Source: Variovorax sp. Root318D1 (lineage in GTDB: Bacteria > Pseudomonadota > Gammaproteobacteria > Burkholderiales > Burkholderiaceae_C). From it: 64,000 nucleotides of DNA. The notes beneath the pieces were generated by a model, which was given only the letters and a program-made list of their open reading frames with translations, was not told where the DNA came from and made no database searches. The position numbers and the translations under genes are program-made. The stretch spans positions 112,198-176,197 of the forward strand of contig NZ_LMCQ01000008.1 of assembly GCF_001424835.1 (NCBI RefSeq), given 5' to 3'. Below are positions 1 to 64,000 of this stretch, piece after piece (position 1 is the first letter of the stretch; the number at the start of each line of letters is the position of its first letter).

Positions 1-207
1 AGCCTGACGCAGAAGGAACGGCAGGTCATCCGTGCCGTGGTCGAGGGCAACGACGCTCCGAACAAGACGCTTGCGTCACGGCTGTTCGTGACCGAGCACA
101 CCTTCCGCAATCACCTCACGGCGATCTACCGGAAGCTGGGTGTGGCGAACCGGCTGGAGCTGTATATCTACGCTATCAAGCACCAACTGGATGTGGTGCC
201 TCACTGA
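1..207 (+). CDS. LuxR-type regulator, C-terminal HTH (partial)
   Basis: The last 68 codons of a gene that begins before the window, ending at TGA 205-207. The reading starts SLTQKERQVIRAV and contains VTEHTFRNHLTAIYRKLGV, the GerE/LuxR DNA-binding helix-turn-helix (conserved S-x-T-x-x-E start, recognition helix, N-R-x-E-L end). Such domains usually terminate a response regulator or sensor-regulator; the N-terminal part is outside the window. It converges with tadC, 45 bp away, so it could regulate the pilus locus, but nothing in the sequence proves that. Confidence 0.85.
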   Translation, partial: SLTQKERQVIRAVVEGNDAPNKTLASRLFVTEHTFRNHLTAIYRKLGVANRLELYIYAIKHQLDVVPH

Positions 208-252
208 ACGCGAGGCGTGCGACGCCGCCGCCTTGCTTCAGTGCACCACGGA

Positions 253-1158
253 TCAATGGCCGCCGAGCATGGGCATCATGATGCGGATCACGCGAATTGC
301 CGCCGGCGTCAGAATGACCATGGAAATGCACGGAAAGATGCACAGCACCAGTGGCAGCAGCATTTTGGTGGGCACCTTCGCGGCCAGCTCTTCCGCACGC
401 ACCTGCCGCTTGTGGCGGAGATCGTCGGAGAACACCCGCAGCGACTCGCCGATGCTGGTACCGAATCGGTCCGCCTGGGTCAGCATGGTCGCGAAGGTCC
501 CGATCTCTTCCACCCCGGTACGAAGCGCCAGGTTGCGCAGCGACATCTCGCGCGTGCCGCCTGCGCGCATCTCGAGATTGGTCCAATGCAGCTCCTGCGC
601 CAGGGCCGTGCTCTTGACGCGGATCTCTTCCGTGACCTTGACCATCCCAGCGTCCAGCCCGAGCCCTGCCTCCACACACACCAGCATCAGGTCGGCCGCA
701 TCCGGAAAATTCTCGAAAATCTCGCGTTGCCGGCTTCGAATCATCATCCGCAGCACGAGGTTCGGCAGGTAGCAGCCGAACAGCGCCGCAACCGACAGCC
801 ACAACAACGTTGTCAGCCCCTCACCAGCCCCTGCCGCGCGTACGGCCATGAATGTCAAGCCGGCCAAACCCAAGGGCAGCAGCGTCTTCAAGCCGAAGTA
901 GACGAGGGCCGCATCCGTATGCCGGACGCCCGCGTTCAGAAAGCGCAGGCGCAGCGGCGACGTCTCGCCGTCTTCGGTAGGCGAGGACAACTGAGCGAAC
1001 GGACCGACGATCTTCACGGCAGTTTCGGCCCACGCGGACTTTCCTGCCGAAGGTGCGACTTCGCGCAAGCGCTGCTCGGTGCGAGTTGGCAGCACCCAGA
1101 TCATGAAGCCCCCGAGTGCGAGGGTAACGGCAATGAACACAAGGACAGGGAACAGCAT
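253..1158 (-). CDS. tadC: Tad pilus inner-membrane platform protein TadC
   Basis: A 301-residue type II secretion F-domain protein, the second of the paired TadB/TadC platform subunits in the inner membrane that couple ATPase TadA to pilus assembly. A hydrophobic N-terminal segment begins MLFPVLVFIAV, a cytoplasmic domain lies around residues 130-250, and there are membrane segments near residues 100-130 and at the C-terminus. The start at 1158 is chosen because upstream in-frame codons would run into tadB; tadB ends 11 bp before it. It is the last gene of the Tad operon seen here; TadD, which often follows, is absent. Confidence 0.9.
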   Translation of the reverse strand: MLFPVLVFIAVTLALGGFMIWVLPTRTEQRLREVAPSAGKSAWAETAVKIVGPFAQLSSPTEDGETSPLRLRFLNAGVRHTDAALVYFGLKTLLPLGLAGLTFMAVRAAGAGEGLTTLLWLSVAALFGCYLPNLVLRMMIRSRQREIFENFPDAADLMLVCVEAGLGLDAGMVKVTEEIRVKSTALAQELHWTNLEMRAGGTREMSLRNLALRTGVEEIGTFATMLTQADRFGTSIGESLRVFSDDLRHKRQVRAEELAAKVPTKMLLPLVLCIFPCISMVILTPAAIRVIRIMMPMLGGH

Positions 1159-1169
1159 GTTCTTCTCCT

Positions 1170-2162
1170 TCAGACACGGATTTTCACAATCTTGCGCAGG
1201 ATCAGCGCACCGATCACCATCAGGCCCAGCATGTACTTGATAATCATGATGCCGATTGGGTCGGTCCACAAAGGCGACATGAACTCCGGATTGAAGACGT
1301 TCATGAGCGCTACCAAAGCAAACGGCATCAGCCCCAAGATCCAGGCCGACAGGCGCCCTTCGGCCGACAGTACCCGCACGCGCCCCAGCAGCTTGAGCCG
1401 CTCGCGGATAAGTCGGCTCAGATTGCCGAGCACTTCAGTCAGGTTGCCGCCTGAATCGCGTTGGATCAGTACCGACACCACGAAGTAGCGCAGGTCTGTG
1501 AGCGGCACGCGTTCGCTCAGGTTCGTGAGTGCCTGTTGCAGCGAGACCCCGAAGTTGACCTCGTCCGCCACCATGCGGAACTCGCCCGCAATAGGCTCCG
1601 ACATTTCGTCACCGATCATCTGCACGCTGCTCGCAAACGAATGGCCCGCTCGCAAGGCCCGTGTCACCAGATCCAGGGCTTCTGGCAGCTGCCTCTCGAG
1701 ACGCGCCAGACGGCGACCGCGCCGATGGCTCAGCAAGAGCAGCGGCACCGCCGCGCCAGCGCAGCCGGCCAATGCGGCAACCCACACAGGTTGGTTTGCC
1801 AGCGACATCATTGCCAGGAAAACAAGCACGCTCGACAGCAGGCAGGCAAGCAGGACGTGCGACACCGTCCACTCCAACCCAGCCTGCAAGATGAATCGAT
1901 CCAGGCTATGCACTCGCGGCAGCTTCAGCAGCACGCTCTGCAACCACGGTGCGTCGCTGAGCATTCGGTCTCTCACGAGCCGCGCCTGCGCACCGCGGCT
2001 GCCACCGGCAGAGAGCGCCTGAAGCCGCTTTTCGATCTTTTTGGCATCGCCCCCCCGATAGGAGTTCCACAGTAAGTAAAGACCCTCGATGACCATCAGC
2101 ACCGTGACGAAAACCAGCACGGCCAGAATGATGAGAGTGTCGCCAACCAGGTTGTCGAACAT
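1170..2162 (-). CDS. tadB: Tad pilus inner-membrane platform protein TadB
   Basis: 330 residues with a T2SSF domain. The N-terminal membrane helix (about residues 8-30) is followed by a basic loop, two membrane helices (about 100-145), a cytoplasmic domain with the family-typical LPEALDLVTRALRAGHS around residues 160-175, and a C-terminal pair of helices. It forms the inner-membrane platform with TadC. It starts 9 bp after tadA stops, in the same transcription unit. Confidence 0.92.
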   Translation of the reverse strand: MFDNLVGDTLIILAVLVFVTVLMVIEGLYLLWNSYRGGDAKKIEKRLQALSAGGSRGAQARLVRDRMLSDAPWLQSVLLKLPRVHSLDRFILQAGLEWTVSHVLLACLLSSVLVFLAMMSLANQPVWVAALAGCAGAAVPLLLLSHRRGRRLARLERQLPEALDLVTRALRAGHSFASSVQMIGDEMSEPIAGEFRMVADEVNFGVSLQQALTNLSERVPLTDLRYFVVSVLIQRDSGGNLTEVLGNLSRLIRERLKLLGRVRVLSAEGRLSAWILGLMPFALVALMNVFNPEFMSPLWTDPIGIMIIKYMLGLMVIGALILRKIVKIRV

Positions 2163-2171
2163 GATGGCCTC

Positions 2172-3545
2172 CTATTCGTAGTGCTTGTCGGGATCGAACA
2201 TGTTGTCGGGCAGCGTGACGCCAAAGGACTGCAGCCGTTCAACGAATTTGGGCCGCACGCCCGTCGCATGAAAATAGCCTCGCAGCTGGCCGTCGGGGCC
2301 CATGCCCGTCTGGCGGTAGGCAAAAATCTCCTGCATCGTGACGACCTCCCCTTCCATGCCAGTGATCTCCTGAATGCTGGTGACCTTGCGCCGGCCGTCG
2401 ATCATCCGCAGGACTTGAATCACCACGGTGATGGCCGATGCGATCTGCTGGCGCACGGTGCGGTGCGGCAGGTTCAGGTTGGCCATGCCAATCATGTTTT
2501 CCAGCCGCGCCAGCGCATCCCGGGGCGTGTTGGCGTGAATGGTGGTCAGCGAGCCTTCGTGGCCCGTGTTCATGGCCTGCAGCATGTCGACCGCCTCGGC
2601 ACCGCGCACCTCACCAATCACGATACGGTCGGGCCGCATGCGCAGCGCATTGCGCACCAGCGCACGTTGCGTGATCTCGCCCTTGCCCTCGATGTTCATC
2701 GGCCGCGTTTCCATTCGCGCGACGTGCGGCTGCTGGAGCTGAAGTTCGGCCGCGTCCTCGATGGTGATGATGCGTTCGGTGGCGGGAATGAAGCCCGAAA
2801 GAATGTTCAGTAGCGTCGTCTTTCCCGCGCCGGTACCACCGGAAATCAGCATGTTGACCTTCGACTGGGCCAGGCCTTCAAGCATCTGCGCCATCTGCGG
2901 CGTGAGCGTCTTCAGGTCGTTCACCAAGTTTTCCATCTTCAGCGGAATCTTTGCGAACCGCCGAATCGACATCATTGGGCCGTCCAGCGCCACCGGCGCA
3001 ATCACCGCGTTGACGCGGGATCCGTCGGGCAGCCGGGCGTCGACCATAGGGCTGGACTCGTCGATACGCCGGCCGACGAGCGACACGATCTTGTCGATGA
3101 TTCGCAGCAGGTGCTTCTCGTCGGTGAAGCTCACGTCCGTCAGCTCCAGCCGACCCCTGCGTTCGACGTAGATCTGTTCGTGCGAGTTGATCAGGATGTC
3201 CGAGACCGTTGGGTCCGCCATCAACAGCTCGATGGGCCCGAAGCCGAGCATCTCGTGCTGGATGTCGCGTATCAGCGTGCGCCGCTCGATGTCGTTCAGC
3301 GCCTCGGGGTCTTCCTGCAGCAGCCGCGTGACCATGGTGGAGATTTCTTGCCGCAGAAGCTCGGGCTTCAGGGTTTCGAGCGCGGCCAGGTCAAAGCGGT
3401 CCAGCAGCTTCAGGTGCATTCGCTCTTTCAGGAGCTTGTAGGAATCCGATGCAAAAGACGAAAGCGTCGCCTCTGCCAAGTGCGGCCCCGGCGGGCGCGC
3501 GGTCGGTTCGGCTTCGATTGCATTGAGCTGTTCTCGAAATGACAT
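2172..3545 (-). CDS. tadA: Tad pilus secretion ATPase TadA/CpaF
   Basis: 457-residue hexameric secretion ATPase (GspE/VirB11 superfamily, CpaF type) that powers Flp pilin assembly from the cytoplasmic face. Walker A is GGTGAGKT at residues 236-243, Walker B-like RIVIGEVRG at 307-315, and the conserved [13 protein letters not shown] follows at 328-340. The N-terminal domain carries the [20 protein letters not shown] stretch typical of CpaF. Length is normal for the family. It lies between tadZ and tadB. Confidence 0.95.
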
Positions 3546-3611
3546 GGGGAACCTGCCTTGCTATGGAAGAAGGAATAGGGAAGAAATGATCTACAGGGGC
3601 GCCTTGGGCGC

Positions 3612-4763
3612 TCAGGCTCTGCGGAAAAGCCGGCCAATGAACCCCGTCGATTCCTTTGGGCGCGGACTGAGCGAGTGCGAGATCTCCGCAAGCTGCTTGC
3701 AGAGCGGACTGCTCCGAGACATGTCGGCTAAGGGCACACCGCGATTGATTGACGCATCAACGTCCTTGCCGCCGTCGGGCACGCTGATCAGCGTGGCGCC
3801 GCCGAGCGAACGGCGCATGTCGGACAGCCCGATTTCTGTGCCCCCGGCGCTGCGGTTGACCAGCAACTCGACCTTGCCGGCCGCATAGCCCAGCGACTTG
3901 AACACCTGCATGAGGCGCGTCACGTTGCGGATGTGCGGCAGGCTCGGCTGAAGCACCGGAAAGATGCGGTCGGCACGGTCCAGAACGCGAATGGTGAGCG
4001 GATCCATACGCAGTCCAAGGTCGAACAGCACGAAGTCGTACTGGGCCGCAGCCACCTGGAGAATGGTGTCGATGTGCTCGGCCTTGACCTCAAGCGCACG
4101 CGAAAGATCATCCGGTGCTGCAAGAATACTGAAGCCGGGTGCAACTTTCACCGCGCTTGCGGCGAGCAGCGACGCGTCGAGCCGGCCGATGTCGCGCGCC
4201 ACGTCGGCCACCGTGGACGACGGCCGCAGGTCGCTCACATAGGAAAGCGCATCGCCGAACTGAAGGTTCAGGTCGATGAGCAGCACCGATCGGCGCATCG
4301 AAAGCTGATGTCCGATGTTGGTCGCAAGAAAGGTCGCGCCGCTACCGCCCTTGCACGGCATGAACGCAACCACCTGCCCCTGTTCTCGCGCCAGCGTGCC
4401 GGCCATCTTGATCGCAATGCGCTCCACGGCTGCTTCGAGGGCCGCGGGCTCGGGCGGCGAAGGCAGCACCTCCCGCACGCCTGATCGCATGGCAAGAATC
4501 AGGAATTCTGGCGTCTGCATTGCACACATCAGCACCACCGCAATGGCGGGGTGGCGCATGGTGAGCTGCTCGACCATCTCCAGCTCCTGGGGGTCGCAGC
4601 ACATGCCGTCCACCAGCATCAGGTCGGGTGCCGATCGCTCGACGACCCATTGCATGCGGCTCTTGCCTCCTTCGAACACCGAGACGGCGTGGGAGCGTGC
4701 CTCGAGTACCTTGCGCATTTCTTGCAAGTGGACAGGGTTGGGCGAGATGATCGAGATCTTCAT
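3612..4763 (-). CDS. tadZ: Pilus assembly localisation ATPase TadZ/CpaE
   Basis: 383 residues: an N-terminal receiver-like domain (about 1-120, with LMLVDGM around D52) followed by a ParA/MinD-like domain. The P-loop reads KGGSGAT at 138-144, so the signature lysine of GK(S/T) is alanine. This atypical Walker A is known in the CpaE/TadZ family and suggests weak or absent ATP hydrolysis. Downstream LLIDLNLQFGDAL matches the ParA/MinD region. TadZ proteins localise the Tad machine at the pole. It begins 22 bp after the TadE-like gene ends. Confidence 0.9.
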   Translation of the reverse strand: MKISIISPNPVHLQEMRKVLEARSHAVSVFEGGKSRMQWVVERSAPDLMLVDGMCCDPQELEMVEQLTMRHPAIAVVLMCAMQTPEFLILAMRSGVREVLPSPPEPAALEAAVERIAIKMAGTLAREQGQVVAFMPCKGGSGATFLATNIGHQLSMRRSVLLIDLNLQFGDALSYVSDLRPSSTVADVARDIGRLDASLLAASAVKVAPGFSILAAPDDLSRALEVKAEHIDTILQVAAAQYDFVLFDLGLRMDPLTIRVLDRADRIFPVLQPSLPHIRNVTRLMQVFKSLGYAAGKVELLVNRSAGGTEIGLSDMRRSLGGATLISVPDGGKDVDASINRGVPLADMSRSSPLCKQLAEISHSLSPRPKESTGFIGRLFRRA

Positions 4764-4785
4764 GGTGGGTTCCGTTTCGTCTCTA

Positions 4786-5214
4786 CTACGAGCAGATGGT
4801 TGGGCTGTGAGGGTCCTTCCGCATCACTTCGCGCGGCAGGAAGGTGGAAAAACTCGGCATCGGAATCAATGGCGCAGCCACGCCGACAATGGGCGAGATC
4901 CATTGGTAGTTGAGGCCGGTGATGCCAACCGTGACCCCCTCGCAGGTGGAGGCGGTGCAGCCCGCCGGCGTCCATGCCACGCTCGCCGTGGTGATCTGCG
5001 GCAGCAAGGCCTGCATGCGGGCCAGCACCAGCGCCTGCTGGCTGGTGTCGTCGCAGACCACGGCGTAGCGTGCCCCCGCACGCGTGGCCTCATTGGCCGC
5101 GTTCCAAGTGAACAGCATGCGCGCGAAATCCAGGATGCCCAGGAACAGCATCAGAAAGACGAGCAGGCCCAATGCAAACTCGACGGTGGTGGCACCGGCT
5201 ATCTGGCGTTTCAT
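4786..5214 (-). CDS. tadE: TadE-like pseudopilin (first of two)
   Basis: 142 residues. The N-terminus MKRQIAGATTVEFALGLL gives a TadE-type processing site after G with Glu at +5, then one membrane helix. A Cys-containing exported domain follows (cysteines around residues 50-92). GAGG lies 8 bases before the chosen ATG. TadE/F proteins are minor pseudopilins matured by the Tad prepilin peptidase. It overlaps the second TadE-like gene by 4 bp (ATGA), indicating coupled translation. Confidence 0.82.
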   Translation of the reverse strand: MKRQIAGATTVEFALGLLVFLMLFLGILDFARMLFTWNAANEATRAGARYAVVCDDTSQQALVLARMQALLPQITTASVAWTPAGCTASTCEGVTVGITGLNYQWISPIVGVAAPLIPMPSFSTFLPREVMRKDPHSPTICS

Positions 5215-5675
5215 GATGGAGCCCTCATGGTGGCGGTGATGTCGCTGAAGACGATGTCGCCGTTTGCATCGGCAAACACGACGCCCATCACCGACGGAAA
5301 GAGCGAATGGAAGGTATAGCTGCTGATGCGCACGGTCACCGTGTTGATGATTGGATTCGCCCCCACCGTCTGCCAGGTGCAGCAACTGCCCGCAGGCACG
5401 TTCGTCAGGCTCAGGCCACGAGCCAGCGGCGTGCCCGTGCCTGCGGTGTTGCCGTACACCATCAGGTTGCGAGCTTCTGTGATGTGCGTGCCCGGCGTTT
5501 GCACCGACAGGTAGCGAACCGCATCGCGGGTCGCCTTCACTACCGTGTTGTACTCGTACATGGCGCGGCCGAACTCGGTTGTGATGAATGTGAGCAGCAG
5601 CAAGAGCGGCATGATGAGCGCTAGCTCGATCAGCGCTGCGCCGCGCTGCGGCCTGGAGTTGGATGCCTTTTTCAT
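5211..5675 (-). CDS. tadE: TadE-like pseudopilin (second of two)
   Basis: 154 residues with a basic N-terminus (MKKASNSRPQRG) and a TadE-like site G|AALIELALIM, Glu at +5, followed by a single membrane helix and an exported domain of about 115 residues. The ATG at 5675 has GAGG 8 bases upstream; an ATG two codons earlier (5681) is possible but sits too close to the ribosome site and overlaps the tadG stop. It lies between tadG and the first TadE-like gene; the two may play the TadE/TadF roles. Confidence 0.8.
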   Translation of the reverse strand: MKKASNSRPQRGAALIELALIMPLLLLLTFITTEFGRAMYEYNTVVKATRDAVRYLSVQTPGTHITEARNLMVYGNTAGTGTPLARGLSLTNVPAGSCCTWQTVGANPIINTVTVRISSYTFHSLFPSVMGVVFADANGDIVFSDITATMRAPS

Positions 5676-5680
5676 TCGCA

Positions 5681-6949
5681 TCACCTCACCAGGACCGGAA
5701 CCAACGGACCCGCCGCACCTCCAGCGAGTCCGCTGGTCGTGCAGGGGCTGTTGATTGCACCGGCATTGCCGCGGAACTCCAGCCACGTGTCAGTCATTGG
5801 AATGCTCAGCGGCTGCAGCATCAGCAGGCAGGCGTAGTCGATGACATGCCCGGCGCCGTCGATGATCGGCGCAGTGACGATGCGTCGATCGGCCCCGTAC
5901 TGCATGTGACCGCCCGCGACATTGCCTGGTGCTGCCAGTTTCTGGAAGCCATTGAGCGACAGCCCCGTGATGGCCTCGCAGCCGTTCGCGCCCTTCACGT
6001 TGGTGCCGGTGTCGGCGCAGGACGCAAAGGCTGCCCGCTTGGTCAGGAAGTTCTGGGCGCTCGCAGGCGATCCGGGTGCCGGGCCGTCGTAGGCATTGGA
6101 TTGCGCGGGCCAGCTGAGGGCCGTGTAGGCATAGCCGGTGTAGTCGGGTCGCTGGGTGCTCGGATTTCCGCTGTTCTTGTAGATACCGAAGCGCTGGTTC
6201 CAGACGTCGACGATCGAAGTCTGGACGCCGGGCGTGCCGAGCACATCGCCCACCTCGGTTCCACAGTAGTTGTTCATCTCGGACTCGGTCTCCGAGGCGC
6301 TGTTGCTTCCATCGAGATTGGCCCAACCGATCTCGCCACCGGCAGCCCCGCTCTGCGCCTGGATCAGCTTCACCCACTCGCCGACTGCGAAGCCGTAGTT
6401 GGGCGCGGCGCTACCGGGCTTGGGTTTCACGCCGACGGGAATGGGGCATGTCGTCTGCGCGCTTGCGCGGGTTGCGACTGCGCTGGCCGCGACATTTTGC
6501 GTGGCGGGGTAAGCGGCAGCATTTCCGGAGAATGCGCCCATGACCTTCATGAGCCAAATGTCGATATTGGGCTGTGTGTGCGCGCACTGCGCATAGGTGG
6601 CCACGAGCGGATCGGTCGTGGGGGCATAGGCGGTATCGCGAAAGCTGATGTCAGCGGCGACGATCTGGCCCTGCCCACTCCATGTGACCGACTGCATGTT
6701 TACCCGGTTTGCGTTGCCTGCCGACTGCCCGGCGCTCTGGGCTCGGGTGATCGCGGTAGCTTGTTTGTCGAGCTCACGCGCCGCTGCCAAGGCGCAACTG
6801 TCCACGGCAGTCTGAAGCTCGGTCTTGACAACGAACAGGTGACCGAAGTCCAGCGCGATACCCATGAATCCAAGGAGGAACAGCAGGGCCAGAGCGGCGG
6901 TGATGATCATCGCACCGCGCTGGCGGCGGACGGAAGTCTGGACTTTCAT
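5681..6949 (-). CDS. tadG: TadG-like pilus assembly protein
   Basis: 422 residues. It begins MKVQTSVRRQRGAMIITAAL: a TadE/G-type hydrophobic N-terminus, but the +5 Glu of true pseudopilins is absent, as is usual in TadG proteins. A long periplasmic domain with several Cys follows. LDFGHLFVVKTELQTAVD near residues 33-50 is the characteristic TadG region after the membrane helix. AGGA lies 8 bases before the ATG at 6949. TadG probably bridges the inner membrane to the outer parts of the pilus machine. Confidence 0.85.
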   Translation of the reverse strand: MKVQTSVRRQRGAMIITAALALLFLLGFMGIALDFGHLFVVKTELQTAVDSCALAAARELDKQATAITRAQSAGQSAGNANRVNMQSVTWSGQGQIVAADISFRDTAYAPTTDPLVATYAQCAHTQPNIDIWLMKVMGAFSGNAAAYPATQNVAASAVATRASAQTTCPIPVGVKPKPGSAAPNYGFAVGEWVKLIQAQSGAAGGEIGWANLDGSNSASETESEMNNYCGTEVGDVLGTPGVQTSIVDVWNQRFGIYKNSGNPSTQRPDYTGYAYTALSWPAQSNAYDGPAPGSPASAQNFLTKRAAFASCADTGTNVKGANGCEAITGLSLNGFQKLAAPGNVAGGHMQYGADRRIVTAPIIDGAGHVIDYACLLMLQPLSIPMTDTWLEFRGNAGAINSPCTTSGLAGGAAGPLVPVLVR

Positions 6950-6995
6950 GATCGTCTTCCTGTGCAGTGATGGCAGTTCGAAAAAGCCCCGCGCT

Positions 6996-7172
6996 TCAGC
7001 CGCAGTCCATATTGCCGAGGCAGGTACGGACGACCTCGACCAGATCACTGAGGCGGGTGTCAGTTGCAAGTGGCTGCAGCGCGACGATAAGCAGGATTGA
7101 GATCACAGCGACAATCAGCGCGTACTCCACCACCTGGGCGCCGCCCTCTTCCTTCAGAAAGGACTTGACCAT
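6996..7172 (-). CDS. flp: Flp-family prepilin (58 aa)
   Basis: A short gene read directly from the minus strand: 58 codons from ATG 7172 (ribosome site AAGGAG, 7 bases upstream) to TGA 6996-6998. The protein has MVKSFLKEEGGAQVVEYALI followed by a hydrophobic helix (about residues 15-34) and a short tail with two Cys (positions 51 and 57). G|AQVVEY is the Flp prepilin cleavage motif with Glu at +5. It lies between tadG and the larger Flp gene and is very probably a pilin or minor pilin of this Tad system. Confidence 0.88.
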   Translation of the reverse strand: MVKSFLKEEGGAQVVEYALIVAVISILLIVALQPLATDTRLSDLVEVVRTCLGNMDCG

Positions 7173-7266
7173 GGGACTGCTCCTTTTTCTTTGAGAAGAA
7201 TGCGGGCCTATAAACCGAGGCGGCGAGCGTGGGGCATGCCCCGCTCGCGCGCCTCAGCCCCAGCTA

Positions 7267-7482
7267 CTAGATGCAAGAGGCCCCTGTAGTCAGACAGGTG
7301 GTAACGCGACCGATGAATGTCGCGAAGCCTCCAGCGGGATCTTCGGTAAGCCCTCTCAGCAATACGATCAGCGCGATCGAGACGACCGCGATGATCAGCG
7401 CGTACTCGATGACTTGGGCGCCTTCTTCATCACGCAGGAAGCTACGGGTAAATTGGCCGATGGATTGGAGAATGTTGGACAT
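7267..7482 (-). CDS. flp: Flp-family major prepilin candidate (71 aa)
   Basis: 71 residues with prepilin motif EEGAQVIEYALII (cleavage after G18-equivalent, Glu +5, Tyr +6), a hydrophobic helix, and a short tail with two Cys. AAAGGA lies 7 bases before the ATG. The 164-bp gap upstream (7483-7646) is the largest inside the locus and may hold a separate promoter, as expected for a highly expressed pilin. I could not identify a convincing -35/-10 pair there. Confidence 0.88.
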   Translation of the reverse strand: MSNILQSIGQFTRSFLRDEEGAQVIEYALIIAVVSIALIVLLRGLTEDPAGGFATFIGRVTTCLTTGASCI

Positions 7483-7619
7483 GAGTCTTTCCTTTCAAGG
7501 TTCAAACGAGAAAACAAGATTTACTGAATGAGTGAAATGTGTGCATAAGAGTGATGACTTTGGTCGTGACTCTCCTTTCGTACAAAGCTGGTTGCTAAAG
7601 AAAAAGGGCGATGGAAAGA

Positions 7620-7648
7620 AGTGCGATCGGTCGTTGGACCAGCGCACT
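7620..7648 (-). terminator. Stem-loop after lipoprotein gene, possible attenuator
   Basis: On the minus strand AGTGCG pairs with CGCACT, with an inner GGTC/GACC stem, starting at the stop codon of the small lipoprotein gene. It is followed by TTCTTTCC, which is T-rich but lacks a proper T run, so termination would be partial. It could separate the secretin-half transcript from the pilin-half transcript. Confidence 0.35.
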
Positions 7649-7925
7649 ACTTTTGGCCCCCTATCGCCCCGCCGATATTGATGACGTTCACCGCTGGCGG
7701 CGGCGTCTTGTAGGACTCCTGGTACTGCAGCATCGACTCGCGTGCTGCGCGGCCGTCCATGCCCACCACCGGATTCCCGTCTTTGCCGGCATTGGGGTTG
7801 AGCGTCATCTTTCTTTTGGCGTCGCGCACGGCATCGCCAAAGCGCGCGTCATAGTTGGGGGTGACGTGGGAGCAGCCGGTGCCTACGAGCAGCGTCAGCG
7901 CAAAGATGGTCGACTTGAAGAACAT
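7647..7925 (-). CDS. Small Tad-locus lipoprotein
   Basis: 92 residues. The N-terminus MFFKSTIFALTLLVGTGCSH is a lipoprotein signal with lipobox ending in C18. The mature part has FGDAVRDAKRKMTLNP and a GMDGRAARESMLQYQ stretch, resembling the short lipoproteins encoded beside secretins in Tad loci (CpaD/RcpB position). It starts 11 bp after the secretin gene and probably helps secretin assembly at the outer membrane. That role is inferred from position and lipobox, not from a clear family match. Confidence 0.7.
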   Translation of the reverse strand: MFFKSTIFALTLLVGTGCSHVTPNYDARFGDAVRDAKRKMTLNPNAGKDGNPVVGMDGRAARESMLQYQESYKTPPPAVNVINIGGAIGGQK

Positions 7926-7936
7926 GGTGATGCTCC

Positions 7937-9436
7937 TTATTGGGTATCGCTGCCCGGTGCGACCGGGGCCGGGGTGCTGCTTTCGAGGCTTCCGTTCAGG
8001 TAGATCTCGGCGCGGCTTGGAACGACGTGGTTGTCGGTCGGAACGCGAGGCGAATCGCCGAGCGGCCGAACGAGACGCGGCGTAATGACGAACATCAGCT
8101 CGGTCTGGTCGTTCTGGAATTCGGTGCTGCGGAACAGCGCCCCCATCACCGGAACCTCGCCCAAGCCGGGGTAACGCTTCACGGTTTCGGTCGAGTTGCT
8201 CTTGATGAGCCCCGCGATGACAAAGCTCTGGCCATCGTTGAGCTGCACGGTGGTGTCCGCGCGGCGTACGGTCAGCGAAGGCAGCACGGCGGTTGCGCCG
8301 CCCACGGTGGTGAAGGGTGAACCGGTCTGCGACAGGTCCGACACTTCCGAGATCATCTTTAGATTGATCCGCCCGCCGTTGAGCACGGTGGGGGTGAACT
8401 TCACGCCGATGCCGAATTCTTTTTCTTCCAGCGTGATGGTCGAACCGGCGCGGCCGTTGGAGTTCTGCGAAACCGGGATGAAGATCTTTCCGCCCGACAG
8501 GAAGCTGGCCTGCTGGCCGCTGATGGACATGATGTTGGGCTCGGCCAGGATGCGCACCAGGCCGTCGTCTTTCTGGCCGTCGATAGAGATGGATGCGCGG
8601 CCAATGCGCAGCGCCTCGACAAGGCCGCCCCCGCCGCTCAAGAAGTTGGAGATCAGCGAATAGGTGTTGAGCCCGCCGCTGGCCGTGCGTTGCAGGCCGA
8701 CGCGCGCCCCCAGGCGATCCAACAGCGTCTTGCTGACCTCTGCGATTTTGACTTCGAGCATCACCTGCTGCGGCGCCGCCACGCGCATCAGGTTGACCAC
8801 CTTCTTGCCGTCGGCGCCATAGGCCATGGCCAGGCTCATCACGTCGTCGAGCTTGAGCGCATCGCTGATCTCGCCGGTGAGCACGATCGATTTTTCGGCG
8901 CTGCGCACGCGGATGCGGCTTTCTTCCGGCATCAACTCGGCGAGCTTGGACTGCAGCGCGCCCGGATCGATGGTGACGATGACGTCCTTGATGTAGCAGG
9001 TGCCGTCGACGCTTTGCAGTACAACGTTCATCGAGCCCGCCTGGCGGCCGCGGAAGAAAAGATCGGTTGGGCTCAGCAGCATGACGTCGACATCCGCAAT
9101 GCCATCACCTGCATTTCGCGCAGCGGCAGGCGGCTGTGCGGCAGCGGCCGGTGCAGCCGCTGGCGCGCCGCTTGGCGGCTGACCGCTGACCACGATGCGC
9201 GCAACTCGCGCCTTGAGCGGGATGACCACCGACTTGCCGAGCACGGCGTAGGTCGGCTGGTCGTCCGGGATGATCGCGGTGCAGCGCCGGGTGGCAGGAG
9301 CGGCCGGTGCTGCGGCCGGGGTTGCAGCAGCAGCAGCCGGCGCCGCAGCCACTACGTCCGCGGCCATGGCGGGTGCCGCCAGCGTCATGAGTGCCGCCAG
9401 CAGCCAGGCGGGTGAAGAAGAAGAGAGATGTTGCAC
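7937..9436 (-). CDS. cpaC: Tad outer-membrane secretin CpaC/RcpA
   Basis: 499 residues with a cleavable signal peptide (MQHLSSSSPAWLLAALMTLA...AMA). An Ala/Pro-rich linker follows, then a BON/N1-type region (around 160-250) and a C-terminal secretin domain (about 270-470) containing the conserved VAGLIKSN and VPVMGALFRS stretches. It forms the outer-membrane channel for the Flp pilus. An Ala/Pro-rich segment near residues 105-120 looks like a flexible insertion. It is followed by the lipoprotein and preceded by cpaB. Confidence 0.93.
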   Translation of the reverse strand: MQHLSSSSPAWLLAALMTLAAPAMAADVVAAAPAAAAATPAAAPAAPATRRCTAIIPDDQPTYAVLGKSVVIPLKARVARIVVSGQPPSGAPAAAPAAAAQPPAAARNAGDGIADVDVMLLSPTDLFFRGRQAGSMNVVLQSVDGTCYIKDVIVTIDPGALQSKLAELMPEESRIRVRSAEKSIVLTGEISDALKLDDVMSLAMAYGADGKKVVNLMRVAAPQQVMLEVKIAEVSKTLLDRLGARVGLQRTASGGLNTYSLISNFLSGGGGLVEALRIGRASISIDGQKDDGLVRILAEPNIMSISGQQASFLSGGKIFIPVSQNSNGRAGSTITLEEKEFGIGVKFTPTVLNGGRINLKMISEVSDLSQTGSPFTTVGGATAVLPSLTVRRADTTVQLNDGQSFVIAGLIKSNSTETVKRYPGLGEVPVMGALFRSTEFQNDQTELMFVITPRLVRPLGDSPRVPTDNHVVPSRAEIYLNGSLESSTPAPVAPGSDTQ

Positions 9437-9460
9437 TTGTGGTTCCTCCTGCGGGGGTGA

Positions 9461-10303
9461 TCAGAAGCAATTGAGCGAGCGGGCTGCGTGCTGGATAACT
9501 TCCACGCACTCAGATTGCCGCATTGCCACGGGGGCGGCACGCGGCACTCGCACGGGGGCCGGCCGCGCTGCCACAGTGGTGGAGATCGGCAGAATTTCCT
9601 TTTCGCCGAACAACTGGCCCTTGGTGATACCGGCGGTCGCAACCGTGGTCTTGTCCATCTGGTTGCGCAGCACGAGCGAGAGGGTTCCCACGCTGCGAGC
9701 CAGGTCGAGCTTTTCCGAGTCTTCGAGCGAGAGCTCGAGCGTCACGGCGCTGACCACCTTGGGTTTGGTGTCGTCGCGGTTGGCCTCCTGCGCCACCGCC
9801 AGCACCAGCACTTTTTCAAGTACCGTTTTGCTGATCTGACGGTTCTCCTCGCCACGGTTCTTGTCTTGTTGGGCATTGACCATTACGTCGACGTAGTTGC
9901 CTGGCAGTGCGAAGCCCGCTACGCCCACCACGTCGTTCACTCGCACGGTCATGGCGCGCTTGCCGTTTGCAATGACCGCGGAAAGTCCGCCCTTGGTGCC
10001 GACGGGCGCAAGCTTGCCCTCCAGAATGGCTTCGCCGCGCAGCACGCCAACCTTGACCACCCGGTCTTCCAGCGACTTGGCGTCCTTGAACGAGCCCGAC
10101 GGCAGGGAGCCGCTCGGCCAGTCGACCAGCGACAGCATCTGGGGGTTGACCCGGCTTCCCAGCTCGATGTCGACCGCGGCCACGACCACCTTGTTGGAGG
10201 CGATTCCGCCCTGTCGCGAGACCCATCCCGCCGCGTAGACTGCGGCGGCCAGACCAGTGAGGAGGGCCAGCAGCAGCAGCCCGAGTGCCTTGATGTTTTT
10301 CAT
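9461..10303 (-). CDS. cpaB: Flp pilus assembly protein CpaB/RcpC
   Basis: 280 residues: one N-terminal membrane helix (MKNIKALGLLLLALLTGLAA), then an SAF domain (about residues 37-100, starting VVVAAVDIELGSRV) and an RcpC-type domain around 110-215. SAF proteins of this type act in the periplasm with the secretin. It starts 36 bp after the prepilin peptidase gene and ends 24 bp before cpaC. Confidence 0.92.
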   Translation of the reverse strand: MKNIKALGLLLLALLTGLAAAVYAAGWVSRQGGIASNKVVVAAVDIELGSRVNPQMLSLVDWPSGSLPSGSFKDAKSLEDRVVKVGVLRGEAILEGKLAPVGTKGGLSAVIANGKRAMTVRVNDVVGVAGFALPGNYVDVMVNAQQDKNRGEENRQISKTVLEKVLVLAVAQEANRDDTKPKVVSAVTLELSLEDSEKLDLARSVGTLSLVLRNQMDKTTVATAGITKGQLFGEKEILPISTTVAARPAPVRVPRAAPVAMRQSECVEVIQHAARSLNCF

Positions 10304-10339
10304 GCGAATCTCCGAGTGCGGTGGGACGAAAATGGCGGA

Positions 10340-10924
10340 CTACACGTAGCCCAGTTGATGCGCCAGGACCTGTGAAATCGTCCCCACGCAAATGCAAATT
10401 CCGTAAGGCAGCTTTCCGATGGATTGCTGCATGTCGATGGTTCCGTTGGGCCGCAGGCCCGCAATGCCCGACATCGCGATGCCGTTCACGGCGTCCTTCA
10501 CGTTGGTCAACATGTGACCGAGGCGGCGCCGGTGCATGGCAACGATCAGCGCGGCCGCGCCGCCCGCAATGCAGGTGAACAGAATGGCCCACAGCGTCTG
10601 ATAGGGGCCGATAAAGGCACCGACCATGGCCATCAGCTTGACGTCGCCCGCGCCCATGATTCCCAGCGCATAGAGCGGCAGCATGATCAAAAGGCCCGTT
10701 CCCAGCCCAGCCAGTGCCTGCGTCGCGCCCACCAGCGGCGTGCGAGCCGCGAAGGTTCCGTAGATCAGCGCGAAGACCATGCCGCCGAACGTCAGCCAGT
10801 TGGGAATGCGATATGTGCGCAAGTCGCTGACTGCGGCTATCACCAGCAGGACAAGCAGCGCAACCATGCGGAAATCAGTTGCCAGCATTGCCAGCAGTCC
10901 GAAGAAGGCGTCGAATTCACGCAT
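10340..10924 (-). CDS. cpaA: Prepilin peptidase CpaA/TadV (A24 family)
   Basis: 194 residues, polytopic inner-membrane aspartic peptidase. The two catalytic aspartates are visible: D34 in VSDLRTYRIPN and D94 in GAGDVKLMA, the A24 signature. Length matches the short Tad-type peptidases without the N-methyltransferase domain. It should cleave the three Flp prepilins and two TadE-like proteins here. The ATG at 10924 is chosen because earlier in-frame codons lie in the flp-like gene. Confidence 0.92.
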   Translation of the reverse strand: MREFDAFFGLLAMLATDFRMVALLVLLVIAAVSDLRTYRIPNWLTFGGMVFALIYGTFAARTPLVGATQALAGLGTGLLIMLPLYALGIMGAGDVKLMAMVGAFIGPYQTLWAILFTCIAGGAAALIVAMHRRRLGHMLTNVKDAVNGIAMSGIAGLRPNGTIDMQQSIGKLPYGICICVGTISQVLAHQLGYV

Positions 10925-10967
10925 GAATGGCTCCGTATGTCGTTGTTGTTGATTTGCCGTTGCGCAT

Positions 10968-11114
10968 TCAGGCGCTGCGCCGTACAGCAAACAGCAGCAA
11001 CAAACTCACGAACACCACGAGGGAACCGAGCAACGCGAATTCCATGAACGACATGCCCGCGTCTTCCCGCAGCAGGTTCATGAAATTTCTTGGCGGCAAG
11101 GTGATCGATTCCAT
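10968..11114 (-). CDS. Divergent Flp-like prepilin (48 aa)
   Basis: 48 residues starting at ATG 11114 with GGAG 6 bases upstream. REDAGMSFMEFALLG resembles the Flp cleavage site (G|MSFMEF, Glu +5, Phe in place of Tyr), followed by a hydrophobic helix and a short basic end. It is the first gene of the Tad transcription unit, just before the prepilin peptidase, away from the other two pilins. It may be a minor pilin. The sequence is short, so the identification rests on the motif and position. Confidence 0.72.
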   Translation of the reverse strand: MESITLPPRNFMNLLREDAGMSFMEFALLGSLVVFVSLLLLFAVRRSA

Positions 11115-11323
11115 GCAGGTCTCCAGTGATGTGGTCGGCTGGCGTTGCCTTGCTGCCCTCATCGGGCACCAACGTTTCGCCGTGGAGTCACTGTAGAAAT
11201 TGCGCCGCCCGGGCACATGAGCGGTGCGCCCCTTCTGAAGCGAGACAAGCGCCCCGCGCGCCCTGCCCGCATCCATGACAAAGCGCCTGCCCCCAAAACG
11301 CGCGCCATTGCGGCCGCAGAGGG

Positions 11324-11357
11324 CAAAAAAAGGGCCCTGGCATTGCGCCAGGGCCCT
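11324..11357 (-). terminator. Intrinsic terminator of the SDR gene
   Basis: A perfect 11-bp stem AGGGCCCTGGC/GCCAGGGCCCT (11331-11341 with 11347-11357, loop ATTGC). On the minus strand it is followed by seven T (the A run at 11325-11331). It lies 27 bp after the stop of the SDR gene. Confidence 0.9.
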
Positions 11358-11383
11358 GTGTCACTACCGATCTATCTGCTGTC

Positions 11384-12091
11384 TCAGGTGTCGAGCGTCA
11401 GGTGCTGGCCATGCAGTGCCGCCGCCGCGGGCGACGCAAGAAAGCCGATGGTCTGCGCCGCCACTGCGGTCGACACCCATTCCGCCGGGTTGGCGTCGGG
11501 CATGGCCTGCCGGTTGGCCGGCGTGTCGAGCACGCTGGGCGCCACGCTGTTGACGGCCACGCCATGCGGCGCCGCCTCGGCCGCCATGGCTTCCACCAGG
11601 CGCTGCAGCGCACTCTTGGATGCGATGTAAGCCGCCATGGCCGGCAGGCCGCGCGCCGCCACCTTGGCCGTGACCGCCACGATACGGCCGGCGCCGTGCT
11701 CGATCATCGACGGCAGCACCGCCTGCGTGACCGCGACGAAAGACCAGGCGTTGAGATTCATCATGCGGTCCCAGCTTGCACGCGAGAGCGCATGCGTGGC
11801 CTCGCCCATCTCGAAGCCGCCCGCAATGTGGATCAACGCGTCGATGCGGCCGAAGGCCTTGAGAGCCTGGCCCGCAAGCTCCGACATCTCAGCCGCCGAG
11901 GTCACGTCGCCCGCCAGCAGCAGGTGCTGCGAATTGTCCAGGCCCGGGAAGACCTCGGACAGGTGGTCGGCACGGTGGTCGACCAGTGCAAGGCGTGCGC
12001 CCTGCTCCAGAAAATGCTGCGCCACTGCGCGCCCCAACGCGCCGGCGGCCCCGGTGATCACAACATGAGGCATGGTGGTTGTATCTGGCAT
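11384..12091 (-). CDS. Short-chain dehydrogenase/reductase, unusual active site
   Basis: 235-residue SDR. The nucleotide-binding motif TGAAGALG is near residues 13-20 and YIASK (catalytic Tyr/Lys) follows AAMAA. The position 13 residues before that Tyr, normally catalytic Ser, reads Ala in VTAKVAARG. Activity is therefore uncertain, although related SDR subgroups with this substitution exist. AGGAG lies 8 bases before the start. It is a single-gene unit with its own terminator; the substrate is unknown. Confidence 0.85.
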   Translation of the reverse strand: MPDTTTMPHVVITGAAGALGRAVAQHFLEQGARLALVDHRADHLSEVFPGLDNSQHLLLAGDVTSAAEMSELAGQALKAFGRIDALIHIAGGFEMGEATHALSRASWDRMMNLNAWSFVAVTQAVLPSMIEHGAGRIVAVTAKVAARGLPAMAAYIASKSALQRLVEAMAAEAAPHGVAVNSVAPSVLDTPANRQAMPDANPAEWVSTAVAAQTIGFLASPAAAALHGQHLTLDT

Positions 12092-12167
12092 GGAAGATTC
12101 TCCTGGTGGAGGGCCCCCGGGGACCCGCGGATGATGGCCAATGCTAACGCCGCCGCGTACAAAACCG

Positions 12168-12195
12168 TTGAACCCAGGAATTTTTACGCTATACT
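12168..12195 (+). promoter_or_regulatory. sigma70-like promoter of tRNA-Lys
   Basis: -35 TTGAAC (12168-12173), 16-bp spacer, -10 TATACT (12190-12195), about 40 bp upstream of the tRNA. Confidence 0.8.
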
Positions 12196-12235
12196 TGCGG
12201 TCTTGCCAAAAAACGCAAAACGTTTTCTAGTGCAA

Positions 12236-12311
12236 GGGCTCTTAGCTCAGTTGGTAGAGCAGCGGACTCTTAATCCGTAGGTCGAGTGTTCGAGTCACTC
12301 AGGGCCCACCA
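12236..12311 (+). tRNA. tRNA-Lys (anticodon CTT)
   Basis: A complete cloverleaf can be folded. Acceptor GGGCTCT (12236-12242) pairs with AGGGCCC (12301-12307), with one G-T pair. The anticodon loop is CTCTTAA with anticodon CTT, and the T loop is TTCGAGT. Discriminator A is at 12308 and an encoded CCA at 12309-12311. It lies at the edge of the catabolic region. Confidence 0.97.
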
Positions 12312-12332
12312 ACCAACATCGCGGAAACGCTG

Positions 12333-12368
12333 AAAAGCCTGCTACCTCATCGGTAGCAGGCTTTTTTT
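12333..12368 (+). terminator. Intrinsic terminator after tRNA-Lys
   Basis: Stem GCCTGCTACC/GGTAGCAGGC (12337-12346 with 12352-12361) extended by A-T pairs, followed by seven T. Confidence 0.9.
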
Positions 12369-12399
12369 ATTGGGCGAGCCTGCGTAGGTTCGTTTGGCT

Positions 12400-12864
12400 T
12401 CAGGCCCGCGACGGCGTTGCGCCGCGCAAGATGGCCGCGCGCATGTCCTGCGGAACCTCAACCGCGCGATGGCTTTCGAGCGAGGTAGTCACAAGCACCT
12501 GCTTCATCTGCATGCGCAGTTCGCCGCTGGCGGGATCGAAGCAGCGCAACACGAGCGTCAGGGAGCGCGAGCCCAGCCGCTCCACCGCCAGGCCGAGCGT
12601 GACCTTGTCGCCCATGCGGCTCACGGCGCGAAAGTCGGCCTCGAGCCGCACCGTCGGCAAGCCGATGCGCCGCTCGCTGATAAACGCGTGGTAGTCGATG
12701 CCCAGTCCGTCGCTCACCCAGTCTTCCACCAAGCCGTTGAGCATGACGAAGTACTGCGGATAGAAGACGATGCCGGCGGGGTCGCAATCGGAAAAGCGGA
12801 TCATCCGCGGGCGCTGGAACTCTGCACCTGAGACTTCTTGTGGCTGCGCTGCTGCACTCGTCAT
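12400..12864 (-). CDS. Acyl-CoA thioesterase, 4HBT hot-dog family
   Basis: 154 residues. RMIRFSDCDPAGIVFYPQYF near residues 20-40 is the 4-hydroxybenzoyl-CoA thioesterase signature, with the catalytic Asp in DPAGIVFYP. It probably hydrolyses an aryl or acyl-CoA in the neighbouring pathway, for example to release free acid or recycle CoA. It starts 2 bp after the MarR gene ends, so it belongs to the SDR-marR-thioesterase unit. The exact substrate is not visible from sequence. Confidence 0.82.
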   Translation of the reverse strand: MTSAAAQPQEVSGAEFQRPRMIRFSDCDPAGIVFYPQYFVMLNGLVEDWVSDGLGIDYHAFISERRIGLPTVRLEADFRAVSRMGDKVTLGLAVERLGSRSLTLVLRCFDPASGELRMQMKQVLVTTSLESHRAVEVPQDMRAAILRGATPSRA

Positions 12865-12866
12865 GT

Positions 12867-13394
12867 TCAGCCCTCCTCGCCCGAAGGCTCGCTGCGCATC
12901 ACGTGCACGCGCAACTGGCCGAGCTGCGTGTGCATCTGCTTGACGGTCTTCATGTCGAGGCCCGAGAACATTTCCAGAATCCACTGCTCGTGTTCCTTGG
13001 CCATGGTCTCGAAGCTCGCGCGGCCCTTGGGCGTGAGGCTCACGATCCATGAACGGCGGTCGTCTGGGCTGTGTGCGCGCGCCACCAGGCCATCACGCTC
13101 GAGCTCGTCGGTCAGGCCCGTGACGTTGCCACCGGTCACCATCAGGTAACGCGACAGCACGCGCATCTTGAGGCCTTCTTCATAGCGGTAGAGCTGGGCC
13201 ATGTAGTCGAAGCGGGCCAGCGAGATACCGAAGCGCTCACGCAGCCGGCGCCGGATCTCGGCTTCGATCTGCGTGGTGCTGGCGAGCATGCGCAGCCAGA
13301 GCCTGAGCATCGCGTGATCTTCGCGGCCGGCGCGGGCCTCGTGGCCGAGTTCTTCTGCATCGCTGAGCGCGGCATGCGAGGCATCGTTGCGCAT
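12867..13394 (-). CDS. MarR-family regulator (first of two in the locus)
   Basis: 175 residues with a winged helix. The recognition-helix region is VTGGNVTGLTDELERDGLV and the wing contains HSPDDRRSWIVSLTPKG (D-x-R signature of MarR). Helical dimerisation segments flank it. Its start overlaps the stop of the upstream SDR gene (ATGA), so they are co-transcribed. By position it is a candidate repressor of the catabolic locus, and probably of its own promoter, where a 9-bp palindrome abuts the -10 element. MarR proteins control known auxin-degradation loci of Variovorax. Confidence 0.9.
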   Translation of the reverse strand: MRNDASHAALSDAEELGHEARAGREDHAMLRLWLRMLASTTQIEAEIRRRLRERFGISLARFDYMAQLYRYEEGLKMRVLSRYLMVTGGNVTGLTDELERDGLVARAHSPDDRRSWIVSLTPKGRASFETMAKEHEQWILEMFSGLDMKTVKQMHTQLGQLRVHVMRSEPSGEEG

Positions 13395-14170
13395 CACATC
13401 ACCTCCCCGCCCGAGACCGAGACCGACTGTCCGGTGACGGATGCGGCACCATTGCCGCAGAGCCAGCGCACCGCATCGGCCACCTCGGCCGGCTGCACGA
13501 TGCGCCGCTGCGGATTGACGCTGGAGAACTCGGCCAGCGCGTCGGCTTCGCTGCGCCCAGTCTTGTCCACCACGTTGGCAACGCTTGCTCGCAGGATGTC
13601 GGTGTCGGTGTAGCCAGGGCACACCGCGTTCACGGTGATGCCCTTGCGCGCCACTTCGAGTGCGAGCGATCGCGTGAGCCCGATCACGCCATGCTTGGCC
13701 GCCGAATAGGCTGCGACGTAGGCATAGCCCTTCTGCCCCGCGGTACTGGCGACGTTGACGATGCGGCCCCAGCCGGCTTCGAGCATGTCGGGCAGCGCCG
13801 CCTGCGTGCACAGGAAACTGCCGGTCAGGTTCACCGACAGCATGCGCTGCCAGAGTTCGACCGAGGTCTTGAGAAACGGCGCGCTCTCGGCCGCGCCAGC
13901 ATTGTTGACGAGGATGGCGATGGGCCCGCGCTCGGTACGGGCCAGTGCAAAGGCCGACTGCACCGCTTGCGCGTCGGCCACGTCGGCGGCGGCAACACCG
14001 TGCCCCTGGCCCGCGAGCGTGTCGGCCACGCGCCGGAGCGCATCGGCGTCGCGCCCCAGCAGGGTCAACGTTGCACCCTCCGCAGCCAGTGTGCGGGCAA
14101 TCTCGGCGCCGATGCCGCGCGCGGCACCGGTGACGAGGGCGTGGCGGCCAGTCAGTGAATTTGCGTGCAT
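13394..14170 (-). CDS. SDR, 3-hydroxyacyl/3-oxoacyl dehydrogenase-like
   Basis: 258 residues, classical [11 protein letters not shown] lies near residues 14-21, NNAG near 89-92, the catalytic Ser in [11 protein letters not shown], and YSAAK carries the Tyr/Lys pair. The [10 protein letters not shown] stretch and C-terminal [12 protein letters not shown] resemble 3-hydroxybutyrate or 3-oxoacyl reductases. It is the first gene of the SDR-marR-thioesterase unit, and probably oxidises or reduces a hydroxylated or CoA-linked intermediate of the adjacent pathway. Confidence 0.86.
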
Positions 14171-14184
14171 ACCTGAAATGTTTA

Positions 14185-14226
14185 GTTCTGAACGATTTTA
14201 GCGATTGTGACCTATCGCCTCGTCAA
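14185..14226 (-). promoter_or_regulatory. Candidate promoter and operator of SDR-marR unit
   Basis: On the minus strand TTGACG (14221-14226) and TAAAAT (14195-14200) are separated by 20 bp, which is long. Directly downstream of the -10 is the perfect 9-bp palindrome GTTCTGAAC (14185-14193). That is the usual place for a MarR-type operator that blocks transcription. The spacing makes the promoter call tentative. Confidence 0.4.
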
Positions 14227-14259
14227 CCGGCAAACTCGCTGCAAGCGTGCGGACGAAAC

Positions 14260-15873
14260 TCATGCCTTGGCCGCCGAACGAGCGGCTGGCCCGCGGTCCC
14301 AGGTCTGCGCGCCGACGCCGCGCTCGCGCAGCTTGAACTTCTGAACCTTGCCGTTCTCGGTGCGCGGCAGGTCTTGCAGCACGTCGATGTAGCGGGGCAC
14401 TGCGAAGTAAGGCAGCCGGCTCTCGCAGAAGCGAACCAGTTCGGCGGGGTCGATGCGCTCGCCGTCGCGCGGCACCAGCGCGGCCATCACCTCGTCTTCG
14501 GCCAGCTCGGATTGCACGGGATACACGGCGCAGGAGGCCACCGAGGAGTGGCTCAGCAGCACCTGCTCGACCTCGAACGACGAGATGTTTTCACCGCGCC
14601 TGCGGATCGCGTCTTTGATGCGGTCGACAAACCGGAAGGCGCCGTCGCCATCGCGCACCACGCGGTCGCCGGTGTGAAACCAGAGGTTGCGCCAGGCTTC
14701 GACCGTTTTCTCGGGCATGTTGAAGTAGCCGCTTGCGAAGGCGTGCGGCTCGTCGGCGCGCAGCAGCAGTTCGCCGGCTTCTCCGGTGGGCAGTTCCGCA
14801 TCGCTTTCGTCGGCCACGCGCGCCTGAAAGCCGGGCCGAAGCCATCCCATCACGCCGCCGCGCGGCGAGTCCGGCGCCGTGGCAATGGCAAAGTTGGTTT
14901 CGGTGGAGCCGTAGCCTTCGAGCAGGCGAACACCGGTGCGCTCGAAAAAGGTCTTGCCCGCGGCGTCGGGCACGCCCGGGCCGAGCCCGGTGCGCACGCG
15001 ATGATTTCGCTCCGCCTCGCCCGCGGGTTGCGCAAGCAGTATCGGAACCATGGCGCCCAGCAGGTAGACCACGGTGGCGCCATTCGCACGCATCGAAGGC
15101 CAGAAGCCGGAAGCCGAAAAGCGCGTTTCAAAGACGACCTCGGAACCCGTGAGCGCCGCCTGGGCAAAGGTGTTGAGCGCGTTAATGTGGAACAGCGGCA
15201 AGGTGGTGCACAGCACGTCCTCCGCGCCCACGCCCAGCACCTCCGCGCTATTCGCGCCCCACCAGAAATACTGCGCATGCGGGCACACCACGCCCTTGGC
15301 CGGGCCCGTGGTACCCGAGGTATATAGGATGGCCAGCGGATCGCCGGGCTGCATATCGGCGGGCGGAATGGCTGGCCCGCCAGCGGGATAGGCGCGCACG
15401 CGCACGCCGGCCGGCGGCTGCCATGCAGCACCGCTGCCCGCCGGCGCATCGCCGACAACCCAGATTTCCTCGAGCTTCGTCTGCGCAAGCTCCGCAGTCT
15501 GCAGGCGTTCCAGAAAGCCGGCTTCGATGACCAGCAGCCTGGCCTCGCTATGCGCCAAAAAGTACCCGATCTGAGGCCCCATGGAGGCGGTGTTCACCGG
15601 CACCGTGGAAGCGCCGATCCAGCCGGCACCCAGGAAGGTTTCGAGAAACTCGATGCGATTGCCGCACATGACGGCGATGCGGTCGCCCCGCGCGACGCCG
15701 GCTTGCGCCAGCACGGCAGCTCGCACGCCCGCCTCTTCGGCCGCTTCGGAATGCGACCACTGGCGACCCGCGATGCGCAGCAGCGGACGCGAACCGAACA
15801 GCGCCGCCTGCCGACGCAACATGTCGGGCAAAGTACGTTGAACGGCCGGCACCGCGCGCGGGTCATTCGTCAT
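14260..15873 (-). CDS. AMP-forming acyl-CoA ligase (first of two)
   Basis: 537 residues, ANL superfamily. The P-loop-like [15 protein letters not shown] is near residues 170-184, and the C-terminal domain has [21 protein letters not shown] with a later catalytic Lys in [12 protein letters not shown]. It resembles CaiC-type or aryl-CoA ligases, which activate a carboxylic acid with ATP and CoA. Start at 15873, overlapping the end of livF by 11 bp, indicating coupled expression with the transporter. Probably activates the imported acid or a degradation intermediate. Confidence 0.88.
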
Positions 15874-16594
15874 CGTGCGTTCCTCCGCCGAGGTAAGTGG
15901 CCTGCACCCGCGGATCGCTTGCCAGTTCGCCCGAAGCACCAGAGAGCGCGATCTCGCCGGTTTCGAGCACATAGCCGTGGTCCGACGTTTCGAGCGCGGC
16001 GCGCGCGTTCTGCTCCACCAGCAGGATCGAGACGCCGTCGTCGCGCAGCTTGCGCACGATCGAAAGAATGTCGCGCACGATGAGCGGCGCCAAGCCGAGG
16101 CTCGGCTCGTCGAGCATCAGCAGGCGCGGCGCGGACATGAGCGCGCGGCCCACCGCGAGCATTTGCCGCTCGCCGCCCGAGAGCGTGTCGGCGCGCTGCG
16201 AGCGACGCTCGGCCAGGCGCGGGAAACGGTCGTACACCGACTGCAGCTGCCGCTTCATCGCATCGCTGCGCAGCCGTTTGGCATAGGCGCCGAGCTGCAG
16301 GTTGTCGAGCACCGTGAGCTCGCCGAACAGCTCGCGCTTCTCGGGCACGAGGCACAGGCCGCGCTCCACACGCGCCTCCACGTCGAGCCCCTGCAGGTCC
16401 TCGCCCTCGAAGCGCAGCGTGCCCTTGCACGGCAGCAGGCCCATCGCAGCCGCAAGCAGCGTGGTCTTGCCCGCGCCGTTCGGGCCGATCACCGAGATGA
16501 TCTGGCCCGGCTGCAGCTCGAGCGACACTCCGCGCACCGCCTCGACCTGCCCATAGGACACGTGCAGGTCGCCGATTTCCAGCATTGCGCTCAT
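15863..16594 (-). CDS. livF: Branched-chain-type ABC importer ATPase LivF
   Basis: 243 residues. Walker A GPNGAGKT is near residues 37-44, signature LSGGERQM near 138, and Walker [12 protein letters not shown] around 155-165. The [14 protein letters not shown] stretch is typical of LivF. It is the second ATPase of the HAAT-family importer encoded here, in the cytoplasm. It overlaps the fused LivM-LivG gene by ATGA. Confidence 0.93.
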
Positions 16595-18387
16595 ACGACG
16601 CTCCCCAGGTAAGCCGCCTGCACGCGCTCATCGGCCCGGACCGCAGAAGGCACGCCTTCCACAAGCTTGGAGCCGAAGTTCATCACCACCAGACGGTCCA
16701 CCAGTTTCATCACGAAGTCCATGTCATGTTCGACGATGAGGATGGTCACGCCCTCCTCGCGCAGCTTGCGCAGCAGGTCGCCGAGCGCCATCTTTTCCTT
16801 GCGGCGCAGGCCCGCCGCGGGCTCGTCGAGCACCAGCAGCACCGGGTCCGCTGCCAGCGCGCGCGCAATTTCCAGGATGCGCTGCGTGCCCAGCGGCAGG
16901 CTGCCCGCGAGCTCGTGCGCGCGGTCGCCCAGGCCGATGCGATCGAGCTGGCGCTGCGCTTCCTGCAGGATCTGCTTTTCTTCGGCGCGGTCGAGCCGCA
17001 GGCCCGCCTTCAGGATGCCCGAGCGCGTGCGCGAATGCGCGCCCAGCGCCACGTTGTCGAGCAGGCTCATGTGCGGCCGCAGCTTCACGTGCTGGAAAGT
17101 GCGCGCCAGGCCCAGCCGCGCCACCTGCCGCTGCGGCATGCCGGCAATGTCGTGTTCCAGAAAGCGCACCTGCCCCGCGCTCATCGGCAGCGTGCACGTC
17201 AGCAGGTTGAACATGGTCGACTTGCCCGCGCCGTTAGGCCCGATCAGACCAACGATCTCGCCCGCGTTCACTTCAAAGCTCACGTCGTTGACCGCCACCA
17301 ATCCGCCGAAACGCTTGACCGCACCCTTCACCGACAGCACCTGCGTGCCGCGCTGTGGCAACTGGCGATGCGGCAGCGGATCAACGACGGCGGCGTCGTA
17401 GCGCGAAGCACCTTGTGCACCGGCGCGCCGGCGGGTCCAGCGCCGCAGCAGGCCCATGAGTCCGCCCCGCGCAAAGTGCAGCAGCAGGATGAAGAGCGTT
17501 GCGAACGCCACGGCCTCCAGTTGCCCCGCACGCTGCGTGAGCATCGGCAGCACGTCTTGCAGACCATTCTTCAGCACCAGCACCAGCGCTGCGCCCACCA
17601 GCGCGCCCGCCAACTGCCCCAGCCCGCCGGCCACCGCCATCAGCAGGTACTCGATGCTCGCGCGCACGTCGAACGGCGAGGGGCTCACGAACCGGTTCAT
17701 GTGCGCGTAGAGCCAGCCCGCCAAGCCCGCGAAGAGCGCGGCCGTGACGAACAGCGTGAGCCGCACACGGTAGGCGTCGGCACCGACGCTGGCCAGCAGC
17801 GTGGCACCGCCGCGCAGTCCGCGGATCGCGCGGCCCGGCCGCGATTGCAGCAGGTTGTGGCTGAACAGGCAGGCCAGCCCAACCACCACCCAGATCAGGT
17901 AATACATCGCGCGCGGATCGGCCAGCGACCAGCCCGCGATCCGCAGCGCCGGAATGTTCGACAGCCCCGTGTGCCGCCCGAGCGCATCGACATTGCCGAA
18001 CAGCATGGCGATCGACAGCCCCCACGCGATGGTGCTGAGCGGCAGGAAGTGCCCGCCGAGCCGCAGCGTGAGCATGCCGATGGCCAGCGCCGACAGGCCC
18101 GTGAGCAGCAGCGCGAACAGCAGCCCGATCCATGGCGACATGCCCTGCGTGGTGGTGAGCCATGCCGTGGCATAGGCGGCAATGCCCACGAAGGCGGCCT
18201 GGCCGAACGACGTGGCGCCGCCCACGCCGGTGAGCAGCACCAGCCCGAGCGCGACCAGCGCGCCAATGCCGATGTCGTTGAGCAGCGAGACCGTGAAGCT
18301 GCCCGCCACCGCCGGCACCAGCGCCAGCACGGCGACCACCGCGGCGATCCAGGCCATGCGCTTGCCGTTTCTGTTGTTGTCGTTCAT
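16591..18387 (-). CDS. Fused LivM permease - LivG ATPase
   Basis: 598 residues. Residues about 10-320 are a LivM-type permease with several membrane helices. After a linker of about 25 residues, residues about 345-598 form a LivG ATPase: Walker A GPNGAGKS, family-typical [16 protein letters not shown] in place of LSGGQ, Walker [12 protein letters not shown], and EHDMDFV. The start [11 protein letters not shown] at 18387 overlaps the livH stop by ATGA. One continuous frame with no stop or frameshift at the junction argues for a real fusion. Confidence 0.93.
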
Positions 18388-19439
18388 TGGTCCACCTCGT
18401 CTTCTTCCTCTTCGGCGTGGGCCGCAAGAAAGGAGCGCAGCATGAGCACGGGGATCAGCAGGCTGAACACGATCACGTCCTTCAGCGCGCCGCTCCAGAA
18501 CGAGGCGAAGCTCTCGACCACGCCGACCGCCAGCGCACCCAGCGCCGTCATCGGGTAGCTCACGAGCCCGCCGATGATCGCGGCCACGAAAGCCTTCAGC
18601 CCGATGATGAAACCCGAGTCGTAATACATGGTGGTCACCGGCGCAATCAGCACGCCGATGAGCCCGGCCAGCAGCGAGGCGCAGCCGTAGGCGAGCAACG
18701 CCGTGCGCACCGGCCGGATGCCGACCAGCCGCGCGCCGATGCGGTTCACCGCCGTGGCGCGCAGCGCCTTGCCCGCCACCGTGCGCTCGAACACCAGGAA
18801 GAAGAGCCCGCTCAGCACGATGGCCGCGCCCACCATCAGCACCACCTGGCCGCTGACCGTGAACCCGTCGCCCAGCGTGAACACGGCGCTCGTGAGCGGC
18901 GTGGTGCGCGAGCCCTCGGGCCCGAAGAACAGCAGGCCGAGGCCCGACAGGAGAAAGTGCAGCGCGAGGGACACGATCAGCAGTACCAGCACCGAGGCAT
19001 CCGCAATCGGCTGGAACACCACCCGCGCGAGCAGCGGCGCAATGGGCACCACCAGCAGCACGGCCACCGCGATGTGCACCGCCACCGGCACACCCGGCCG
19101 CGCCGCAAGCCATGCAAGCAGGCACGGAATCGCGGGCAGCACGCCCCACATCAGCACCGCCTTGGGAATGCGCTTGGTCTCCCCGCGCCGCAGGAGGCTG
19201 CCGACTTCCGTGGCCAGGGCCAGCGCGGCGAGCACGGCCACCATGCCGATGGTCGGCGGGACGCGGCCGGTTTCGAAAGCCGCGAGCGACAGGGCCGCGA
19301 AGGCCGCGATGTCGCCGAACGGCACGAACACCACTCGCGTGACGGAAAAGATCAACACCAGCCCGAGCCCGGCCAGCAGATAGACGGCACCATTGGCGAG
19401 GCCATCGGTGACGAGGATCAGCGCCACGTCCCATGTCAT
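18384..19439 (-). CDS. livH: Branched-chain-type ABC permease LivH
   Basis: 351-residue polytopic inner-membrane protein of the LivH family. The N-terminal GLANGAVYLLAGLGLVLIFS and later FERTVAGKALRATAVNRIGARLVGI (the cytoplasmic EAA-like loop) are diagnostic. The C-terminal tail is acidic (EEEEDEVDQ). It forms the membrane channel with the LivM part of the next gene. It starts 43 bp after the first substrate-binding protein gene ends. Confidence 0.93.
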   Translation of the reverse strand: MTWDVALILVTDGLANGAVYLLAGLGLVLIFSVTRVVFVPFGDIAAFAALSLAAFETGRVPPTIGMVAVLAALALATEVGSLLRRGETKRIPKAVLMWGVLPAIPCLLAWLAARPGVPVAVHIAVAVLLVVPIAPLLARVVFQPIADASVLVLLIVSLALHFLLSGLGLLFFGPEGSRTTPLTSAVFTLGDGFTVSGQVVLMVGAAIVLSGLFFLVFERTVAGKALRATAVNRIGARLVGIRPVRTALLAYGCASLLAGLIGVLIAPVTTMYYDSGFIIGLKAFVAAIIGGLVSYPMTALGALAVGVVESFASFWSGALKDVIVFSLLIPVLMLRSFLAAHAEEEEDEVDQ

Positions 19440-19482
19440 AGAAATGCCCCTCGGGGAATCGTGGTCGTTGGCATGAAGCGGT

Positions 19483-20646
19483 TCAAGGTGCGAGCTTCCA
19501 TTGGCCGTTGTCGAGCTTGACGATCACGCGGGCGCGTTCGTCCACGCCGTAGAGGCTGCCGGGCTTGAAGCTGTACACGCCGTGTGTGCCCACCACTTCC
19601 TTGGTGCTGAAGATGGCGTCGCGCAATGCGACGCGAAACTCCGCCGTGCCCGGCTCCGCCTTCTTCATGGCGCGCGATGCGGCATCCGCAAACACCAGCC
19701 AGCCGTCGAAGGAATAGGCCGAGAAGGCGTCGCTGGTGGGCGCGTTGTTGACCTTCTGGAACGCGGCTCGGAAGTCGGTCGCGATCTTCTTGGTCGGATA
19801 GTTGTCCGGCAGCTGTTCGGCGACGATCACCGGACCGGTGGGCATCAGCGCGTTCTGTCCCGAAGCACTGACCACGCGCACGAAGTCCGGGTTGATCAGG
19901 CCGTGCTGGCCATACACCCCGCCCTTGTAGCCGCGCTCCTGCAGCGCAAGGAACGGCAGCGCACCCGGCGTGCCGGCGCCGCCAGTCATCACCGCGTCGG
20001 GCCGCAGCGCCACGATCTTCAGCACTTGCCCGGTCACCGAGGCGTCAGCGCGCGCGTAGCGCTCGTTGCTCACCACCTTGATGCCGGCCTCGGGCGCGGC
20101 CTTCATGAGCGCGTTGTAGACCAGGTCGCCCCATGCATCGGTAAAGCCGATGTAGCCGACGGTCTTCACGTTGTTGCGCTTCATGCGCTCGACCACCGCA
20201 TCGATCATCAGCTGGGTGGGCTGCGCCACCGTCACGACCCAGGGGTTCTCATTGGGATCGAGCAGGATGGGGGTGAGGCCGATCATCGGCACCTTGGCCT
20301 CCTTGCCCACCTGCGCCATCGCGATGGCGGCAGGCACGCCCGAAGTTCCCATGAGCACGTCGACCTTGTCTTCCTCGATGAGCTTGCGCGCATTGCGCCC
20401 GGCGGTGGTCGGGTCGGAGCCGTCGTCCAGCACGATGAGCTGCACCTTGCGGCCATTGATCTCCGGCTTGTAGGCCAGCGCGGCCTGCATGCCCTTGGCA
20501 TACGGCACGCCCAGCGAGGAGTTGGGCCCCGACAGCGACACGCTCAAGCCGACCTTGAGGTCGGCCGCTAACGCGCTCGCAACGCCACAGGCGGTCAGTG
20601 CCGCGGCGAGGGCACCGCGCGTCAAGGTCTGCATCAGGCTCTTCAT
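19483..20646 (-). CDS. ABC importer substrate-binding protein (LivK-like, 1)
   Basis: 387 residues with a signal peptide (MKSLMQTLTRGALAAALTAC...ALA) and a type I periplasmic binding fold (Peripla_BP_6): DDGSDPTTAGRNARKLIEED and GTSGVPAAIAMAQVGKEAKV mark the first lobe. It belongs to the subgroup often annotated as branched-chain amino acid binding proteins but found beside aromatic-acid genes. It is the first of three paralogues in the locus, separated from the other two by a Rieske oxygenase pair. Confidence 0.9.
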   Translation of the reverse strand: MKSLMQTLTRGALAAALTACGVASALAADLKVGLSVSLSGPNSSLGVPYAKGMQAALAYKPEINGRKVQLIVLDDGSDPTTAGRNARKLIEEDKVDVLMGTSGVPAAIAMAQVGKEAKVPMIGLTPILLDPNENPWVVTVAQPTQLMIDAVVERMKRNNVKTVGYIGFTDAWGDLVYNALMKAAPEAGIKVVSNERYARADASVTGQVLKIVALRPDAVMTGGAGTPGALPFLALQERGYKGGVYGQHGLINPDFVRVVSASGQNALMPTGPVIVAEQLPDNYPTKKIATDFRAAFQKVNNAPTSDAFSAYSFDGWLVFADAASRAMKKAEPGTAEFRVALRDAIFSTKEVVGTHGVYSFKPGSLYGVDERARVIVKLDNGQWKLAP

Positions 20647-20687
20647 GTCGTAGCTCCAGTGAGGAAGGATGGAATGAACGGGAAAAC

Positions 20688-21155
20688 TCAGATGAACAAC
20701 TGGACCGCAGGCAACGCGCGGCCAGCGTCGAGCAGGTCGATGCGCTTCTCGCGAATGGCCCAGCCCGTGGTCGTGCGCACGAGGTGGTGACGAGCGGTGC
20801 CGGCCAGCAGGACCTGGCTTTCGCCGCGCGCTTCTATGTAGATGAAGGGCGTGCGCAACCGCACTTCGCCGGCCGACTCGTGCTCGATGCGCGAAGGCTG
20901 CAGCACATGCTGGCTGTGGCTTGCCGGATGCTGCGAATGCGCACGCGGGTTCTTCAGGCGATCGACTCGCAGCTGCAGCAGCAGCCGGTCTTCGTAGGCC
21001 AGGGAGTTGTACGAGAACGGATCCGTCTGCGCCGCGCCGAGCAGCGGCACCCAGTAGTGGCCGTCTTCGGCGAACAGGGCCAACCAGTCGTCGAGGCGGC
21101 GCTCGTCGAGCAGCGCTGCTTCGTGGGCGGCAAAATCGCGCGGGTCGCCGTTCAT
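20688..21155 (-). CDS. Ring-hydroxylating oxygenase beta subunit (set A)
   Basis: 155 residues, SnoaL-like small subunit of Rieske oxygenases: RRLDDWLALFAEDGHYWVPL near residues 19-38 and YEDRLLLQLRVDRLKNPRAHS around 53-73 are typical. It ends ALPAVQLFI, identical in its last residues to the set B beta subunit. It starts inside the alpha-subunit stop (ATGA), giving tight coupling. Beta subunits are structural and have no metal centre. Confidence 0.9.
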   Translation of the reverse strand: MNGDPRDFAAHEAALLDERRLDDWLALFAEDGHYWVPLLGAAQTDPFSYNSLAYEDRLLLQLRVDRLKNPRAHSQHPASHSQHVLQPSRIEHESAGEVRLRTPFIYIEARGESQVLLAGTARHHLVRTTTGWAIREKRIDLLDAGRALPAVQLFI

Positions 21156-22477
21156 GCCGCGGCCTCCATGCCCGCCGCCATCGACTTCGCCCAGGCGCGG
21201 AACTGGTTGCGCATGAGCAGCTCGTTGGTGCCGTTGGTGGTGATCGTCTCTTGCGCGAGTTCGGCCGGGTCGTAGTTGCGATGCAGGCTCACCCATTCGT
21301 TGCCACCGGCGCGCAGGCCCTGCTGGATGCTCTCGAACAGATGCACGTCGTCGTGCGCGACCACCGACATCGGCGAGAACACCAGCCGGTTGTAGCCCAT
21401 CGCGCGCTCGAACAGCAGCGCGGGCGCACCTGCCGCGCGAAAGCTCCAGGCCTCGATGAGCGTGCGGTTCGCGGCCAGCGGACGGATCACCCGGATGGCC
21501 TGCGGCGAGCCCTTGACCGAAAGGCTCGGATACAAGACCGAGTTCTGGGGCGAGCGCTGCAATATCTCGGCCGCGCGCTCTTCGCCATGCGCGGCGCGCA
21601 TCGCGGCCTCGTACTCGGGCAGCTGCGCGTAATTGGAATGGATGCTGAAGTTGACGCCCAGCACACTGTGGCCGTTGGCGAACACACGGCCGCCCATCTT
21701 GTCGAAGAACTCGTAGCCCGAACCGAATGGCAGGATCTGCTCCATTGCCATCGGCTTGGCATCGTGCGGCGCGCGGCCTTCCCACAGCGCCTCGGCCGCC
21801 TTGGTGGCCGACTCATGCGTCGACATCGGGTGCACCGTGTCGTTGATGTTCTCGAGGTACATCTTCCAGTTGCAGTGCACGATATTGCGAAGCACGCCGC
21901 CACCGGCAGTGAGCTTGCCCTCGGGCGAGCGGTCGACCATGTTGTCGATGGCGCCCAGCACCTCGCCGAAATAGTCCTCGAAGGAAGGGCCCGCATCGGA
22001 CAAGCGCACGAACACGAAATCGCGATACACCTTCACGTGCTTCACCACCGAGAGCCCCTGCCCCGACTCGCAGGCCTTGAGCTGCGTGCCCTCGTAGCCG
22101 TTCTTCAGCGGCAGGCCGAGCGGCGCGCCATCGAGCTTGTAAGTCCACGCGTGGTACGGGCAGCGAAAGAAGCGGCCGGTGTTGCCGCACTCGTCCGTCA
22201 CCAGCTGCGTGCCCTTGTGCGCACAGCGGTTGTAGAGCACGTGCACCGCGCCATCGGGCTGCCGCACCATGAGCAACGGCCGTCCCGCAATGTCTTGCGC
22301 CACGAAGTCGCCCGCCTCCGGCACCTGGCTCGCATGGCCGAGAAACACCCAGGTGGTCGCGAACAGATGCTCCTGTTCGAGCGCGAAGATCTCATCACTC
22401 AGGTAGAGGTCGCGGTGCACGCGGTCGTGCTGCACCAGGGCGGCAATGCGATCGGGATGATGGCGGTAGCTGGTCAT
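21152..22477 (-). CDS. Rieske ring-hydroxylating oxygenase alpha subunit (set A)
   Basis: 441 residues. The Rieske [2Fe-2S] ligands are C85, H87, C106 and H109 (NRCAHKG...RCPYHAW). The mononuclear iron site is in ENINDTVHPMSTH with H216 and H221. Set A and set B alpha subunits are close paralogues, aligned without gaps through the first 220 residues. No ferredoxin or reductase lies next to set A, so it probably uses the reductase encoded at 32419-33411. Likely substrate is an indole or aryl acid; inferred from context. Confidence 0.92.
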   Translation of the reverse strand: MTSYRHHPDRIAALVQHDRVHRDLYLSDEIFALEQEHLFATTWVFLGHASQVPEAGDFVAQDIAGRPLLMVRQPDGAVHVLYNRCAHKGTQLVTDECGNTGRFFRCPYHAWTYKLDGAPLGLPLKNGYEGTQLKACESGQGLSVVKHVKVYRDFVFVRLSDAGPSFEDYFGEVLGAIDNMVDRSPEGKLTAGGGVLRNIVHCNWKMYLENINDTVHPMSTHESATKAAEALWEGRAPHDAKPMAMEQILPFGSGYEFFDKMGGRVFANGHSVLGVNFSIHSNYAQLPEYEAAMRAAHGEERAAEILQRSPQNSVLYPSLSVKGSPQAIRVIRPLAANRTLIEAWSFRAAGAPALLFERAMGYNRLVFSPMSVVAHDDVHLFESIQQGLRAGGNEWVSLHRNYDPAELAQETITTNGTNELLMRNQFRAWAKSMAAGMEAAA

Positions 22478-22496
22478 CGGCGTGCTCGGGCTTATT

Positions 22497-23639
22497 TCAG
22501 GGCACCAGCTTCCACTGGCCCTTGTTCATCTGCACGATCACCACGCCGCGCTGATCGGAGCCGTAGCGGTCGTCGGGCTTGAAGGTGTAGATGCCGTGTG
22601 TACCCACCAGCTCGCGGGTCGCCACGATGGCGTCGCGAAGCGCCGTGCGATATTGCGGCGTGCCCGGCTCGCCCTTGGTGCGCGAAACTGCATCGGCCAG
22701 AAGCAGATAGGCGTCGTAGGTGTACGACGAGAAAGCATCGGTGGGCATCGAGCCGTTCGCCTTCTGATAGGCGTTGCGAAAGCCCATCGACACCTTCTTG
22801 ATCGGGTTGCTGTCGGGCAGCTGATCGGCCACCAGCACAGGGCCACTGGGCACTTGCAGGCCCTCGATCGAGTTGCCGCCTACGCGCACGAAGTCGGCGT
22901 TGATGAGCCCGTGCGTCCCGTAGATCTTGCCCTTGTAGCCGCGCTCGGCCAGTGCGATGTAGGGCAGCGCGCCGGGTGTGCCCGAGTTGCCGGCAAACAC
23001 CGCGTCGGGCCGGGTGGCGACGATCTTCAGCACCTGCCCGGCGACCGACGAATCGCTGCGCGCGTAGCGCTCGTTCGCCACCACCTTGATGCCGGCCTTC
23101 TCGACGCTCTTCACGAGCGAGTCGTACGCCAGGTCGCCGAGCGCGTCGGAAAATCCGATGAAGGCCACCGTCTTCACGCCGGACTTCTGCATGCGGTCGA
23201 CCACACCCGCGACCATCAGTGGGAACGGCTGCGACACCGTCACCGTCCACGCGCCTTCGGCGCCCGGAATGGTGACTGGCGTCGGCGAGATCAGCGGCGT
23301 GTTGAGTTCGCGCGCTACCGAAGCGATAGCCATTGCGCCCGGCACGCCCGAGGTACCGATCAGCACGTCGACCTTGTCCTCCGTCACCAGCTTGCGCGCG
23401 TTGCGGCCAGCTGTGGTGGGGTCGGAGGCATCATCGAGCACGATCAGTTGGACCTTGCGGCCGCCGATCTCCGGACGCTCCGCAATGGCAGCGCGAATGC
23501 CCTTTTCATACGGCACGCCCAATGCGGCCACCGGGCCCGAAAGCGAGCTGATGAAGCCGATCTTGAGGTCGGCCGCCATGGCCTGCGCGGCGGCCAGCGC
23601 AACCGCGGTGGCGCCAAGAAATCGAGTGAGTTTTTTCAT
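22497..23639 (-). CDS. ABC importer substrate-binding protein (LivK-like, 2)
   Basis: 380 residues: signal peptide MKKLTRFLGATAVALAAAQAMA, then DLKIGFISSLSGPVAALG and a Peripla_BP_6 fold with the same DDASDPTTAGRNARKL block as its neighbours. It begins 1 bp before the end of paralogue 3 and ends 19 bp before the set A oxygenase gene. Tandem duplication with divergence is likely; each copy may bind a different aromatic acid and deliver it to the single LivHMGF complex. Confidence 0.9.
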   Translation of the reverse strand: MKKLTRFLGATAVALAAAQAMAADLKIGFISSLSGPVAALGVPYEKGIRAAIAERPEIGGRKVQLIVLDDASDPTTAGRNARKLVTEDKVDVLIGTSGVPGAMAIASVARELNTPLISPTPVTIPGAEGAWTVTVSQPFPLMVAGVVDRMQKSGVKTVAFIGFSDALGDLAYDSLVKSVEKAGIKVVANERYARSDSSVAGQVLKIVATRPDAVFAGNSGTPGALPYIALAERGYKGKIYGTHGLINADFVRVGGNSIEGLQVPSGPVLVADQLPDSNPIKKVSMGFRNAYQKANGSMPTDAFSSYTYDAYLLLADAVSRTKGEPGTPQYRTALRDAIVATRELVGTHGIYTFKPDDRYGSDQRGVVIVQMNKGQWKLVP

Positions 23640-23640
23640 G

Positions 23641-24807
23641 TCAGGGAACCAGCTTCCACTGGCCTTTTTCAAGCTTGACCACCACACGCGAACGCTCGTC
23701 CGATCCATACCGATCGTTCGGCTTGAAGTTGTAGACGCTGTGCGTACCCACGAGCTCCTTGGTGCTCACGATGGCGTCTCGCAGCGCCAGGCGGAACTGC
23801 GGCGTGCCCGGCTCGGCCTTGGTCGCAAGCGCGCGCTGCGCCGCGTCCAGGTACAGGAGCCATGCATCGAAGCTGTAGGCAGAGAAGGCATCGGTCGGCG
23901 GCACGCCGTTGGCCTTCTGGTAGGCCGCGCGGAAATCCATCGACACCTTGCGGATCGGGTTCTCGTTCGGCAGTTGCTCGGCCACGATCACCGGGCCGGT
24001 GGGTGCGAGCAGGCCTTCGACAGATGTACCGCCCACGCGCACGAAGTCCGGGTTGATGAGCGCATGCATGCCGTAGATCTGGCCCTTGTAGTCGCGCTCC
24101 GCGAGCGCCAGGTAGGGCAGCGCGCCGGGCGTGCCCGAGGTACCGGTGATCACCGCATCGGGGCGCAGCGCGACGATCTTCAGCACCTGGCCCGTCACCG
24201 ACGAATCGGCGCGCGCATAGCGCTCATTCGACACGATCTTGATGCCGGCAGGCTCCGCGCTCTTTTGCAGCGCGTCGTACACCAGGTCGCCCCAGGCATC
24301 GGAGAAACCGATGTAGCCGACCGTCTTCACGCCTGACTTCTTCATGCGATCGACCACCGCGCTCACCATCAATGGTGCAGGCTGCGGCAGCGTCACCATC
24401 CATGCGCCCTCCTCGCCCGGCAGGTTGGCGTTGGCGATCGAGATCAGCGGCGTCTTGGTTTCGCGCGCCACGCCGGCAATGGCCAGCGCGCCGGGCGATC
24501 CTGCCGTACCGATGATGACGTCGACCTTGTCCTCGTCAATCATCTTGCGGGCGTTGCGCGCGGCCGTGGAAGGGTCGGACGCATCGTCGAGCTGCACCAG
24601 CTGGATCTTCCGGCCGCCCACCTTCGACTTGTAGGCGATGGCGGCCTTCATGCCCTTCTCATAGGGAATGCCGAGCGACGACACCGGTCCCGACAACGAG
24701 GTGATGAAACCGACCTTGAGATCGGCGGCCCATGCGCCCGCGGCGCCCAGCGCTCCAAAGGCTGCAGCAATGCCCGCGAGGGCACGGAATCGGTTCAGGA
24801 CTTTCAT
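23641..24807 (-). CDS. ABC importer substrate-binding protein (LivK-like, 3)
   Basis: 388 residues: MKVLNRFRALAGIAAAFG signal peptide ending near AWA, then a periplasmic binding fold (DLKVGFITSLSGPVSSLG, DDASDPSTAARNARKMIDED). It is closely similar to paralogues 1 and 2 over the whole length. The ATG at 24807 is chosen because it gives a normal signal peptide, whereas earlier in-frame codons give a non-hydrophobic extension. Confidence 0.9.
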   Translation of the reverse strand: MKVLNRFRALAGIAAAFGALGAAGAWAADLKVGFITSLSGPVSSLGIPYEKGMKAAIAYKSKVGGRKIQLVQLDDASDPSTAARNARKMIDEDKVDVIIGTAGSPGALAIAGVARETKTPLISIANANLPGEEGAWMVTLPQPAPLMVSAVVDRMKKSGVKTVGYIGFSDAWGDLVYDALQKSAEPAGIKIVSNERYARADSSVTGQVLKIVALRPDAVITGTSGTPGALPYLALAERDYKGQIYGMHALINPDFVRVGGTSVEGLLAPTGPVIVAEQLPNENPIRKVSMDFRAAYQKANGVPPTDAFSAYSFDAWLLYLDAAQRALATKAEPGTPQFRLALRDAIVSTKELVGTHSVYNFKPNDRYGSDERSRVVVKLEKGQWKLVP

Positions 24808-24853
24808 GGCGATGCTCCAGAAGTAAGGAATGAACGTGACGAACGCTGAATGA

Positions 24854-25576
24854 CTAGAGGGCGAGGCTGCCGACACTGGTGCCGCCGCACACGTAGAGAA
24901 CCTGCCCGGTGATGAAGCTGCTGGCCGGGTCGGCAAAGAAACGCACCGCGCGCGCCACGTCGCCCGATTCGCCGAGCCGCTTGACGGGCACGGAAGCCGC
25001 AAGCGCGCGTTCCTTCTCGCTGCCGGCCTCCACCACGTCGTAGAACATGTCGGTTCGAATCGGGCCGGGTGCCACCACGTTCACCGTGATGCCATCCGCG
25101 GCGAGCTCGAGCGCCCAGGTGCGCGCCATGCCCAGCATGCCGGCCTTCGTCGCGGAATAGCTGGTGCGCGTGGCCAGCCCCAGCGCGGCGCGCGACGACA
25201 GCAGCACCACACGGCCGAACCGCCGTGCGCGCATCGCAGGCAATGCGCCTTGCACGAGCTGGATTGCGCAACCCAGATGCAGGTCGACCAGCGCATCGAG
25301 ATCGTCGAGCTTGACTTCGGGCAGCAGCGCGGCCCGGATCACGCCCGCGTTGTGGACGATGGTGGTCGGCGCAAAGCGTTCGACCAGTTCGCGCACCGCT
25401 TCGCCGGTAGCGGCACGGTCGCTCAGGTCGACCTCGATGCTGTGCAGCTTCGGATGTTCGATCTCGGACTTGCGGCGCGCGAGCGACACCACCTCGTAGC
25501 CCTGCGCGAGCAAGTCTTCGCAGATCGCCTTGCCGATGCCGGCGCTGCCGCCGGTGACGGCTGCTACCTTGTTCAT
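24854..25576 (-). CDS. SDR oxidoreductase
   Basis: 240-residue classical SDR: TGGSAGIG at residues 8-15, HNAG, a catalytic Ser in VVLLSSRAALG, and YSATK with the Tyr/Lys pair 13 residues on. PGPIRTDMF and a C-terminal GGTSVGSLAL end are normal. The ATG at 25576 is preferred over an in-frame TTG at 25642 that lies in a repeat. Within the proposed pathway it may act on a hydroxylated or keto intermediate; the substrate is not known. Confidence 0.86.
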   Translation of the reverse strand: MNKVAAVTGGSAGIGKAICEDLLAQGYEVVSLARRKSEIEHPKLHSIEVDLSDRAATGEAVRELVERFAPTTIVHNAGVIRAALLPEVKLDDLDALVDLHLGCAIQLVQGALPAMRARRFGRVVLLSSRAALGLATRTSYSATKAGMLGMARTWALELAADGITVNVVAPGPIRTDMFYDVVEAGSEKERALAASVPVKRLGESGDVARAVRFFADPASSFITGQVLYVCGGTSVGSLAL

Positions 25577-25597
25577 GCGCGCGCTCCCTGTCTTGCC

Positions 25598-25688
25598 CCC
25601 TCCCCCGCACGCGGGAGAGGGCTGGGGTGAGGGCGAGCGCAAGGCACAGAGCCCTCATCCCCCGCCTTCTCCCGCAAGCGGGAGAAGG
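25598..25688. repeat. Inverted pair of REP-like palindromic elements
   Basis: Two related GC-rich palindromic units face each other between the SDR and cyclase genes. Unit 1 (25598-25633) has CCCGCACGCGGGAGAGGG followed by CTGGGGTGAGGG. Unit 2 (25652-25688) is the reverse: CCCTCATCCCCCGCC followed by TTCTCCCGCAAGCGGGAGAA. Such elements are common intergenic repeats in proteobacteria. This pair may form a stem-loop that protects or attenuates the long transcript. Confidence 0.75.
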
Positions 25689-25715
25689 AGCCAAAGCCAA
25701 TACCGCGGCAGCGAG

Positions 25716-26528
25716 TCATAGCGATGCTCCCACGAGTGCCAGCACGCGCAGCGGACTGCCACTGCCCTTCTCGATCTTGAGCGGCGGGCAGATCAGCACT
25801 GCGCCCGATGGCGGCAGCAGGTCGAGGTTGCTCAGGCACTGCAGTCCATAGCGGCCCGCACCGTGCATGTAGTAATGGCACGGATACGGCGGCCGCAGGT
25901 GATAGCCCTGCCCCGCATCGGTACCGATGGCCTCGGAGCCGAAGCCCAGCACGTCGCGCTGCTCTACCAGGAAGCGCACGGCCTCGGTGCTCGGGCCGGG
26001 CGTGTGCTGGCCGGTCTCGTCGAAGTTCTGATAGGCCGCCGGGTCGCTGCGCTTGGACCAGTCGGTGCGCATCAGCACCCACGCGCCCTTCGGGATGCGG
26101 CCGTGCGCGGCTTCGTAGCGCTCGATGTCGGCCACGCTTAGCAGGTAGTCGTCGTTCGCCTGCGCATCGGCCGAGCAGTCGATCACGCAGGCAGGGGCCA
26201 CGAAGTGCTGCACGGGAATCGTGTCGACGGAATTGTTCGGCAGGTCGCGGCCCGAGATCCAGTGGATCGGCGCGTCGAAGTGCGTGCCCGTGTGCTCGCC
26301 GCAGGAAAAGTTGTTCCAGTACCAGCCCGGGCCGCGCTCGTCGTACTTGGACACTTCCTCGATGCGAAAGGGCCAGCACTGGCCCATCTCGGGCGGCAGC
26401 GCGATCTGCGGGAACTCGGGCGTGAGCGTCTGCGTGAGGTCGATCACGCGGATGCGACCGCTCGCCATGGCGGTCACGAGGCCGCCGAGGATCTCGGCGG
26501 CGGACATCAGTTCGGTCGTTGTCGTCAT
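25716..26528 (-). CDS. Cyclase-family metal hydrolase, isatin-hydrolase-like
   Basis: 270 residues of the KynB/isatin hydrolase superfamily. The signature HTGTHFDAPIHW spans residues 79-90; H79, H83 and D85 are the expected metal ligands, usually Mn or Zn, and H89 follows. Family members open cyclic amides: kynurenine formamidase, and isatin hydrolase that converts isatin to isatinate. Context with Rieske oxygenases, a DUF35/thiolase-like pair and MarR regulators makes isatin hydrolysis the best guess. It starts 16 bp after the DUF35-SDR gene ends. Confidence 0.85.
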   Translation of the reverse strand: MTTTTELMSAAEILGGLVTAMASGRIRVIDLTQTLTPEFPQIALPPEMGQCWPFRIEEVSKYDERGPGWYWNNFSCGEHTGTHFDAPIHWISGRDLPNNSVDTIPVQHFVAPACVIDCSADAQANDDYLLSVADIERYEAAHGRIPKGAWVLMRTDWSKRSDPAAYQNFDETGQHTPGPSTEAVRFLVEQRDVLGFGSEAIGTDAGQGYHLRPPYPCHYYMHGAGRYGLQCLSNLDLLPPSGAVLICPPLKIEKGSGSPLRVLALVGASL

Positions 26529-26544
26529 CGTGTGGCTCCTGTTC

Positions 26545-27798
26545 TCAGCCGCCTGCGGCCAGCTCGCGTTCGAGCACCTTGGGGTTGTCGCGCCAGCGCT
26601 CCAGCCACTCCTGCGCCACGTCGCCGGGGTACACGTCTTCGACGCCATCGCGCAATGCCTTGACGATGGCGTTGGCCAGCGCGGTGGGCGCCAGCTTGGG
26701 CGGTGGCGTGTGCTGGTTCCACTCGTCGTCGATGGGCCCGGGGAACACGTTGATCACGCGGATGCCGGCCGGCCGCATCTCGGCGCGCAGGCATTGCGCG
26801 AGCGAATGCGCAGCCGCCTTCGACGCACTGAAGGTGCCGTGCGGCGGAAAGTTGCTGAGCGCGTAGATCGACAGCAGGTTGACCCACGCGGTCGCGCCCG
26901 TCGCGCCGTCGGCCGAGCGGCCCTTGAGCGCGGGGCCAAACTCCTGCGCGAGGCGCAGCAGGCCGAAGTAGTTGATGTCCATTTCGGCCTTGGCCACGTC
27001 GGTGCCACGGCGTGCGCCGATGCCGAAGGTGCGGTGCACCTCGGCGTTGTTGATGACGATGTCGACCTTGCCGCCGATGGAGCCCGCAAGCTCGGTCACC
27101 TGCCGGCCGTTGGTCAGGTCGAGCGGCACCAGCGTGACCTGCGGCAGCGCGGAGATGTCGTCCAGGCCGTCGCCGAGCTTCTTCCAGGGCTCGGCATGGC
27201 CGACCCAGACGATGTCGGCGCCGGCCTTCACCAGCGCGCGCACGAGGGCCTGGCCCACCTCGGTCTTGCCGTCGGTCACCAGCGCCTTGCGGAACTTGGG
27301 GTCGCTGGTCATTTCACGGAGCATCTTGTCGTCGGCCATATGGGCACTCCCTTCGTTCGGAAAACCAATGAGAACGGCCTGGCCCGCTCGGTCGAGCCGG
27401 GCTCCGACCCGCACGCGCTGGGGCGCATCGCCAACCTCGCCGTGCAGGTGGACCATGAGCGTGGGTCCGGCGTCCAGATGCACGAGGCCCAGCCGCCAGG
27501 GCAGTCGCTCACGGAAGAACAGGTCGTTGCTGTGGTGCAGCGTGGTGCTGCCGAGCAGTTCGCCCTCGCCGCTTTGCGCGCGCCAACGCAGCGCAGCGGA
27601 GAGGCACTTGTGGCAAACCTCGCGCGGCGGGTACTGCACCGTGCCGCAGTCCTCGCAGGTCTGCAGCTCGAAGCGGCCTTCGGCGGCGGCGGCCGTGAGG
27701 CCGAGCGCCACGCGGCCACGCGCGCCGGGCGGCAGGTTCATCTGCCGGGTACGCAGCACCGGGTTCTTGCGCGGGGGGCGCATCATCGGCATCGTCAT
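26545..27798 (-). CDS. DUF35 zinc-ribbon/OB-fold protein fused to degenerate SDR
   Basis: 417 residues. The N-terminal part (about 35-150) is a DUF35 module: zinc-ribbon cysteines C48, C51, C62 and C65 (TCEDCG...EVCHKC), then an OB-fold. Residues about 155-415 are an SDR fold, but with changes at key points. The glycine motif reads TDGKTEVG (175-182), NNAG is NNAE, and the catalytic Tyr is Phe323 in FSASK, while Ser310 and Lys327 remain. DUF35 proteins partner thiolase-like proteins, and the neighbour is one (ATGA overlap). The SDR part may be structural or CoA-binding. Confidence 0.87.
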   Translation of the reverse strand: MTMPMMRPPRKNPVLRTRQMNLPPGARGRVALGLTAAAAEGRFELQTCEDCGTVQYPPREVCHKCLSAALRWRAQSGEGELLGSTTLHHSNDLFFRERLPWRLGLVHLDAGPTLMVHLHGEVGDAPQRVRVGARLDRAGQAVLIGFPNEGSAHMADDKMLREMTSDPKFRKALVTDGKTEVGQALVRALVKAGADIVWVGHAEPWKKLGDGLDDISALPQVTLVPLDLTNGRQVTELAGSIGGKVDIVINNAEVHRTFGIGARRGTDVAKAEMDINYFGLLRLAQEFGPALKGRSADGATGATAWVNLLSIYALSNFPPHGTFSASKAAAHSLAQCLRAEMRPAGIRVINVFPGPIDDEWNQHTPPPKLAPTALANAIVKALRDGVEDVYPGDVAQEWLERWRDNPKVLERELAAGG

Positions 27799-28967
27799 GC
27801 GGGTCTCCCCAGGATCACCGCGCCTGTGCACAGGCAACGGTCGTAGGTCACCATGCCGAAGCCGGCAACGAGGCCCAGTTGCGCATCGGGCACTGCGCGC
27901 TTGCCGGCCTGGTCGGTCAGTTGGCGGATCGCCTCGACCATGCCGAGGAAGCCGCCCGCCGCGCCGGCCTGCCCGGCCGAGAGCTGGCCGCCGCTGGTGT
28001 TGTTCGGAAAGCTACCGTCGAAGGTCATGGTGTGCGACTGCACGAAGGCGGGGCCTTCGCCCTTCTCGCAGAAACCCAGGTCCTCGAACTGCATCATCAC
28101 AATCACCGGGTAGTCGTCGTAGGTCTGGACAAAGTCGAGCGCTGCGGGCCGCACGCCGGCCTGCGCATACAAGTCGTCGCGGTCCTTGCGCCAGCCGCCC
28201 TGCACCATCACCGGGTCTTCGGCATAGGCGTTATGGCGCTCGATGGCGCCGCGGATCGCGACGTGCGCCAAGCCCAGGTCGCGCGCGCGCTCCTCGCTCA
28301 TCACCAGGAACGCATCGGCGCCGGCACACGGCATCACGCAGTCGAACAGATGAATCGGATCGGAGATCGGCCGAGCGGCCATGTACTCCTCCAGCGTTAG
28401 CGGCTTCTTGAACATCGCGTTCGGATTGCCGAGCGCATTGATGCGCTGGTCCACGCAGATGCGGCCGAAGTCTTCGCGCTTCGCGCCATAGGTGCGCATG
28501 TAGTTGGCAGTGATGAAGGCGAAGATCGAGTTGGGCCCGCCGGAACCGTAGGGGTAGCTCGCATCGCGCGCAAAGTTGCTGAAGCTGCCGAGCGTCTGGC
28601 GGAAGGAGTCGACATGGTTGGTATCCGCACCCACGCAGGCCACGATGTCGGCATCACCCGCCTGTACCGCACGCGCGGCGCGGCGCAGGCACATCACGCC
28701 CGAGGCACCGCCGGTGGGCACATGGTCGAGCCAGCGCGGCGACAGACCTAGGTGCTGCGTCACGCCCACGGCCGTGTCGGGCGCTAGCGAGAAACTGCTG
28801 AGGCAGAGGCCATCGATCTGCTCCTTGACCACGCCGCTGGCGTGGACCAGCGCCTCGATCGCCTGTCCGATGAACCAGTGCGCGGTGCGCGTGGAGTAGC
28901 GCACGTAGGGCACGGTGACGGGCACGGCGACCGCGACGCCTTCGTAGGAAAGCCGTTGCTTCGTCAT
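27795..28967 (-). CDS. Thiolase-like protein lacking the nucleophilic Cys
   Basis: 390 residues with a thiolase/SCP-x fold. The nucleophile region reads PTGGASG (84-90), so the thiolase Cys is Gly87. The GHP motif is replaced by SAGQAGAAGG (330-339). Two tyrosines, Y283 and Y286, lie in the QTYDDYP segment. Such Cys-less thiolase-like proteins, paired with DUF35 partners, act as retro-aldolases in steroid side-chain degradation (Ltp2-ChsH2). Here it could cleave a tertiary beta-hydroxyacyl-CoA to acetyl-CoA plus a ketone. That activity is inferred. Confidence 0.85.
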   Translation of the reverse strand: MTKQRLSYEGVAVAVPVTVPYVRYSTRTAHWFIGQAIEALVHASGVVKEQIDGLCLSSFSLAPDTAVGVTQHLGLSPRWLDHVPTGGASGVMCLRRAARAVQAGDADIVACVGADTNHVDSFRQTLGSFSNFARDASYPYGSGGPNSIFAFITANYMRTYGAKREDFGRICVDQRINALGNPNAMFKKPLTLEEYMAARPISDPIHLFDCVMPCAGADAFLVMSEERARDLGLAHVAIRGAIERHNAYAEDPVMVQGGWRKDRDDLYAQAGVRPAALDFVQTYDDYPVIVMMQFEDLGFCEKGEGPAFVQSHTMTFDGSFPNNTSGGQLSAGQAGAAGGFLGMVEAIRQLTDQAGKRAVPDAQLGLVAGFGMVTYDRCLCTGAVILGRPA

Positions 28968-30589
28968 GTCTGCCTCTTTTTCATCGAACGGGTGTCGATG
29001 CAATGGCCCTGCCCCGGCAGCGACTGCGCCATCTCGCGCAACTGGCCGCGCTGGATCTTTTGCGAAGGCGTGAGTGGCAGCGCATCGACGAAAGCCACAT
29101 AGCCCGGCGCCTTGTAGTACGCCAGTTGTGCGAGCGCGTGTTCTACGATGCTGGCAGCGATCTGTGCGCGTTCTGAGGCATCGGCGCCCTCGCGCATCAC
29201 GATGCAGGCCAGCACCTCGTCGCCGCGCACCGCATCGGGCGTGGCGGCCACCGCCGAGGTCTTCACGGCCGGGTGCTGGTTGAGCACGCTCTCGACCTCC
29301 ACGGCCGAGATGTTCTCGCCGCTGCGGCGGATCACGTTCTTCTTGCGGTCGACGAAGAAGAAGTTGCCCTCGGCATCGCGGCGCACGAGGTCGCCGGTGC
29401 GGAACCAGCCATCGGCCCAGGCCTCGCGCGTCGCTTCCTCGTCCTTCAGATAGCCGGAGAAGAAGTAGCGTTTCGGGTCGCTGCCCGTGGAGCGGACGAG
29501 CAGTTCGCCCGGCGCATCGATGTCGACGTCGTTGCCATCCTCGCCCACGAGGCGGATCTGAACAAAATCTTCCTGCCGCCCGAAGCAGCTCGTGCCCACG
29601 AGGCGCGGCTCCCGGTTGGCCATGATGCAGGCGGCCGCGCCGGTCTCGGTCATCGCCCAGGCCTCGACCAGCGGGAAGCCGAAGCGCTTCTCGAACGGCG
29701 CATGGTTCTTGCGGTCCACGCCAGCGCCGAAGCCCCAGCGGATCGCATGGTCGCGGTCTGCGGCAGACGGCGGTGCCGACAGCAGCATCGCGGGCATCAC
29801 GCCAAGGTAATGCACGATGGTCGCGCCGCTTTCTCGGGCGCTTGCGAGCCAGGTCTTCGGGTGGAAGCGGTCGAGCTGCACCAGACAGCCGCCTGCCACC
29901 AGCACCACCATGGTGGAGAACGCCATCGCGTTCATGTGGTTGAGCGGCAGCGGCGTGATGACGCGTTCGGCATCAGGGCGGATGCTGCAGACGCCGTCGA
30001 GCGCGGCATACCACTCGCCAGCGCGCTGGAAGTACGCGTTGCTCAGGATGCAGCCCTTGGGCCGGCCCGTGGTGCCGGAGGTGTAGAGCAGGCCGCATTC
30101 GGTGTGGACGCTAATCGGCTCGTGGGCGCGTGGCGCGGTGGTCTTCGCTTTCGGCACGGCGTCATCAGGCCCCATGGTCTCGAAGGGCACGCCTGCTTGT
30201 GCCGCGGCTGCGAGCAGATCGCTCGCGCGCTCGGGCAGCGTGACTGCGAGACCGATTTCGCTATGGCCGATCAGGTAGACCAGTTCTGCCGATCGCATTT
30301 CGGCATTGATCGGCACGACGCTTACGCCCAGCGCGTTGAGCGCGAACCAGTGAAAGAGGAAGGCCGGCCTGTTCTCCAGCAGCAGGCCCACGCGATGGCC
30401 GTGGCCGTAGCCGGCTTTCGCATAGGCAGTGCGCAGGCGCTCGACTTCGGCCGCTGCCTCGCCCCATCGGATGACGCCGGCCGGGATGCCGTAGGCTGAA
30501 GCGGTCACCGACTCGGTGAACAAGAACTCGGCCTGCGGCGTGCGCGCCGCGGTGGCCGCAAAGACTTGATGGACGGTGACGTGTGGCAT
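28964..30589 (-). CDS. AMP-forming acyl-CoA ligase (second of two)
   Basis: 541 residues, ANL superfamily. [15 protein letters not shown] is near residues 167-181, a DRKKNVIRRSGENISAVE hinge near 425-442, and PLTPSQKIQRGQLRE holds the likely catalytic Lys. It begins 7 bp after the set B beta-subunit gene ends and overlaps the thiolase-like gene by 4 bp. It probably makes the CoA thioester cleaved by the thiolase-like/DUF35 pair, for example dioxindole-3-acetyl-CoA. Confidence 0.88.
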   Translation of the reverse strand: MPHVTVHQVFAATAARTPQAEFLFTESVTASAYGIPAGVIRWGEAAAEVERLRTAYAKAGYGHGHRVGLLLENRPAFLFHWFALNALGVSVVPINAEMRSAELVYLIGHSEIGLAVTLPERASDLLAAAAQAGVPFETMGPDDAVPKAKTTAPRAHEPISVHTECGLLYTSGTTGRPKGCILSNAYFQRAGEWYAALDGVCSIRPDAERVITPLPLNHMNAMAFSTMVVLVAGGCLVQLDRFHPKTWLASARESGATIVHYLGVMPAMLLSAPPSAADRDHAIRWGFGAGVDRKNHAPFEKRFGFPLVEAWAMTETGAAACIMANREPRLVGTSCFGRQEDFVQIRLVGEDGNDVDIDAPGELLVRSTGSDPKRYFFSGYLKDEEATREAWADGWFRTGDLVRRDAEGNFFFVDRKKNVIRRSGENISAVEVESVLNQHPAVKTSAVAATPDAVRGDEVLACIVMREGADASERAQIAASIVEHALAQLAYYKAPGYVAFVDALPLTPSQKIQRGQLREMAQSLPGQGHCIDTRSMKKRQT

Positions 30590-30596
30590 CGCGTCC

Positions 30597-31085
30597 CTAG
30601 ATGAAGAGCTGCACGGCCGGCAAGGCCGCGTCGCAGTTGAGTAGGTTCACGCGCTTGAGCGTCATGCGCAACGCGCCGTTCTGCACCGTGAGGTGATGGA
30701 AAAAGGTGCCGACATAGAACTGAAGCTCATCGCCCTGCGATTCGGTGTAGTGAAACTCGGTGCGCACCACGAAGCGGTTGCCTTCGGCATCGAGCGTTTC
30801 GACCACCGGCATTTGCAGCAGATGGTGGCAACGGCTTTGCGGCTGCTGCGAGAACGCGCGCGGACTCTTCAGGCGCTCGATGCGCAGCTCGCGCAGCAGC
30901 TTGTCTTCGTACAGGTGCGAGGTGTGGTTGATGCCATCTTCCTGATCGGGCACCAGTGGAATCCAGTAGAACGCGTCGTCGGTGAAAAGCGCGTTCCATT
31001 CTTCATAGCGGCGCGTGTCGAGCAGGTGCGCTTCGTTCACGACGAAGTCGATCAGGTCCTGGCGGGTGATTTCGACGGCGGCCAT
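30597..31085 (-). CDS. Ring-hydroxylating oxygenase beta subunit (set B)
   Basis: 162 residues, SnoaL-like beta subunit. RRYEEWNALFTDDAFYWIPL and LYEDKLLRELRIERLKSPRA match the family and align with set A. It ends ALPAVQLFI, as set A does. Its ATG at 31085 shares one base with the alpha-subunit stop. It should form an alpha3beta3-type complex with the upstream alpha subunit. Confidence 0.9.
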   Translation of the reverse strand: MAAVEITRQDLIDFVVNEAHLLDTRRYEEWNALFTDDAFYWIPLVPDQEDGINHTSHLYEDKLLRELRIERLKSPRAFSQQPQSRCHHLLQMPVVETLDAEGNRFVVRTEFHYTESQGDELQFYVGTFFHHLTVQNGALRMTLKRVNLLNCDAALPAVQLFI

Positions 31086-32398
31086 CACATCGTCTCCGTC
31101 ATGCGCTGCACCCAGCTGCGGTACTGGTTGCGCATCGGCAGTTCGTTGGTGCCGCCGGTCGTGATCTCGCCGCCTTTCAGCTCCGACGGATCGTAGTTGC
31201 GATGCAGGCTGACCCAGTCGTTCCCGCTCGCGTGCAGCCCGGCCTGCATGCCGCGATACGCCTGCAGATCGTCGTGCCCCACCACCGAGAACGGTGAGTT
31301 GATGAGCCGGTTGTACATGGTGGTGCGCTGCAGCAGTTCGGGCGGCGCGCCCTTCAGGCGGAAGGTCCAGCTCTCGATCAGCGTCTTGTCGGCCGAGATC
31401 GGCTTCACCACGCGGATCGCCTGGATCGCGCCCTTGATCGTGAGGTTCGGGTAGTACACCGTGTTGTGCCGCGCCATGCCCAGGATCTGCGCGGTCTTTT
31501 CCTCGCCGTAGCGCGCCTTCATGGAGTCGTCGTACGCGGGAATCGCCTTGTACTTGCTGTGGATGCTGAAGTGCACACCCGTGAAGCTGTGGCCGTGGTC
31601 GTAGGTGCGAATGCCCATGTCCTCGAAGAACTTGTAGTCGGACATGAAAGGCACGAACTGCTCCACCGCCATGGGTTTGGGTTCGTCCTCGGGCTTGTCC
31701 GCCCACATGCGCTTGGCGGTGCCGGCCGACGATTCATGCGCCACCATCGGGTGCATGGTGTCGTTGAGGTTCTCCACGAACATCTTCCAGTTGCACTGGT
31801 GCATGAAGCGCAGGCATCCGCCCGCGATCTCGAGTTCGCCTTCTGGCGATCGGTCGGCCATGTTGTCGATGGAACTCAGCGAGTCGCCGAAGTATTCGTC
31901 GAAGTCCGGCCCCGCATCGTTGACCTTCACGAAGATGAAGCCGCGGTAGCTGCGCACGTGCTTCAGCGTGATGAGCCCCTTGGCCGATTCGCACTCGTGC
32001 AGCGCGGTGTACTCGTAACCGGTCTTCAGCGGGATGGCGAGCAGCGAGCCGTCGGTCTTGAATGTCCAGGCGTGATAGGGGCAGCGAAAGAACTTGCCGG
32101 TGTTGCCGCAGGGCCCACTCACGAGCCGCGAGCCCTTGTGGGCGCAGCGGTTCATCATCGCGCGCACGCTGCCGTCGGTGTGGCGCACCACGATCAGCGG
32201 CCGGCCAGCAATCTCGTTGCTGATCCAGTCGCCCGGCTTGGGCAGCTGGCTCTCGTGGCCGACGTAGTTCCAGGTGTTGGCGAAGAAGTGCTCCTGCTCC
32301 AGCTCGAACAATTCCTGGCTGATGTACAGGTCGCGATGCACGCGGTCGTTCTGCACCAACGCGCGGACCACTTCCGGGTTGTCTCGGTACGAGGTCAT
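31085..32398 (-). CDS. Rieske ring-hydroxylating oxygenase alpha subunit (set B)
   Basis: 437 residues. Rieske ligands are C85, H87, C106 and H109 (NRCAHKG, FRCPYHAW), with mononuclear iron ligands H216 and H221 in ENLNDTMHPMVAH. It starts 20 bp after the reductase gene ends, so oxygenase and reductase are made together. Rieske oxygenases with this arrangement start iad-type indole-3-acetate degradation. Set B is the better candidate for that first step because it carries the reductase; this is an inference. Confidence 0.92.
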   Translation of the reverse strand: MTSYRDNPEVVRALVQNDRVHRDLYISQELFELEQEHFFANTWNYVGHESQLPKPGDWISNEIAGRPLIVVRHTDGSVRAMMNRCAHKGSRLVSGPCGNTGKFFRCPYHAWTFKTDGSLLAIPLKTGYEYTALHECESAKGLITLKHVRSYRGFIFVKVNDAGPDFDEYFGDSLSSIDNMADRSPEGELEIAGGCLRFMHQCNWKMFVENLNDTMHPMVAHESSAGTAKRMWADKPEDEPKPMAVEQFVPFMSDYKFFEDMGIRTYDHGHSFTGVHFSIHSKYKAIPAYDDSMKARYGEEKTAQILGMARHNTVYYPNLTIKGAIQAIRVVKPISADKTLIESWTFRLKGAPPELLQRTTMYNRLINSPFSVVGHDDLQAYRGMQAGLHASGNDWVSLHRNYDPSELKGGEITTGGTNELPMRNQYRSWVQRMTETM

Positions 32399-32418
32399 GG
32401 TTCTCGTGGCTCCTTGCT

Positions 32419-33411
32419 TCAGATGTCGAGCACCAGACGTGCGCCCTTGGCGCGCGAGATGCAGATCTGCATGACGGTGCCTTCCGCCTTCTCTCGTGCG
32501 GTCAGCACGTAGTCGCGGTGGTCGATCTCGCCTTCGAGCACAGGGGTAGCGCATACGCCGCATTCGCCGCGCTTGCAGTCGAACATGGGGTCGCAGCCGT
32601 TCTCGATCAGGCAATCGAGGATGCTCTGGTCGGCCGGCACGGTGAAGCGCTGGCCCGATTGCGCCAGCTCCACCTCGAAGGGCTGGTCACCCTCTTCCAC
32701 GACCGGTTCGGTAAACAGCTCGAAGTGCACGCGGTCGTGTTCCCAGCCGCGCGCCTGGGCGCGGGCGAGCACGGCGTCGAGCATGACCTTGGGGCCGCAA
32801 ACGTAGAGGCGGTCGCCGGTGGGGACGCCGTCGAGCAACGCATCGACGGCCCGCGGCGTGCCGGCTTCGGCGTCGGCATGCACGCGCAGGTCGTCGCCCA
32901 GGAGCGCCTGCAGCTCGGGCAGGAAGGCCATCAGGTCGCGGCTGCGGCCTGCGTAGTGCAGGCGCACCGGCGCCCCTTCGGCGCGGCGCCGTGCCGCCAT
33001 GGTGGCGAGTGGCGTGATGCCGATGCCGCCTGCTACCAGCACCGTGCCACCGGGGCCGGTGTGCAGCGGAAAGTCGTTCTTCGGCGGCTCGATGGCAAGG
33101 GTGTCGCCCTCTTTCAACTGCTCGTGCATGAAGCGCGAGCCGCCACGGCCTTCGGCCTCCTTGCGCACGGCAATGACATATTCCGTCGGCGCGTTGGTGG
33201 CGTTGCGCGCCGTCGCGAAGTTGATCAGCGAGTAGTGGCGCCAGTCGGTCTTGCCGTCGGGCAGCGTCACCTGCACGCGGATGTGGGCACCGGCCGCGAA
33301 GCCGGGCAATGCGCGGCCATCTTCCGCGCGCAGCCGCAGCATGCGGATCAGCGGATTGAGTTCGCGCGCTTCGGCAACGCGAAGCTGAAGGGTGGCGGTG
33401 GGAGCAGTCAT
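32419..33411 (-). CDS. Oxygenase reductase (flavin/NAD + C-terminal [2Fe-2S])
   Basis: 330 residues in the VanB/phthalate dioxygenase reductase order: an FMN domain with RHYSLIN (about 54-60), an NAD domain (LVAGGIGITPLATM about 110-125, then CGPKVMLDAV), and a plant-type ferredoxin domain with CKRGECGVC plus a later Cys in QICIS. It passes electrons from NAD(P)H to the Rieske centre. As the only reductase in the locus it may serve both oxygenase sets. Confidence 0.92.
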   Translation of the reverse strand: MTAPTATLQLRVAEARELNPLIRMLRLRAEDGRALPGFAAGAHIRVQVTLPDGKTDWRHYSLINFATARNATNAPTEYVIAVRKEAEGRGGSRFMHEQLKEGDTLAIEPPKNDFPLHTGPGGTVLVAGGIGITPLATMAARRRAEGAPVRLHYAGRSRDLMAFLPELQALLGDDLRVHADAEAGTPRAVDALLDGVPTGDRLYVCGPKVMLDAVLARAQARGWEHDRVHFELFTEPVVEEGDQPFEVELAQSGQRFTVPADQSILDCLIENGCDPMFDCKRGECGVCATPVLEGEIDHRDYVLTAREKAEGTVMQICISRAKGARLVLDI

Positions 33412-33425
33412 CGTGCGTGGTCTCT

Positions 33426-34934
33426 TCAGGCCAGGGCGTGCTGCGCCAGCGCGGCTTGCAGCTTGTGGCCGTGTTCGTCGGCGAGCGCCGCGTCGCGCAG
33501 TTCGCGCAAGGTGGCAGGCGCGAGCGCCGTGCCGGCACGCTCGACCGCGCGCATCACGGTGTCGTAGTTGCGGATACCGCGCTCGTGCGTGTCGCTGTAG
33601 CCCTTGACGAGGCGCTGGCACTGGGCCAGCTCGACGGCCAGCTCGGGGTTGCGCTGGGCCGTGGCGGCAATGCGTTGAAGCCACTCTTCGATGCGGCGGT
33701 TTTCTTCCGCGTAGCGCATCGTCGAGCGGCGCCAGCGCTTGCATGCCGCCACGGTGCGCAGCATCAGATAGCCATGCAGCGAACTGGTCTGGATCACACG
33801 GCCGTGCTGCGTGAAGCCCTCGACGATCCTCTTCGGCAGCGTTGAGTTCATGAGCCAGCGGCCGATGCCGCCCGGCAGCGTCTCGCAGATTTCCTGCAGT
33901 CGCGGATGCATGTATTCGTTGATGGCGAGCACCTGCCCCGGCTGCACGCGGGCCTCGCCGCGCACGCGCTCGAAGCGGGTGGCGCGGGTTTTGAGCGCGG
34001 CGACGCGGGCGGTGTCTTCGTAGGACATCCACAGTGCAAGGTGTCGTGCGGTTTCGCGCAGCAGTCGGTGATCGTCGCTTCCGGGCAGCGTGGCGATGGC
34101 GGCCATGCGGTCGAGGTACAAGGCCGCGTAGGCCGGATCCTGGTAGTCGATGAGGCGACGCACGCCTTCGAGCAAGAAGTCTTGTGCAGCGAGCGGGAAA
34201 CCGTGCTGCACGCGTTCGACCAGCGCGCGCACCGCGGGGTGGCGAGGTTGCGGCACTGGCGTGGCGACAACCGGCTCCGGCGGCGTCTCGCCATCGTCGC
34301 CACCCTGGGCTCGCGCAAACGCCGCACCAAACGCCTTCAGGCTGGGCTTGACCCCTACGCCACCGCGCTCGATGGTGGCCTCGAACTGCGCGCGGCTGAA
34401 CGGCAGCACGCCGGATCCCGCCAGCGCACCGAACAGCACGGCGCTGATCACGCTGCCCGAAGCTTCGGCCGCTTGCGCCATGTCGAAACGGATGAAGCGC
34501 TTGGCCGCCCTGCCGGTGTGCGCGAGCAGCTGCGCGCTGTCGACGCGGCCATCTCCGAGCGCGCTCTTCTCCGCGATGGAGAACACACGGTGCGTCGATG
34601 CGATGAGCGTGGTGCGGTCACGCGTGACCAGCCCGCGTTGCACGGCACGGCCGGCTTCCATGAGTTCCGATGCGAGCACCACGTCAACGTCACCCGGCAA
34701 GGGCATCAGTGCCAGCACGGGCTTCCCGCCGTCTGCCTCGGCCTGCGCCAGGGGATACAGCTCGACGTAGTAGATGGTGGCGCCAGTGCGCTGCGCCACG
34801 CCGGGCACAGAGGTGGTCTGCGCGACATAGCCGTTGGCCTCGCCCATGTCGACGATCCAATCGGCCAGCACGCCGCCGCCCTCCCCGCCCATGGCGAGGA
34901 TTGCGATCTTGATGGGCTGTGGCTTGTTCGTCAT
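33426..34934 (-). CDS. iorB: Indolepyruvate ferredoxin oxidoreductase beta-like IorB, long form
   Basis: 502 residues. The first 190 or so form the 2-oxoacid:acceptor oxidoreductase gamma-type domain (LAMGGEGGGVLADWIVDMG, VPGVAQRTGATIYYVELYP). After a Pro-rich linker, about 280 further residues form a helical extension not present in archaeal IorB (about 200 residues). It starts 4 bp after iorA ends. The oxygen-independent enzyme normally makes acyl-CoA from aryl-2-oxoacids; here the substrate may be isatinate. The extension is of unknown function. Confidence 0.88.
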   Translation of the reverse strand: MTNKPQPIKIAILAMGGEGGGVLADWIVDMGEANGYVAQTTSVPGVAQRTGATIYYVELYPLAQAEADGGKPVLALMPLPGDVDVVLASELMEAGRAVQRGLVTRDRTTLIASTHRVFSIAEKSALGDGRVDSAQLLAHTGRAAKRFIRFDMAQAAEASGSVISAVLFGALAGSGVLPFSRAQFEATIERGGVGVKPSLKAFGAAFARAQGGDDGETPPEPVVATPVPQPRHPAVRALVERVQHGFPLAAQDFLLEGVRRLIDYQDPAYAALYLDRMAAIATLPGSDDHRLLRETARHLALWMSYEDTARVAALKTRATRFERVRGEARVQPGQVLAINEYMHPRLQEICETLPGGIGRWLMNSTLPKRIVEGFTQHGRVIQTSSLHGYLMLRTVAACKRWRRSTMRYAEENRRIEEWLQRIAATAQRNPELAVELAQCQRLVKGYSDTHERGIRNYDTVMRAVERAGTALAPATLRELRDAALADEHGHKLQAALAQHALA

Positions 34935-34938
34935 TGCT

Positions 34939-37131
34939 TCAGAAGGCATAGGCTTCGCGGCGGCGCGCCTCGCCGCGCTGCAGCCAGCCGATGACGGCGG
35001 CGCGCACGCGCTCGCGCAGCAGGTCCCAGCGGCTCGGGTTGCTGACGATCTGCGCCTTGTAGAACGAGGGGCACAGCACCGCGGCATGCGAGACCTCGCC
35101 GCAGACCCCGCAGCCGACGCAGCTGTCGAGCACGGTCGCAACCGGATCGGTGCGCAGCGGATCGGGGTTGGGCTTGATCGAAAGCGAGGGGCAGCCCGAG
35201 AGACGGATGCACGAGTGGTCGCCGGTGCAGGTGTCGGAATCGACGCCGAACTTTTCGCGCACCATGCGCTTGCCGTCTGCGATGGCCTTGCGCACCAGCG
35301 GCTTTTCGCGGCGCTGCTTGTTGAGCATGCATTCCGACTGCGCGATGAGGACCTTGGGACCCTTCTTCGTCGTGGTGAGCGCTTCTTTCAGCGCATCGCG
35401 CATGCCGGCCACGTCATAAGTGCGGCGCAGCGTCTTCACCCATTCGACGCCCACGCCGCGAACCGCGCGCTCGATCTCGTGGCCGGTGCTGCGCGTCTTG
35501 TTGACGGCATTCGACGAGAGAATGTCCTGCCCGCCTGTGGCCGAGGTGTAGTTGTTGTCGACGACGATGGTGAGGTTGTCGCTTTTATTGAAGACCGCGT
35601 TGGCCACGCCGCTGGTGAGGCCGTTGTGCCAGAAGCCGCCGTCGCCCATCATCGAGATAGCGCGCTTTCCGGCCGGCGCATTGAGCGCCGCCGCACCGGC
35701 CCCGCCAAGGCCGTAGCCCATGGTGGTGTTGCCGATATTGAAGGGCGGCAGGATGGAGAACAGGTGGCAGCCGATGTCGGCGCTCACGTGGTGCGCGCCG
35801 AGCTCGCGCTCGACCAGCTTCATCGCGCTGAAGATCGGCCGCTCCGGGCAACCGGTGCAAAAACCTGGAGGACGCGCATGCACCACTTCGCCGAGCGACG
35901 AGGACGGCAATGCCGGCTCGGGCGCGCCATCGACGCCGATGGCGGCCACTTCCTTGAGCGGGATCACCTTGCGCTCGGCCACCTTGACAGGCAGCGGCGC
36001 CAGGCGCTCGTAGCGCTCGCAGAAAGTGCGCGCGCCCTTCAGCAGTTCGGAGGCGGTGTACTCGCCGGCCACCGGCAGCATGTCCTTGCCGTGAAGTGCG
36101 GTGGGCGAGCCGGCCTGGCGCAAGATGGTCGCGAGGTTCTGCTCGACGAAGTTGGGCTGCCCTTCTTCCACGATCAGCACCGCGCGCTTGCCTTCGCAAA
36201 ACCGGATCACCTCGCTCTCGATGACAGGGTAGGCCACGTTCATCACATAGAGGGGCACCTGCGTGTTGCCGTACACGTCGGCCAGGCCGAGCCGCTCCAG
36301 CGCGCGCAGCAGCGTGTTGTAGCTACCGCCCTGAACGATGATGCCGATGTCGTCGGCGTCTTCCGAGAAGAACTCGTTGAGCTTGCGCTCCTCGATGAAG
36401 CGCACGGCGGCGGGCCAGCGGTCCTTCACCTTTTCCTGCTCGTGCACGAAGCTCGCGGGCGGCAGCACGATGCGGCCGACGTCGCGCTGCGGGTTCTCGA
36501 GCGCGTCTTTCAGCGTGAACTTCGCGCGCTTGTTGTCACCGGCGATGAAGTGGCCGTGCACGTGGCAGGCGCGGATGCGCAGCTGGAGCATCACGGGCGT
36601 GTTACTGGCCTCGGAAAGATCGAAGCCCGTCTTCACCGCATCGACGATGCTCGGCAGGTTGGGACGCGGATCGAGCAGCCAGATCTGCGACTTCATCGCG
36701 AACGCATGGCTGCGCTCCTGCATGATCGATGAGCCTTCACCGTAGTCTTCGCCCACGATGATCAGCGCGCCGCCGGTCACGCCACCCGAGGCGAGGTTGG
36801 CCAGTGCGTCGGACGCCACGTTGGTGCCCACGGTGGCCTTGAAGGTGACGGCGCCGCGCAGCGGGTAGTTGACCGACGCAGCCAGCGTGGCGGCCGCCGT
36901 AGCTTCGCTCGCGCTGTTCTCAAAGCGGATGCCCTGCTCCGCAAGAATGTCCTGCGCATCGGCCAGCACGTCCATCAGGTGCGAGATGGGCGCGCCCTGG
37001 TAGCCGGCCACATAGGAAACCCCCGATTCGAGGAGGGCCTTGGTGACCGCCAGAATGCCTTCACCGCGAAATACCTCGCCACCGGAAAGCCGTAGCTTCT
37101 TGACTTCTTCGACGAACGAACGCTCAGCCAT
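34939..37131 (-). CDS. iorA: Indolepyruvate ferredoxin oxidoreductase alpha-like IorA
   Basis: 730 residues. The N-terminal pyruvate-ferredoxin-type domain (GYQGAPISHLMDVLADAQ, about 45-62) is followed by a TPP domain (CTGCPERP, MGDGGFWHNG then VVDNN, about 430-530) and a C-terminal ferredoxin region with CTGDHSCIRLSGCPS and CVGCGVCGEVSHAAVLCPS for two [4Fe-4S] clusters. It decarboxylates aryl-2-oxoacids with CoA and ferredoxin. It is the first gene of the long minus-strand operon, divergent from the second MarR gene. Confidence 0.92.
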   Translation of the reverse strand: MAERSFVEEVKKLRLSGGEVFRGEGILAVTKALLESGVSYVAGYQGAPISHLMDVLADAQDILAEQGIRFENSASEATAAATLAASVNYPLRGAVTFKATVGTNVASDALANLASGGVTGGALIIVGEDYGEGSSIMQERSHAFAMKSQIWLLDPRPNLPSIVDAVKTGFDLSEASNTPVMLQLRIRACHVHGHFIAGDNKRAKFTLKDALENPQRDVGRIVLPPASFVHEQEKVKDRWPAAVRFIEERKLNEFFSEDADDIGIIVQGGSYNTLLRALERLGLADVYGNTQVPLYVMNVAYPVIESEVIRFCEGKRAVLIVEEGQPNFVEQNLATILRQAGSPTALHGKDMLPVAGEYTASELLKGARTFCERYERLAPLPVKVAERKVIPLKEVAAIGVDGAPEPALPSSSLGEVVHARPPGFCTGCPERPIFSAMKLVERELGAHHVSADIGCHLFSILPPFNIGNTTMGYGLGGAGAAALNAPAGKRAISMMGDGGFWHNGLTSGVANAVFNKSDNLTIVVDNNYTSATGGQDILSSNAVNKTRSTGHEIERAVRGVGVEWVKTLRRTYDVAGMRDALKEALTTTKKGPKVLIAQSECMLNKQRREKPLVRKAIADGKRMVREKFGVDSDTCTGDHSCIRLSGCPSLSIKPNPDPLRTDPVATVLDSCVGCGVCGEVSHAAVLCPSFYKAQIVSNPSRWDLLRERVRAAVIGWLQRGEARRREAYAF

Positions 37132-37188
37132 GTGGGTCCTTGTTCTCTCTCGTGGGACGATGCGAGCAAGCTGCTGCACCGTGGTTCC

Positions 37189-37218
37189 TATAATGTTGAC
37201 AAATGAATGTATCCACAA
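37189..37218. promoter_or_regulatory. Divergent iorA/marR promoter region
   Basis: AT-rich spacer between iorA (minus) and marR (plus). On the minus strand TTGTGG (37213-37218), 17 bp, CATTAT (37190-37195) is a plausible promoter for iorA. On the plus strand TATAAT (37189-37194) and TTGACA (37196-37201) are both present but not in a functional order with each other. The overlap of signals would let the MarR protein control both directions. No strong operator palindrome was found. Confidence 0.5.
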
Positions 37219-37290
37219 TCATGAATTACCCTAGACATGCAATCTGCGTGCCTGCCGTTGGCGTGAGGCGCATGGCCATGAGGTGCCTTC

Positions 37291-37767
37291 ATGGCTGAGC
37301 AGCCGCCCGAACCGCATCGCTTCGTCGATGACTACCTGCCGGCGCTGCTGGCGCAGGCCAGCCAGCTGATCTCCTCGGAGTTCCACGAGGTGGCGCGGCA
37401 GCAGGGTTTCTCGGTGTCGGAGTGGCGCGTGATGGCGTCGCTCGCGGGCAGCGAGCCGATCAGCATCGGGCAGCTCGCACAGCTGACCGTGACCAAGCAG
37501 CCGACGGTGACGCGCCTGCTCGACCGCATGGAAGCACGCGGACAGGTCGAGCGGCTGCCCCATGAAAGTGATCGCCGCATCACGCTGGTGCGCATCACGC
37601 GCAAGGGGCTGAAGGCGGTAGAGCACCTGATGGATCTCGCGCGCGACCATGAGCGGCGCGTGCTCGAACCCTTCGGCCTCCGTCGCGCCGAAGAGCTGAA
37701 GCAGACCCTGCGGCAGATGATCGACTTGCACGTGCATGTGCCGGTCGAGGGGCCGGAAGAAGACTAA
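37291..37767 (+). CDS. MarR-family regulator (second of two in the locus)
   Basis: 158 residues with a MarR winged helix: VTKQPTVTRLLDRMEARGQV as recognition region and HESDRRITLVRITRKG as wing. GAGG lies 7 bases before the ATG. It is divergent from iorA, so it is the prime candidate for control of the long catabolic operon, probably released by an aromatic acid. It ends by overlapping the 3' end of the convergent MDR gene by 4 bp. Two MarR genes also occur in characterised Variovorax auxin loci. Confidence 0.92.
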   Translation: MAEQPPEPHRFVDDYLPALLAQASQLISSEFHEVARQQGFSVSEWRVMASLAGSEPISIGQLAQLTVTKQPTVTRLLDRMEARGQVERLPHESDRRITLVRITRKGLKAVEHLMDLARDHERRVLEPFGLRRAEELKQTLRQMIDLHVHVPVEGPEED

Positions 37768-38642
37768 GGAATCAGCACCGCGCGGCCACGATGGCCGCGC
37801 TGCGCGATCCAGTCGAGCGCCATGGCGGCATCGGCAAAGGCGAAGCTGTGCACGTCGAGATGCAGGCGGCCGTCGGCCAGCCGCTCGAGCAAACCGGGTA
37901 CCGCCGCGCGGCCTTCGGCTTCGCGTCTGAACATGTTGAGCGGCAGCAGCGCGACGTCGCACTGCAGAAAATGGGCGATGTCGAGCTGCAGCGTAGGGCC
38001 CGCCGTGTAGCCGATGAGCACAGCGCGGCCACCGGGCCGCACGGCAGGCAGCACCGACGAAAGAACGCTGCCGCCGACCGTGTCGATCAGCAGGTCCGCA
38101 CTTGCGTTTGCCGGAGCCTCGGCCTGTGGATCGACTGCCGCCACGGTGCAGCCAAATTCGCGCGCCAGCTGCACAGCGAGAGAACCCACCGCACCGCTCG
38201 CGCCCGTCACCAGCACCCGCTCGCCGGCTTGCAGCTTGGCGACTTGATGCAGTGCCACCCACGCCGACGTGGTGGGCGAGAAAAATGCGGCACCGAGCGT
38301 CATCGGCAATGCGTCGGGCAAGGGGCCGAGCGCTTCATCGGGTGCATCGATCTGCTCGCACCAGGTGCCGTCGAACAGCGTGCCCAGGCCACTGCCACGC
38401 AGCCACACGCGCTGCCCGGCTGTATACCGGCCGCTCGCGACGACGATGCCCGCGGCCTCCACGCCCGGCGTGTAGGGCAGCGGCGGATGGCGCAGGAAGC
38501 TGCCACGCCACACGGTGCGGTCGATGTGACCAACAGTGGCGGCCTGCATGCGAACGATGGTGCGGCCGGGCCGTTGCACCGGATCGGGCATTTCTTCGAG
38601 CACCGGTGCGGCATCGAAACCGTGGATGCGTATGGCTTTCAT
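37764..38642 (-). CDS. MDR-family oxidoreductase (zinc-free, quinone-oxidoreductase-like)
   Basis: 292 residues, medium-chain dehydrogenase/reductase. The N-terminal GroES-like domain (PYTPGVEAAGIVVASGRY) is followed by a Rossmann domain with VLVTGASGAVGSLAVQLARE near residues 143-162. Structural zinc cysteines are absent, as in quinone oxidoreductases. It is somewhat shorter than the usual 320-340. It is the last gene of the four-gene operon and overlaps the preceding gene by ATGA; it converges with marR. Confidence 0.87.
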   Translation of the reverse strand: MKAIRIHGFDAAPVLEEMPDPVQRPGRTIVRMQAATVGHIDRTVWRGSFLRHPPLPYTPGVEAAGIVVASGRYTAGQRVWLRGSGLGTLFDGTWCEQIDAPDEALGPLPDALPMTLGAAFFSPTTSAWVALHQVAKLQAGERVLVTGASGAVGSLAVQLAREFGCTVAAVDPQAEAPANASADLLIDTVGGSVLSSVLPAVRPGGRAVLIGYTAGPTLQLDIAHFLQCDVALLPLNMFRREAEGRAAVPGLLERLADGRLHLDVHSFAFADAAMALDWIAQRGHRGRAVLIP

Positions 38643-39439
38643 GGCAAGGTTGAAAGGAAGCTGAGCACGGTCTGTGCAAAGGCGTCGGGCATCTGGTCGG
38701 GCAAGGGCACCATGCCGCCTTCGATGTCGACGATGCGCCCCTGCGGCAGATGGTGCTGCAGCTCTATGGCATGCGGCGCGGCAAACGGATCGCCGGTGGC
38801 GCGGATGATGAGCGCGGGCTGGGTCACGCGGCCAATGCGCTCTTCCATGCGATAGGACGCAACGGCGCGATGGCCCTCCTCCACGCGATGGCCGACCTTC
38901 AGCGCGTCGAGCACGAAGGCCTCGAGGAGATCGGGGCGGCCCGGCGGATAGAAGCCCTGGCGCTTTTGCCAGAGTGCGGCCAGATGGCTTCCATCGGCGC
39001 TTGGCGCCACCTCGTCGATGGGCGGCCTCTGGGCCCTGGCGATGCGAAAGGCTTCGCCGGTGTACGGCGTGGACGACAGCACGAGGCCGCGCACGCGATC
39101 AGGAAAGGCCGCGGCCAGCTCGATCGCCACGACGCCGCCGGTGTGATGGCCCACCACGTCGGCCTGCCGGATGTTCAGCGCATCGAGCAGCTCGCACGCC
39201 ACGCGCGCCCATTGCGCAATGCTTGCCGGCACGCCGCCGTCCGACGAGTCGCCGAAGCCCGCGGTGTCCATGGCAATGGCGCGATACCGCGTGCCGATCA
39301 GTGGGAGCACGACGCGGTATTCGGCCCAGCTGCGCGGCGATTGATGCAGCAGCAACACGGCCGGCGCATCTGCACCGCCGCACGCCGCGTAATGCACCTG
39401 CCCCACCGACAGGTCGGCAAAGGCGCGGCGGATGGTCAT
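38639..39439 (-). CDS. Alpha/beta-fold protein with non-canonical catalytic positions
   Basis: 266 residues with an alpha/beta hydrolase fold (VLLLHQSPRSWAEYR around 28-42, MDTAGFGDSS around 57-66). The nucleophile elbow reads GHHTGG (97-102), so the usual Ser/Asp/Cys position is His99. The place of the catalytic His is Met243 in EGGMVPLPDQ. D217 in TGDPFA could be the acid. It may be a non-hydrolytic or differently acting member. Its start overlaps the preceding dehydrogenase stop. Confidence 0.85.
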   Translation of the reverse strand: MTIRRAFADLSVGQVHYAACGGADAPAVLLLHQSPRSWAEYRVVLPLIGTRYRAIAMDTAGFGDSSDGGVPASIAQWARVACELLDALNIRQADVVGHHTGGVVAIELAAAFPDRVRGLVLSSTPYTGEAFRIARAQRPPIDEVAPSADGSHLAALWQKRQGFYPPGRPDLLEAFVLDALKVGHRVEEGHRAVASYRMEERIGRVTQPALIIRATGDPFAAPHAIELQHHLPQGRIVDIEGGMVPLPDQMPDAFAQTVLSFLSTLP

Positions 39440-40440
39440 GACAGCGTCTCGTCGGCAGCTGCGCGCCACAGGCCCGCATGCTTCAGTTCGCCGAGCGTGC
39501 GCGAGAGCACGTCGCGCCGGTAGGCGGCAATGTCGCGGCCCTTGTAGTCGTAGAAGCCGCTGCCGCTCTTGAGGCCGAGCCGCCCTTCCTCGACCATGCG
39601 ATCGACGATGCCCGGTGCGGTGTAGCGGCCCTTGTCGATCGAGGCCGACATCTCGCGGCTCGCGTGATGCAGGATGTCGCAGCCGCCGAAGTCGATGAAC
39701 TCGACCACGCCAAGCGCTGCGAAGCGCAGGCCCAGGCCGTAGCGGGTGGCCTTGTCGATTTCCTCGGCGGTGGCGGCCCCCTCCTCGATCATTCGCGCAG
39801 CCTCGTTCATCACCAGCGCCTGCAGCCGCGGCACGATGTAGCCCGGCGATGCACCGCAGACCACGGGCAGCTTGCCGATCTCTTCCATCAGCGCCTTGGT
39901 GCGTGCGAGCACGGCGGCATCGGTGCCCGGGTGGCAGCTGAGCTCCACGACCGGAATCACGTAGGCCGGGTTGAGCCAGTGCATGTTGAGAAAGCGCCCG
40001 GGCAACCGCACTAGCGCCGCGAGCTGCGTCACGAGGATGCTGCTGGTGGTCGAGGTCAGGATTGCGTCGTCGCGGCAATGGCGATTGAGATGCTCGAAGG
40101 CCTCGCGTTTGGCGTCCAAGGTCTCGGGCACGCCTTCGAACACCAGTTCGGCGGCGGCCAGCGCCTGCGGGGCCGATGCGGCATTGACGAAGCTCACGCG
40201 TTCGGCGATGCGCTGAACCTGCGCCGCATCGATCACGCCGAGCTGCGCCAGGCTCGCGAGGCTGGCTTCGATCTCGGACCTGGCTTCGCCCTGCAGGCGT
40301 TGCCAGGCTTCATCGCTGCGCTGGCGCAGGTCGACAAGCGAGATGCGGTGTCCGGCATAGGCGAATGCGATTGCGATGCCGCGCCCCATGCGGCCGGCAC
40401 CGACGGCGGCGAATCGCGGCAGCAATGGCTCATTCGCCAT
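39436..40440 (-). CDS. 3-hydroxyacyl-CoA dehydrogenase, single-domain type
   Basis: 334 residues, stand-alone 3-hydroxyacyl-CoA dehydrogenase with N-terminal Rossmann motif GAGRMGRGIAIAFAYAGH (15-32), the catalytic region HWLNPAYVIPVVE with His and Glu 12 apart, and a C-terminal helical domain ending with SGSGFYDYKGRD. Related enzymes include 3-hydroxybutyryl-CoA and carnitine dehydrogenases, so the substrate need not be a CoA ester. It overlaps the octopine-dehydrogenase family gene by 11 bp. Confidence 0.9.
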   Translation of the reverse strand: MANEPLLPRFAAVGAGRMGRGIAIAFAYAGHRISLVDLRQRSDEAWQRLQGEARSEIEASLASLAQLGVIDAAQVQRIAERVSFVNAASAPQALAAAELVFEGVPETLDAKREAFEHLNRHCRDDAILTSTTSSILVTQLAALVRLPGRFLNMHWLNPAYVIPVVELSCHPGTDAAVLARTKALMEEIGKLPVVCGASPGYIVPRLQALVMNEAARMIEEGAATAEEIDKATRYGLGLRFAALGVVEFIDFGGCDILHHASREMSASIDKGRYTAPGIVDRMVEEGRLGLKSGSGFYDYKGRDIAAYRRDVLSRTLGELKHAGLWRAAADETLS

Positions 40441-41503
40441 CGTGCAGCCTTTGCTTGAGCTGCGCCGCGCTCAGTTCAGCGAGGCCCAGGCTTTCGAAGG
40501 TGCGCGGGCCGTAGCGGAGCTCGCGGCCGAGGAAGCCGCCGACGATGGCCAGCAGGCCGTGCGCAATGGGCGCATCCACGCCCGCATGGCGCGCGGCCGA
40601 GGCGAGGAACGCGAGCCCGAGCTCGGTGTCTTCGGTGATGTAGCGGTGCGTGTGCAGGTCGATGTTCTCGCGCCAGTCGCCCGACTTGACGAGCTGCTTG
40701 TGCGCATCGCCGTACATCCACTGGTCGTTGTTGTAGTGGTCAGCCAGCGGATAGTGCGGCGCGCCCTGCCCGAAGGCCTCGCGCACCGCGATGCGCTCGC
40801 GGTCGAGCCGGTCGGTCACGTCGCGCACGGCGCGCTGCGTGCCTTCGTTGTGGATGTCCCAGCGCTCGAAGTGCTGCAGCGGGGCGGCGTTCATCACCAT
40901 CAGCGGCGGGTGGATGACAGGGCCGGCGTTCATGAGCGCGCCCGAGAGCGCATCGCCACAGGCATGCACCGCCGGGTAGGCCCTGCGAATCACCTCGATC
41001 GCTTCCGCCTCCTTTCGCGCCGGGTAGACGCCGGTGGGCAGGCGGATGGCGCGGATCGTGACGTTCACTTCGCGCTCGCCGTGCTTACGCGCCAGGTACG
41101 GCAAGGTGCCGGTCTCGGCCCAGGCCACGTCGGCGCGGTTGCCGGCCTGCCGCACCGTTCTTGCCATCACGTAGCTGCCGAAGGTGCCCGGCGGCAGGAA
41201 GACAACCTGGCCGTCGACCAGGTGCGGTGCCATGGCAAGCGCGATGTCGTGCTGGGCGATGGCAGGCGTGGGAACGACGATGAGTTCTGCACCCTTCAGC
41301 GCCGCGGCAATGTCGGCCGTGGCCAGCGCAAGCGGCACCTCGCGCGCGCCATCGGCATCCTTCAGCGTGATGGCGCCGGCTTGCACGACCGGCTCGAGAG
41401 CGGCTGCGTCGCGGCGCCAGAGGCGCACCTCGTGGCCGGCTTCGGACAGGTCCGCGGCGGCCGCATAGGCGCCGTGGCCACCCCCAAGAATCGCGATTTT
41501 CAT
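40430..41503 (-). CDS. Octopine/nopaline dehydrogenase family protein
   Basis: 357 residues with an N-terminal Rossmann motif GGGHGAYAAAADLSEAGHE (8-26) and a C-terminal opine-dehydrogenase domain (GPVIHPPLMVMNA around 195-207, the family His region, followed by ITEDTELGLAFLAS). Enzymes of this family reductively condense or oxidatively split amino-acid/keto-acid conjugates (opines). It is the first gene of a four-gene operon behind a good promoter. The real substrate is unknown. Confidence 0.86.
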   Translation of the reverse strand: MKIAILGGGHGAYAAAADLSEAGHEVRLWRRDAAALEPVVQAGAITLKDADGAREVPLALATADIAAALKGAELIVVPTPAIAQHDIALAMAPHLVDGQVVFLPPGTFGSYVMARTVRQAGNRADVAWAETGTLPYLARKHGEREVNVTIRAIRLPTGVYPARKEAEAIEVIRRAYPAVHACGDALSGALMNAGPVIHPPLMVMNAAPLQHFERWDIHNEGTQRAVRDVTDRLDRERIAVREAFGQGAPHYPLADHYNNDQWMYGDAHKQLVKSGDWRENIDLHTHRYITEDTELGLAFLASAARHAGVDAPIAHGLLAIVGGFLGRELRYGPRTFESLGLAELSAAQLKQRLHDGE

Positions 41504-41574
41504 GTTCGAAATTTGAAAAGCAGATGTCGATGAACCGGCGGCCGCGGTGCGGACCGGGGAAGCAATGCGCTATT

Positions 41575-41603
41575 ACATTACTTTTCATCGATTCATGTGT
41601 CAA
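41575..41603 (-). promoter_or_regulatory. sigma70-like promoter of the octopine-dehydrogenase operon
   Basis: Minus strand: -35 TTGACA (41598-41603), 17-bp spacer, -10 TAATGT (41575-41580). About 70 bp upstream of the first gene, in an AT-rich stretch. Confidence 0.75.
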
Positions 41604-41645
41604 TCAAAATCCGCTGCAGGGAGCCTCTCGGAAACCCGCAATGAA

Positions 41646-41677
41646 AAAGCCCGCGCTTCTTGCGAAGCGCGGGCTTT
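41646..41677 (-). terminator. Intrinsic terminator of DEAD-box helicase gene
   Basis: Perfect 14-bp stem AAAGCCCGCGCTTC/GAAGCGCGGGCTTT, 4-base loop, with a T run on the minus strand; 40 bp after the helicase stop. Confidence 0.92.
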
Positions 41678-41717
41678 ATGTTGGGGCGAGGCAGCCAATC
41701 GACTGCTTCGAAATGGA

Positions 41718-43652
<1,935 letters not shown>

Positions 43653-43873
43653 GTAGATATCAATCTCAAACGCGAGCGCTGCCGAAGGCGGCGCCCCGTT
43701 GGTGGTTAAAAACATCAACCATCCAACGACATTCAGCTTCTGGCTTACGCCGGAGGCTGCGGCCCTTTTTGATCAGCGAATGCGATCGGGCGCGGTGTGC
43801 AAGATAGGGAGATGCAAGAGACGCTGACCAGAAAAACCAAAAATACCGGCAACCCGGATCAGCGAAGCCTTCG

Positions 43874-43903
43874 ATTATGGCACGGGTCGGGGTTTTTACC
43901 TAA
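43874..43903 (-). promoter_or_regulatory. Weak promoter candidate for helicase gene
   Basis: Minus strand TTAGGT (43898-43903), 18 bp, CATAAT (43874-43879), overlapping the orn stop. It would give a leader of about 215 nt (43653-43866), in which I see no confident riboswitch or hairpin. Confidence 0.35.
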
Positions 43904-44496
43904 TCCGTGAGTTTTAGAAAGGTTTCCCGGTAGTGCGCGAGTTCCTCGATGGATTCGTGCACGTCGGCCAGAGCCGTGTGCGCCTGCTGCTTCTTGAAGG
44001 CGTTGTAGGCCGCGGGCTTCCAGCGCTTGGCCAGCTCCTTCAGGGTGCTGACATCGAGGTTGCGGTAGTGGAAGTACGCCTCGAGCTTGGGCATGAACTT
44101 GACCAGGAAGCGCCGGTCCTGGCCGATGGTGTTGCCGCACATGGGCGAGCCGCTACGCGGGATGTACTTGGCGATGAATTCCAGCAGCTGCTGCTCGGCC
44201 GCGGCTTCGTCGAGCGTGGAGGCCTTCACCTTGTCGATGAGGCCGCTGCGGCCGTGCGTGCCCTTGTTCCAGGCGTCCATGGCGTCGAGCACCTCGTCGC
44301 TCTGGTGGATGACCAGCACGGGGCCGTCGATGCGGGGCGTGAGGTCGGGGCCGGTGACGACCACGGCAATCTCGAGCAAGCGCTCTTTTTCGGGGTCGAG
44401 GCCGCTCATTTCGCAGTCGAGCCAGACCAGGTTCTGGTCGCTTTTCTTCAGGACCGGCGTGGTCGTGACGATCGTGGGGTCAAGGGATTCGGGCAT
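43900..44496 (-). CDS. orn: Oligoribonuclease
   Basis: 198 residues from ATG 44496; an earlier ATG at 44556 overlaps the start of the divergent protease gene and would give 218, longer than the usual 180 or so. DEDD exonuclease motifs: [12 protein letters not shown] (Exo I), [10 protein letters not shown] (Exo II) and the [10 protein letters not shown] region (Exo III, H...D). It degrades 2-5 nt RNAs, including pGpG, to mononucleotides. Confidence 0.92.
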
Positions 44497-44554
44497 CGCT
44501 GGATTGTCGTCGAAGGTCTGCACCGGCCGGACCCGAGGGCTAAACTCGGCGCTC

Positions 44555-45820
44555 ATGTCCTATTCGCTCATCTTCACCACTGCCTTCGCCTCTGCACTGG
44601 TCGCGGGCCTGCTCGTGAAGTTCTGGCTCGCTTCGCGGCAGATACGCCACGTGGCGCGGCACCGGAGCGCCGTACCGGCCGCTTTCGAACACACCATCAG
44701 CCTGGCCGCGCACCAGAAGGCCGCCGACTACACCATTGCCAAGGCGCGCTTCGGCCTGGTCGAGATGGCATGGAGCACCGCTTTGCTGCTGGGCTGGACG
44801 CTGCTGGGCGGGCTCGACGTGCTGAATCGGCTGCTGCTGGCCTGGCTGGGCGGCGGCATGGTGCAGCAGTTGACCCTGCTGGCGGTGTTCGCAGCCATCG
44901 GTGGCCTGCTCGAGCTGCCCTTCACGCTCTGGCAAACCTTCAAGCTCGAAGAACGTTTCGGCTTCAACAAGATGACCTTTCGCCTCTGGCTCGGCGACAC
45001 CGTCAAGTCGACGCTGCTCGGCGCGGCGATCGGGCTGCCCATTGCCGCGCTGATCCTCTGGCTCATGGGCGCCGCGGGCAGCACGTGGTGGCTCTGGGCC
45101 TGGGCCGTGTGGATGGGGTTCAACCTGCTGGGGATGCTGATCTATCCCACCTTCATTGCGCCGCTGTTCAACAAGTTCAAGCCGCTCGACGACCCCGACC
45201 TCAAGGATCGCGTGACGGCCTTGATGAAGCGCTGCGGCTTTGCCGCCAAGGGCTTGTTCGTGATGGACGGCAGCACCCGCAGCGCCCACGCCAACGCGTA
45301 CTTCACGGGCTTTGGTGCGAGCAAGCGCGTGGTGTTCTACGACACGCTGCTGCGCCAGCTCAACGCAAGCGAAGTGGAAGCCGTGCTCGCGCATGAACTC
45401 GGCCACTTCAAGCACCGCCACATCGTGAAGCGGCTGGTGGCCATGTTTGCGCTGAGCCTTGCGGGCTTCGCGCTTCTGGGCTGGGTGTCGACGCAGGCCT
45501 GGTTCTACACTGGCCTGGGGGTGCAGCCCAATATGGCCGCAACGGCGCCAAACAATGCGCTTGCGCTGCTGCTTTTCATGCTCGCGGTTCCGGTGTTCGG
45601 ATTCTTCGTCGCGCCCCTGCCCGCCCGACTGTCGCGCAAACACGAATTCGAAGCCGATGCCTATGCCATTGCGCAGACCAGCGGCGCCGACTTGTCGGCT
45701 GCGCTGCTCAAGCTCTACCAGGACAACGCATCGACGCTCACGCCCGACCCGGTGTTCGTCAAGTTCTACTATTCCCACCCTCCGGCCTCCGAGCGCCTCG
45801 CGCGCATGGCGGCGGCCTGA
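44555..45820 (+). CDS. M48-family membrane metalloprotease, Ste24/CAAX prenyl protease-like
   Basis: 421 residues with several membrane helices (about 5-25, 70-125, 150-195, 295-315, 330-365). The zinc motif HELGH is at 280-284 and the distal Glu ligand lies in [10 protein letters not shown]. The long N-terminal membrane part and this length match Ste24-type rather than HtpX (about 290). Bacterial members probably cleave misfolded membrane proteins. It is the first gene of a plus-strand group. Confidence 0.9.
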
Positions 45821-45847
45821 AAAATAACTGCCCCGGAAGCCGAGACC

Positions 45848-46198
45848 ATGAGCAGCATGTTCAAGCCCAAAGACTGGAAAAACATCCCTCCCCGCCACGC
45901 ACTGAGCGCCACCGAGATCGTGTCCGGCCTCGCCAAGCTCGACGGATGGAAACTCAGCGGCGACGGTGCCAACGTCGCCATCGAGAAGACCTTCACCTTT
46001 GCCAACTATTTCGAGACCATCGCATTCGTGAATGCGCTGGCCTTCATCGCCCACACGCAAGACCATCATCCGGACCTGTCGGTGCACTACAACCGCTGCG
46101 CCGTGCGCTTCAACACGCACGACGTGGGCGGGCTTTCAGTCACCGACTTCGAGTGCGCACGCCAAGCCGACGCGCTGGTTGCGGGCCCCACCGCATGA
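45848..46198 (+). CDS. phhB: 4a-hydroxytetrahydrobiopterin dehydratase (PCD)
   Basis: 116 residues. The pterin-4a-carbinolamine dehydratase signature is HTQDHHPDLSVHYN (around residues 71-84). It regenerates pterin cofactor after phenylalanine hydroxylase turnover. It starts 27 bp after the protease gene and lies just before rsgA; no phenylalanine hydroxylase gene is in the window. Confidence 0.92.
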   Translation: MSSMFKPKDWKNIPPRHALSATEIVSGLAKLDGWKLSGDGANVAIEKTFTFANYFETIAFVNALAFIAHTQDHHPDLSVHYNRCAVRFNTHDVGGLSVTDFECARQADALVAGPTA

Positions 46199-46210
46199 CG
46201 GAACACGCCC

Positions 46211-47164
46211 GTGGCTAAACCGGGCCGCGCCGCTGCCTCCGCCGCCACTGCTGCGAAGACACTCCACGACGGTCTCGTTGTTGCCAGCCATGGGCGTCAT
46301 TGCCTTGTCGAAACACCCACCGGTGAGCGGCTGATCTGCCACCCGCGCGGCAAGAAGAGCCAGGCCGTGGTCGGCGACCGCGTGCGCTGGCAGGCCACGG
46401 AGGATGAAGGCACCATCGAAGAGGTCGTGCCGCGCCGCAATCTCTTCTACCGGCAGGACGAGATTCGCACCAAGTCGTTTGCGGCCAACCTTGACCACGT
46501 GCTGATCCTGATCGCGGCCGAGCCGGAGTTTTCCGAGCACCAGCTGGCGCGTGCATTGATTGCGGCGGAGGCCGAGCGCATCACGCCGATCATCGCGCTC
46601 AACAAGAGCGACCTGGTCGAGCCCTTCGCGCGCGCATGGAACAAGCTGGCGCCCTATCGCCGCATGCATCACGGCGTGCTGCCGCTGTCGCTGAAGGCGT
46701 CGGGCGAAGCCGACTATGCGTCGCTGATGAAGTTGCTTGCCGGCAAGTCGACCCTCGTGCTCGGACCTTCCGGCTCGGGCAAGAGCACCCTGACCAACCT
46801 GCTGGTGCCGGGCGCGACCGTGCTGACGCAAGAGATCTCGCAGGCGTTGAACTCGGGCAAGCACACGACCACCAGCACCACGTGGTACTGGATCGACGAA
46901 GCGCGCACCACCGGCCTGATCGACTCGCCGGGGTTCCAGGAATTCGGGCTCAACCACATCCAGCCAATGCAGCTCGCGAAGCTGATGCCCGACATTGCCG
47001 AGCACGCGAACGACTGCAAGTTCTACAACTGCACCCATCTGCACGAGCCTGGATGCGGCGTGATCGCGAACGTGGATTCGCCGGCCAAGCCGGGGCCGAT
47101 CAGCGCGACGCGCTACAAGATCTACGGCGAGCTCTTTGCCGAACTGAGCCAGTCGCGTTACTGA
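46211..47164 (+). CDS. rsgA: Ribosome small-subunit GTPase RsgA
   Basis: 317 residues beginning at a GTG. N-terminal OB fold, then a circularly permuted GTPase: NKSDL (131-135) precedes GPSGSGKST (185-193) and DSPG (238-241). The C-terminal zinc site uses C269, C274, H276 and C282 (CKFYNCTHLHEPGC). It acts in late 30S subunit maturation. It starts 12 bp after phhB. Confidence 0.94.
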   Translation: MAKPGRAAASAATAAKTLHDGLVVASHGRHCLVETPTGERLICHPRGKKSQAVVGDRVRWQATEDEGTIEEVVPRRNLFYRQDEIRTKSFAANLDHVLILIAAEPEFSEHQLARALIAAEAERITPIIALNKSDLVEPFARAWNKLAPYRRMHHGVLPLSLKASGEADYASLMKLLAGKSTLVLGPSGSGKSTLTNLLVPGATVLTQEISQALNSGKHTTTSTTWYWIDEARTTGLIDSPGFQEFGLNHIQPMQLAKLMPDIAEHANDCKFYNCTHLHEPGCGVIANVDSPAKPGPISATRYKIYGELFAELSQSRY

Positions 47165-47173
47165 GCTGCTGAG

Positions 47174-48262
47174 CTACTGAACGCCCAGGATCGATTCGAG
47201 CGCCCGCACCAGTGCCCCGCACTGCTCCCGCGTGCCGATGCTGATGCGCAGGTACTGCGCAATGCGCGGCTGCTTGAAATGCCGCACCAGCACCGCCCGA
47301 TCGCGCAGCTGCGCCGCAAGCTCTGCCGCATCGCGCTTCGGATGGCGCGCAAAGATGAAGTTGGCCTGCGACGGCAGCACTTCGAAGCCCAGGTCTTCGA
47401 GCTGCAGGCTGAGCCCTTCGCGGGTGTCGACGACCTTGTCGCGCGTGGTCCTGAACCAGTCCTCGTCCTCGAGCGCCGCCACCGCACCCGCCGTGGCCAG
47501 CCGGTCGAGCGGATACGAATTGAAGCTGTCCTTCACGCGCACCAGTGCGTCGATGAGATGCGCCTGTCCGCACGCAAAGCCCACCCGCAAACCAGCCAGC
47601 GAGCGCGACTTGGACAGGGTCTGCACCACCAGCAGGTTCGGATATTTGCCGACCAGCGGAAGCGCGCTCTCGCCGCCGAAATCAACATAGGCCTCGTCCA
47701 CCAGCACCACGCGCCCGGGGCACGCCGCGAGCAGTTGCTCGATGCGCGCAAGCGGCAGCCCGATGCCCGTCGGCGCGTTCGGATTGGCGATCACGAGACC
47801 GGCACAATCGCCACGGGCACGGGCCGCCATGGCATCGACATCGATGCGCAGTCCCTCGTCGACTGGAAGTAGTTCGCATGCGATGCCATACAGCTGCGCA
47901 TAGACGCGATAAAAGCTGTAGCTCACGTCGGGCATCAGCAAGGGTTCGGCTTGCTGGAAGAAGGCGAAGAAGGCGTGCGCCAGCACCTCGTCCGATCCGT
48001 TTCCCGCAAATACCTGGTCGGCTTGCAGGCCGTGCCGCCGCGCCACCGCTTCGCGCACTGCGAGCGAGGTCGGGTCGGGGTAGCGCTCCAGGCCGTTCGC
48101 AGCCGCTCGCTGGATGGCGTCGATGGCGCTCGGCGACGGCGGATAGGGGTTCTCGTTGGTGTTGAGTTTGACGAGGTTGGCAATCCGCGGCTGCTCGCCG
48201 GGCACATAGGGTTCGAGCGCGCCGATGCGCGGGCTCCAGAAGGCCGGCACTGTGGCGGTCAT
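47174..48262 (-). CDS. hisC: Histidinol-phosphate aminotransferase
   Basis: 362 residues, class I/II PLP aminotransferase. [11 protein letters not shown] near residues 34-44 is HisC-specific. [10 protein letters not shown] and [14 protein letters not shown] contain the PLP-contact Asp/Tyr and the Schiff-base Lys. It converts imidazole-acetol phosphate to histidinol phosphate with glutamate. It is away from other his genes, so it may be a second copy with another aromatic substrate. Confidence 0.9.
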
Positions 48263-48282
48263 GGCGTTTGCGTCGCTTGTTC

Positions 48283-49281
48283 TCAGCCGAGCAGCCGGGC
48301 CAGCGTGAGCAAGGCCAGCAGCACCATCCACATCACGACCGAGCGCCACACCAGGCCGACCACGCTGCGCAGGTGACCGGGCTCGGGTTCGCGGCCCGGC
48401 GTGCTGCCGCTGTCGGTCCGGCCGCCCCCCATCGAGTCGCCGGCCTGCGCACGCGGCAACGGGTCGGTAACGGGAATCGGGCTCAGCGCTCCGCCGCCCA
48501 AGCGCACGTTGACTGCGCCCGAGGTCGCCGCGAGGATCACGCCGTCGTTCTCGCTCGGAAAGCGCCGCGCGTCGTTGCGCCAGCAATCGATGGCCTCTTC
48601 GAAGCTCCCGACGACCGCGAAGCCCAGCGCGGTGATGCGCGCGGGCAGCCAGTCGATCGCGTGCCAGGCGCGCTCCGCGGCCCGCTGCACCGAGACACTC
48701 GAAGGCTGTATTGCGGCGCCGTTCTTGTGCGTCCAGTAGCGCGAGACGAATTCGCTCATGCGATAGAACGCCGCACCAGCCGGCCCCAGGCCCAGGGCGG
48801 CGAGTATCGAGAACCACGCCAGCACGCCGAACACGTGGCGGTGCGCCGCGATCACTGAATGCTCGATCACGTGGCGGACGATTTCGCTGCGCGGCAGGTC
48901 GGCCGCATCGACACCCTGCCAATGCGCCAGCAGCGAACGCGCGAGCGGCTCGTCGCCTTCGTCGAGCGCATCGCGAATATCAGTGAAGTGGTGGCTGAAC
49001 TGCCGGAAGCCGAGGGTGACGTAGAGCACCGCAATGCTCCAGAGCACGGCGAACGGAAGCCCCAGCGTGAGCACCAGCAGCCAATGGATGCCAAGCGTCA
49101 GCAAGGTGGGCACGAATACCGCAAGGGCCCACGCGACCCATCCGTGATGCGGCTTGCCGGCATCGAAGTTGCGGCTGGTCCAGCGCGTCCACGCCAGCAC
49201 GCCGCTATACACCGGGTTGTGGGGGGCGAGCGGCCGCACCTGCTCGATCAGCAACGCACACAGGATGGCAAAGAAGCTCAT
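48283..49281 (-). CDS. CobD/CbiB family membrane protein
   Basis: 332 residues with membrane segments at about 50-90, 145-170 and 310-330. EVIRHVIEHS-like [21 protein letters not shown] and the [20 protein letters not shown] block are typical of CobD/CbiB, which attach aminopropanol phosphate to cobyric acid. No other cobalamin gene is present here, and a poorly conserved Gly/Pro-rich loop lies near 270-300. Function outside B12 synthesis is possible. It is upstream of hisC on the same strand. Confidence 0.75.
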
Positions 49282-49329
49282 CCTTCGATGATAGCGAGAG
49301 AGTTTGCATAGGCCCGGACCGGGCCAAGC

Positions 49330-50049
49330 TCAGGCGCTGAGGAAGCGATAAAGATTGCGCAGCATGCCTGCGGTGGCACCCCAGACGAAGCGCTCTTCGG
49401 CGCCGTCCTGGTAGGGCATCGAATACCACTCGCGCCGGGTGCCGTCGGGCGCGGGCACAGTGTGGCGGCGATGGTTGGCCGGGTCCATGAGCCAGGCCAG
49501 CGGCACTTCGAAGGCCAGCGCCACTTCGTAGGGATTGATGGTGAGTTCGAAGTCGGGCTTCACCAGCGCGACAACGGGCGTCACGATGAACGAAGTGACC
49601 GTGGTGTAGGTTGGAAGACTCCCGAGCACTTCGATGAATTGGGCGGACAGGCCCACCTCTTCCCAGGCTTCGCGCAACGCGGCCGCCGCGACGTTCGCGT
49701 CCTCGGGGTCGACACGGCCGCCCGGAAACGCCACCTGGCCCGAGTGGGTGGACAGGTGCGCGGTGCGCTCGGTCAGCAGCACGGTGGGGCCCTGCGGTCG
49801 CTGCACGATGGGCACCAGCACAGCGGCCTGCGCCGGCGCGCGCTCGGTCATGCGCGGCTCGCGGCGCAATTCGGGCACCCACTCCGGTGGGGCGGCAAAG
49901 CGGCTGCGCAGCGCCTCGGTGGTCAACTGCGCGGGCGTAACAGCCGGCAGGCCGTCAGGACCGCCCACCACCGGTGCTTTGCGCGGGTCGATCGCCAACA
50001 GCGTGGGTGGCACCACGGCGTTGACGGGTTCGTCGGGCGCAAATGACAT
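49330..50049 (-). CDS. Nudix hydrolase, CoA pyrophosphatase (NudL)-like
   Basis: 239 residues. The Nudix box is GGRVDPEDANVAAAALREAW followed by EEVGL (the G-x5-E-x7-R-E-x2-E-E pattern). The preceding LLTERTAHLSTHSGQVAFPG matches the CoA-diphosphatase subfamily. It hydrolyses CoA or nucleotide diphosphates. The ATG at 50049 (MSFAPDE) is chosen. It lies after the rplS terminator and is transcribed separately. Confidence 0.88.
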   Translation of the reverse strand: MSFAPDEPVNAVVPPTLLAIDPRKAPVVGGPDGLPAVTPAQLTTEALRSRFAAPPEWVPELRREPRMTERAPAQAAVLVPIVQRPQGPTVLLTERTAHLSTHSGQVAFPGGRVDPEDANVAAAALREAWEEVGLSAQFIEVLGSLPTYTTVTSFIVTPVVALVKPDFELTINPYEVALAFEVPLAWLMDPANHRRHTVPAPDGTRREWYSMPYQDGAEERFVWGATAGMLRNLYRFLSA

Positions 50050-50156
50050 GGAGGCGGCGGAATTGGTCAAGTGAGAGAGTTTCAGTGAAGGAGTAGAGCG
50101 TAAAAAAGGCCTGCTGTCTTTTCGCAGGTTCGCAAGAAGCGTGCACGGCGCACAAC

Positions 50157-50187
50157 GCAAAAAGCCGCCAGAGCGGCGGCTTTTTGC
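50157..50187 (-). terminator. Intrinsic terminator of the rpsP-rimM-trmD-rplS operon
   Basis: Perfect 13-bp stem GCAAAAAGCCGCC/GGCGGCTTTTTGC with a 5-base loop and T run on the minus strand, 15 bp after the rplS stop. Confidence 0.93.
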
Positions 50188-50202
50188 ACGGGAGCAAGCA
50201 GC

Positions 50203-50577
50203 TTACTTGGCAGCCTGCGACTTGCCCGGCAGCTTTTCCTTGATACGTGCCGAACGGCCGCTACGGTCGCGCAGGTAGTACAGCTTGGCGCGGCGGACAT
50301 CGCCGCGGCGCTTGATTTCGATGCCGGCGATCAGCGGGCTGTAGGTCTGGAACGTACGCTCCACGCCTTCGCCGCTGGAGATCTTGCGCACGGTGAAGCC
50401 GCTGTTGAGGCCGCGATTGCGCTTGGCGATCACGACGCCTTCGTAGGCCTGCACGCGCTTGCGGGTGCCTTCGACGACGCTCACGCTGACGATGACCGTG
50501 TCACCGGGCATGAAATCGGGGATCTTCTTGCCGAGGCGGGCGATTTCTTCCTGCTCGAGGGTTTCGATGAGGTTCAT
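50203..50577 (-). CDS. rplS: 50S ribosomal protein L19
   Basis: 124 residues. It begins [60 protein letters not shown] and [19 protein letters not shown] are L19 signatures. Last gene of the rpsP operon. A TATAAT hexamer overlapping the trmD stop (50709-50714) and a 132-bp leader could give it an extra promoter. Confidence 0.97.
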
Positions 50578-50612
50578 GATTTCCTGATATTCGATCGTGC
50601 TCGCGCTACACA

Positions 50613-50624
50613 AAAGGCGCCTTT
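50613..50624. promoter_or_regulatory. 12-bp palindrome in rplS leader
   Basis: AAAGGCGCCTTT is a perfect palindrome 36 bp upstream of the rplS start, in the trmD-rplS spacer. It could be a protein-binding or RNA-structure element; no function is established here. Confidence 0.3.
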
Positions 50625-50709
50625 GGTTTCATTGCTCCTCATCGCTTAGTGCAACAAGGGACCGCAACAAGGCCAGGCGCGGCCGGGCAGAGGATCGGGG
50701 AACCGAAGA

Positions 50710-51456
50710 TTATAGCTTTTTTTTCAGGGCCGTCTCATCGGCCTTGCTGAGGCGGCCGGCAGCGCGAGCGGCGGCAATCAGGTCGGGACGCCGCGCGGCG
50801 GTAATGGCCAGCCGCTGGTCGCGCCGCCAGCGCTCGATCTGCACGTGGTGCCCGGACAACAGAGGTGCCGGCACGCCATGCCCGTTCCATTGCTCTGGCC
50901 GCGTGTAGTGCGGGCAGTCGAGCAAGCCGTCGAGCGACGGATTGAAGCTGTCCTGCACGTGGCTGGCCTCATCGCCCAGCACACCGGGCTGCAGCCGGGC
51001 GACCGCATCGAGCAGCGCCATGGCCGGGATCTCGCCGCCGGAGAGAACGAAGTCGCCGAGGCTGATCTGGTGCGTGACGCGCGTGTCGATGAAACGCTGG
51101 TCAATGCCTTCGTAGCGGCCGCAAACCAGCACCGCGCCCTCGCTGGCGGACCAGCGCTCGACCGCTTCGTGGCGCAGCGCCTCGCCGATGGGAGAAAACA
51201 GCACGACAGGCGCCGGGGAGCCGCGCGCAGCCAGTGCCGCATCGAGGCAGGCCGAGAGTGGCTCAGCCATCATCACCATGCCGGGACCGCCGCCGAAGGG
51301 CCGGTCGTCCACGCGCTTGTAATTGCCCTGCGCGAAATCGCGCGGATTCCAGAGCACGACCTCGACCTGCTTCGACTCGTAGGCACGGCGCGTCACGCCG
51401 CTGGCCATGAAAGGTGCGAAGAGTTCGGGAAAAAGCGTGAGGACGTCGAAGCGCAT
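50710..51456 (-). CDS. trmD: tRNA (guanine37-N1)-methyltransferase
   Basis: 248 residues. [13 protein letters not shown] at the N-terminus, the trefoil-knot SAM site [15 protein letters not shown] and [12 protein letters not shown], and the C-terminal [11 protein letters not shown] are TrmD hallmarks. It makes m1G37 to prevent frameshifting. It starts 22 bp after rimM. Confidence 0.97.
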
Positions 51457-51478
51457 GCGCGCAAAGCCGATCAGGCCG

Positions 51479-52033
51479 TCAGTATTCAGGCTGCCAGTCG
51501 ACCGTGATGAGGCGGCCGGCGAGGTCGACCTTGTCGACAAAGACAGAGACGAAGGGCACCATGCGTTCGATGGTCTTGCCGTCTTCCTCGGCCGTGAGCA
51601 CCAGCGTGGTTTGCGGGCCGGTGGCGAGCAGTTCGCGCACCGTGCCGAGCGCCACGCCTTCGCGGTTGACCACCGAAAGGCCGATCAGGTCGACCCAGTA
51701 GTACTCGTCGTCGCCGGCCGTCGGAAAGCTCGAGCGCGGCACGAAAACGCGCGCGCCGCGCAGTGCCTCGGCCGCATTTCGGTCGGGCACCTCTTCGGAC
51801 GAGGCGACGATACAGTCGGAATGTTCTTTGGCTTCGCGGATCGCGAGGCGGAAAGCTGCGGTTGCCGAAGCTCCGGGAGCCTGCAGGAACCAGCGCTTGG
51901 AAGAAAAAAGCGCCTCTGGCTGGGCGCTATGGGGCAGGACCTTGAACCAGCCCTTGATGCCCCATGCATCGGCGATGCGTCCTACCTCGATCGCATCCGC
52001 CGGCAATTCGGCGGCTTCGAGTGCGGGCAACAT
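51479..52033 (-). CDS. rimM: 16S rRNA processing protein RimM
   Basis: 184 residues: N-terminal RimM domain ([16 protein letters not shown] about 17-32) and C-terminal PRC barrel ([19 protein letters not shown] about 107-125, then [13 protein letters not shown]). It helps 30S head maturation. It starts 16 bp after rpsP. Confidence 0.96.
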
Positions 52034-52049
52034 CGCCGTGCCGGGCAGC

Positions 52050-52313
52050 TTAGGCTGCCGCCTTGGGGGCCGCAGCAGCGGCTTGCTTGATCAGGCGAAG
52101 GACCGTGGGCGAAGCTTGTGCGCCAACGCTCTTCCAGTAGGCCAGGCGGTCCTGGGCAATACGGATGCTTTCTTCGTTTTCCTTGGCGGTCGGGTTGTAG
52201 AAACCCAGGCGCTCGATGAAGCGGCCATCGCGGCGAACGCGCTTGTCCGACACGACGATGTTGAAGAACGGACGGCCTTTGGAGCCGCCGCGGGAGAGTC
52301 GAATGACGACCAT
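52050..52313 (-). CDS. rpsP: 30S ribosomal protein S16
   Basis: 87 residues beginning [20 protein letters not shown], with [19 protein letters not shown], which are S16 signatures; C-terminal Ala/Lys-rich tail. First gene of the rpsP-rimM-trmD-rplS operon. Confidence 0.97.
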
Positions 52314-52433
52314 GATTTATCCTTGGGTGGTGCAGCAAGCCCGTTTTCTAAAAGAAGGCCCGCTCACAGTGTTCTTTCAACGTCGAGACACGCGACATGG
52401 CCACCCGGCCAGCGACACGCTGAAAAGCCTGCG

Positions 52434-52461
52434 ATTATAGCCCGACCCGCGTTTTCTCCAA
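52434..52461 (-). promoter_or_regulatory. sigma70-like promoter of the rpsP operon
   Basis: Minus strand: -35 TTGGAG (52456-52461), 16-bp spacer, -10 TATAAT (52434-52439). Gives a leader of roughly 115 nt. Confidence 0.8.
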
Positions 52462-52495
52462 TTTCAGCGCTTGGCGCGCTTCGTTTTCCACCTGC

Positions 52496-53020
52496 ATGAC
52501 CCTCACCATCCGCCCCAGCCGCGACGAAGATGTCGCGGCCCTCACGGCCATTTACGCCCATCACGTGCTGAACGGCACCGGCACTTTCGAAACCGAGCCT
52601 CCCTCTGCCGCCGACATGGCGGCGCGGCGCGCCGACGTGCTCGGCAAGAACCTCCCCTATCTCGTTGCCGAAGAAAACGGTGAAGTGTTGGGTTTTGCCT
52701 ACTGCAACTGGTTCAAGCCACGCCCGGCCTACCGCTTTTCGGCCGAAGACTCGATCTACATCTCCGAAGCCGCGCGCGGCCGGGGCCTGGGCAGCCAGTT
52801 GCTCGCGGCCCTCTCGCAAGCCGCAGAGGCAGCGGGCGTGCGCAAGCTCATCGCAGTAATCGGCGACTCGGCCAACGCGGGCTCGGTGGGCGTTCATCGC
52901 AGCCAGGGCTTCACGCACGTGGGCGTGCTCAAGGACTGCGGCTGGAAGTTCGGCGAATGGCGCGACGTGGTCCTGATGGAAAAGGTGCTCGGCGAAGGCA
53001 GCACCACCAAACCCGAATGA
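52496..53020 (+). CDS. GNAT N-acetyltransferase, phosphinothricin acetyltransferase-like
   Basis: 174 residues. The acetyl-CoA site SEAARGRGLGSQLLAAL is near residues 89-105, and VGVLKDCGWKFGEWRDVVLM at the C-terminus matches the Pat/YncA subgroup, which acetylates small amines such as phosphinothricin or methionine derivatives. It is divergent from rpsP and overlaps the TM2 gene by ATGA. Confidence 0.85.
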   Translation: MTLTIRPSRDEDVAALTAIYAHHVLNGTGTFETEPPSAADMAARRADVLGKNLPYLVAEENGEVLGFAYCNWFKPRPAYRFSAEDSIYISEAARGRGLGSQLLAALSQAAEAAGVRKLIAVIGDSANAGSVGVHRSQGFTHVGVLKDCGWKFGEWRDVVLMEKVLGEGSTTKPE

Positions 53021-53463
53021 AAAACAAGACCATTGCCGCCTGGCTCTCCTTCCTGGGCGGCCCCTTGGGCCTGCACCGCTTCTACCTTCGCGGCATGGGC
53101 GACTGGCTTGGCTGGCTGCTGCCCATTCCCACGGCGCTCGGCCTCTACGGCATCGAGCGCGCACGCATGTACGGCCTGGACGACGGCTGGAGCTGGGTGC
53201 TGATTCCGTTCCTGGGCTTCACCATTGCCGGATGCGCGCTGATGGCCATCATCTACGGCCTCATGACGCCCGAGAAGTGGAATGCACGCTTCAACGCGGG
53301 GGCGCCTTCGGACGCCGCGCCAGGCCGCACCAACTGGGCCACCATCGGGGCGGTGGTGCTGGCGCTTCTCTTCGGCACCACGGTGCTGATGGCCAGCATC
53401 GTGTTCAGCTTTCAGCGCTACTTCGAACACCAGGTCGAAGAAGGCCGAAAGATTTCGCAGTAG
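53017..53463 (+). CDS. TM2-domain membrane protein
   Basis: 148 residues. WLSFLGGPLGLHRFYLRGMG near the N-terminus is the TM2 motif, with the following helix pair (about 30-80) and a further helix around 105-130. Role unknown; TM2 proteins are small inner-membrane proteins of uncertain function. Translationally coupled to the GNAT gene. Confidence 0.8.
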   Translation: MKNKTIAAWLSFLGGPLGLHRFYLRGMGDWLGWLLPIPTALGLYGIERARMYGLDDGWSWVLIPFLGFTIAGCALMAIIYGLMTPEKWNARFNAGAPSDAAPGRTNWATIGAVVLALLFGTTVLMASIVFSFQRYFEHQVEEGRKISQ

Positions 53464-53495
53464 CCGTGCGCCGCCGGGGGGCGGCTGCACGCGCG

Positions 53496-54509
53496 TCAGA
53501 AAATCTGCAGGCTCAGCCAGTAGGCAATCGCAGCAACAAACGCCGATGCCGGGATCGTGAAGATCCAGGCCCAGACGATGTTGCCCGCCACGCCCCAGCG
53601 CACGGCGCTCGCGCGCTGCGCGGAGCCGACGCCGACGATGGCGCCGGTGATGGTGTGGGTGGTCGACACGGGAATGCCTAGCGCAGTGGCCAGGAACAGC
53701 GTAAGGGCTCCGCCGGTTTCGGCGCAGAAGCCGCCCACGGGCTTGAGCTTGGTGATCTTCTGGCCCATGGTCTTCACGATGCGCCAGCCGCCGAACATGG
53801 TGCCGAGCGCAATGGCGGCATAGCAGCTCACGATGACCCAGCTGGGAGGGGCCGCATCGCCCGCCGTGGCGTAGCCGGTGGCGATCAGCAGCATCCAGAT
53901 GATGCCGATGGTCTTCTGCGCGTCGTTGCCGCCGTGGCCCAGGCTGTATGCCCCAGCTGAAACCAGCTGCAGCCGCCGAAACCAGCGGTCGACGCGCGAC
54001 GGAGTGGCGCGCCGGAAACCCCAGGCCACCACCACCATCATCAACGAGCCCAGCAGGAATCCGAGAAACGGCGAGACGAAGATGAAGGCCACGGTCTTCC
54101 AGATGCCGGTGGACACCAGGCCGCTGGTGCCGGTCTTCGCGATCACCGCCCCCACGATGCCGCCGATCAGCGCGTGCGACGAACTGCTCGGGATGCCGTA
54201 GTACCAGGTCACCAGGTTCCAGCTGATGGCGCCGATGAGCGCGCCGAACACCACGTGCACATCCACCACCCCGGGCTGGGCGATGCCCTTGCCCACCGTT
54301 GCCGCCACGCTCAGGTGAAAGATGAAGATCGCGATCAGGTTGAAGAAGGCGGCGAACAGCACCGCATGCCCCGGCTTGAGCACGCCGGTCGACACCACGG
54401 TGGCGATCGAGTTGGCCGCATCGTGGAAGCCGTTCATGAAATCGAAGGCGATCGCGAGTGCGACCAGCAATATCACCACCCACAGGGCGACCTGAACCGT
54501 TGCCATCAA
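53496..54509 (-). CDS. pit: Low-affinity phosphate permease, Pit family
   Basis: 337 residues, PiT/PHO4 family. The duplicated signature appears as DFMNGFHDAANSIATV near the N-terminus and GHGGNDAQKTIGII near the middle. Ten or so membrane helices. Couples phosphate uptake to cation movement. It starts 11 bp after the DUF47 gene ends, the usual pairing. Confidence 0.93.
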   Translation of the reverse strand: MMATVQVALWVVILLVALAIAFDFMNGFHDAANSIATVVSTGVLKPGHAVLFAAFFNLIAIFIFHLSVAATVGKGIAQPGVVDVHVVFGALIGAISWNLVTWYYGIPSSSSHALIGGIVGAVIAKTGTSGLVSTGIWKTVAFIFVSPFLGFLLGSLMMVVVAWGFRRATPSRVDRWFRRLQLVSAGAYSLGHGGNDAQKTIGIIWMLLIATGYATAGDAAPPSWVIVSCYAAIALGTMFGGWRIVKTMGQKITKLKPVGGFCAETGGALTLFLATALGIPVSTTHTITGAIVGVGSAQRASAVRWGVAGNIVWAWIFTIPASAFVAAIAYWLSLQIF

Positions 54510-54520
54510 TCGCTACCCGC

Positions 54521-55165
54521 TCAGGAATTCTCGAGGACGATGCCCTCGATCACATTGGCCACGTCCTCGCATTTGTCGGTGATCGTCTCGAGCAATTCAT
54601 AGATTGCCTTGAGCTTGATCACTTCGCGAACGTCGGGCTCCTCGCGGAACAGCTTGCTCATGGCGCTGCGCATCACGCGGTCGGCGTCCGACTCGAGGCG
54701 ATCGATTTCCTCGCAGGTCTTGAGCGTGGCCTCTGCCACGGCCGGGTCGGCGATCTTGCCCAGGAACTTGACGGCATCCTTCAGGCGGTCGCAGCACTTC
54801 ACGCTCAGTGCCGTGAGGCGCACGATCTCGTCGGTCATGTGGCGCACGTCGTACAGCGCCATGGTCTCGGCCGAATCCTGGATCAGGTCGGCCACGTCGT
54901 CCATCGTATTGATGAGCTTGTGGATCTGTTCGCGGTCGATGGGCGTGATGAAGGTCTTGTGGATCAGCCGGTTGACGTCGTGCGTCACACGGTCGGCCGC
55001 ACGTTCGGCGTTGTCGACGTCGCGGTTGTATTGCTCCCGCAGGTGCACGTCGTTGTAATTGGCCACGAGTTGCTCGAACGCGCGTGCCGCTTCGACGATG
55101 CGCTCGGCGTGCTGGTTGAACATCTCGAAAAAATTCCCCTCGCGGGGCAACAGCTTGCCGAACAT
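54521..55165 (-). CDS. DUF47/PhoU-like phosphate transport regulator
   Basis: 214 residues, mainly helical: ERAADRVTHDVNRLIHKTFI, TPIDREQIHKLINTMDDVAD and EEIDRLESDADRVMRSAMSK are the acidic PhoU-like repeats. It is encoded directly before the Pit permease, with which it probably interacts to control phosphate flux. Start at 55165 (MFGKLLPREG). Confidence 0.92.
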   Translation of the reverse strand: MFGKLLPREGNFFEMFNQHAERIVEAARAFEQLVANYNDVHLREQYNRDVDNAERAADRVTHDVNRLIHKTFITPIDREQIHKLINTMDDVADLIQDSAETMALYDVRHMTDEIVRLTALSVKCCDRLKDAVKFLGKIADPAVAEATLKTCEEIDRLESDADRVMRSAMSKLFREEPDVREVIKLKAIYELLETITDKCEDVANVIEGIVLENS

Positions 55166-55283
55166 GGCGCTCTCCTGGATTCGCGGCTGCCACAAATGCG
55201 TGACAACCTCATGAAAAACCGCGCAAGTGTAATGGGCGGAGCAAAGCGGGCCGGGTCCGGCAGGATTCCGGACCCCGGCCGGC

Positions 55284-55925
55284 TCAGTCGCGGATACGTT
55301 CGATGACCTGCGACGAGACGCGGGCGATCGCCGCGCGCGGCACCTTGTCGGGCGCGATCTCGGCCAGCGGCTTGAGCACGAAGGCGCGATCCCGCATGCG
55401 GGGATGCGGCAAGCTCAGCGCGGGCGTGTCCTTGATCGCATTGCCGTGCATCAGCAGGTCGAGATCGAGCGTGCGCGGCGCATTGGGAAAGGGCCTTTCG
55501 CGGCCGGCCTGCTCTTCGAGCAGATGCAACTCGGCCAGGAACGCCTCGGCCGTGAGCCCGGTTCGCACGGCCACCACGGCGTTGATGAAATCGGGCCCGG
55601 CGGCATCGACCGGTGCACTGCGGTAAAGCGACGAGCGCGCCGTGACCACGGTGCGTTCGATGGTGCCGATGGCATCCATGGCCGCTTTCACCGCCGCCTG
55701 TGCGTCCCCAAGGTTGGCGCCGATGGCGACGAAGGCCTGCACGGTCGGGTAGTCCTCGCGTGTGCGGCGTGCGGCAGGGCTGCCAGGTGCCACCTTGCCC
55801 GAGGGACGGCTGGGCGCGCGGCGTGCCGGCGCCGAGCCGCTCTTCGGTTTGGCGGCGCCGCCGCGCGGCGGGGGCTGGCTCCTGCCGCCGCTCTTGCCGT
55901 CCTTCGGCCGGTTGGGCGCGCTCAT
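55284..55925 (-). CDS. folK: HPPK (folate pyrophosphokinase) with basic N-terminal extension
   Basis: 213 residues. Residues about 60-213 form the HPPK domain (VAIGANLGDAQAAV, FINAVVAVRTGLTAEAFLAE, FPNAPRTLDLDLLMHG signature). The first 58 residues are Pro/Lys/Arg/Gly-rich and likely disordered, absent from typical 160-residue HPPK. It transfers pyrophosphate from ATP to 6-hydroxymethyldihydropterin. Its start overlaps the pcnB stop (ATGA), a conserved pair. Confidence 0.92.
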   Translation of the reverse strand: MSAPNRPKDGKSGGRSQPPPRGGAAKPKSGSAPARRAPSRPSGKVAPGSPAARRTREDYPTVQAFVAIGANLGDAQAAVKAAMDAIGTIERTVVTARSSLYRSAPVDAAGPDFINAVVAVRTGLTAEAFLAELHLLEEQAGRERPFPNAPRTLDLDLLMHGNAIKDTPALSLPHPRMRDRAFVLKPLAEIAPDKVPRAAIARVSSQVIERIRD

Positions 55926-57559
55926 TCGCCTGCGGCGCTCCCGCCGCCCTCGCCTGCACCGCCACCGCCCGCGGCACCACCGGTGCGGGGCTTCCGGCGC
56001 CGCCGGCGTTTGCGCGGCGCCGCGGCGTCACCGTCGGCCGACGCGCCGGCAGTTTCGGTTTCCAGCTCATCCTCCGGCTGCGCCGGTTCCTGGCTGTCCT
56101 GTTGCTGGCGCGCAGTCGCCTCTCCACGGGGCTTCGAGGGGACGGGATCGCGCGTGCGCACGCGCTGGCGGGTCTTCTGCTCGTCGCGCACCTGCTCCAG
56201 CAGGTCTTGCCGGCGCACGTCGTCGGCGGTGCTGAACTCCTGCCACCACTCGGCGATGGCCTCGCTGATTTCGCCCACGTCGGCGCGCAGGCGCATGAAG
56301 TCGAAAGCGGCGCGGAAGCGCGCCTGCTCGACCAGGCTGTAGGGCGTGGAGCCGGTGCGCTTGTCGAAGCGCGGCTGCATCATCCAGATTTCGCGCATGT
56401 CGGCGGCCAGCTTGCCGCGTCCCGACACGTCGCCGATGCGGGCGTTGAACACGTCGTCGATGGCATCTTGCAGCGCCGGGAACGGCGGCTGCGGACGTTG
56501 GCCGTGCCGGCCCTCGATGCGCTGGGCCCAGCCGTCGCGAACGTCGGCCCACAGCACGCAGGCCAAGAGGAAGCTGGGCGCTACGGGCTTGCCTTCGCCC
56601 ACGCGGCGATCGGTGTCCTGCAGGGCCGCCTTTACGAATTGCGAATCGGCGCGCTCCACCACCACGTCGAGCAACGGATAAATGCCCGTAACCAGGCCCA
56701 GCTTGCGCAACTGCTCCACCGTGGCAATTGCGTGGCCGGTCTGCAGCAGCTTGAGCATCTCGTCGAACAGGCGGCTCTGCGGCACGTCGGCCAGCAGCTT
56801 GCTCGATTCGACCAGCGGGGCTGCGGTCTTGGTTTCCATCTTGAAGCCGAGCGCCGCAAGCTTGGCCGAGAAGCGGATGGCGCGGATGATGCGCACCGGG
56901 TCTTCGCGGTAGCGCGTAGCCGGGTCGCCGATCATGCGCAGCGTGAGCTTCTGGGCGTCCTTGATGCCGTTGTGATAGTCGACGACGATCTGATTGGCCG
57001 GGTCGTAGTACATCGCGTTCACGGTGAAGTCGCGACGCGCAGCGTCTTCGTCCTGCGGACCCCAGACGTTGTCGCGCAGCACCCGGCCGCTCGAATCGAC
57101 CGCGTGCGTCATGCCTGCGAGCTCGCCCTTGCTGGTGCGCTCGTTGCCCTTCACCTGCTCGGCCGCCGCGTTGTCCATGTAGGCGCGGAAGGTCGAGACC
57201 TCGATCACCTCGTGCTCGCGGCCGCGCCCGTACACCACGTGCACGATGCGAAAACGCCGCCCGATGATGAAGGCGCGCCTGAAGAGCGACTTCACCTGCT
57301 CGGGCGTGGCGTTGGTGGCGACGTCGAAGTCTTTCGGACGCAGGCCCAGCAGCAGGTCGCGCACCGCACCGCCCACCACGTAGGCCTCGTAGCCGGCCTG
57401 CTGGAGCGTCGTGACGACGTTCTTCGCCCGTTCGTCGACCAGGGCTGGATCGATCTTGTGAACCTCTGCAGACACCTCCTGGCGCTTGCCGAAACGGCTC
57501 TTGCCCTGTGCGCCGCCGGCTGATTTGCCGAGCAGCTTGTCGATGAATTTCTTGATCAT
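55922..57559 (-). CDS. pcnB: Poly(A) polymerase I
   Basis: 545 residues. Nucleotidyltransferase motif VVGGAVRDLLLG (61-72) and catalytic KDFDVAT (D77, D79), then the RNA-binding domain with RRDFTVNAMYYD and EDPVRIIRAIRFSAKL. The C-terminal 80 residues are Glu-rich, then Arg/Lys-rich (PRKRRRRRKPRTG), then Gly-rich. It adds 3' A tails that promote RNA decay. It starts 19 bp after hda ends. Confidence 0.94.
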   Translation of the reverse strand: MIKKFIDKLLGKSAGGAQGKSRFGKRQEVSAEVHKIDPALVDERAKNVVTTLQQAGYEAYVVGGAVRDLLLGLRPKDFDVATNATPEQVKSLFRRAFIIGRRFRIVHVVYGRGREHEVIEVSTFRAYMDNAAAEQVKGNERTSKGELAGMTHAVDSSGRVLRDNVWGPQDEDAARRDFTVNAMYYDPANQIVVDYHNGIKDAQKLTLRMIGDPATRYREDPVRIIRAIRFSAKLAALGFKMETKTAAPLVESSKLLADVPQSRLFDEMLKLLQTGHAIATVEQLRKLGLVTGIYPLLDVVVERADSQFVKAALQDTDRRVGEGKPVAPSFLLACVLWADVRDGWAQRIEGRHGQRPQPPFPALQDAIDDVFNARIGDVSGRGKLAADMREIWMMQPRFDKRTGSTPYSLVEQARFRAAFDFMRLRADVGEISEAIAEWWQEFSTADDVRRQDLLEQVRDEQKTRQRVRTRDPVPSKPRGEATARQQQDSQEPAQPEDELETETAGASADGDAAAPRKRRRRRKPRTGGAAGGGGAGEGGGSAAGE

Positions 57560-57578
57560 TGTTGGTTGAAGCTCTTCT

Positions 57579-58265
57579 TTATTCGTTTTCGAGCATGGAT
57601 CGGATCAGCGGGATCGTGATCGCGCGCTGTGTCTGGAGGGCGTAACCGTCGAGCTGCGTGAGCAGCTCCATGAGGCTGCCCAGGTCGCGGCTGAAGCGGT
57701 GCAGCATGTAGTCGAGCACCTCGTCCGACAGCATGACGCCGCGCGCATCGGCCGCCTGCCGCAGCACCGCGCGGCGTTCGCTTTCGCTCAGCACCTGCAG
57801 GTGGAACACGTGGCCCCAGCCCAGCCGGGTGCGAAGGTCTTCGCGCAGCGGCAGGTCCGCCGGCGGCAGTGCGCCCGCGGCCACCACGCCGCGCTGCAGG
57901 CTCTGCGCGTTGACGAACCAGTTGAAGGCCGCGTGCTGCTGTACCGCGGTGAACAGGTGCACGTCGTCGAGCAGGACGGCGCCCCAGCGCTCGTCGAACT
58001 CGGGCGGCTCCAGCAGTCCGGCATGCAGCCAGCCCACGCTCGCGCCCTGCTCGCGCAGCGCGACGTGCACCGATTCGAGCAGATGGGTCTTGCCGCTGCC
58101 GCTTTCGCCCCACAGATAGGTGGGCACGGGAGAGTGCGGCACCGATTGGCCGGCGCCGCCCACCCACAGTTGCAGGTGCCGCAGCGCCGCCTCGTTGGGG
58201 CCGGCAAAAAAAGCGTCGAAGCTGGGGCCCGTCGCAATGCCGATATCGAGCGCGAGCTGTTTCAT
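57579..58265 (-). CDS. hda: DnaA-related regulatory inactivation protein Hda
   Basis: 228 residues from MKQLALDIG; a second ATG at 58280 would add five residues. DnaA-type AAA+ ATPase: Walker A GESGSGKT (53-60), Walker B LLLDDVH (97-103), sensor-like PLREDLRTRLGWG. The N-terminal QLALDI is the sliding-clamp binding motif. It inactivates DnaA-ATP after initiation. The C-terminal DNA-binding domain of DnaA is absent, as expected. Divergent from purM. Confidence 0.9.
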   Translation of the reverse strand: MKQLALDIGIATGPSFDAFFAGPNEAALRHLQLWVGGAGQSVPHSPVPTYLWGESGSGKTHLLESVHVALREQGASVGWLHAGLLEPPEFDERWGAVLLDDVHLFTAVQQHAAFNWFVNAQSLQRGVVAAGALPPADLPLREDLRTRLGWGHVFHLQVLSESERRAVLRQAADARGVMLSDEVLDYMLHRFSRDLGSLMELLTQLDGYALQTQRAITIPLIRSMLENE

Positions 58266-58397
58266 CCCGGGAAGGTTCATGGAGGGGGCCCGGAGGGCCC
58301 TTAAAATCGTGAGGAATTCTATCGGCCCGGCCGCTTCGGTTACCGGCGCCTCCACCTCTTCGCCTCCTTCCCGCCCCTTTCTCGACACCGTCCGACC

Positions 58398-59438
58398 ATG
58401 ACTTCCCCTACGCCCACCCCGCTCAGCTACAAGGATGCCGGTGTCGATATCGATGCCGGCGACGCCCTGGTCGACCGCATCAAGCCGCTCGCCAAGAAGA
58501 CCCTTCGCGAAGGCGTGCTGGCCGGCATCGGCGGCTTCGGCGCGCTGTTCGAGGTGCCCAAGCGCTACAAGGAGCCGGTGCTGGTGAGCGGCACCGACGG
58601 CGTGGGCACCAAGCTCAAGCTGGCTTTCGAATGGAACATGCACGACACGGTCGGCATCGACCTGGTGGCCATGAGCGTCAACGACGTGCTGGTGCAGGGC
58701 GCCGAGCCCCTCTTCTTCCTCGACTATTTCGCCTGCGGCAAGCTGGACGTGGACACGGCCGCGGCCGTGATCGGCGGCATCGCCCGCGGCTGCGAGATTT
58801 CCGGCTGTGCGCTGATCGGCGGCGAAACCGCTGAAATGCCCGGCATGTACCCGGCCGGCGAGTACGACCTGGCCGGCTTTGCGGTCGGCGCGGTCGAAAA
58901 GTCGAAAATCCTCACCGGCCAGAGCGTCAAGCCCGGCGACGTGGTGCTGGGCCTGGCTTCGGCCGGCGTGCATTCCAACGGCTTTAGCCTGGTGCGCAAG
59001 GTGATCGAGCGCGCGGGTGCCGATCTGCCCGCCACGCTCGACGGCAAGCCTTTTCGCGAAGCCGTGATGGAGCCCACCCACCTCTATGTGAAGCCGGTGC
59101 TCGAAGCGCTGGCCAAGCACCCGATCAAGGCGTTGGCCCACATCACGGGCGGGGGCCTGCTGGAGAACATTCCGCGCGTATTGCCCGAAGGCACGGCCGC
59201 CCACCTCAAGAAGGGCAGCTGGCCACAGACCGAACTCTTCGCCTGGCTGCAGAAGGTGGCGGGCATCGACGACATCGAGATGAACCGCACCTTCAACAAC
59301 GGCATCGGCATGGTGGTGGTGATCGATGCGGCGGAAGCCGCCGCCTGCGCCGCCACGCTGCGCGCGGCCGGCGAGTCGGTGTTCGAGATCGGCACCATTG
59401 CCGAGCGCGGCGCAGGCGCTGCCGTGGTCGTCGGTTGA
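58398..59438 (+). CDS. purM: Phosphoribosylformylglycinamidine cyclo-ligase
   Basis: 346 residues, the usual length. [20 protein letters not shown] at the start, [14 protein letters not shown] and the [15 protein letters not shown] stretch are PurM signatures. It closes the imidazole ring in purine synthesis using ATP. Divergent from hda; the 132-bp spacer shows no convincing promoter to me. Confidence 0.97.
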
Positions 59439-59478
59439 TCTTTCCTTTCCGAGGCCCGCGCGCAGCACCCGGACCCTG

Positions 59479-60543
59479 ATGTCCAAACCCACCCTCGTCA
59501 CCATCGACACCAAGCCCAAGCCCGCCTCACGCAGCGTGGTGCTGGCCAGCTATCTGCTGATGCCGGCCGCCCTGCTGCTGGTGATGTGGCAGCACCTGCT
59601 GCCCGGACTGTTGTGCGTATGCATCGGCTTTCTCGCTACCCGCCGGTTTGCGCGCCTGATCGGCAGCGGCCTCGCACGGGCGAGGCTGCCGCAACCCCGT
59701 GCCGACGTGCTGGCCCGGGTACTGGCGGTCACTCTGGTGCTGCTGGCACCCATTGGGCTGATCTCGCTGGGGCTTTCGCAGGCGCGCGAGTACATCCTCG
59801 ACGCACCCGACCAGTACCGCGAACTGCTCGACTACACGGCCCGCACGGTGCTGGAGCTGCGGCTCAAGCTGCCGGTAGAAATTGCGGTCTATCTGCCGGA
59901 GGGCGCGGCCGAAGTGCAGCGCGTGGTGGCCAACTACCTCCGCGCGCAGGCCGGTTCGCTGGCGCTGGCCGGGCGGGCGTGGCTGGGCGGACTGCTGTTT
60001 GCCTATGTGGGCCTCATCGTGGGCGGGCTGGCCGCCATCGCGCCGCCGCCACTGCAGCACCGGCCGCTCGCCGCGCAGCTGTACCGCCGCATCACCATCT
60101 TCGGCGAGGCGTTCGGCCAGATCGTTGCGGCGCAGTTCTGGATCGCGGCCTTCAACACCCTGCTGACTGCCATTTTCCTGCTGTTCCTGCTGCCGCTCTG
60201 GGGTCCGCACCTGCCCTACACACCGGCACTCATCACGTTGACTTTCGTGGCGGGCCTGGTTCCCATCGTGGGCAACCTGGTCTGCAATGCGGTGATCACG
60301 CTGGTGGCGCTGTCCGTGTCGCCGATCACGGCGCTGGCGTGCCTCGTCTTCCTGATCATCATCCACAAGGCCGAATACGTGATCAACGCCAAGGTGGTCG
60401 GCAGCCGCACGCAGATGCGGGTGTGGGAGTTGCTGGCGGTGATGTTCGTGGCCGAGGCCGTGTTCGGCCCGGCCGGGCTGGTGGCGGCGCCCCTTTTCTA
60501 CGCCTACCTCAAGAAAGAGCTGCAGGCCGCGGGCCTTGTTTAG
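59479..60543 (+). CDS. AI-2E/PerM-family membrane protein
   Basis: 354 residues, several membrane helices in the N-terminal 110 residues and from about 170 to the end, with a periplasmic/soluble segment (about 105-170). LVPIVGNLVCNAVITLVAL is typical of the family. Members have been linked to efflux or transport of small molecules, but substrates are poorly established. It lies 40 bp after purM, a neighbour pair often seen with hda. Confidence 0.85.
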   Translation: MSKPTLVTIDTKPKPASRSVVLASYLLMPAALLLVMWQHLLPGLLCVCIGFLATRRFARLIGSGLARARLPQPRADVLARVLAVTLVLLAPIGLISLGLSQAREYILDAPDQYRELLDYTARTVLELRLKLPVEIAVYLPEGAAEVQRVVANYLRAQAGSLALAGRAWLGGLLFAYVGLIVGGLAAIAPPPLQHRPLAAQLYRRITIFGEAFGQIVAAQFWIAAFNTLLTAIFLLFLLPLWGPHLPYTPALITLTFVAGLVPIVGNLVCNAVITLVALSVSPITALACLVFLIIIHKAEYVINAKVVGSRTQMRVWELLAVMFVAEAVFGPAGLVAAPLFYAYLKKELQAAGLV

Positions 60544-60645
60544 CTCCAATGTCCTGATTTGATCGGTTCTGGTCCGCTTCGGCGCGGACCATGGCCTGGC
60601 GGCGCAGAAGAATAGGCGGCATCATTCACTCCGCCCTCGAGCCCC

Positions 60646-61236
60646 ATGTCCATGAAATCGTGTCTGATAGTGATCGATGCGCAGGAATCATTTCGCCAGC
60701 GCGCCTACTGGTCGGAAGATGTTGCACGGCCCTATTTCGCCGCCCAGAACGCGCTGATCGAAGGCTTCGCACTCGCCGGCATTCCGATCGTGCGGGTCTT
60801 CCATGTCGATGAACCCGCAGTCGCAAGCCACCCTTTCGCCGTCGAGTCGGGCCTGGTGCGACCGATCGAAGGCCTGGCGGCATTCGAAGCCGCGGCCACG
60901 TTCACCAAGCATCGCCACAGCGCACTGGTCAACAGCGGGCTCGACATCTGGCTCACCCAGCAGGGCATCGGGCGGCTGGTCGTGAGCGGGATTCGCACCG
61001 AGCAATGCTGCGAAACCACCACGCGCCACGCCTCCGACCTGGGCTGGGAGGTCGACTATGTGACCGAAGCCACGCTGACCTTCGCCATGGTGCAACCCGA
61101 TGGCCGCCCGCTTGCTGCGGCCGACATCAAGGCCCGTACGGCGGCTGTGCTTGATGGCCGGTTCGCCACCGTGTGCAGCGTTGCGCAGGCGCTGCAACGA
61201 GCCCGCGCCGAAGCCAGCGAAAGCGTCGCCGCATGA
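60646..61236 (+). CDS. Isochorismatase-like cysteine hydrolase
   Basis: 196 residues. Catalytic triad candidates D11 (VIDAQESF), K88 (FTKHRHSA) and C121 (RTEQCCETTTRHA) match the isochorismatase/nicotinamidase fold. ATG at 60646 or two codons later. It is the first gene of a coupled trio with a DJ-1 protein and a GlxA-type regulator, so it may hydrolyse an amide whose presence the regulator senses. Confidence 0.87.
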   Translation: MSMKSCLIVIDAQESFRQRAYWSEDVARPYFAAQNALIEGFALAGIPIVRVFHVDEPAVASHPFAVESGLVRPIEGLAAFEAAATFTKHRHSALVNSGLDIWLTQQGIGRLVVSGIRTEQCCETTTRHASDLGWEVDYVTEATLTFAMVQPDGRPLAAADIKARTAAVLDGRFATVCSVAQALQRARAEASESVAA

Positions 61237-61856
61237 CTTTGCGCGTACGAATCCTCGCCTACGACGGCGTCGAGGCACTGGACTTCGCGGGCCCCTTCGA
61301 AGTGTTCACCACGGCGAGCCGCGTCAGCCAGCGCCTGAATCCCGGCACGGAAGTCCCGTTCGAGGTCGCCTCCGTGGCGCTCGCAAGCGCAGGGCAGCCC
61401 GTGAAGGCACGTGCTGGCCTGCGCCTGCTGGCGGACCACGACCTGGCCGACAACCCCAAGGCCGACGTGCTGATCGTGCCCGGCGGCGTGGTCGATTCGC
61501 CGATGGCGAGTTCCGCCACGCTGCGCTGGATCGCCCAATGTGCGGCCGGCGCGCAGCTCGTCGCCTCGGTCTGCACCGGCGTTTTCCTGCTCGCCAAAAG
61601 CGGCGTGGTCACGCACGAGGCCGCCACCACCCATTGGGAAGACATTGTGGACTTACGCGAGCAGTTCCCCGCGCTCGACGTGCGCGAAGGCGAACGCTGG
61701 ATCGACAGCGGCCGCGTCGTCAGCTCCGCGGGCATCAGCGCGGGCATCGACATGAGCCTGTACCTGGTCGAACGGCTGGCCGGGCGCGCGCTGGCCGAGC
61801 GCACGGCGCGCCAGATGGACTACACATGGATTTCCAGCAGCAGCCCATCCGTGTAG
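61233..61856 (+). CDS. DJ-1/PfpI-family protein
   Basis: 207 residues. The DJ-1 elbow Cys is C114 in SVCTGVFLLA, with E23 in GPFEVF, followed by GVVTHEAATTHWED. Related proteins include isonitrile hydratases and the sensor domain of GlxA regulators. It overlaps the isochorismatase gene by ATGA and the next gene by 31 bp. Confidence 0.86.
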   Translation: MTLRVRILAYDGVEALDFAGPFEVFTTASRVSQRLNPGTEVPFEVASVALASAGQPVKARAGLRLLADHDLADNPKADVLIVPGGVVDSPMASSATLRWIAQCAAGAQLVASVCTGVFLLAKSGVVTHEAATTHWEDIVDLREQFPALDVREGERWIDSGRVVSSAGISAGIDMSLYLVERLAGRALAERTARQMDYTWISSSSPSV

Positions 61857-62818
61857 TGTTCGTTTTGCTGCCGGGCAGCCTGGTGCTCGACTGGGCCGGG
61901 CCGGCCGAGGCGCTGCGCATTGCGAACCAGCGGTTGTGCGCGGCGGGCCAGCCCGATCGCTTCCAGATCGAATTCGCAAGCCCGCGCCCCACGTCGGTCG
62001 GTTCCGTGGGCATCGCGCTCGCCAACCTCGCGCCCTTGCCGGCGCAGTGGAATGGCCCTGCCTGGGTGGTGCTTGTCGGCCTGCCCGGCGACACCATCCC
62101 AGTCGACAACGCCGAGACCCAGGACCTGCTGCACTGGCTGCGCGGCCAACGCTTCGAGCGCGGCCGCCTCGAGCTGATCACGGTCTGTGCCGGCGCCCTG
62201 TTCGCCGCGCACGCGGGGGCGCTTGCAGGCCGGCGCGTCACCACGCATCACCACCACCTGGACGAGCTGCGCGCGGCAGAGCCGCGCTGCGATGTCGTGG
62301 CCAACCGCGTGTTCGTCATCGATCCGCCGGTCTACAGCAGCGCGGGCGTCACGACCGGCATCGACCTGATGCTGTACCGCATCGCGGACGTATGCGGCGA
62401 ACCCCTGGCAGCCCAGGTGGCGCAGACCATGGTTGTGGCGCAGCGGCGCGGTCCGCACGACCCGGAGTTGTCGCCCTTCCTCGCTTACCGCAACCACCTG
62501 CACGCCGCGCTGCACCGGGTGCAGGACGCCGTCAGCGAACAGCCTCAGGCCGACTGGAGCGTGCCTCGCATGGCGGAAGTGGCCCACACCTCGGCACGGC
62601 ACCTGACGCGGCTGTTTGTGGAGCACGCGGGCGTGGCGCCGCTGGCCTACCTGCGCCGGCTGAGGCTTGCGGCGGCGCAGCTCGCGCTGGCCTCGGGTGC
62701 GAGCGTGACGCGGGCGGCGGAAATCTCGGGGTTCGGGTCGGACACGCAGTTGCGCCGCGCATGGCACCAGTTCGGGCTCCCTGGCTCGCCGTCGGCTTCC
62801 GCTCCGTCGAGGGTTTAG
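61826..62818 (+). CDS. GlxA-type AraC-family transcriptional regulator
   Basis: 330 residues: an N-terminal DJ-1-like domain (VFVLLPGSLVLDWAGPAEAL; Cys in LITVCAGALFAAHAG) and a C-terminal AraC double HTH (MAEVAHTSARHLTRLFVEHA, then AAEISGFGSDTQLRRAWHQF). It likely senses a metabolite through the DJ-1 domain. It overlaps the DJ-1 gene by 31 bp and may regulate this trio. Confidence 0.9.
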   Translation: MDFQQQPIRVVFVLLPGSLVLDWAGPAEALRIANQRLCAAGQPDRFQIEFASPRPTSVGSVGIALANLAPLPAQWNGPAWVVLVGLPGDTIPVDNAETQDLLHWLRGQRFERGRLELITVCAGALFAAHAGALAGRRVTTHHHHLDELRAAEPRCDVVANRVFVIDPPVYSSAGVTTGIDLMLYRIADVCGEPLAAQVAQTMVVAQRRGPHDPELSPFLAYRNHLHAALHRVQDAVSEQPQADWSVPRMAEVAHTSARHLTRLFVEHAGVAPLAYLRRLRLAAAQLALASGASVTRAAEISGFGSDTQLRRAWHQFGLPGSPSASAPSRV

Positions 62819-62845
62819 CGGCTTTGCACGGCAGAGGCCGCCAGA

Positions 62846-64000
62846 TCAGCTTTCCGGAAGGGTGCAGGCCCGCGCGCGCGCCAGCAACAATGTCTTCTCG
62901 CGCGTGTTGCGCGTGAGTGCGGCGGCACGATCGAATTCCCTGCGCGCCTCGTCGCGGCGGCCGAGTTTGAAGAGCAGATCGCCGCGCACTGCCGGCAGCA
63001 GGTGATAGCCCTGCAACGCCGGCTCACCGACGAGCGCATCCACCACATCGAGTCCGGCGGCGGGCCCAAAGGCCATCGATAGCGCTACGGCCCGGTTCAA
63101 CTCGACGATGGGCGACGGCGACAGCTGTGCCAACGCCTCGTACAGCGCGGCGATGCGCGGCCAGTCGGTTTCTTCCGCCGTGCGCGCACGTGCGTGGCAG
63201 GCGGCAATGGCGGCCTGCAGCGCATAGGGGCCGAGGGCGCCGCCCAGCGCTTCGGCGCGCGCGAGCCCGGCCAAGCCGCGGCGAATCAACACGCGGTCCC
63301 AGCGCGCACGGTTTTGCTCGAGCAGCAGCACCGGTTCGCCCGACGAGCCTACGCGGGCCACCGTACGGGACGCCTGGATTTCCATCAGCGCCACGAGGCC
63401 ATGCACCTCCGACGCATCGGGCACGAGTTCGGCCACGATGCGGCCGAGGCGCATGGCTTCGTCGCACAGGGCTGGCCGCATCCAGTCGTCACCCGCCGTG
63501 GCCGAGTAACCCTCGTTGAAGATCAAGTAGAGCACCTCGAGCACCGACGCGAGCCGCGCTTCGAGCTCATGCCGGCGCGGCACCTCGAAGGGCACGCGCG
63601 CTTCAAGCAGCGTGCGCTTGGCGCGAACAATGCGCTGCGCGACGGTGGCCTCGGGCACAAGAAAGGCCCGCGCAATTTCATCGGTCGTGAGGCCGCCCAT
63701 CAGGCGCAGCGTGAGCGCCACGCGCGCCTCGGTCGAAAGCACCGGATGGCAGGCGGTGAACACCAGCCGCAACAGGTCGTCGCCGATGTCGTCGTCGATG
63801 GCCGCATCCACCGCTTCGGCAAAATCGGCCTGCGCCATTTCGTGCTGCGCATCGAGCTCCCGGCCGATTTCCGTGGCTTTGCGCTCGGCCAGCTGGCCAT
63901 GGCGCAAGCGGTCGAGCGCGCGGCGCTTGGCCACGGCAGTGAGCCAGGCCGCGGGGTTGTCGGGCACGCCGGTTTCCGGCCATTGCTCCAGGGCTGAAAC
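62846..64000 (-). CDS. ECF-type RNA polymerase sigma factor with C-terminal extension (partial)
   Basis: The frame stays open to the window edge, so the N-terminus is missing; 384 codons are present. The N-terminal end visible, WPETGVPDNPAAWLTAVAKRRALDRLR, is sigma region 2-like; LTLRLMGGLTTDEIARAFLV is region 4 with its HTH. After it come about 250 residues with DUF6596/TPR-like sequence (YLIFNEGYSATAGDDW). This fits the ECF group with long C-terminal domains (ECF42), often paired with a DGPF/YCII protein, which would lie outside the window. Confidence 0.87.
   Translation of the reverse strand, partial: VSALEQWPETGVPDNPAAWLTAVAKRRALDRLRHGQLAERKATEIGRELDAQHEMAQADFAEAVDAAIDDDIGDDLLRLVFTACHPVLSTEARVALTLRLMGGLTTDEIARAFLVPEATVAQRIVRAKRTLLEARVPFEVPRRHELEARLASVLEVLYLIFNEGYSATAGDDWMRPALCDEAMRLGRIVAELVPDASEVHGLVALMEIQASRTVARVGSSGEPVLLLEQNRARWDRVLIRRGLAGLARAEALGGALGPYALQAAIAACHARARTAEETDWPRIAALYEALAQLSPSPIVELNRAVALSMAFGPAAGLDVVDALVGEPALQGYHLLPAVRGDLLFKLGRRDEARREFDRAAALTRNTREKTLLLARARACTLPES

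Follow-up and report, generated by a model that had tools for sequence, protein, structure and literature searches.

The benzoylsuccinyl-CoA thiolase BbsAB (7PXP) pairs a thiolase-fold subunit with a DUF35-type subunit and performs true thiolysis. In Comamonas testosteroni, the bile-acid side-chain aldolase CtSal works with the DUF35 partner CtShyDUF35 (9MYR) and cuts a β-hydroxyacyl-CoA to yield acetyl-CoA; the accessible part of the report on this enzyme assigns the role of base to Tyr302 and that of acid to Cys304 (PMC12329534). The steroid side-chain aldolase TcLtp2, partnered by the DUF35 domain of ChsH2 (6OK1), works on a tertiary hydroxyl at C17, and in the available portion of PMC11321319 the DUF35 domain of the Ltp2 system is described as seemingly unimportant for activity. 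The side-chain step of ibuprofen degradation, whose products are propionyl-CoA and a catechol, is described as a retro-aldolase reaction in the available text of PMC9195938. For the iad (indole-3-acetate degradation) pathway, by which soil bacteria break down the plant hormone auxin, a 2025 preprint labels IadG a ketothiolase and IadH an alcohol dehydrogenase, and in its accessible text the side-chain cleavage step is assigned from annotation (PMC12633357). The same text reports that deletion of iadF, iadG, iadH or iadI each lowered anthranilate and raised dioxindole-3-acetate (DOAA), and that C8H7NO2, the formula of dioxindole (isatin plus two hydrogens), builds up without IadI; the isatin formula, C8H5NO2, was looked for in that text and is absent from it. 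The intermediates given for B. japonicum in the accessible part of PMC8383072 also include dioxindole.

Analysis of the window, a 64,000-nt stretch of DNA from Variovorax sp. Root318D1, revealed a Variovorax-type iad locus (Table 1) and confirmed the sequence observation, the pair in question being IadG and IadH. We consider it very likely that IadG and the DUF35 part of IadH convert DOAA-CoA to isatin and acetyl-CoA by retro-aldol cleavage, as the initial annotation of this DNA had proposed. This reading is the best supported because the thiolase residues are gone, aldolase residues are present and a DUF35 partner is adjacent, and because the pair is preceded by a CoA ligase gene and followed immediately by one for an isatin hydrolase; the deletion phenotypes given in the accessible text of the preprint agree. 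In elemental terms, DOAA equals isatin plus acetic acid. β-Oxidation followed by thiolysis would be closed to DOAA-CoA since its C3 is quaternary.

Table 1. Genes, domains and residues of the iad locus, in window coordinates.
Feature	Position	Strand	Description
MarR regulator (IadR type by position)	37291..37767	+	PF01047
iadC	32419..33411	-	reductase/ferredoxin; NCBIfam matches below cut-off
iadD	31085..32398	-	Rieske oxygenase alpha subunit, PF00355 + PF00848
iadE	30597..31085	-	Rieske oxygenase beta subunit, PF00866
iadF	28964..30589	-	acyl-CoA ligase (AMP-forming), PF00501; ATGA overlap with iadG
iadG	27795..28967	-	thiolase-fold protein, 390 aa, predicted retro-aldolase
Gly87 of IadG	28707..28709	-	replaces thiolase nucleophile Cys; equivalent to CtSal Gly89; codon checked
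Y283-D284-D285-Y286 of IadG	28110..28121	-	predicted base Tyr283 (CtSal Tyr302), predicted acid Asp285 (CtSal Cys304)
Gln328 of IadG	27984..27986	-	equivalent to CtSal Gln347
Gln333 of IadG	27969..27971	-	equivalent to CtSal Gln352, TcLtp2 Tyr344 and thiolase GHP His
iadH	26545..27798	-	DUF35-SDR fusion, 417 aa, predicted partner subunit
DUF35 part of IadH (zinc ribbon + OB fold, residues 36-136)	27391..27693	-	PF12172, PF01796
Zinc-ribbon C48, C51, C62, C65 of IadH	27604..27657	-	each in 95/95 fused copies
Degenerate SDR domain of IadH (residues 171-400)	26599..27288	-	nucleotide loop and Tyr changed
Phe323 of IadH	26830..26832	-	SDR catalytic Tyr position; codon checked
iadI	25716..26528	-	isatin hydrolase (by sequence), PF04199 cyclase family
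iadJ	24854..25576	-	intact SDR dehydrogenase; proposed maker of DOAA (accessible text of PMC12633357)
Two ABC solute-binding proteins (iadK type)	22497..24807	-	PF13458

All three catalytic residues of thiolases are lost in IadG: the nucleophile Cys is replaced by Gly87, the His by Tyr283 and the GHP motif by QAG. Gly87 and QAG (Q333-A-G) had been read from the sequence in the initial annotation, which concluded that IadG is not a normal thiolase, and our alignment bears out both points. The exchange of the HDxF histidine for Tyr283, in a YDDY motif, is a third loss that it did not mention. Among 104 IadG-like sequences, which include one near-duplicate pair (L079 and L080) and from which a locus without annotation (L160) was left out, G87, Y283, Q328 and Q333 are each kept in 104/104, so these changes are not a matter of chance. 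At the same four columns, both thiolases in the alignment that retain the Cys, BbsB (7PXP) and 7YVY, have C, H, L and H; BbsB shares the thiolase fold but, unlike IadG, retains Cys, HDAF and GHP. The candidate assignment of IadG as a true thiolase (EC 2.3.1.16) was rejected, given that the three catalytic residues are gone in every homologue. Twenty-one curated NCBIfam thiolase families were listed for IadG, all of them under cut-off, with the best at 213.8 bits against 421.

IadG and CtSal have in common a thiolase fold without the nucleophile Cys, a base Tyr in a YDxY motif and the equivalents of Gly89, Gln347 and Gln352, and the same release of acetyl-CoA from a β-hydroxyacyl-CoA is predicted for IadG from its sequence. 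They differ in that Cys304 of CtSal is Asp285 in IadG and that the oxyanion residue Gln161 is Pro145 (Pro in 95/104 homologues, Ala in 9/104); the predicted substrate of IadG, an oxindole tertiary alcohol, is also unlike that of CtSal. Asp285 is found in 103 of the 104 proteins, within a YDD[Y/F] motif, and Cys occupies the position only in L137, which is 36% identical. A role for Asp285 as acid is putative, because the CtSal variants C304A, C304S and C304H are inactive and Asp is not among the variants listed in the accessible part of PMC12329534.

The best PDB match of IadG was 9MYR (E 9.5e-54), with weaker matches to 4U4E (8.7e-46; a thiolase by name, yet Cys-less with YDSF), TcLtp2 (1.2e-40), 7YVY (1.8e-40) and the BbsB thiolase (3.3e-29). 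In a tree built from 28 of the 104 IadG sequences, 27 distant sequences and 5 PDB stretches, the sister grouping of IadG and Sal had a support of only 0.291. The model first suggested for the pair, Ltp2 with a DUF35 protein, holds with respect to the Cys-less fold and its DUF35 partner, but among solved structures Sal is the closest in sequence. TcLtp2 shares with IadG the Cys-less thiolase fold, the base Tyr of a YDxx motif and the DUF35 partner, and a tertiary alcohol, as at C17, is also predicted for IadG. However, its acid Tyr344 corresponds to Gln333 in IadG (104/104), its motif is YDHF instead of YDDY, and its sequence match is weaker than that of CtSal; IadG as an Ltp2 orthologue was rejected on the absence of Tyr344 and the weaker match. 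The Ltp2 model needs a further correction at the second catalytic position, where IadG has an Asp seen in neither Sal nor Ltp2. An ibuprofen-type locus clusters the same kinds of genes, namely those for Rieske alpha and beta subunits, a Cys-less thiolase-like protein, an OB protein, a CoA ligase and a solute-binding protein. Its thiolase-like protein, with a YDAF motif, is 31% identical to IadG over 306 aligned columns, and its OB protein, unlike IadH, is without the four-cysteine ribbon. From gene order, we take these pRW412a genes to be IpfD/IpfE.

The expectation that the partner carries a zinc-ribbon DUF35 domain and overlaps iadG by ATGA was correct on both counts, the overlap lying at 27795-27798. 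Since profiles for zf-ChsH2 (2.3e-13), OB_ChsH2_C (2.4e-13) and adh_short (4.2e-23) all match, IadH is a DUF35-SDR fusion, and it has the four-Cys zinc ribbon and OB fold of ChsH2-type DUF35 proteins. As in the CtSal system, DUF35 forms the N-terminus of a fused protein encoded downstream; the zinc ligands are C3H1 in the CtSal partner and four Cys in IadH, and the second domain is a MaoC hydratase in the former and a degenerate SDR in the latter. This SDR part went undiscussed in the initial annotation. Of the 104 loci, 95 have a fused IadH, 3 are unfused and 6 are without a DUF35 match. The first Gly of the TGxxxGxG loop is absent from all 95 fused copies, being replaced by D, N or A, and the catalytic Tyr position is Phe in the window and in 72/95 copies; the Ser-Tyr-Lys set reads S-F-K in the window and is retained in full in 10/95. 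In IadJ, used as a control at the 78 loci with a best match of at least 45% identity over 200 aa, the loop glycines, Tyr and Lys are intact in 77, the remaining one being gapped. Judged by these residues, the SDR part of IadH probably does not function as a dehydrogenase. The candidate of IadH as an alcohol dehydrogenase was rejected on the missing loop glycine and on the Tyr lost from the window copy. Purifying selection acts on the SDR part, with a median dN/dS of 0.115 across 67 of the 79 loci L042-L120, and as this was the lowest of six segments, we also rejected the idea of a dying domain. A pseudo-SDR serving as a dock for IadJ was another rejected candidate: several loci have the fused SDR but no nearby IadJ match, and L134 shows the reverse.

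With a 35% identity floor for neighbour counts, a DUF35 match was found near IadG in 98 of the 102 loci with room, 97 of these 98 on the same strand and within about 200 nt. Of the other four, two carry a more divergent DUF35 there, leaving L151 and L152. IadI lies beside the pair in 89/97 loci with room; in the other eight it had no match, four of them (L089, L090, L133 and L134) holding iadD, iadE, iadF and iadG, so the isatin hydrolase does not always adjoin IadG/IadH. By sequence, IadI is an isatin hydrolase, corresponding to isatin hydrolase A (5NNA, 5NNB), and would take the step downstream of IadG/IadH. The window protein matches 5NNA at E 6.4e-112 and shares 160/257 identities with LaIHA, including 11/11 active-site residues (metal site, proton relay and ring pocket), and a Roseibium IadI within an iad operon is 249/257 identical to crystallised 5NNB. 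Isatin, rather than dioxindole, is thus the expected substrate of IadI; the available text of PMC6117287 gives Km values for isatin hydrolysis of 16 uM (LaIHA) and 10 uM (RsIHA).

We infer the substrate, chemistry, complex and role of Asp285 as follows. IadF would convert DOAA to its CoA thioester. This would be bound by IadG in complex with the DUF35 part of IadH, the complex probably being a heterotetramer as in CtSal-ShyDUF35. Tyr283 would remove the proton of the tertiary C3 hydroxyl, the C3-CH2 bond would be broken by retro-aldol cleavage, and the acetyl-CoA enolate would be protonated by Asp285 with the help of Gln328 and Gln333. Isatin and acetyl-CoA would form with the use of neither free CoA nor a redox cofactor, and IadI would turn isatin into isatinate; the SDR part of IadH would have no catalytic role, and dioxindole (C8H7NO2) would come from a side reaction in which isatin is reduced. 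Our fuller proposal is more tentative, and we put its chances somewhat short of even: that IadG is a new Tyr-Asp (YDD[Y/F]) retro-aldolase variant, as opposed to a Tyr-Cys or Tyr-Tyr enzyme, that isatin arises directly with no redox step, and that IadH combines DUF35 with a pseudo-dehydrogenase for assembly or docking. Neither a retro-aldolase for the iad step nor an Asp at the acid site is proposed in the accessible text of the open-access matches listed, and no paper with the exact name 'dioxindole-3-acetyl-CoA' was found in the open-access literature searched.

The alternative that survives best, although we think it improbable, is a bifunctional complex in which the retro-aldol cut by IadG and DUF35 yields isatin, whose reduction by the SDR part of IadH then supplies dioxindole as the true pathway intermediate. 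The C8H7NO2 build-up and the B. japonicum listing (accessible text of PMC12633357 and PMC8383072) are consistent with this, as are the purifying selection on the SDR part and the copies that keep Ser-Tyr-Lys. Phe at the catalytic Tyr, the universal change of the loop glycine and the expected substrate of IadI argue against it. Loci L134 and L142, where a close IadG and DUF35 persist without the SDR part, also count against it, but both are without IadI and therefore offer no proof that the isatin route runs in the absence of that domain. It is very improbable that IadG/IadH form a CoA-dependent C-C enzyme with another substrate or mode, such as a PhlC-like acyltransferase, DOAA being cleaved otherwise. 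The DUF35/thiolase-like superfamily does include PhlC acyltransferases, and some F-G-H-I blocks come from genomes whose search gave no IadD (G675, G800); however, PhlC proteins match IadG at 2.8e-14, far more weakly than Sal or Ltp2, the accessible preprint text has DOAA accumulating upon deletion of G or H, and an isatin hydrolase accompanies the pair at most loci. We give the least credence to the preprint's scheme, in which reductive loss of the acetyl chain, through a ketothiolase together with an alcohol dehydrogenase, yields C8H7NO2: its annotation and the C8H7NO2 seen without IadI favor it (accessible text of PMC12633357), but the thiolase residues are missing throughout, the tertiary alcohol of DOAA-CoA could not, by its chemistry, become a 3-ketoacyl-CoA, the loop glycine lost from IadH is kept in IadJ, and an IadH acting after cleavage should accumulate the cleavage product when deleted whereas DOAA accumulates, a point that is weak alone given that DOAA also accumulates without IadI.

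The retro-aldolase reading specifies which substrate, products, residues and partner belong to the side-chain step, agrees with iadG and iadH mutants being blocked alike, and gives the isatin hydrolase an operon and a purpose; its active-site variant would also widen a family of biocatalyst interest. If our fuller proposal is true, the 2025 preprint assignment of a ketothiolase and an alcohol dehydrogenase, with C8H7NO2 on the main line, would be wrong at the side-chain step. Auxin removal by bacterial iad loci protects plant roots against growth inhibition, according to the accessible text of PMC9613470 and PMC12633357. If the retro-aldolase reading is true, removal of the auxin, ibuprofen and steroid side chains would be one strategy, in which the beta carbon carries a hydroxyl group, the side chain is activated with CoA and a retro-aldol cut releases it.

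The window spans positions 112198-176197 of its contig. The iad genes lie on its minus strand, in the transcription order IorA/IorB-like genes, iadC, iadD, iadE, iadF, iadG, iadH, iadI, iadJ, and two genes for solute-binding proteins, with a MarR gene divergent from them. Names were assigned by order and annotation, as in V. paradoxus CL14/CL014 (PMC12633357; PMC10374108). The window's IadG is up to 97% identical to those of other Variovorax loci. ATGA overlaps occur at both the IadF-IadG and IadG-IadH junctions, and at 69 of 104 loci the ATGA that ends iadG lies in the reading frame of iadH. Isatinate, an aryl 2-oxo acid, is a possible substrate of the IorA/IorB-like gene products. A second Rieske alpha-subunit gene had no beta-subunit gene beside it among the window genes identified.

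Features of the iad locus and of related loci
Feature	Location	Strand	Remark
Second Rieske alpha-subunit gene	21152-22477	-	55% identical to IadD
IorA/IorB-like thiamine-pyrophosphate oxidoreductase genes	33426-37128	-	upstream of iadC
Roseibium IadI gene	L140:12429-13202		plasmid, inside iad operon, directly after IadH
Ibuprofen-type cluster of plasmid pRW412a	L161:37014-42176

The best clue to the product of IadG and IadH is IadI. The Roseibium algicola IadI is identical to the crystallized isatin hydrolase A of Labrenzia aggregata (5NNB) at 249 of 257 positions, and that of the window at 160 of 257, with all 11 checked residues of the metal site, proton relay and ring pocket present. Isatin hydrolysis has been shown for LaIHA and RsIHA, with Km values of 16 and 10 µM, respectively (PMC6117287). 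In elemental terms, dioxindole-3-acetate (DOAA) equals isatin plus acetic acid and isatinic acid equals isatin plus water; a retro-aldol cut of DOAA-CoA would therefore yield the substrate of IadI. Such a cleavage would supply isatin to IadI with no redox step. IadI was found in 89 of the 97 loci with room for it, and no match was present in L089, L090, L133, L134, L137, L142, L151, and L152. L089, L090, L133, and L134 possess iadD-G and a DUF35 protein but gave no IadI match within the fetched stretch; their isatin hydrolase may be sited elsewhere or they may use a different route.

None of the 21 NCBIfam families listed for IadG reached its cut-off (top score 213.8 vs. 421 bits), and Pfam recognized its thiolase C-terminal domain and nothing else. 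We aligned 104 IadG-like proteins (from the window, 80 loci and 23 further loci) with stretches of five solved relatives. At the three catalytic columns where the intact-site thiolases BbsB and 7YVY have Cys, His and His, all 104 proteins carry Gly87, Tyr283 and Gln333, and the residue set of IadG matches that of the bile-acid side-chain aldolase CtSal, whose published numbering held up in a cross-check, with the same offset of 24 at Gly89, Gln161, Asn162, Tyr165, Tyr302, Cys304, Tyr305, Gln347, and Gln352. In CtSal, which lacks the thiolase nucleophile, Tyr302 serves as the base and Cys304 as the acid (PMC12329534). The base is retained in IadG, whereas the acid is replaced by Asp285 in 103 of the 104 proteins; the sole exception, from L137, is 36% identical and carries YDCY, the motif of Sal. 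In the two remote members L151 and L152 the motif is YDDF, and the CtSal oxyanion residue Gln161 is replaced by Pro in 95 proteins and Ala in 9. Judged by position and conservation alone, Asp285 may have a catalytic role. A tree built from 60 sequences set the YDD[Y/F] proteins apart from all others (support 0.998), and proteins with Cys and GHP fell elsewhere; the join of the YDD[Y/F] group to Sal had a support of only 0.291. Since 25 of the 27 distant homologs in the tree also have Gly at the Cys position, loss of Cys alone is common, and the informative point is the fuller Sal-like set.

According to Pfam, IadH consists of a DUF35 region (zinc ribbon and OB fold) joined to an SDR domain. 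The layout is that of Sal-Shy, in which DUF35 is N-terminal, the second domain C-terminal and the gene downstream of the aldolase (PMC11321319), although the second domain of IadH differs from that of Shy. The four zinc cysteines are present without exception in 95 of 95 fused copies; in contrast, the SDR signature is not invariant. The first loop Gly is replaced in these copies by Asp (90), Asn (4) or Ala (1), and the catalytic Tyr position is occupied by Phe (72), Tyr (14) or another residue (9). Lys is retained in 80 and Ser in 92, and the full Ser-Tyr-Lys set in 10. In the printed alignment with 5U4S, the closest solved relative of this part, Leu takes the place of the Tyr. IadJ, an SDR control from the same operons, retains Tyr, Lys and all three glycines of the loop at 77 of 78 loci (the remaining one being a gap) and Ser at 74. 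Within the named-genome set (67 loci), the SDR part of IadH is not decaying, its dN/dS being 0.115 vs. 0.152-0.199 in five other segments.

Loci L134 (iadD, E, F, G, DUF35, iadJ) and L142 (iadF, G, DUF35) encode a DUF35 protein without the SDR part. They may serve a variant pathway, because neither locus has an IadI match. In the outgroup loci L135 and L136, a CoA-transferase-like gene is followed by genes for an IadG-like YDDY protein (46 and 44% identity, respectively) and a stand-alone DUF35 protein; Pfam recognized the L136 CoA-transferase and both DUF35 proteins. With a CoA-transferase in place of the CoA ligase, these loci possibly perform the same chemistry on another acid. The constant unit is therefore CoA activation, a YDD[Y/F] protein and DUF35. 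An ibuprofen-type cluster on plasmid pRW412a has the same kinds of parts as iadD-H, namely Rieske alpha and beta subunits, a Cys-less thiolase-like protein, an OB protein, a CoA ligase and a solute-binding protein. The thiolase-like and OB proteins, which from gene order we label IpfD and IpfE, differ from their iad counterparts: the former shares 31% identity with IadG across the part that aligns and has the motif YDAF, and the latter lacks the four-cysteine ribbon of IadH. The side-chain step of ibuprofen has been described as a retro-aldolase cleavage giving propionyl-CoA (PMC9195938).

Of the 61 genomes in the genus sample, 59 matched IadG and 55 had a copy of at least 84% identity, one of these in two pieces; two genomes of the genus carry a second iad-like cluster (L138, L139) with an IadG 68-69% identical to that of the window. 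Matches at E 1e-40 or better occurred in 21 of 369 genomes of the class sample, only five of which, counting the window's own, reached at least 46% identity. At 1e-80, an IadG profile matched 10 of 398 genomes of the phylum sample. Among plasmids, 36 records matched at 1e-80, with Sulfitobacter (14), Roseibium (5), and Labrenzia (4) making up most of them. Two metagenome bins, labelled Verrucomicrobia and Candidatus Fonsibacter (L103, L113), also contained iad genes, with IadG 77-79% identical to the window's, likely as a result of misbinning. Some alphaproteobacterial loci have an F-G-H-I block without iadCDE in the fetched stretch (L141, L145, L148, L153, and L154; the IadF match of L153 is at only 34%). 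In genomes G611, G627, and G524, IadD lies ~20-34 kb away on the same contig. It was not found in genomes G675 and G800 (genome search, E 1e-30), and DOAA or a similar acid may therefore come by another route in these two.

Deletion of iadF, iadG, iadH, or iadI was reported to give less anthranilate and more C10H9NO4 (DOAA), and C8H7NO2 rose without iadI (PMC12633357). The equal block of the iadG and iadH mutants fits a retro-aldolase; in the iadI mutant, DOAA would accumulate if the aldol step were reversible, and C8H7NO2 could arise if other reductases acted on isatin. Counting against this reading, the formula of isatin (C8H5NO2) is not given in the text consulted of PMC12633357; isatin, dioxindole and isatinic acid have been reported from V. 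paradoxus CL14 cultures (PMC9613470). The published assignment of IadG as a ketothiolase and IadH as an alcohol dehydrogenase was based on annotation (PMC12633357). The kind of enzyme proposed here is already known, and the IadG version of its active site would be new; if true, the retro-aldolase reading would clearly correct a step of the pathway as published, and it can be tested.
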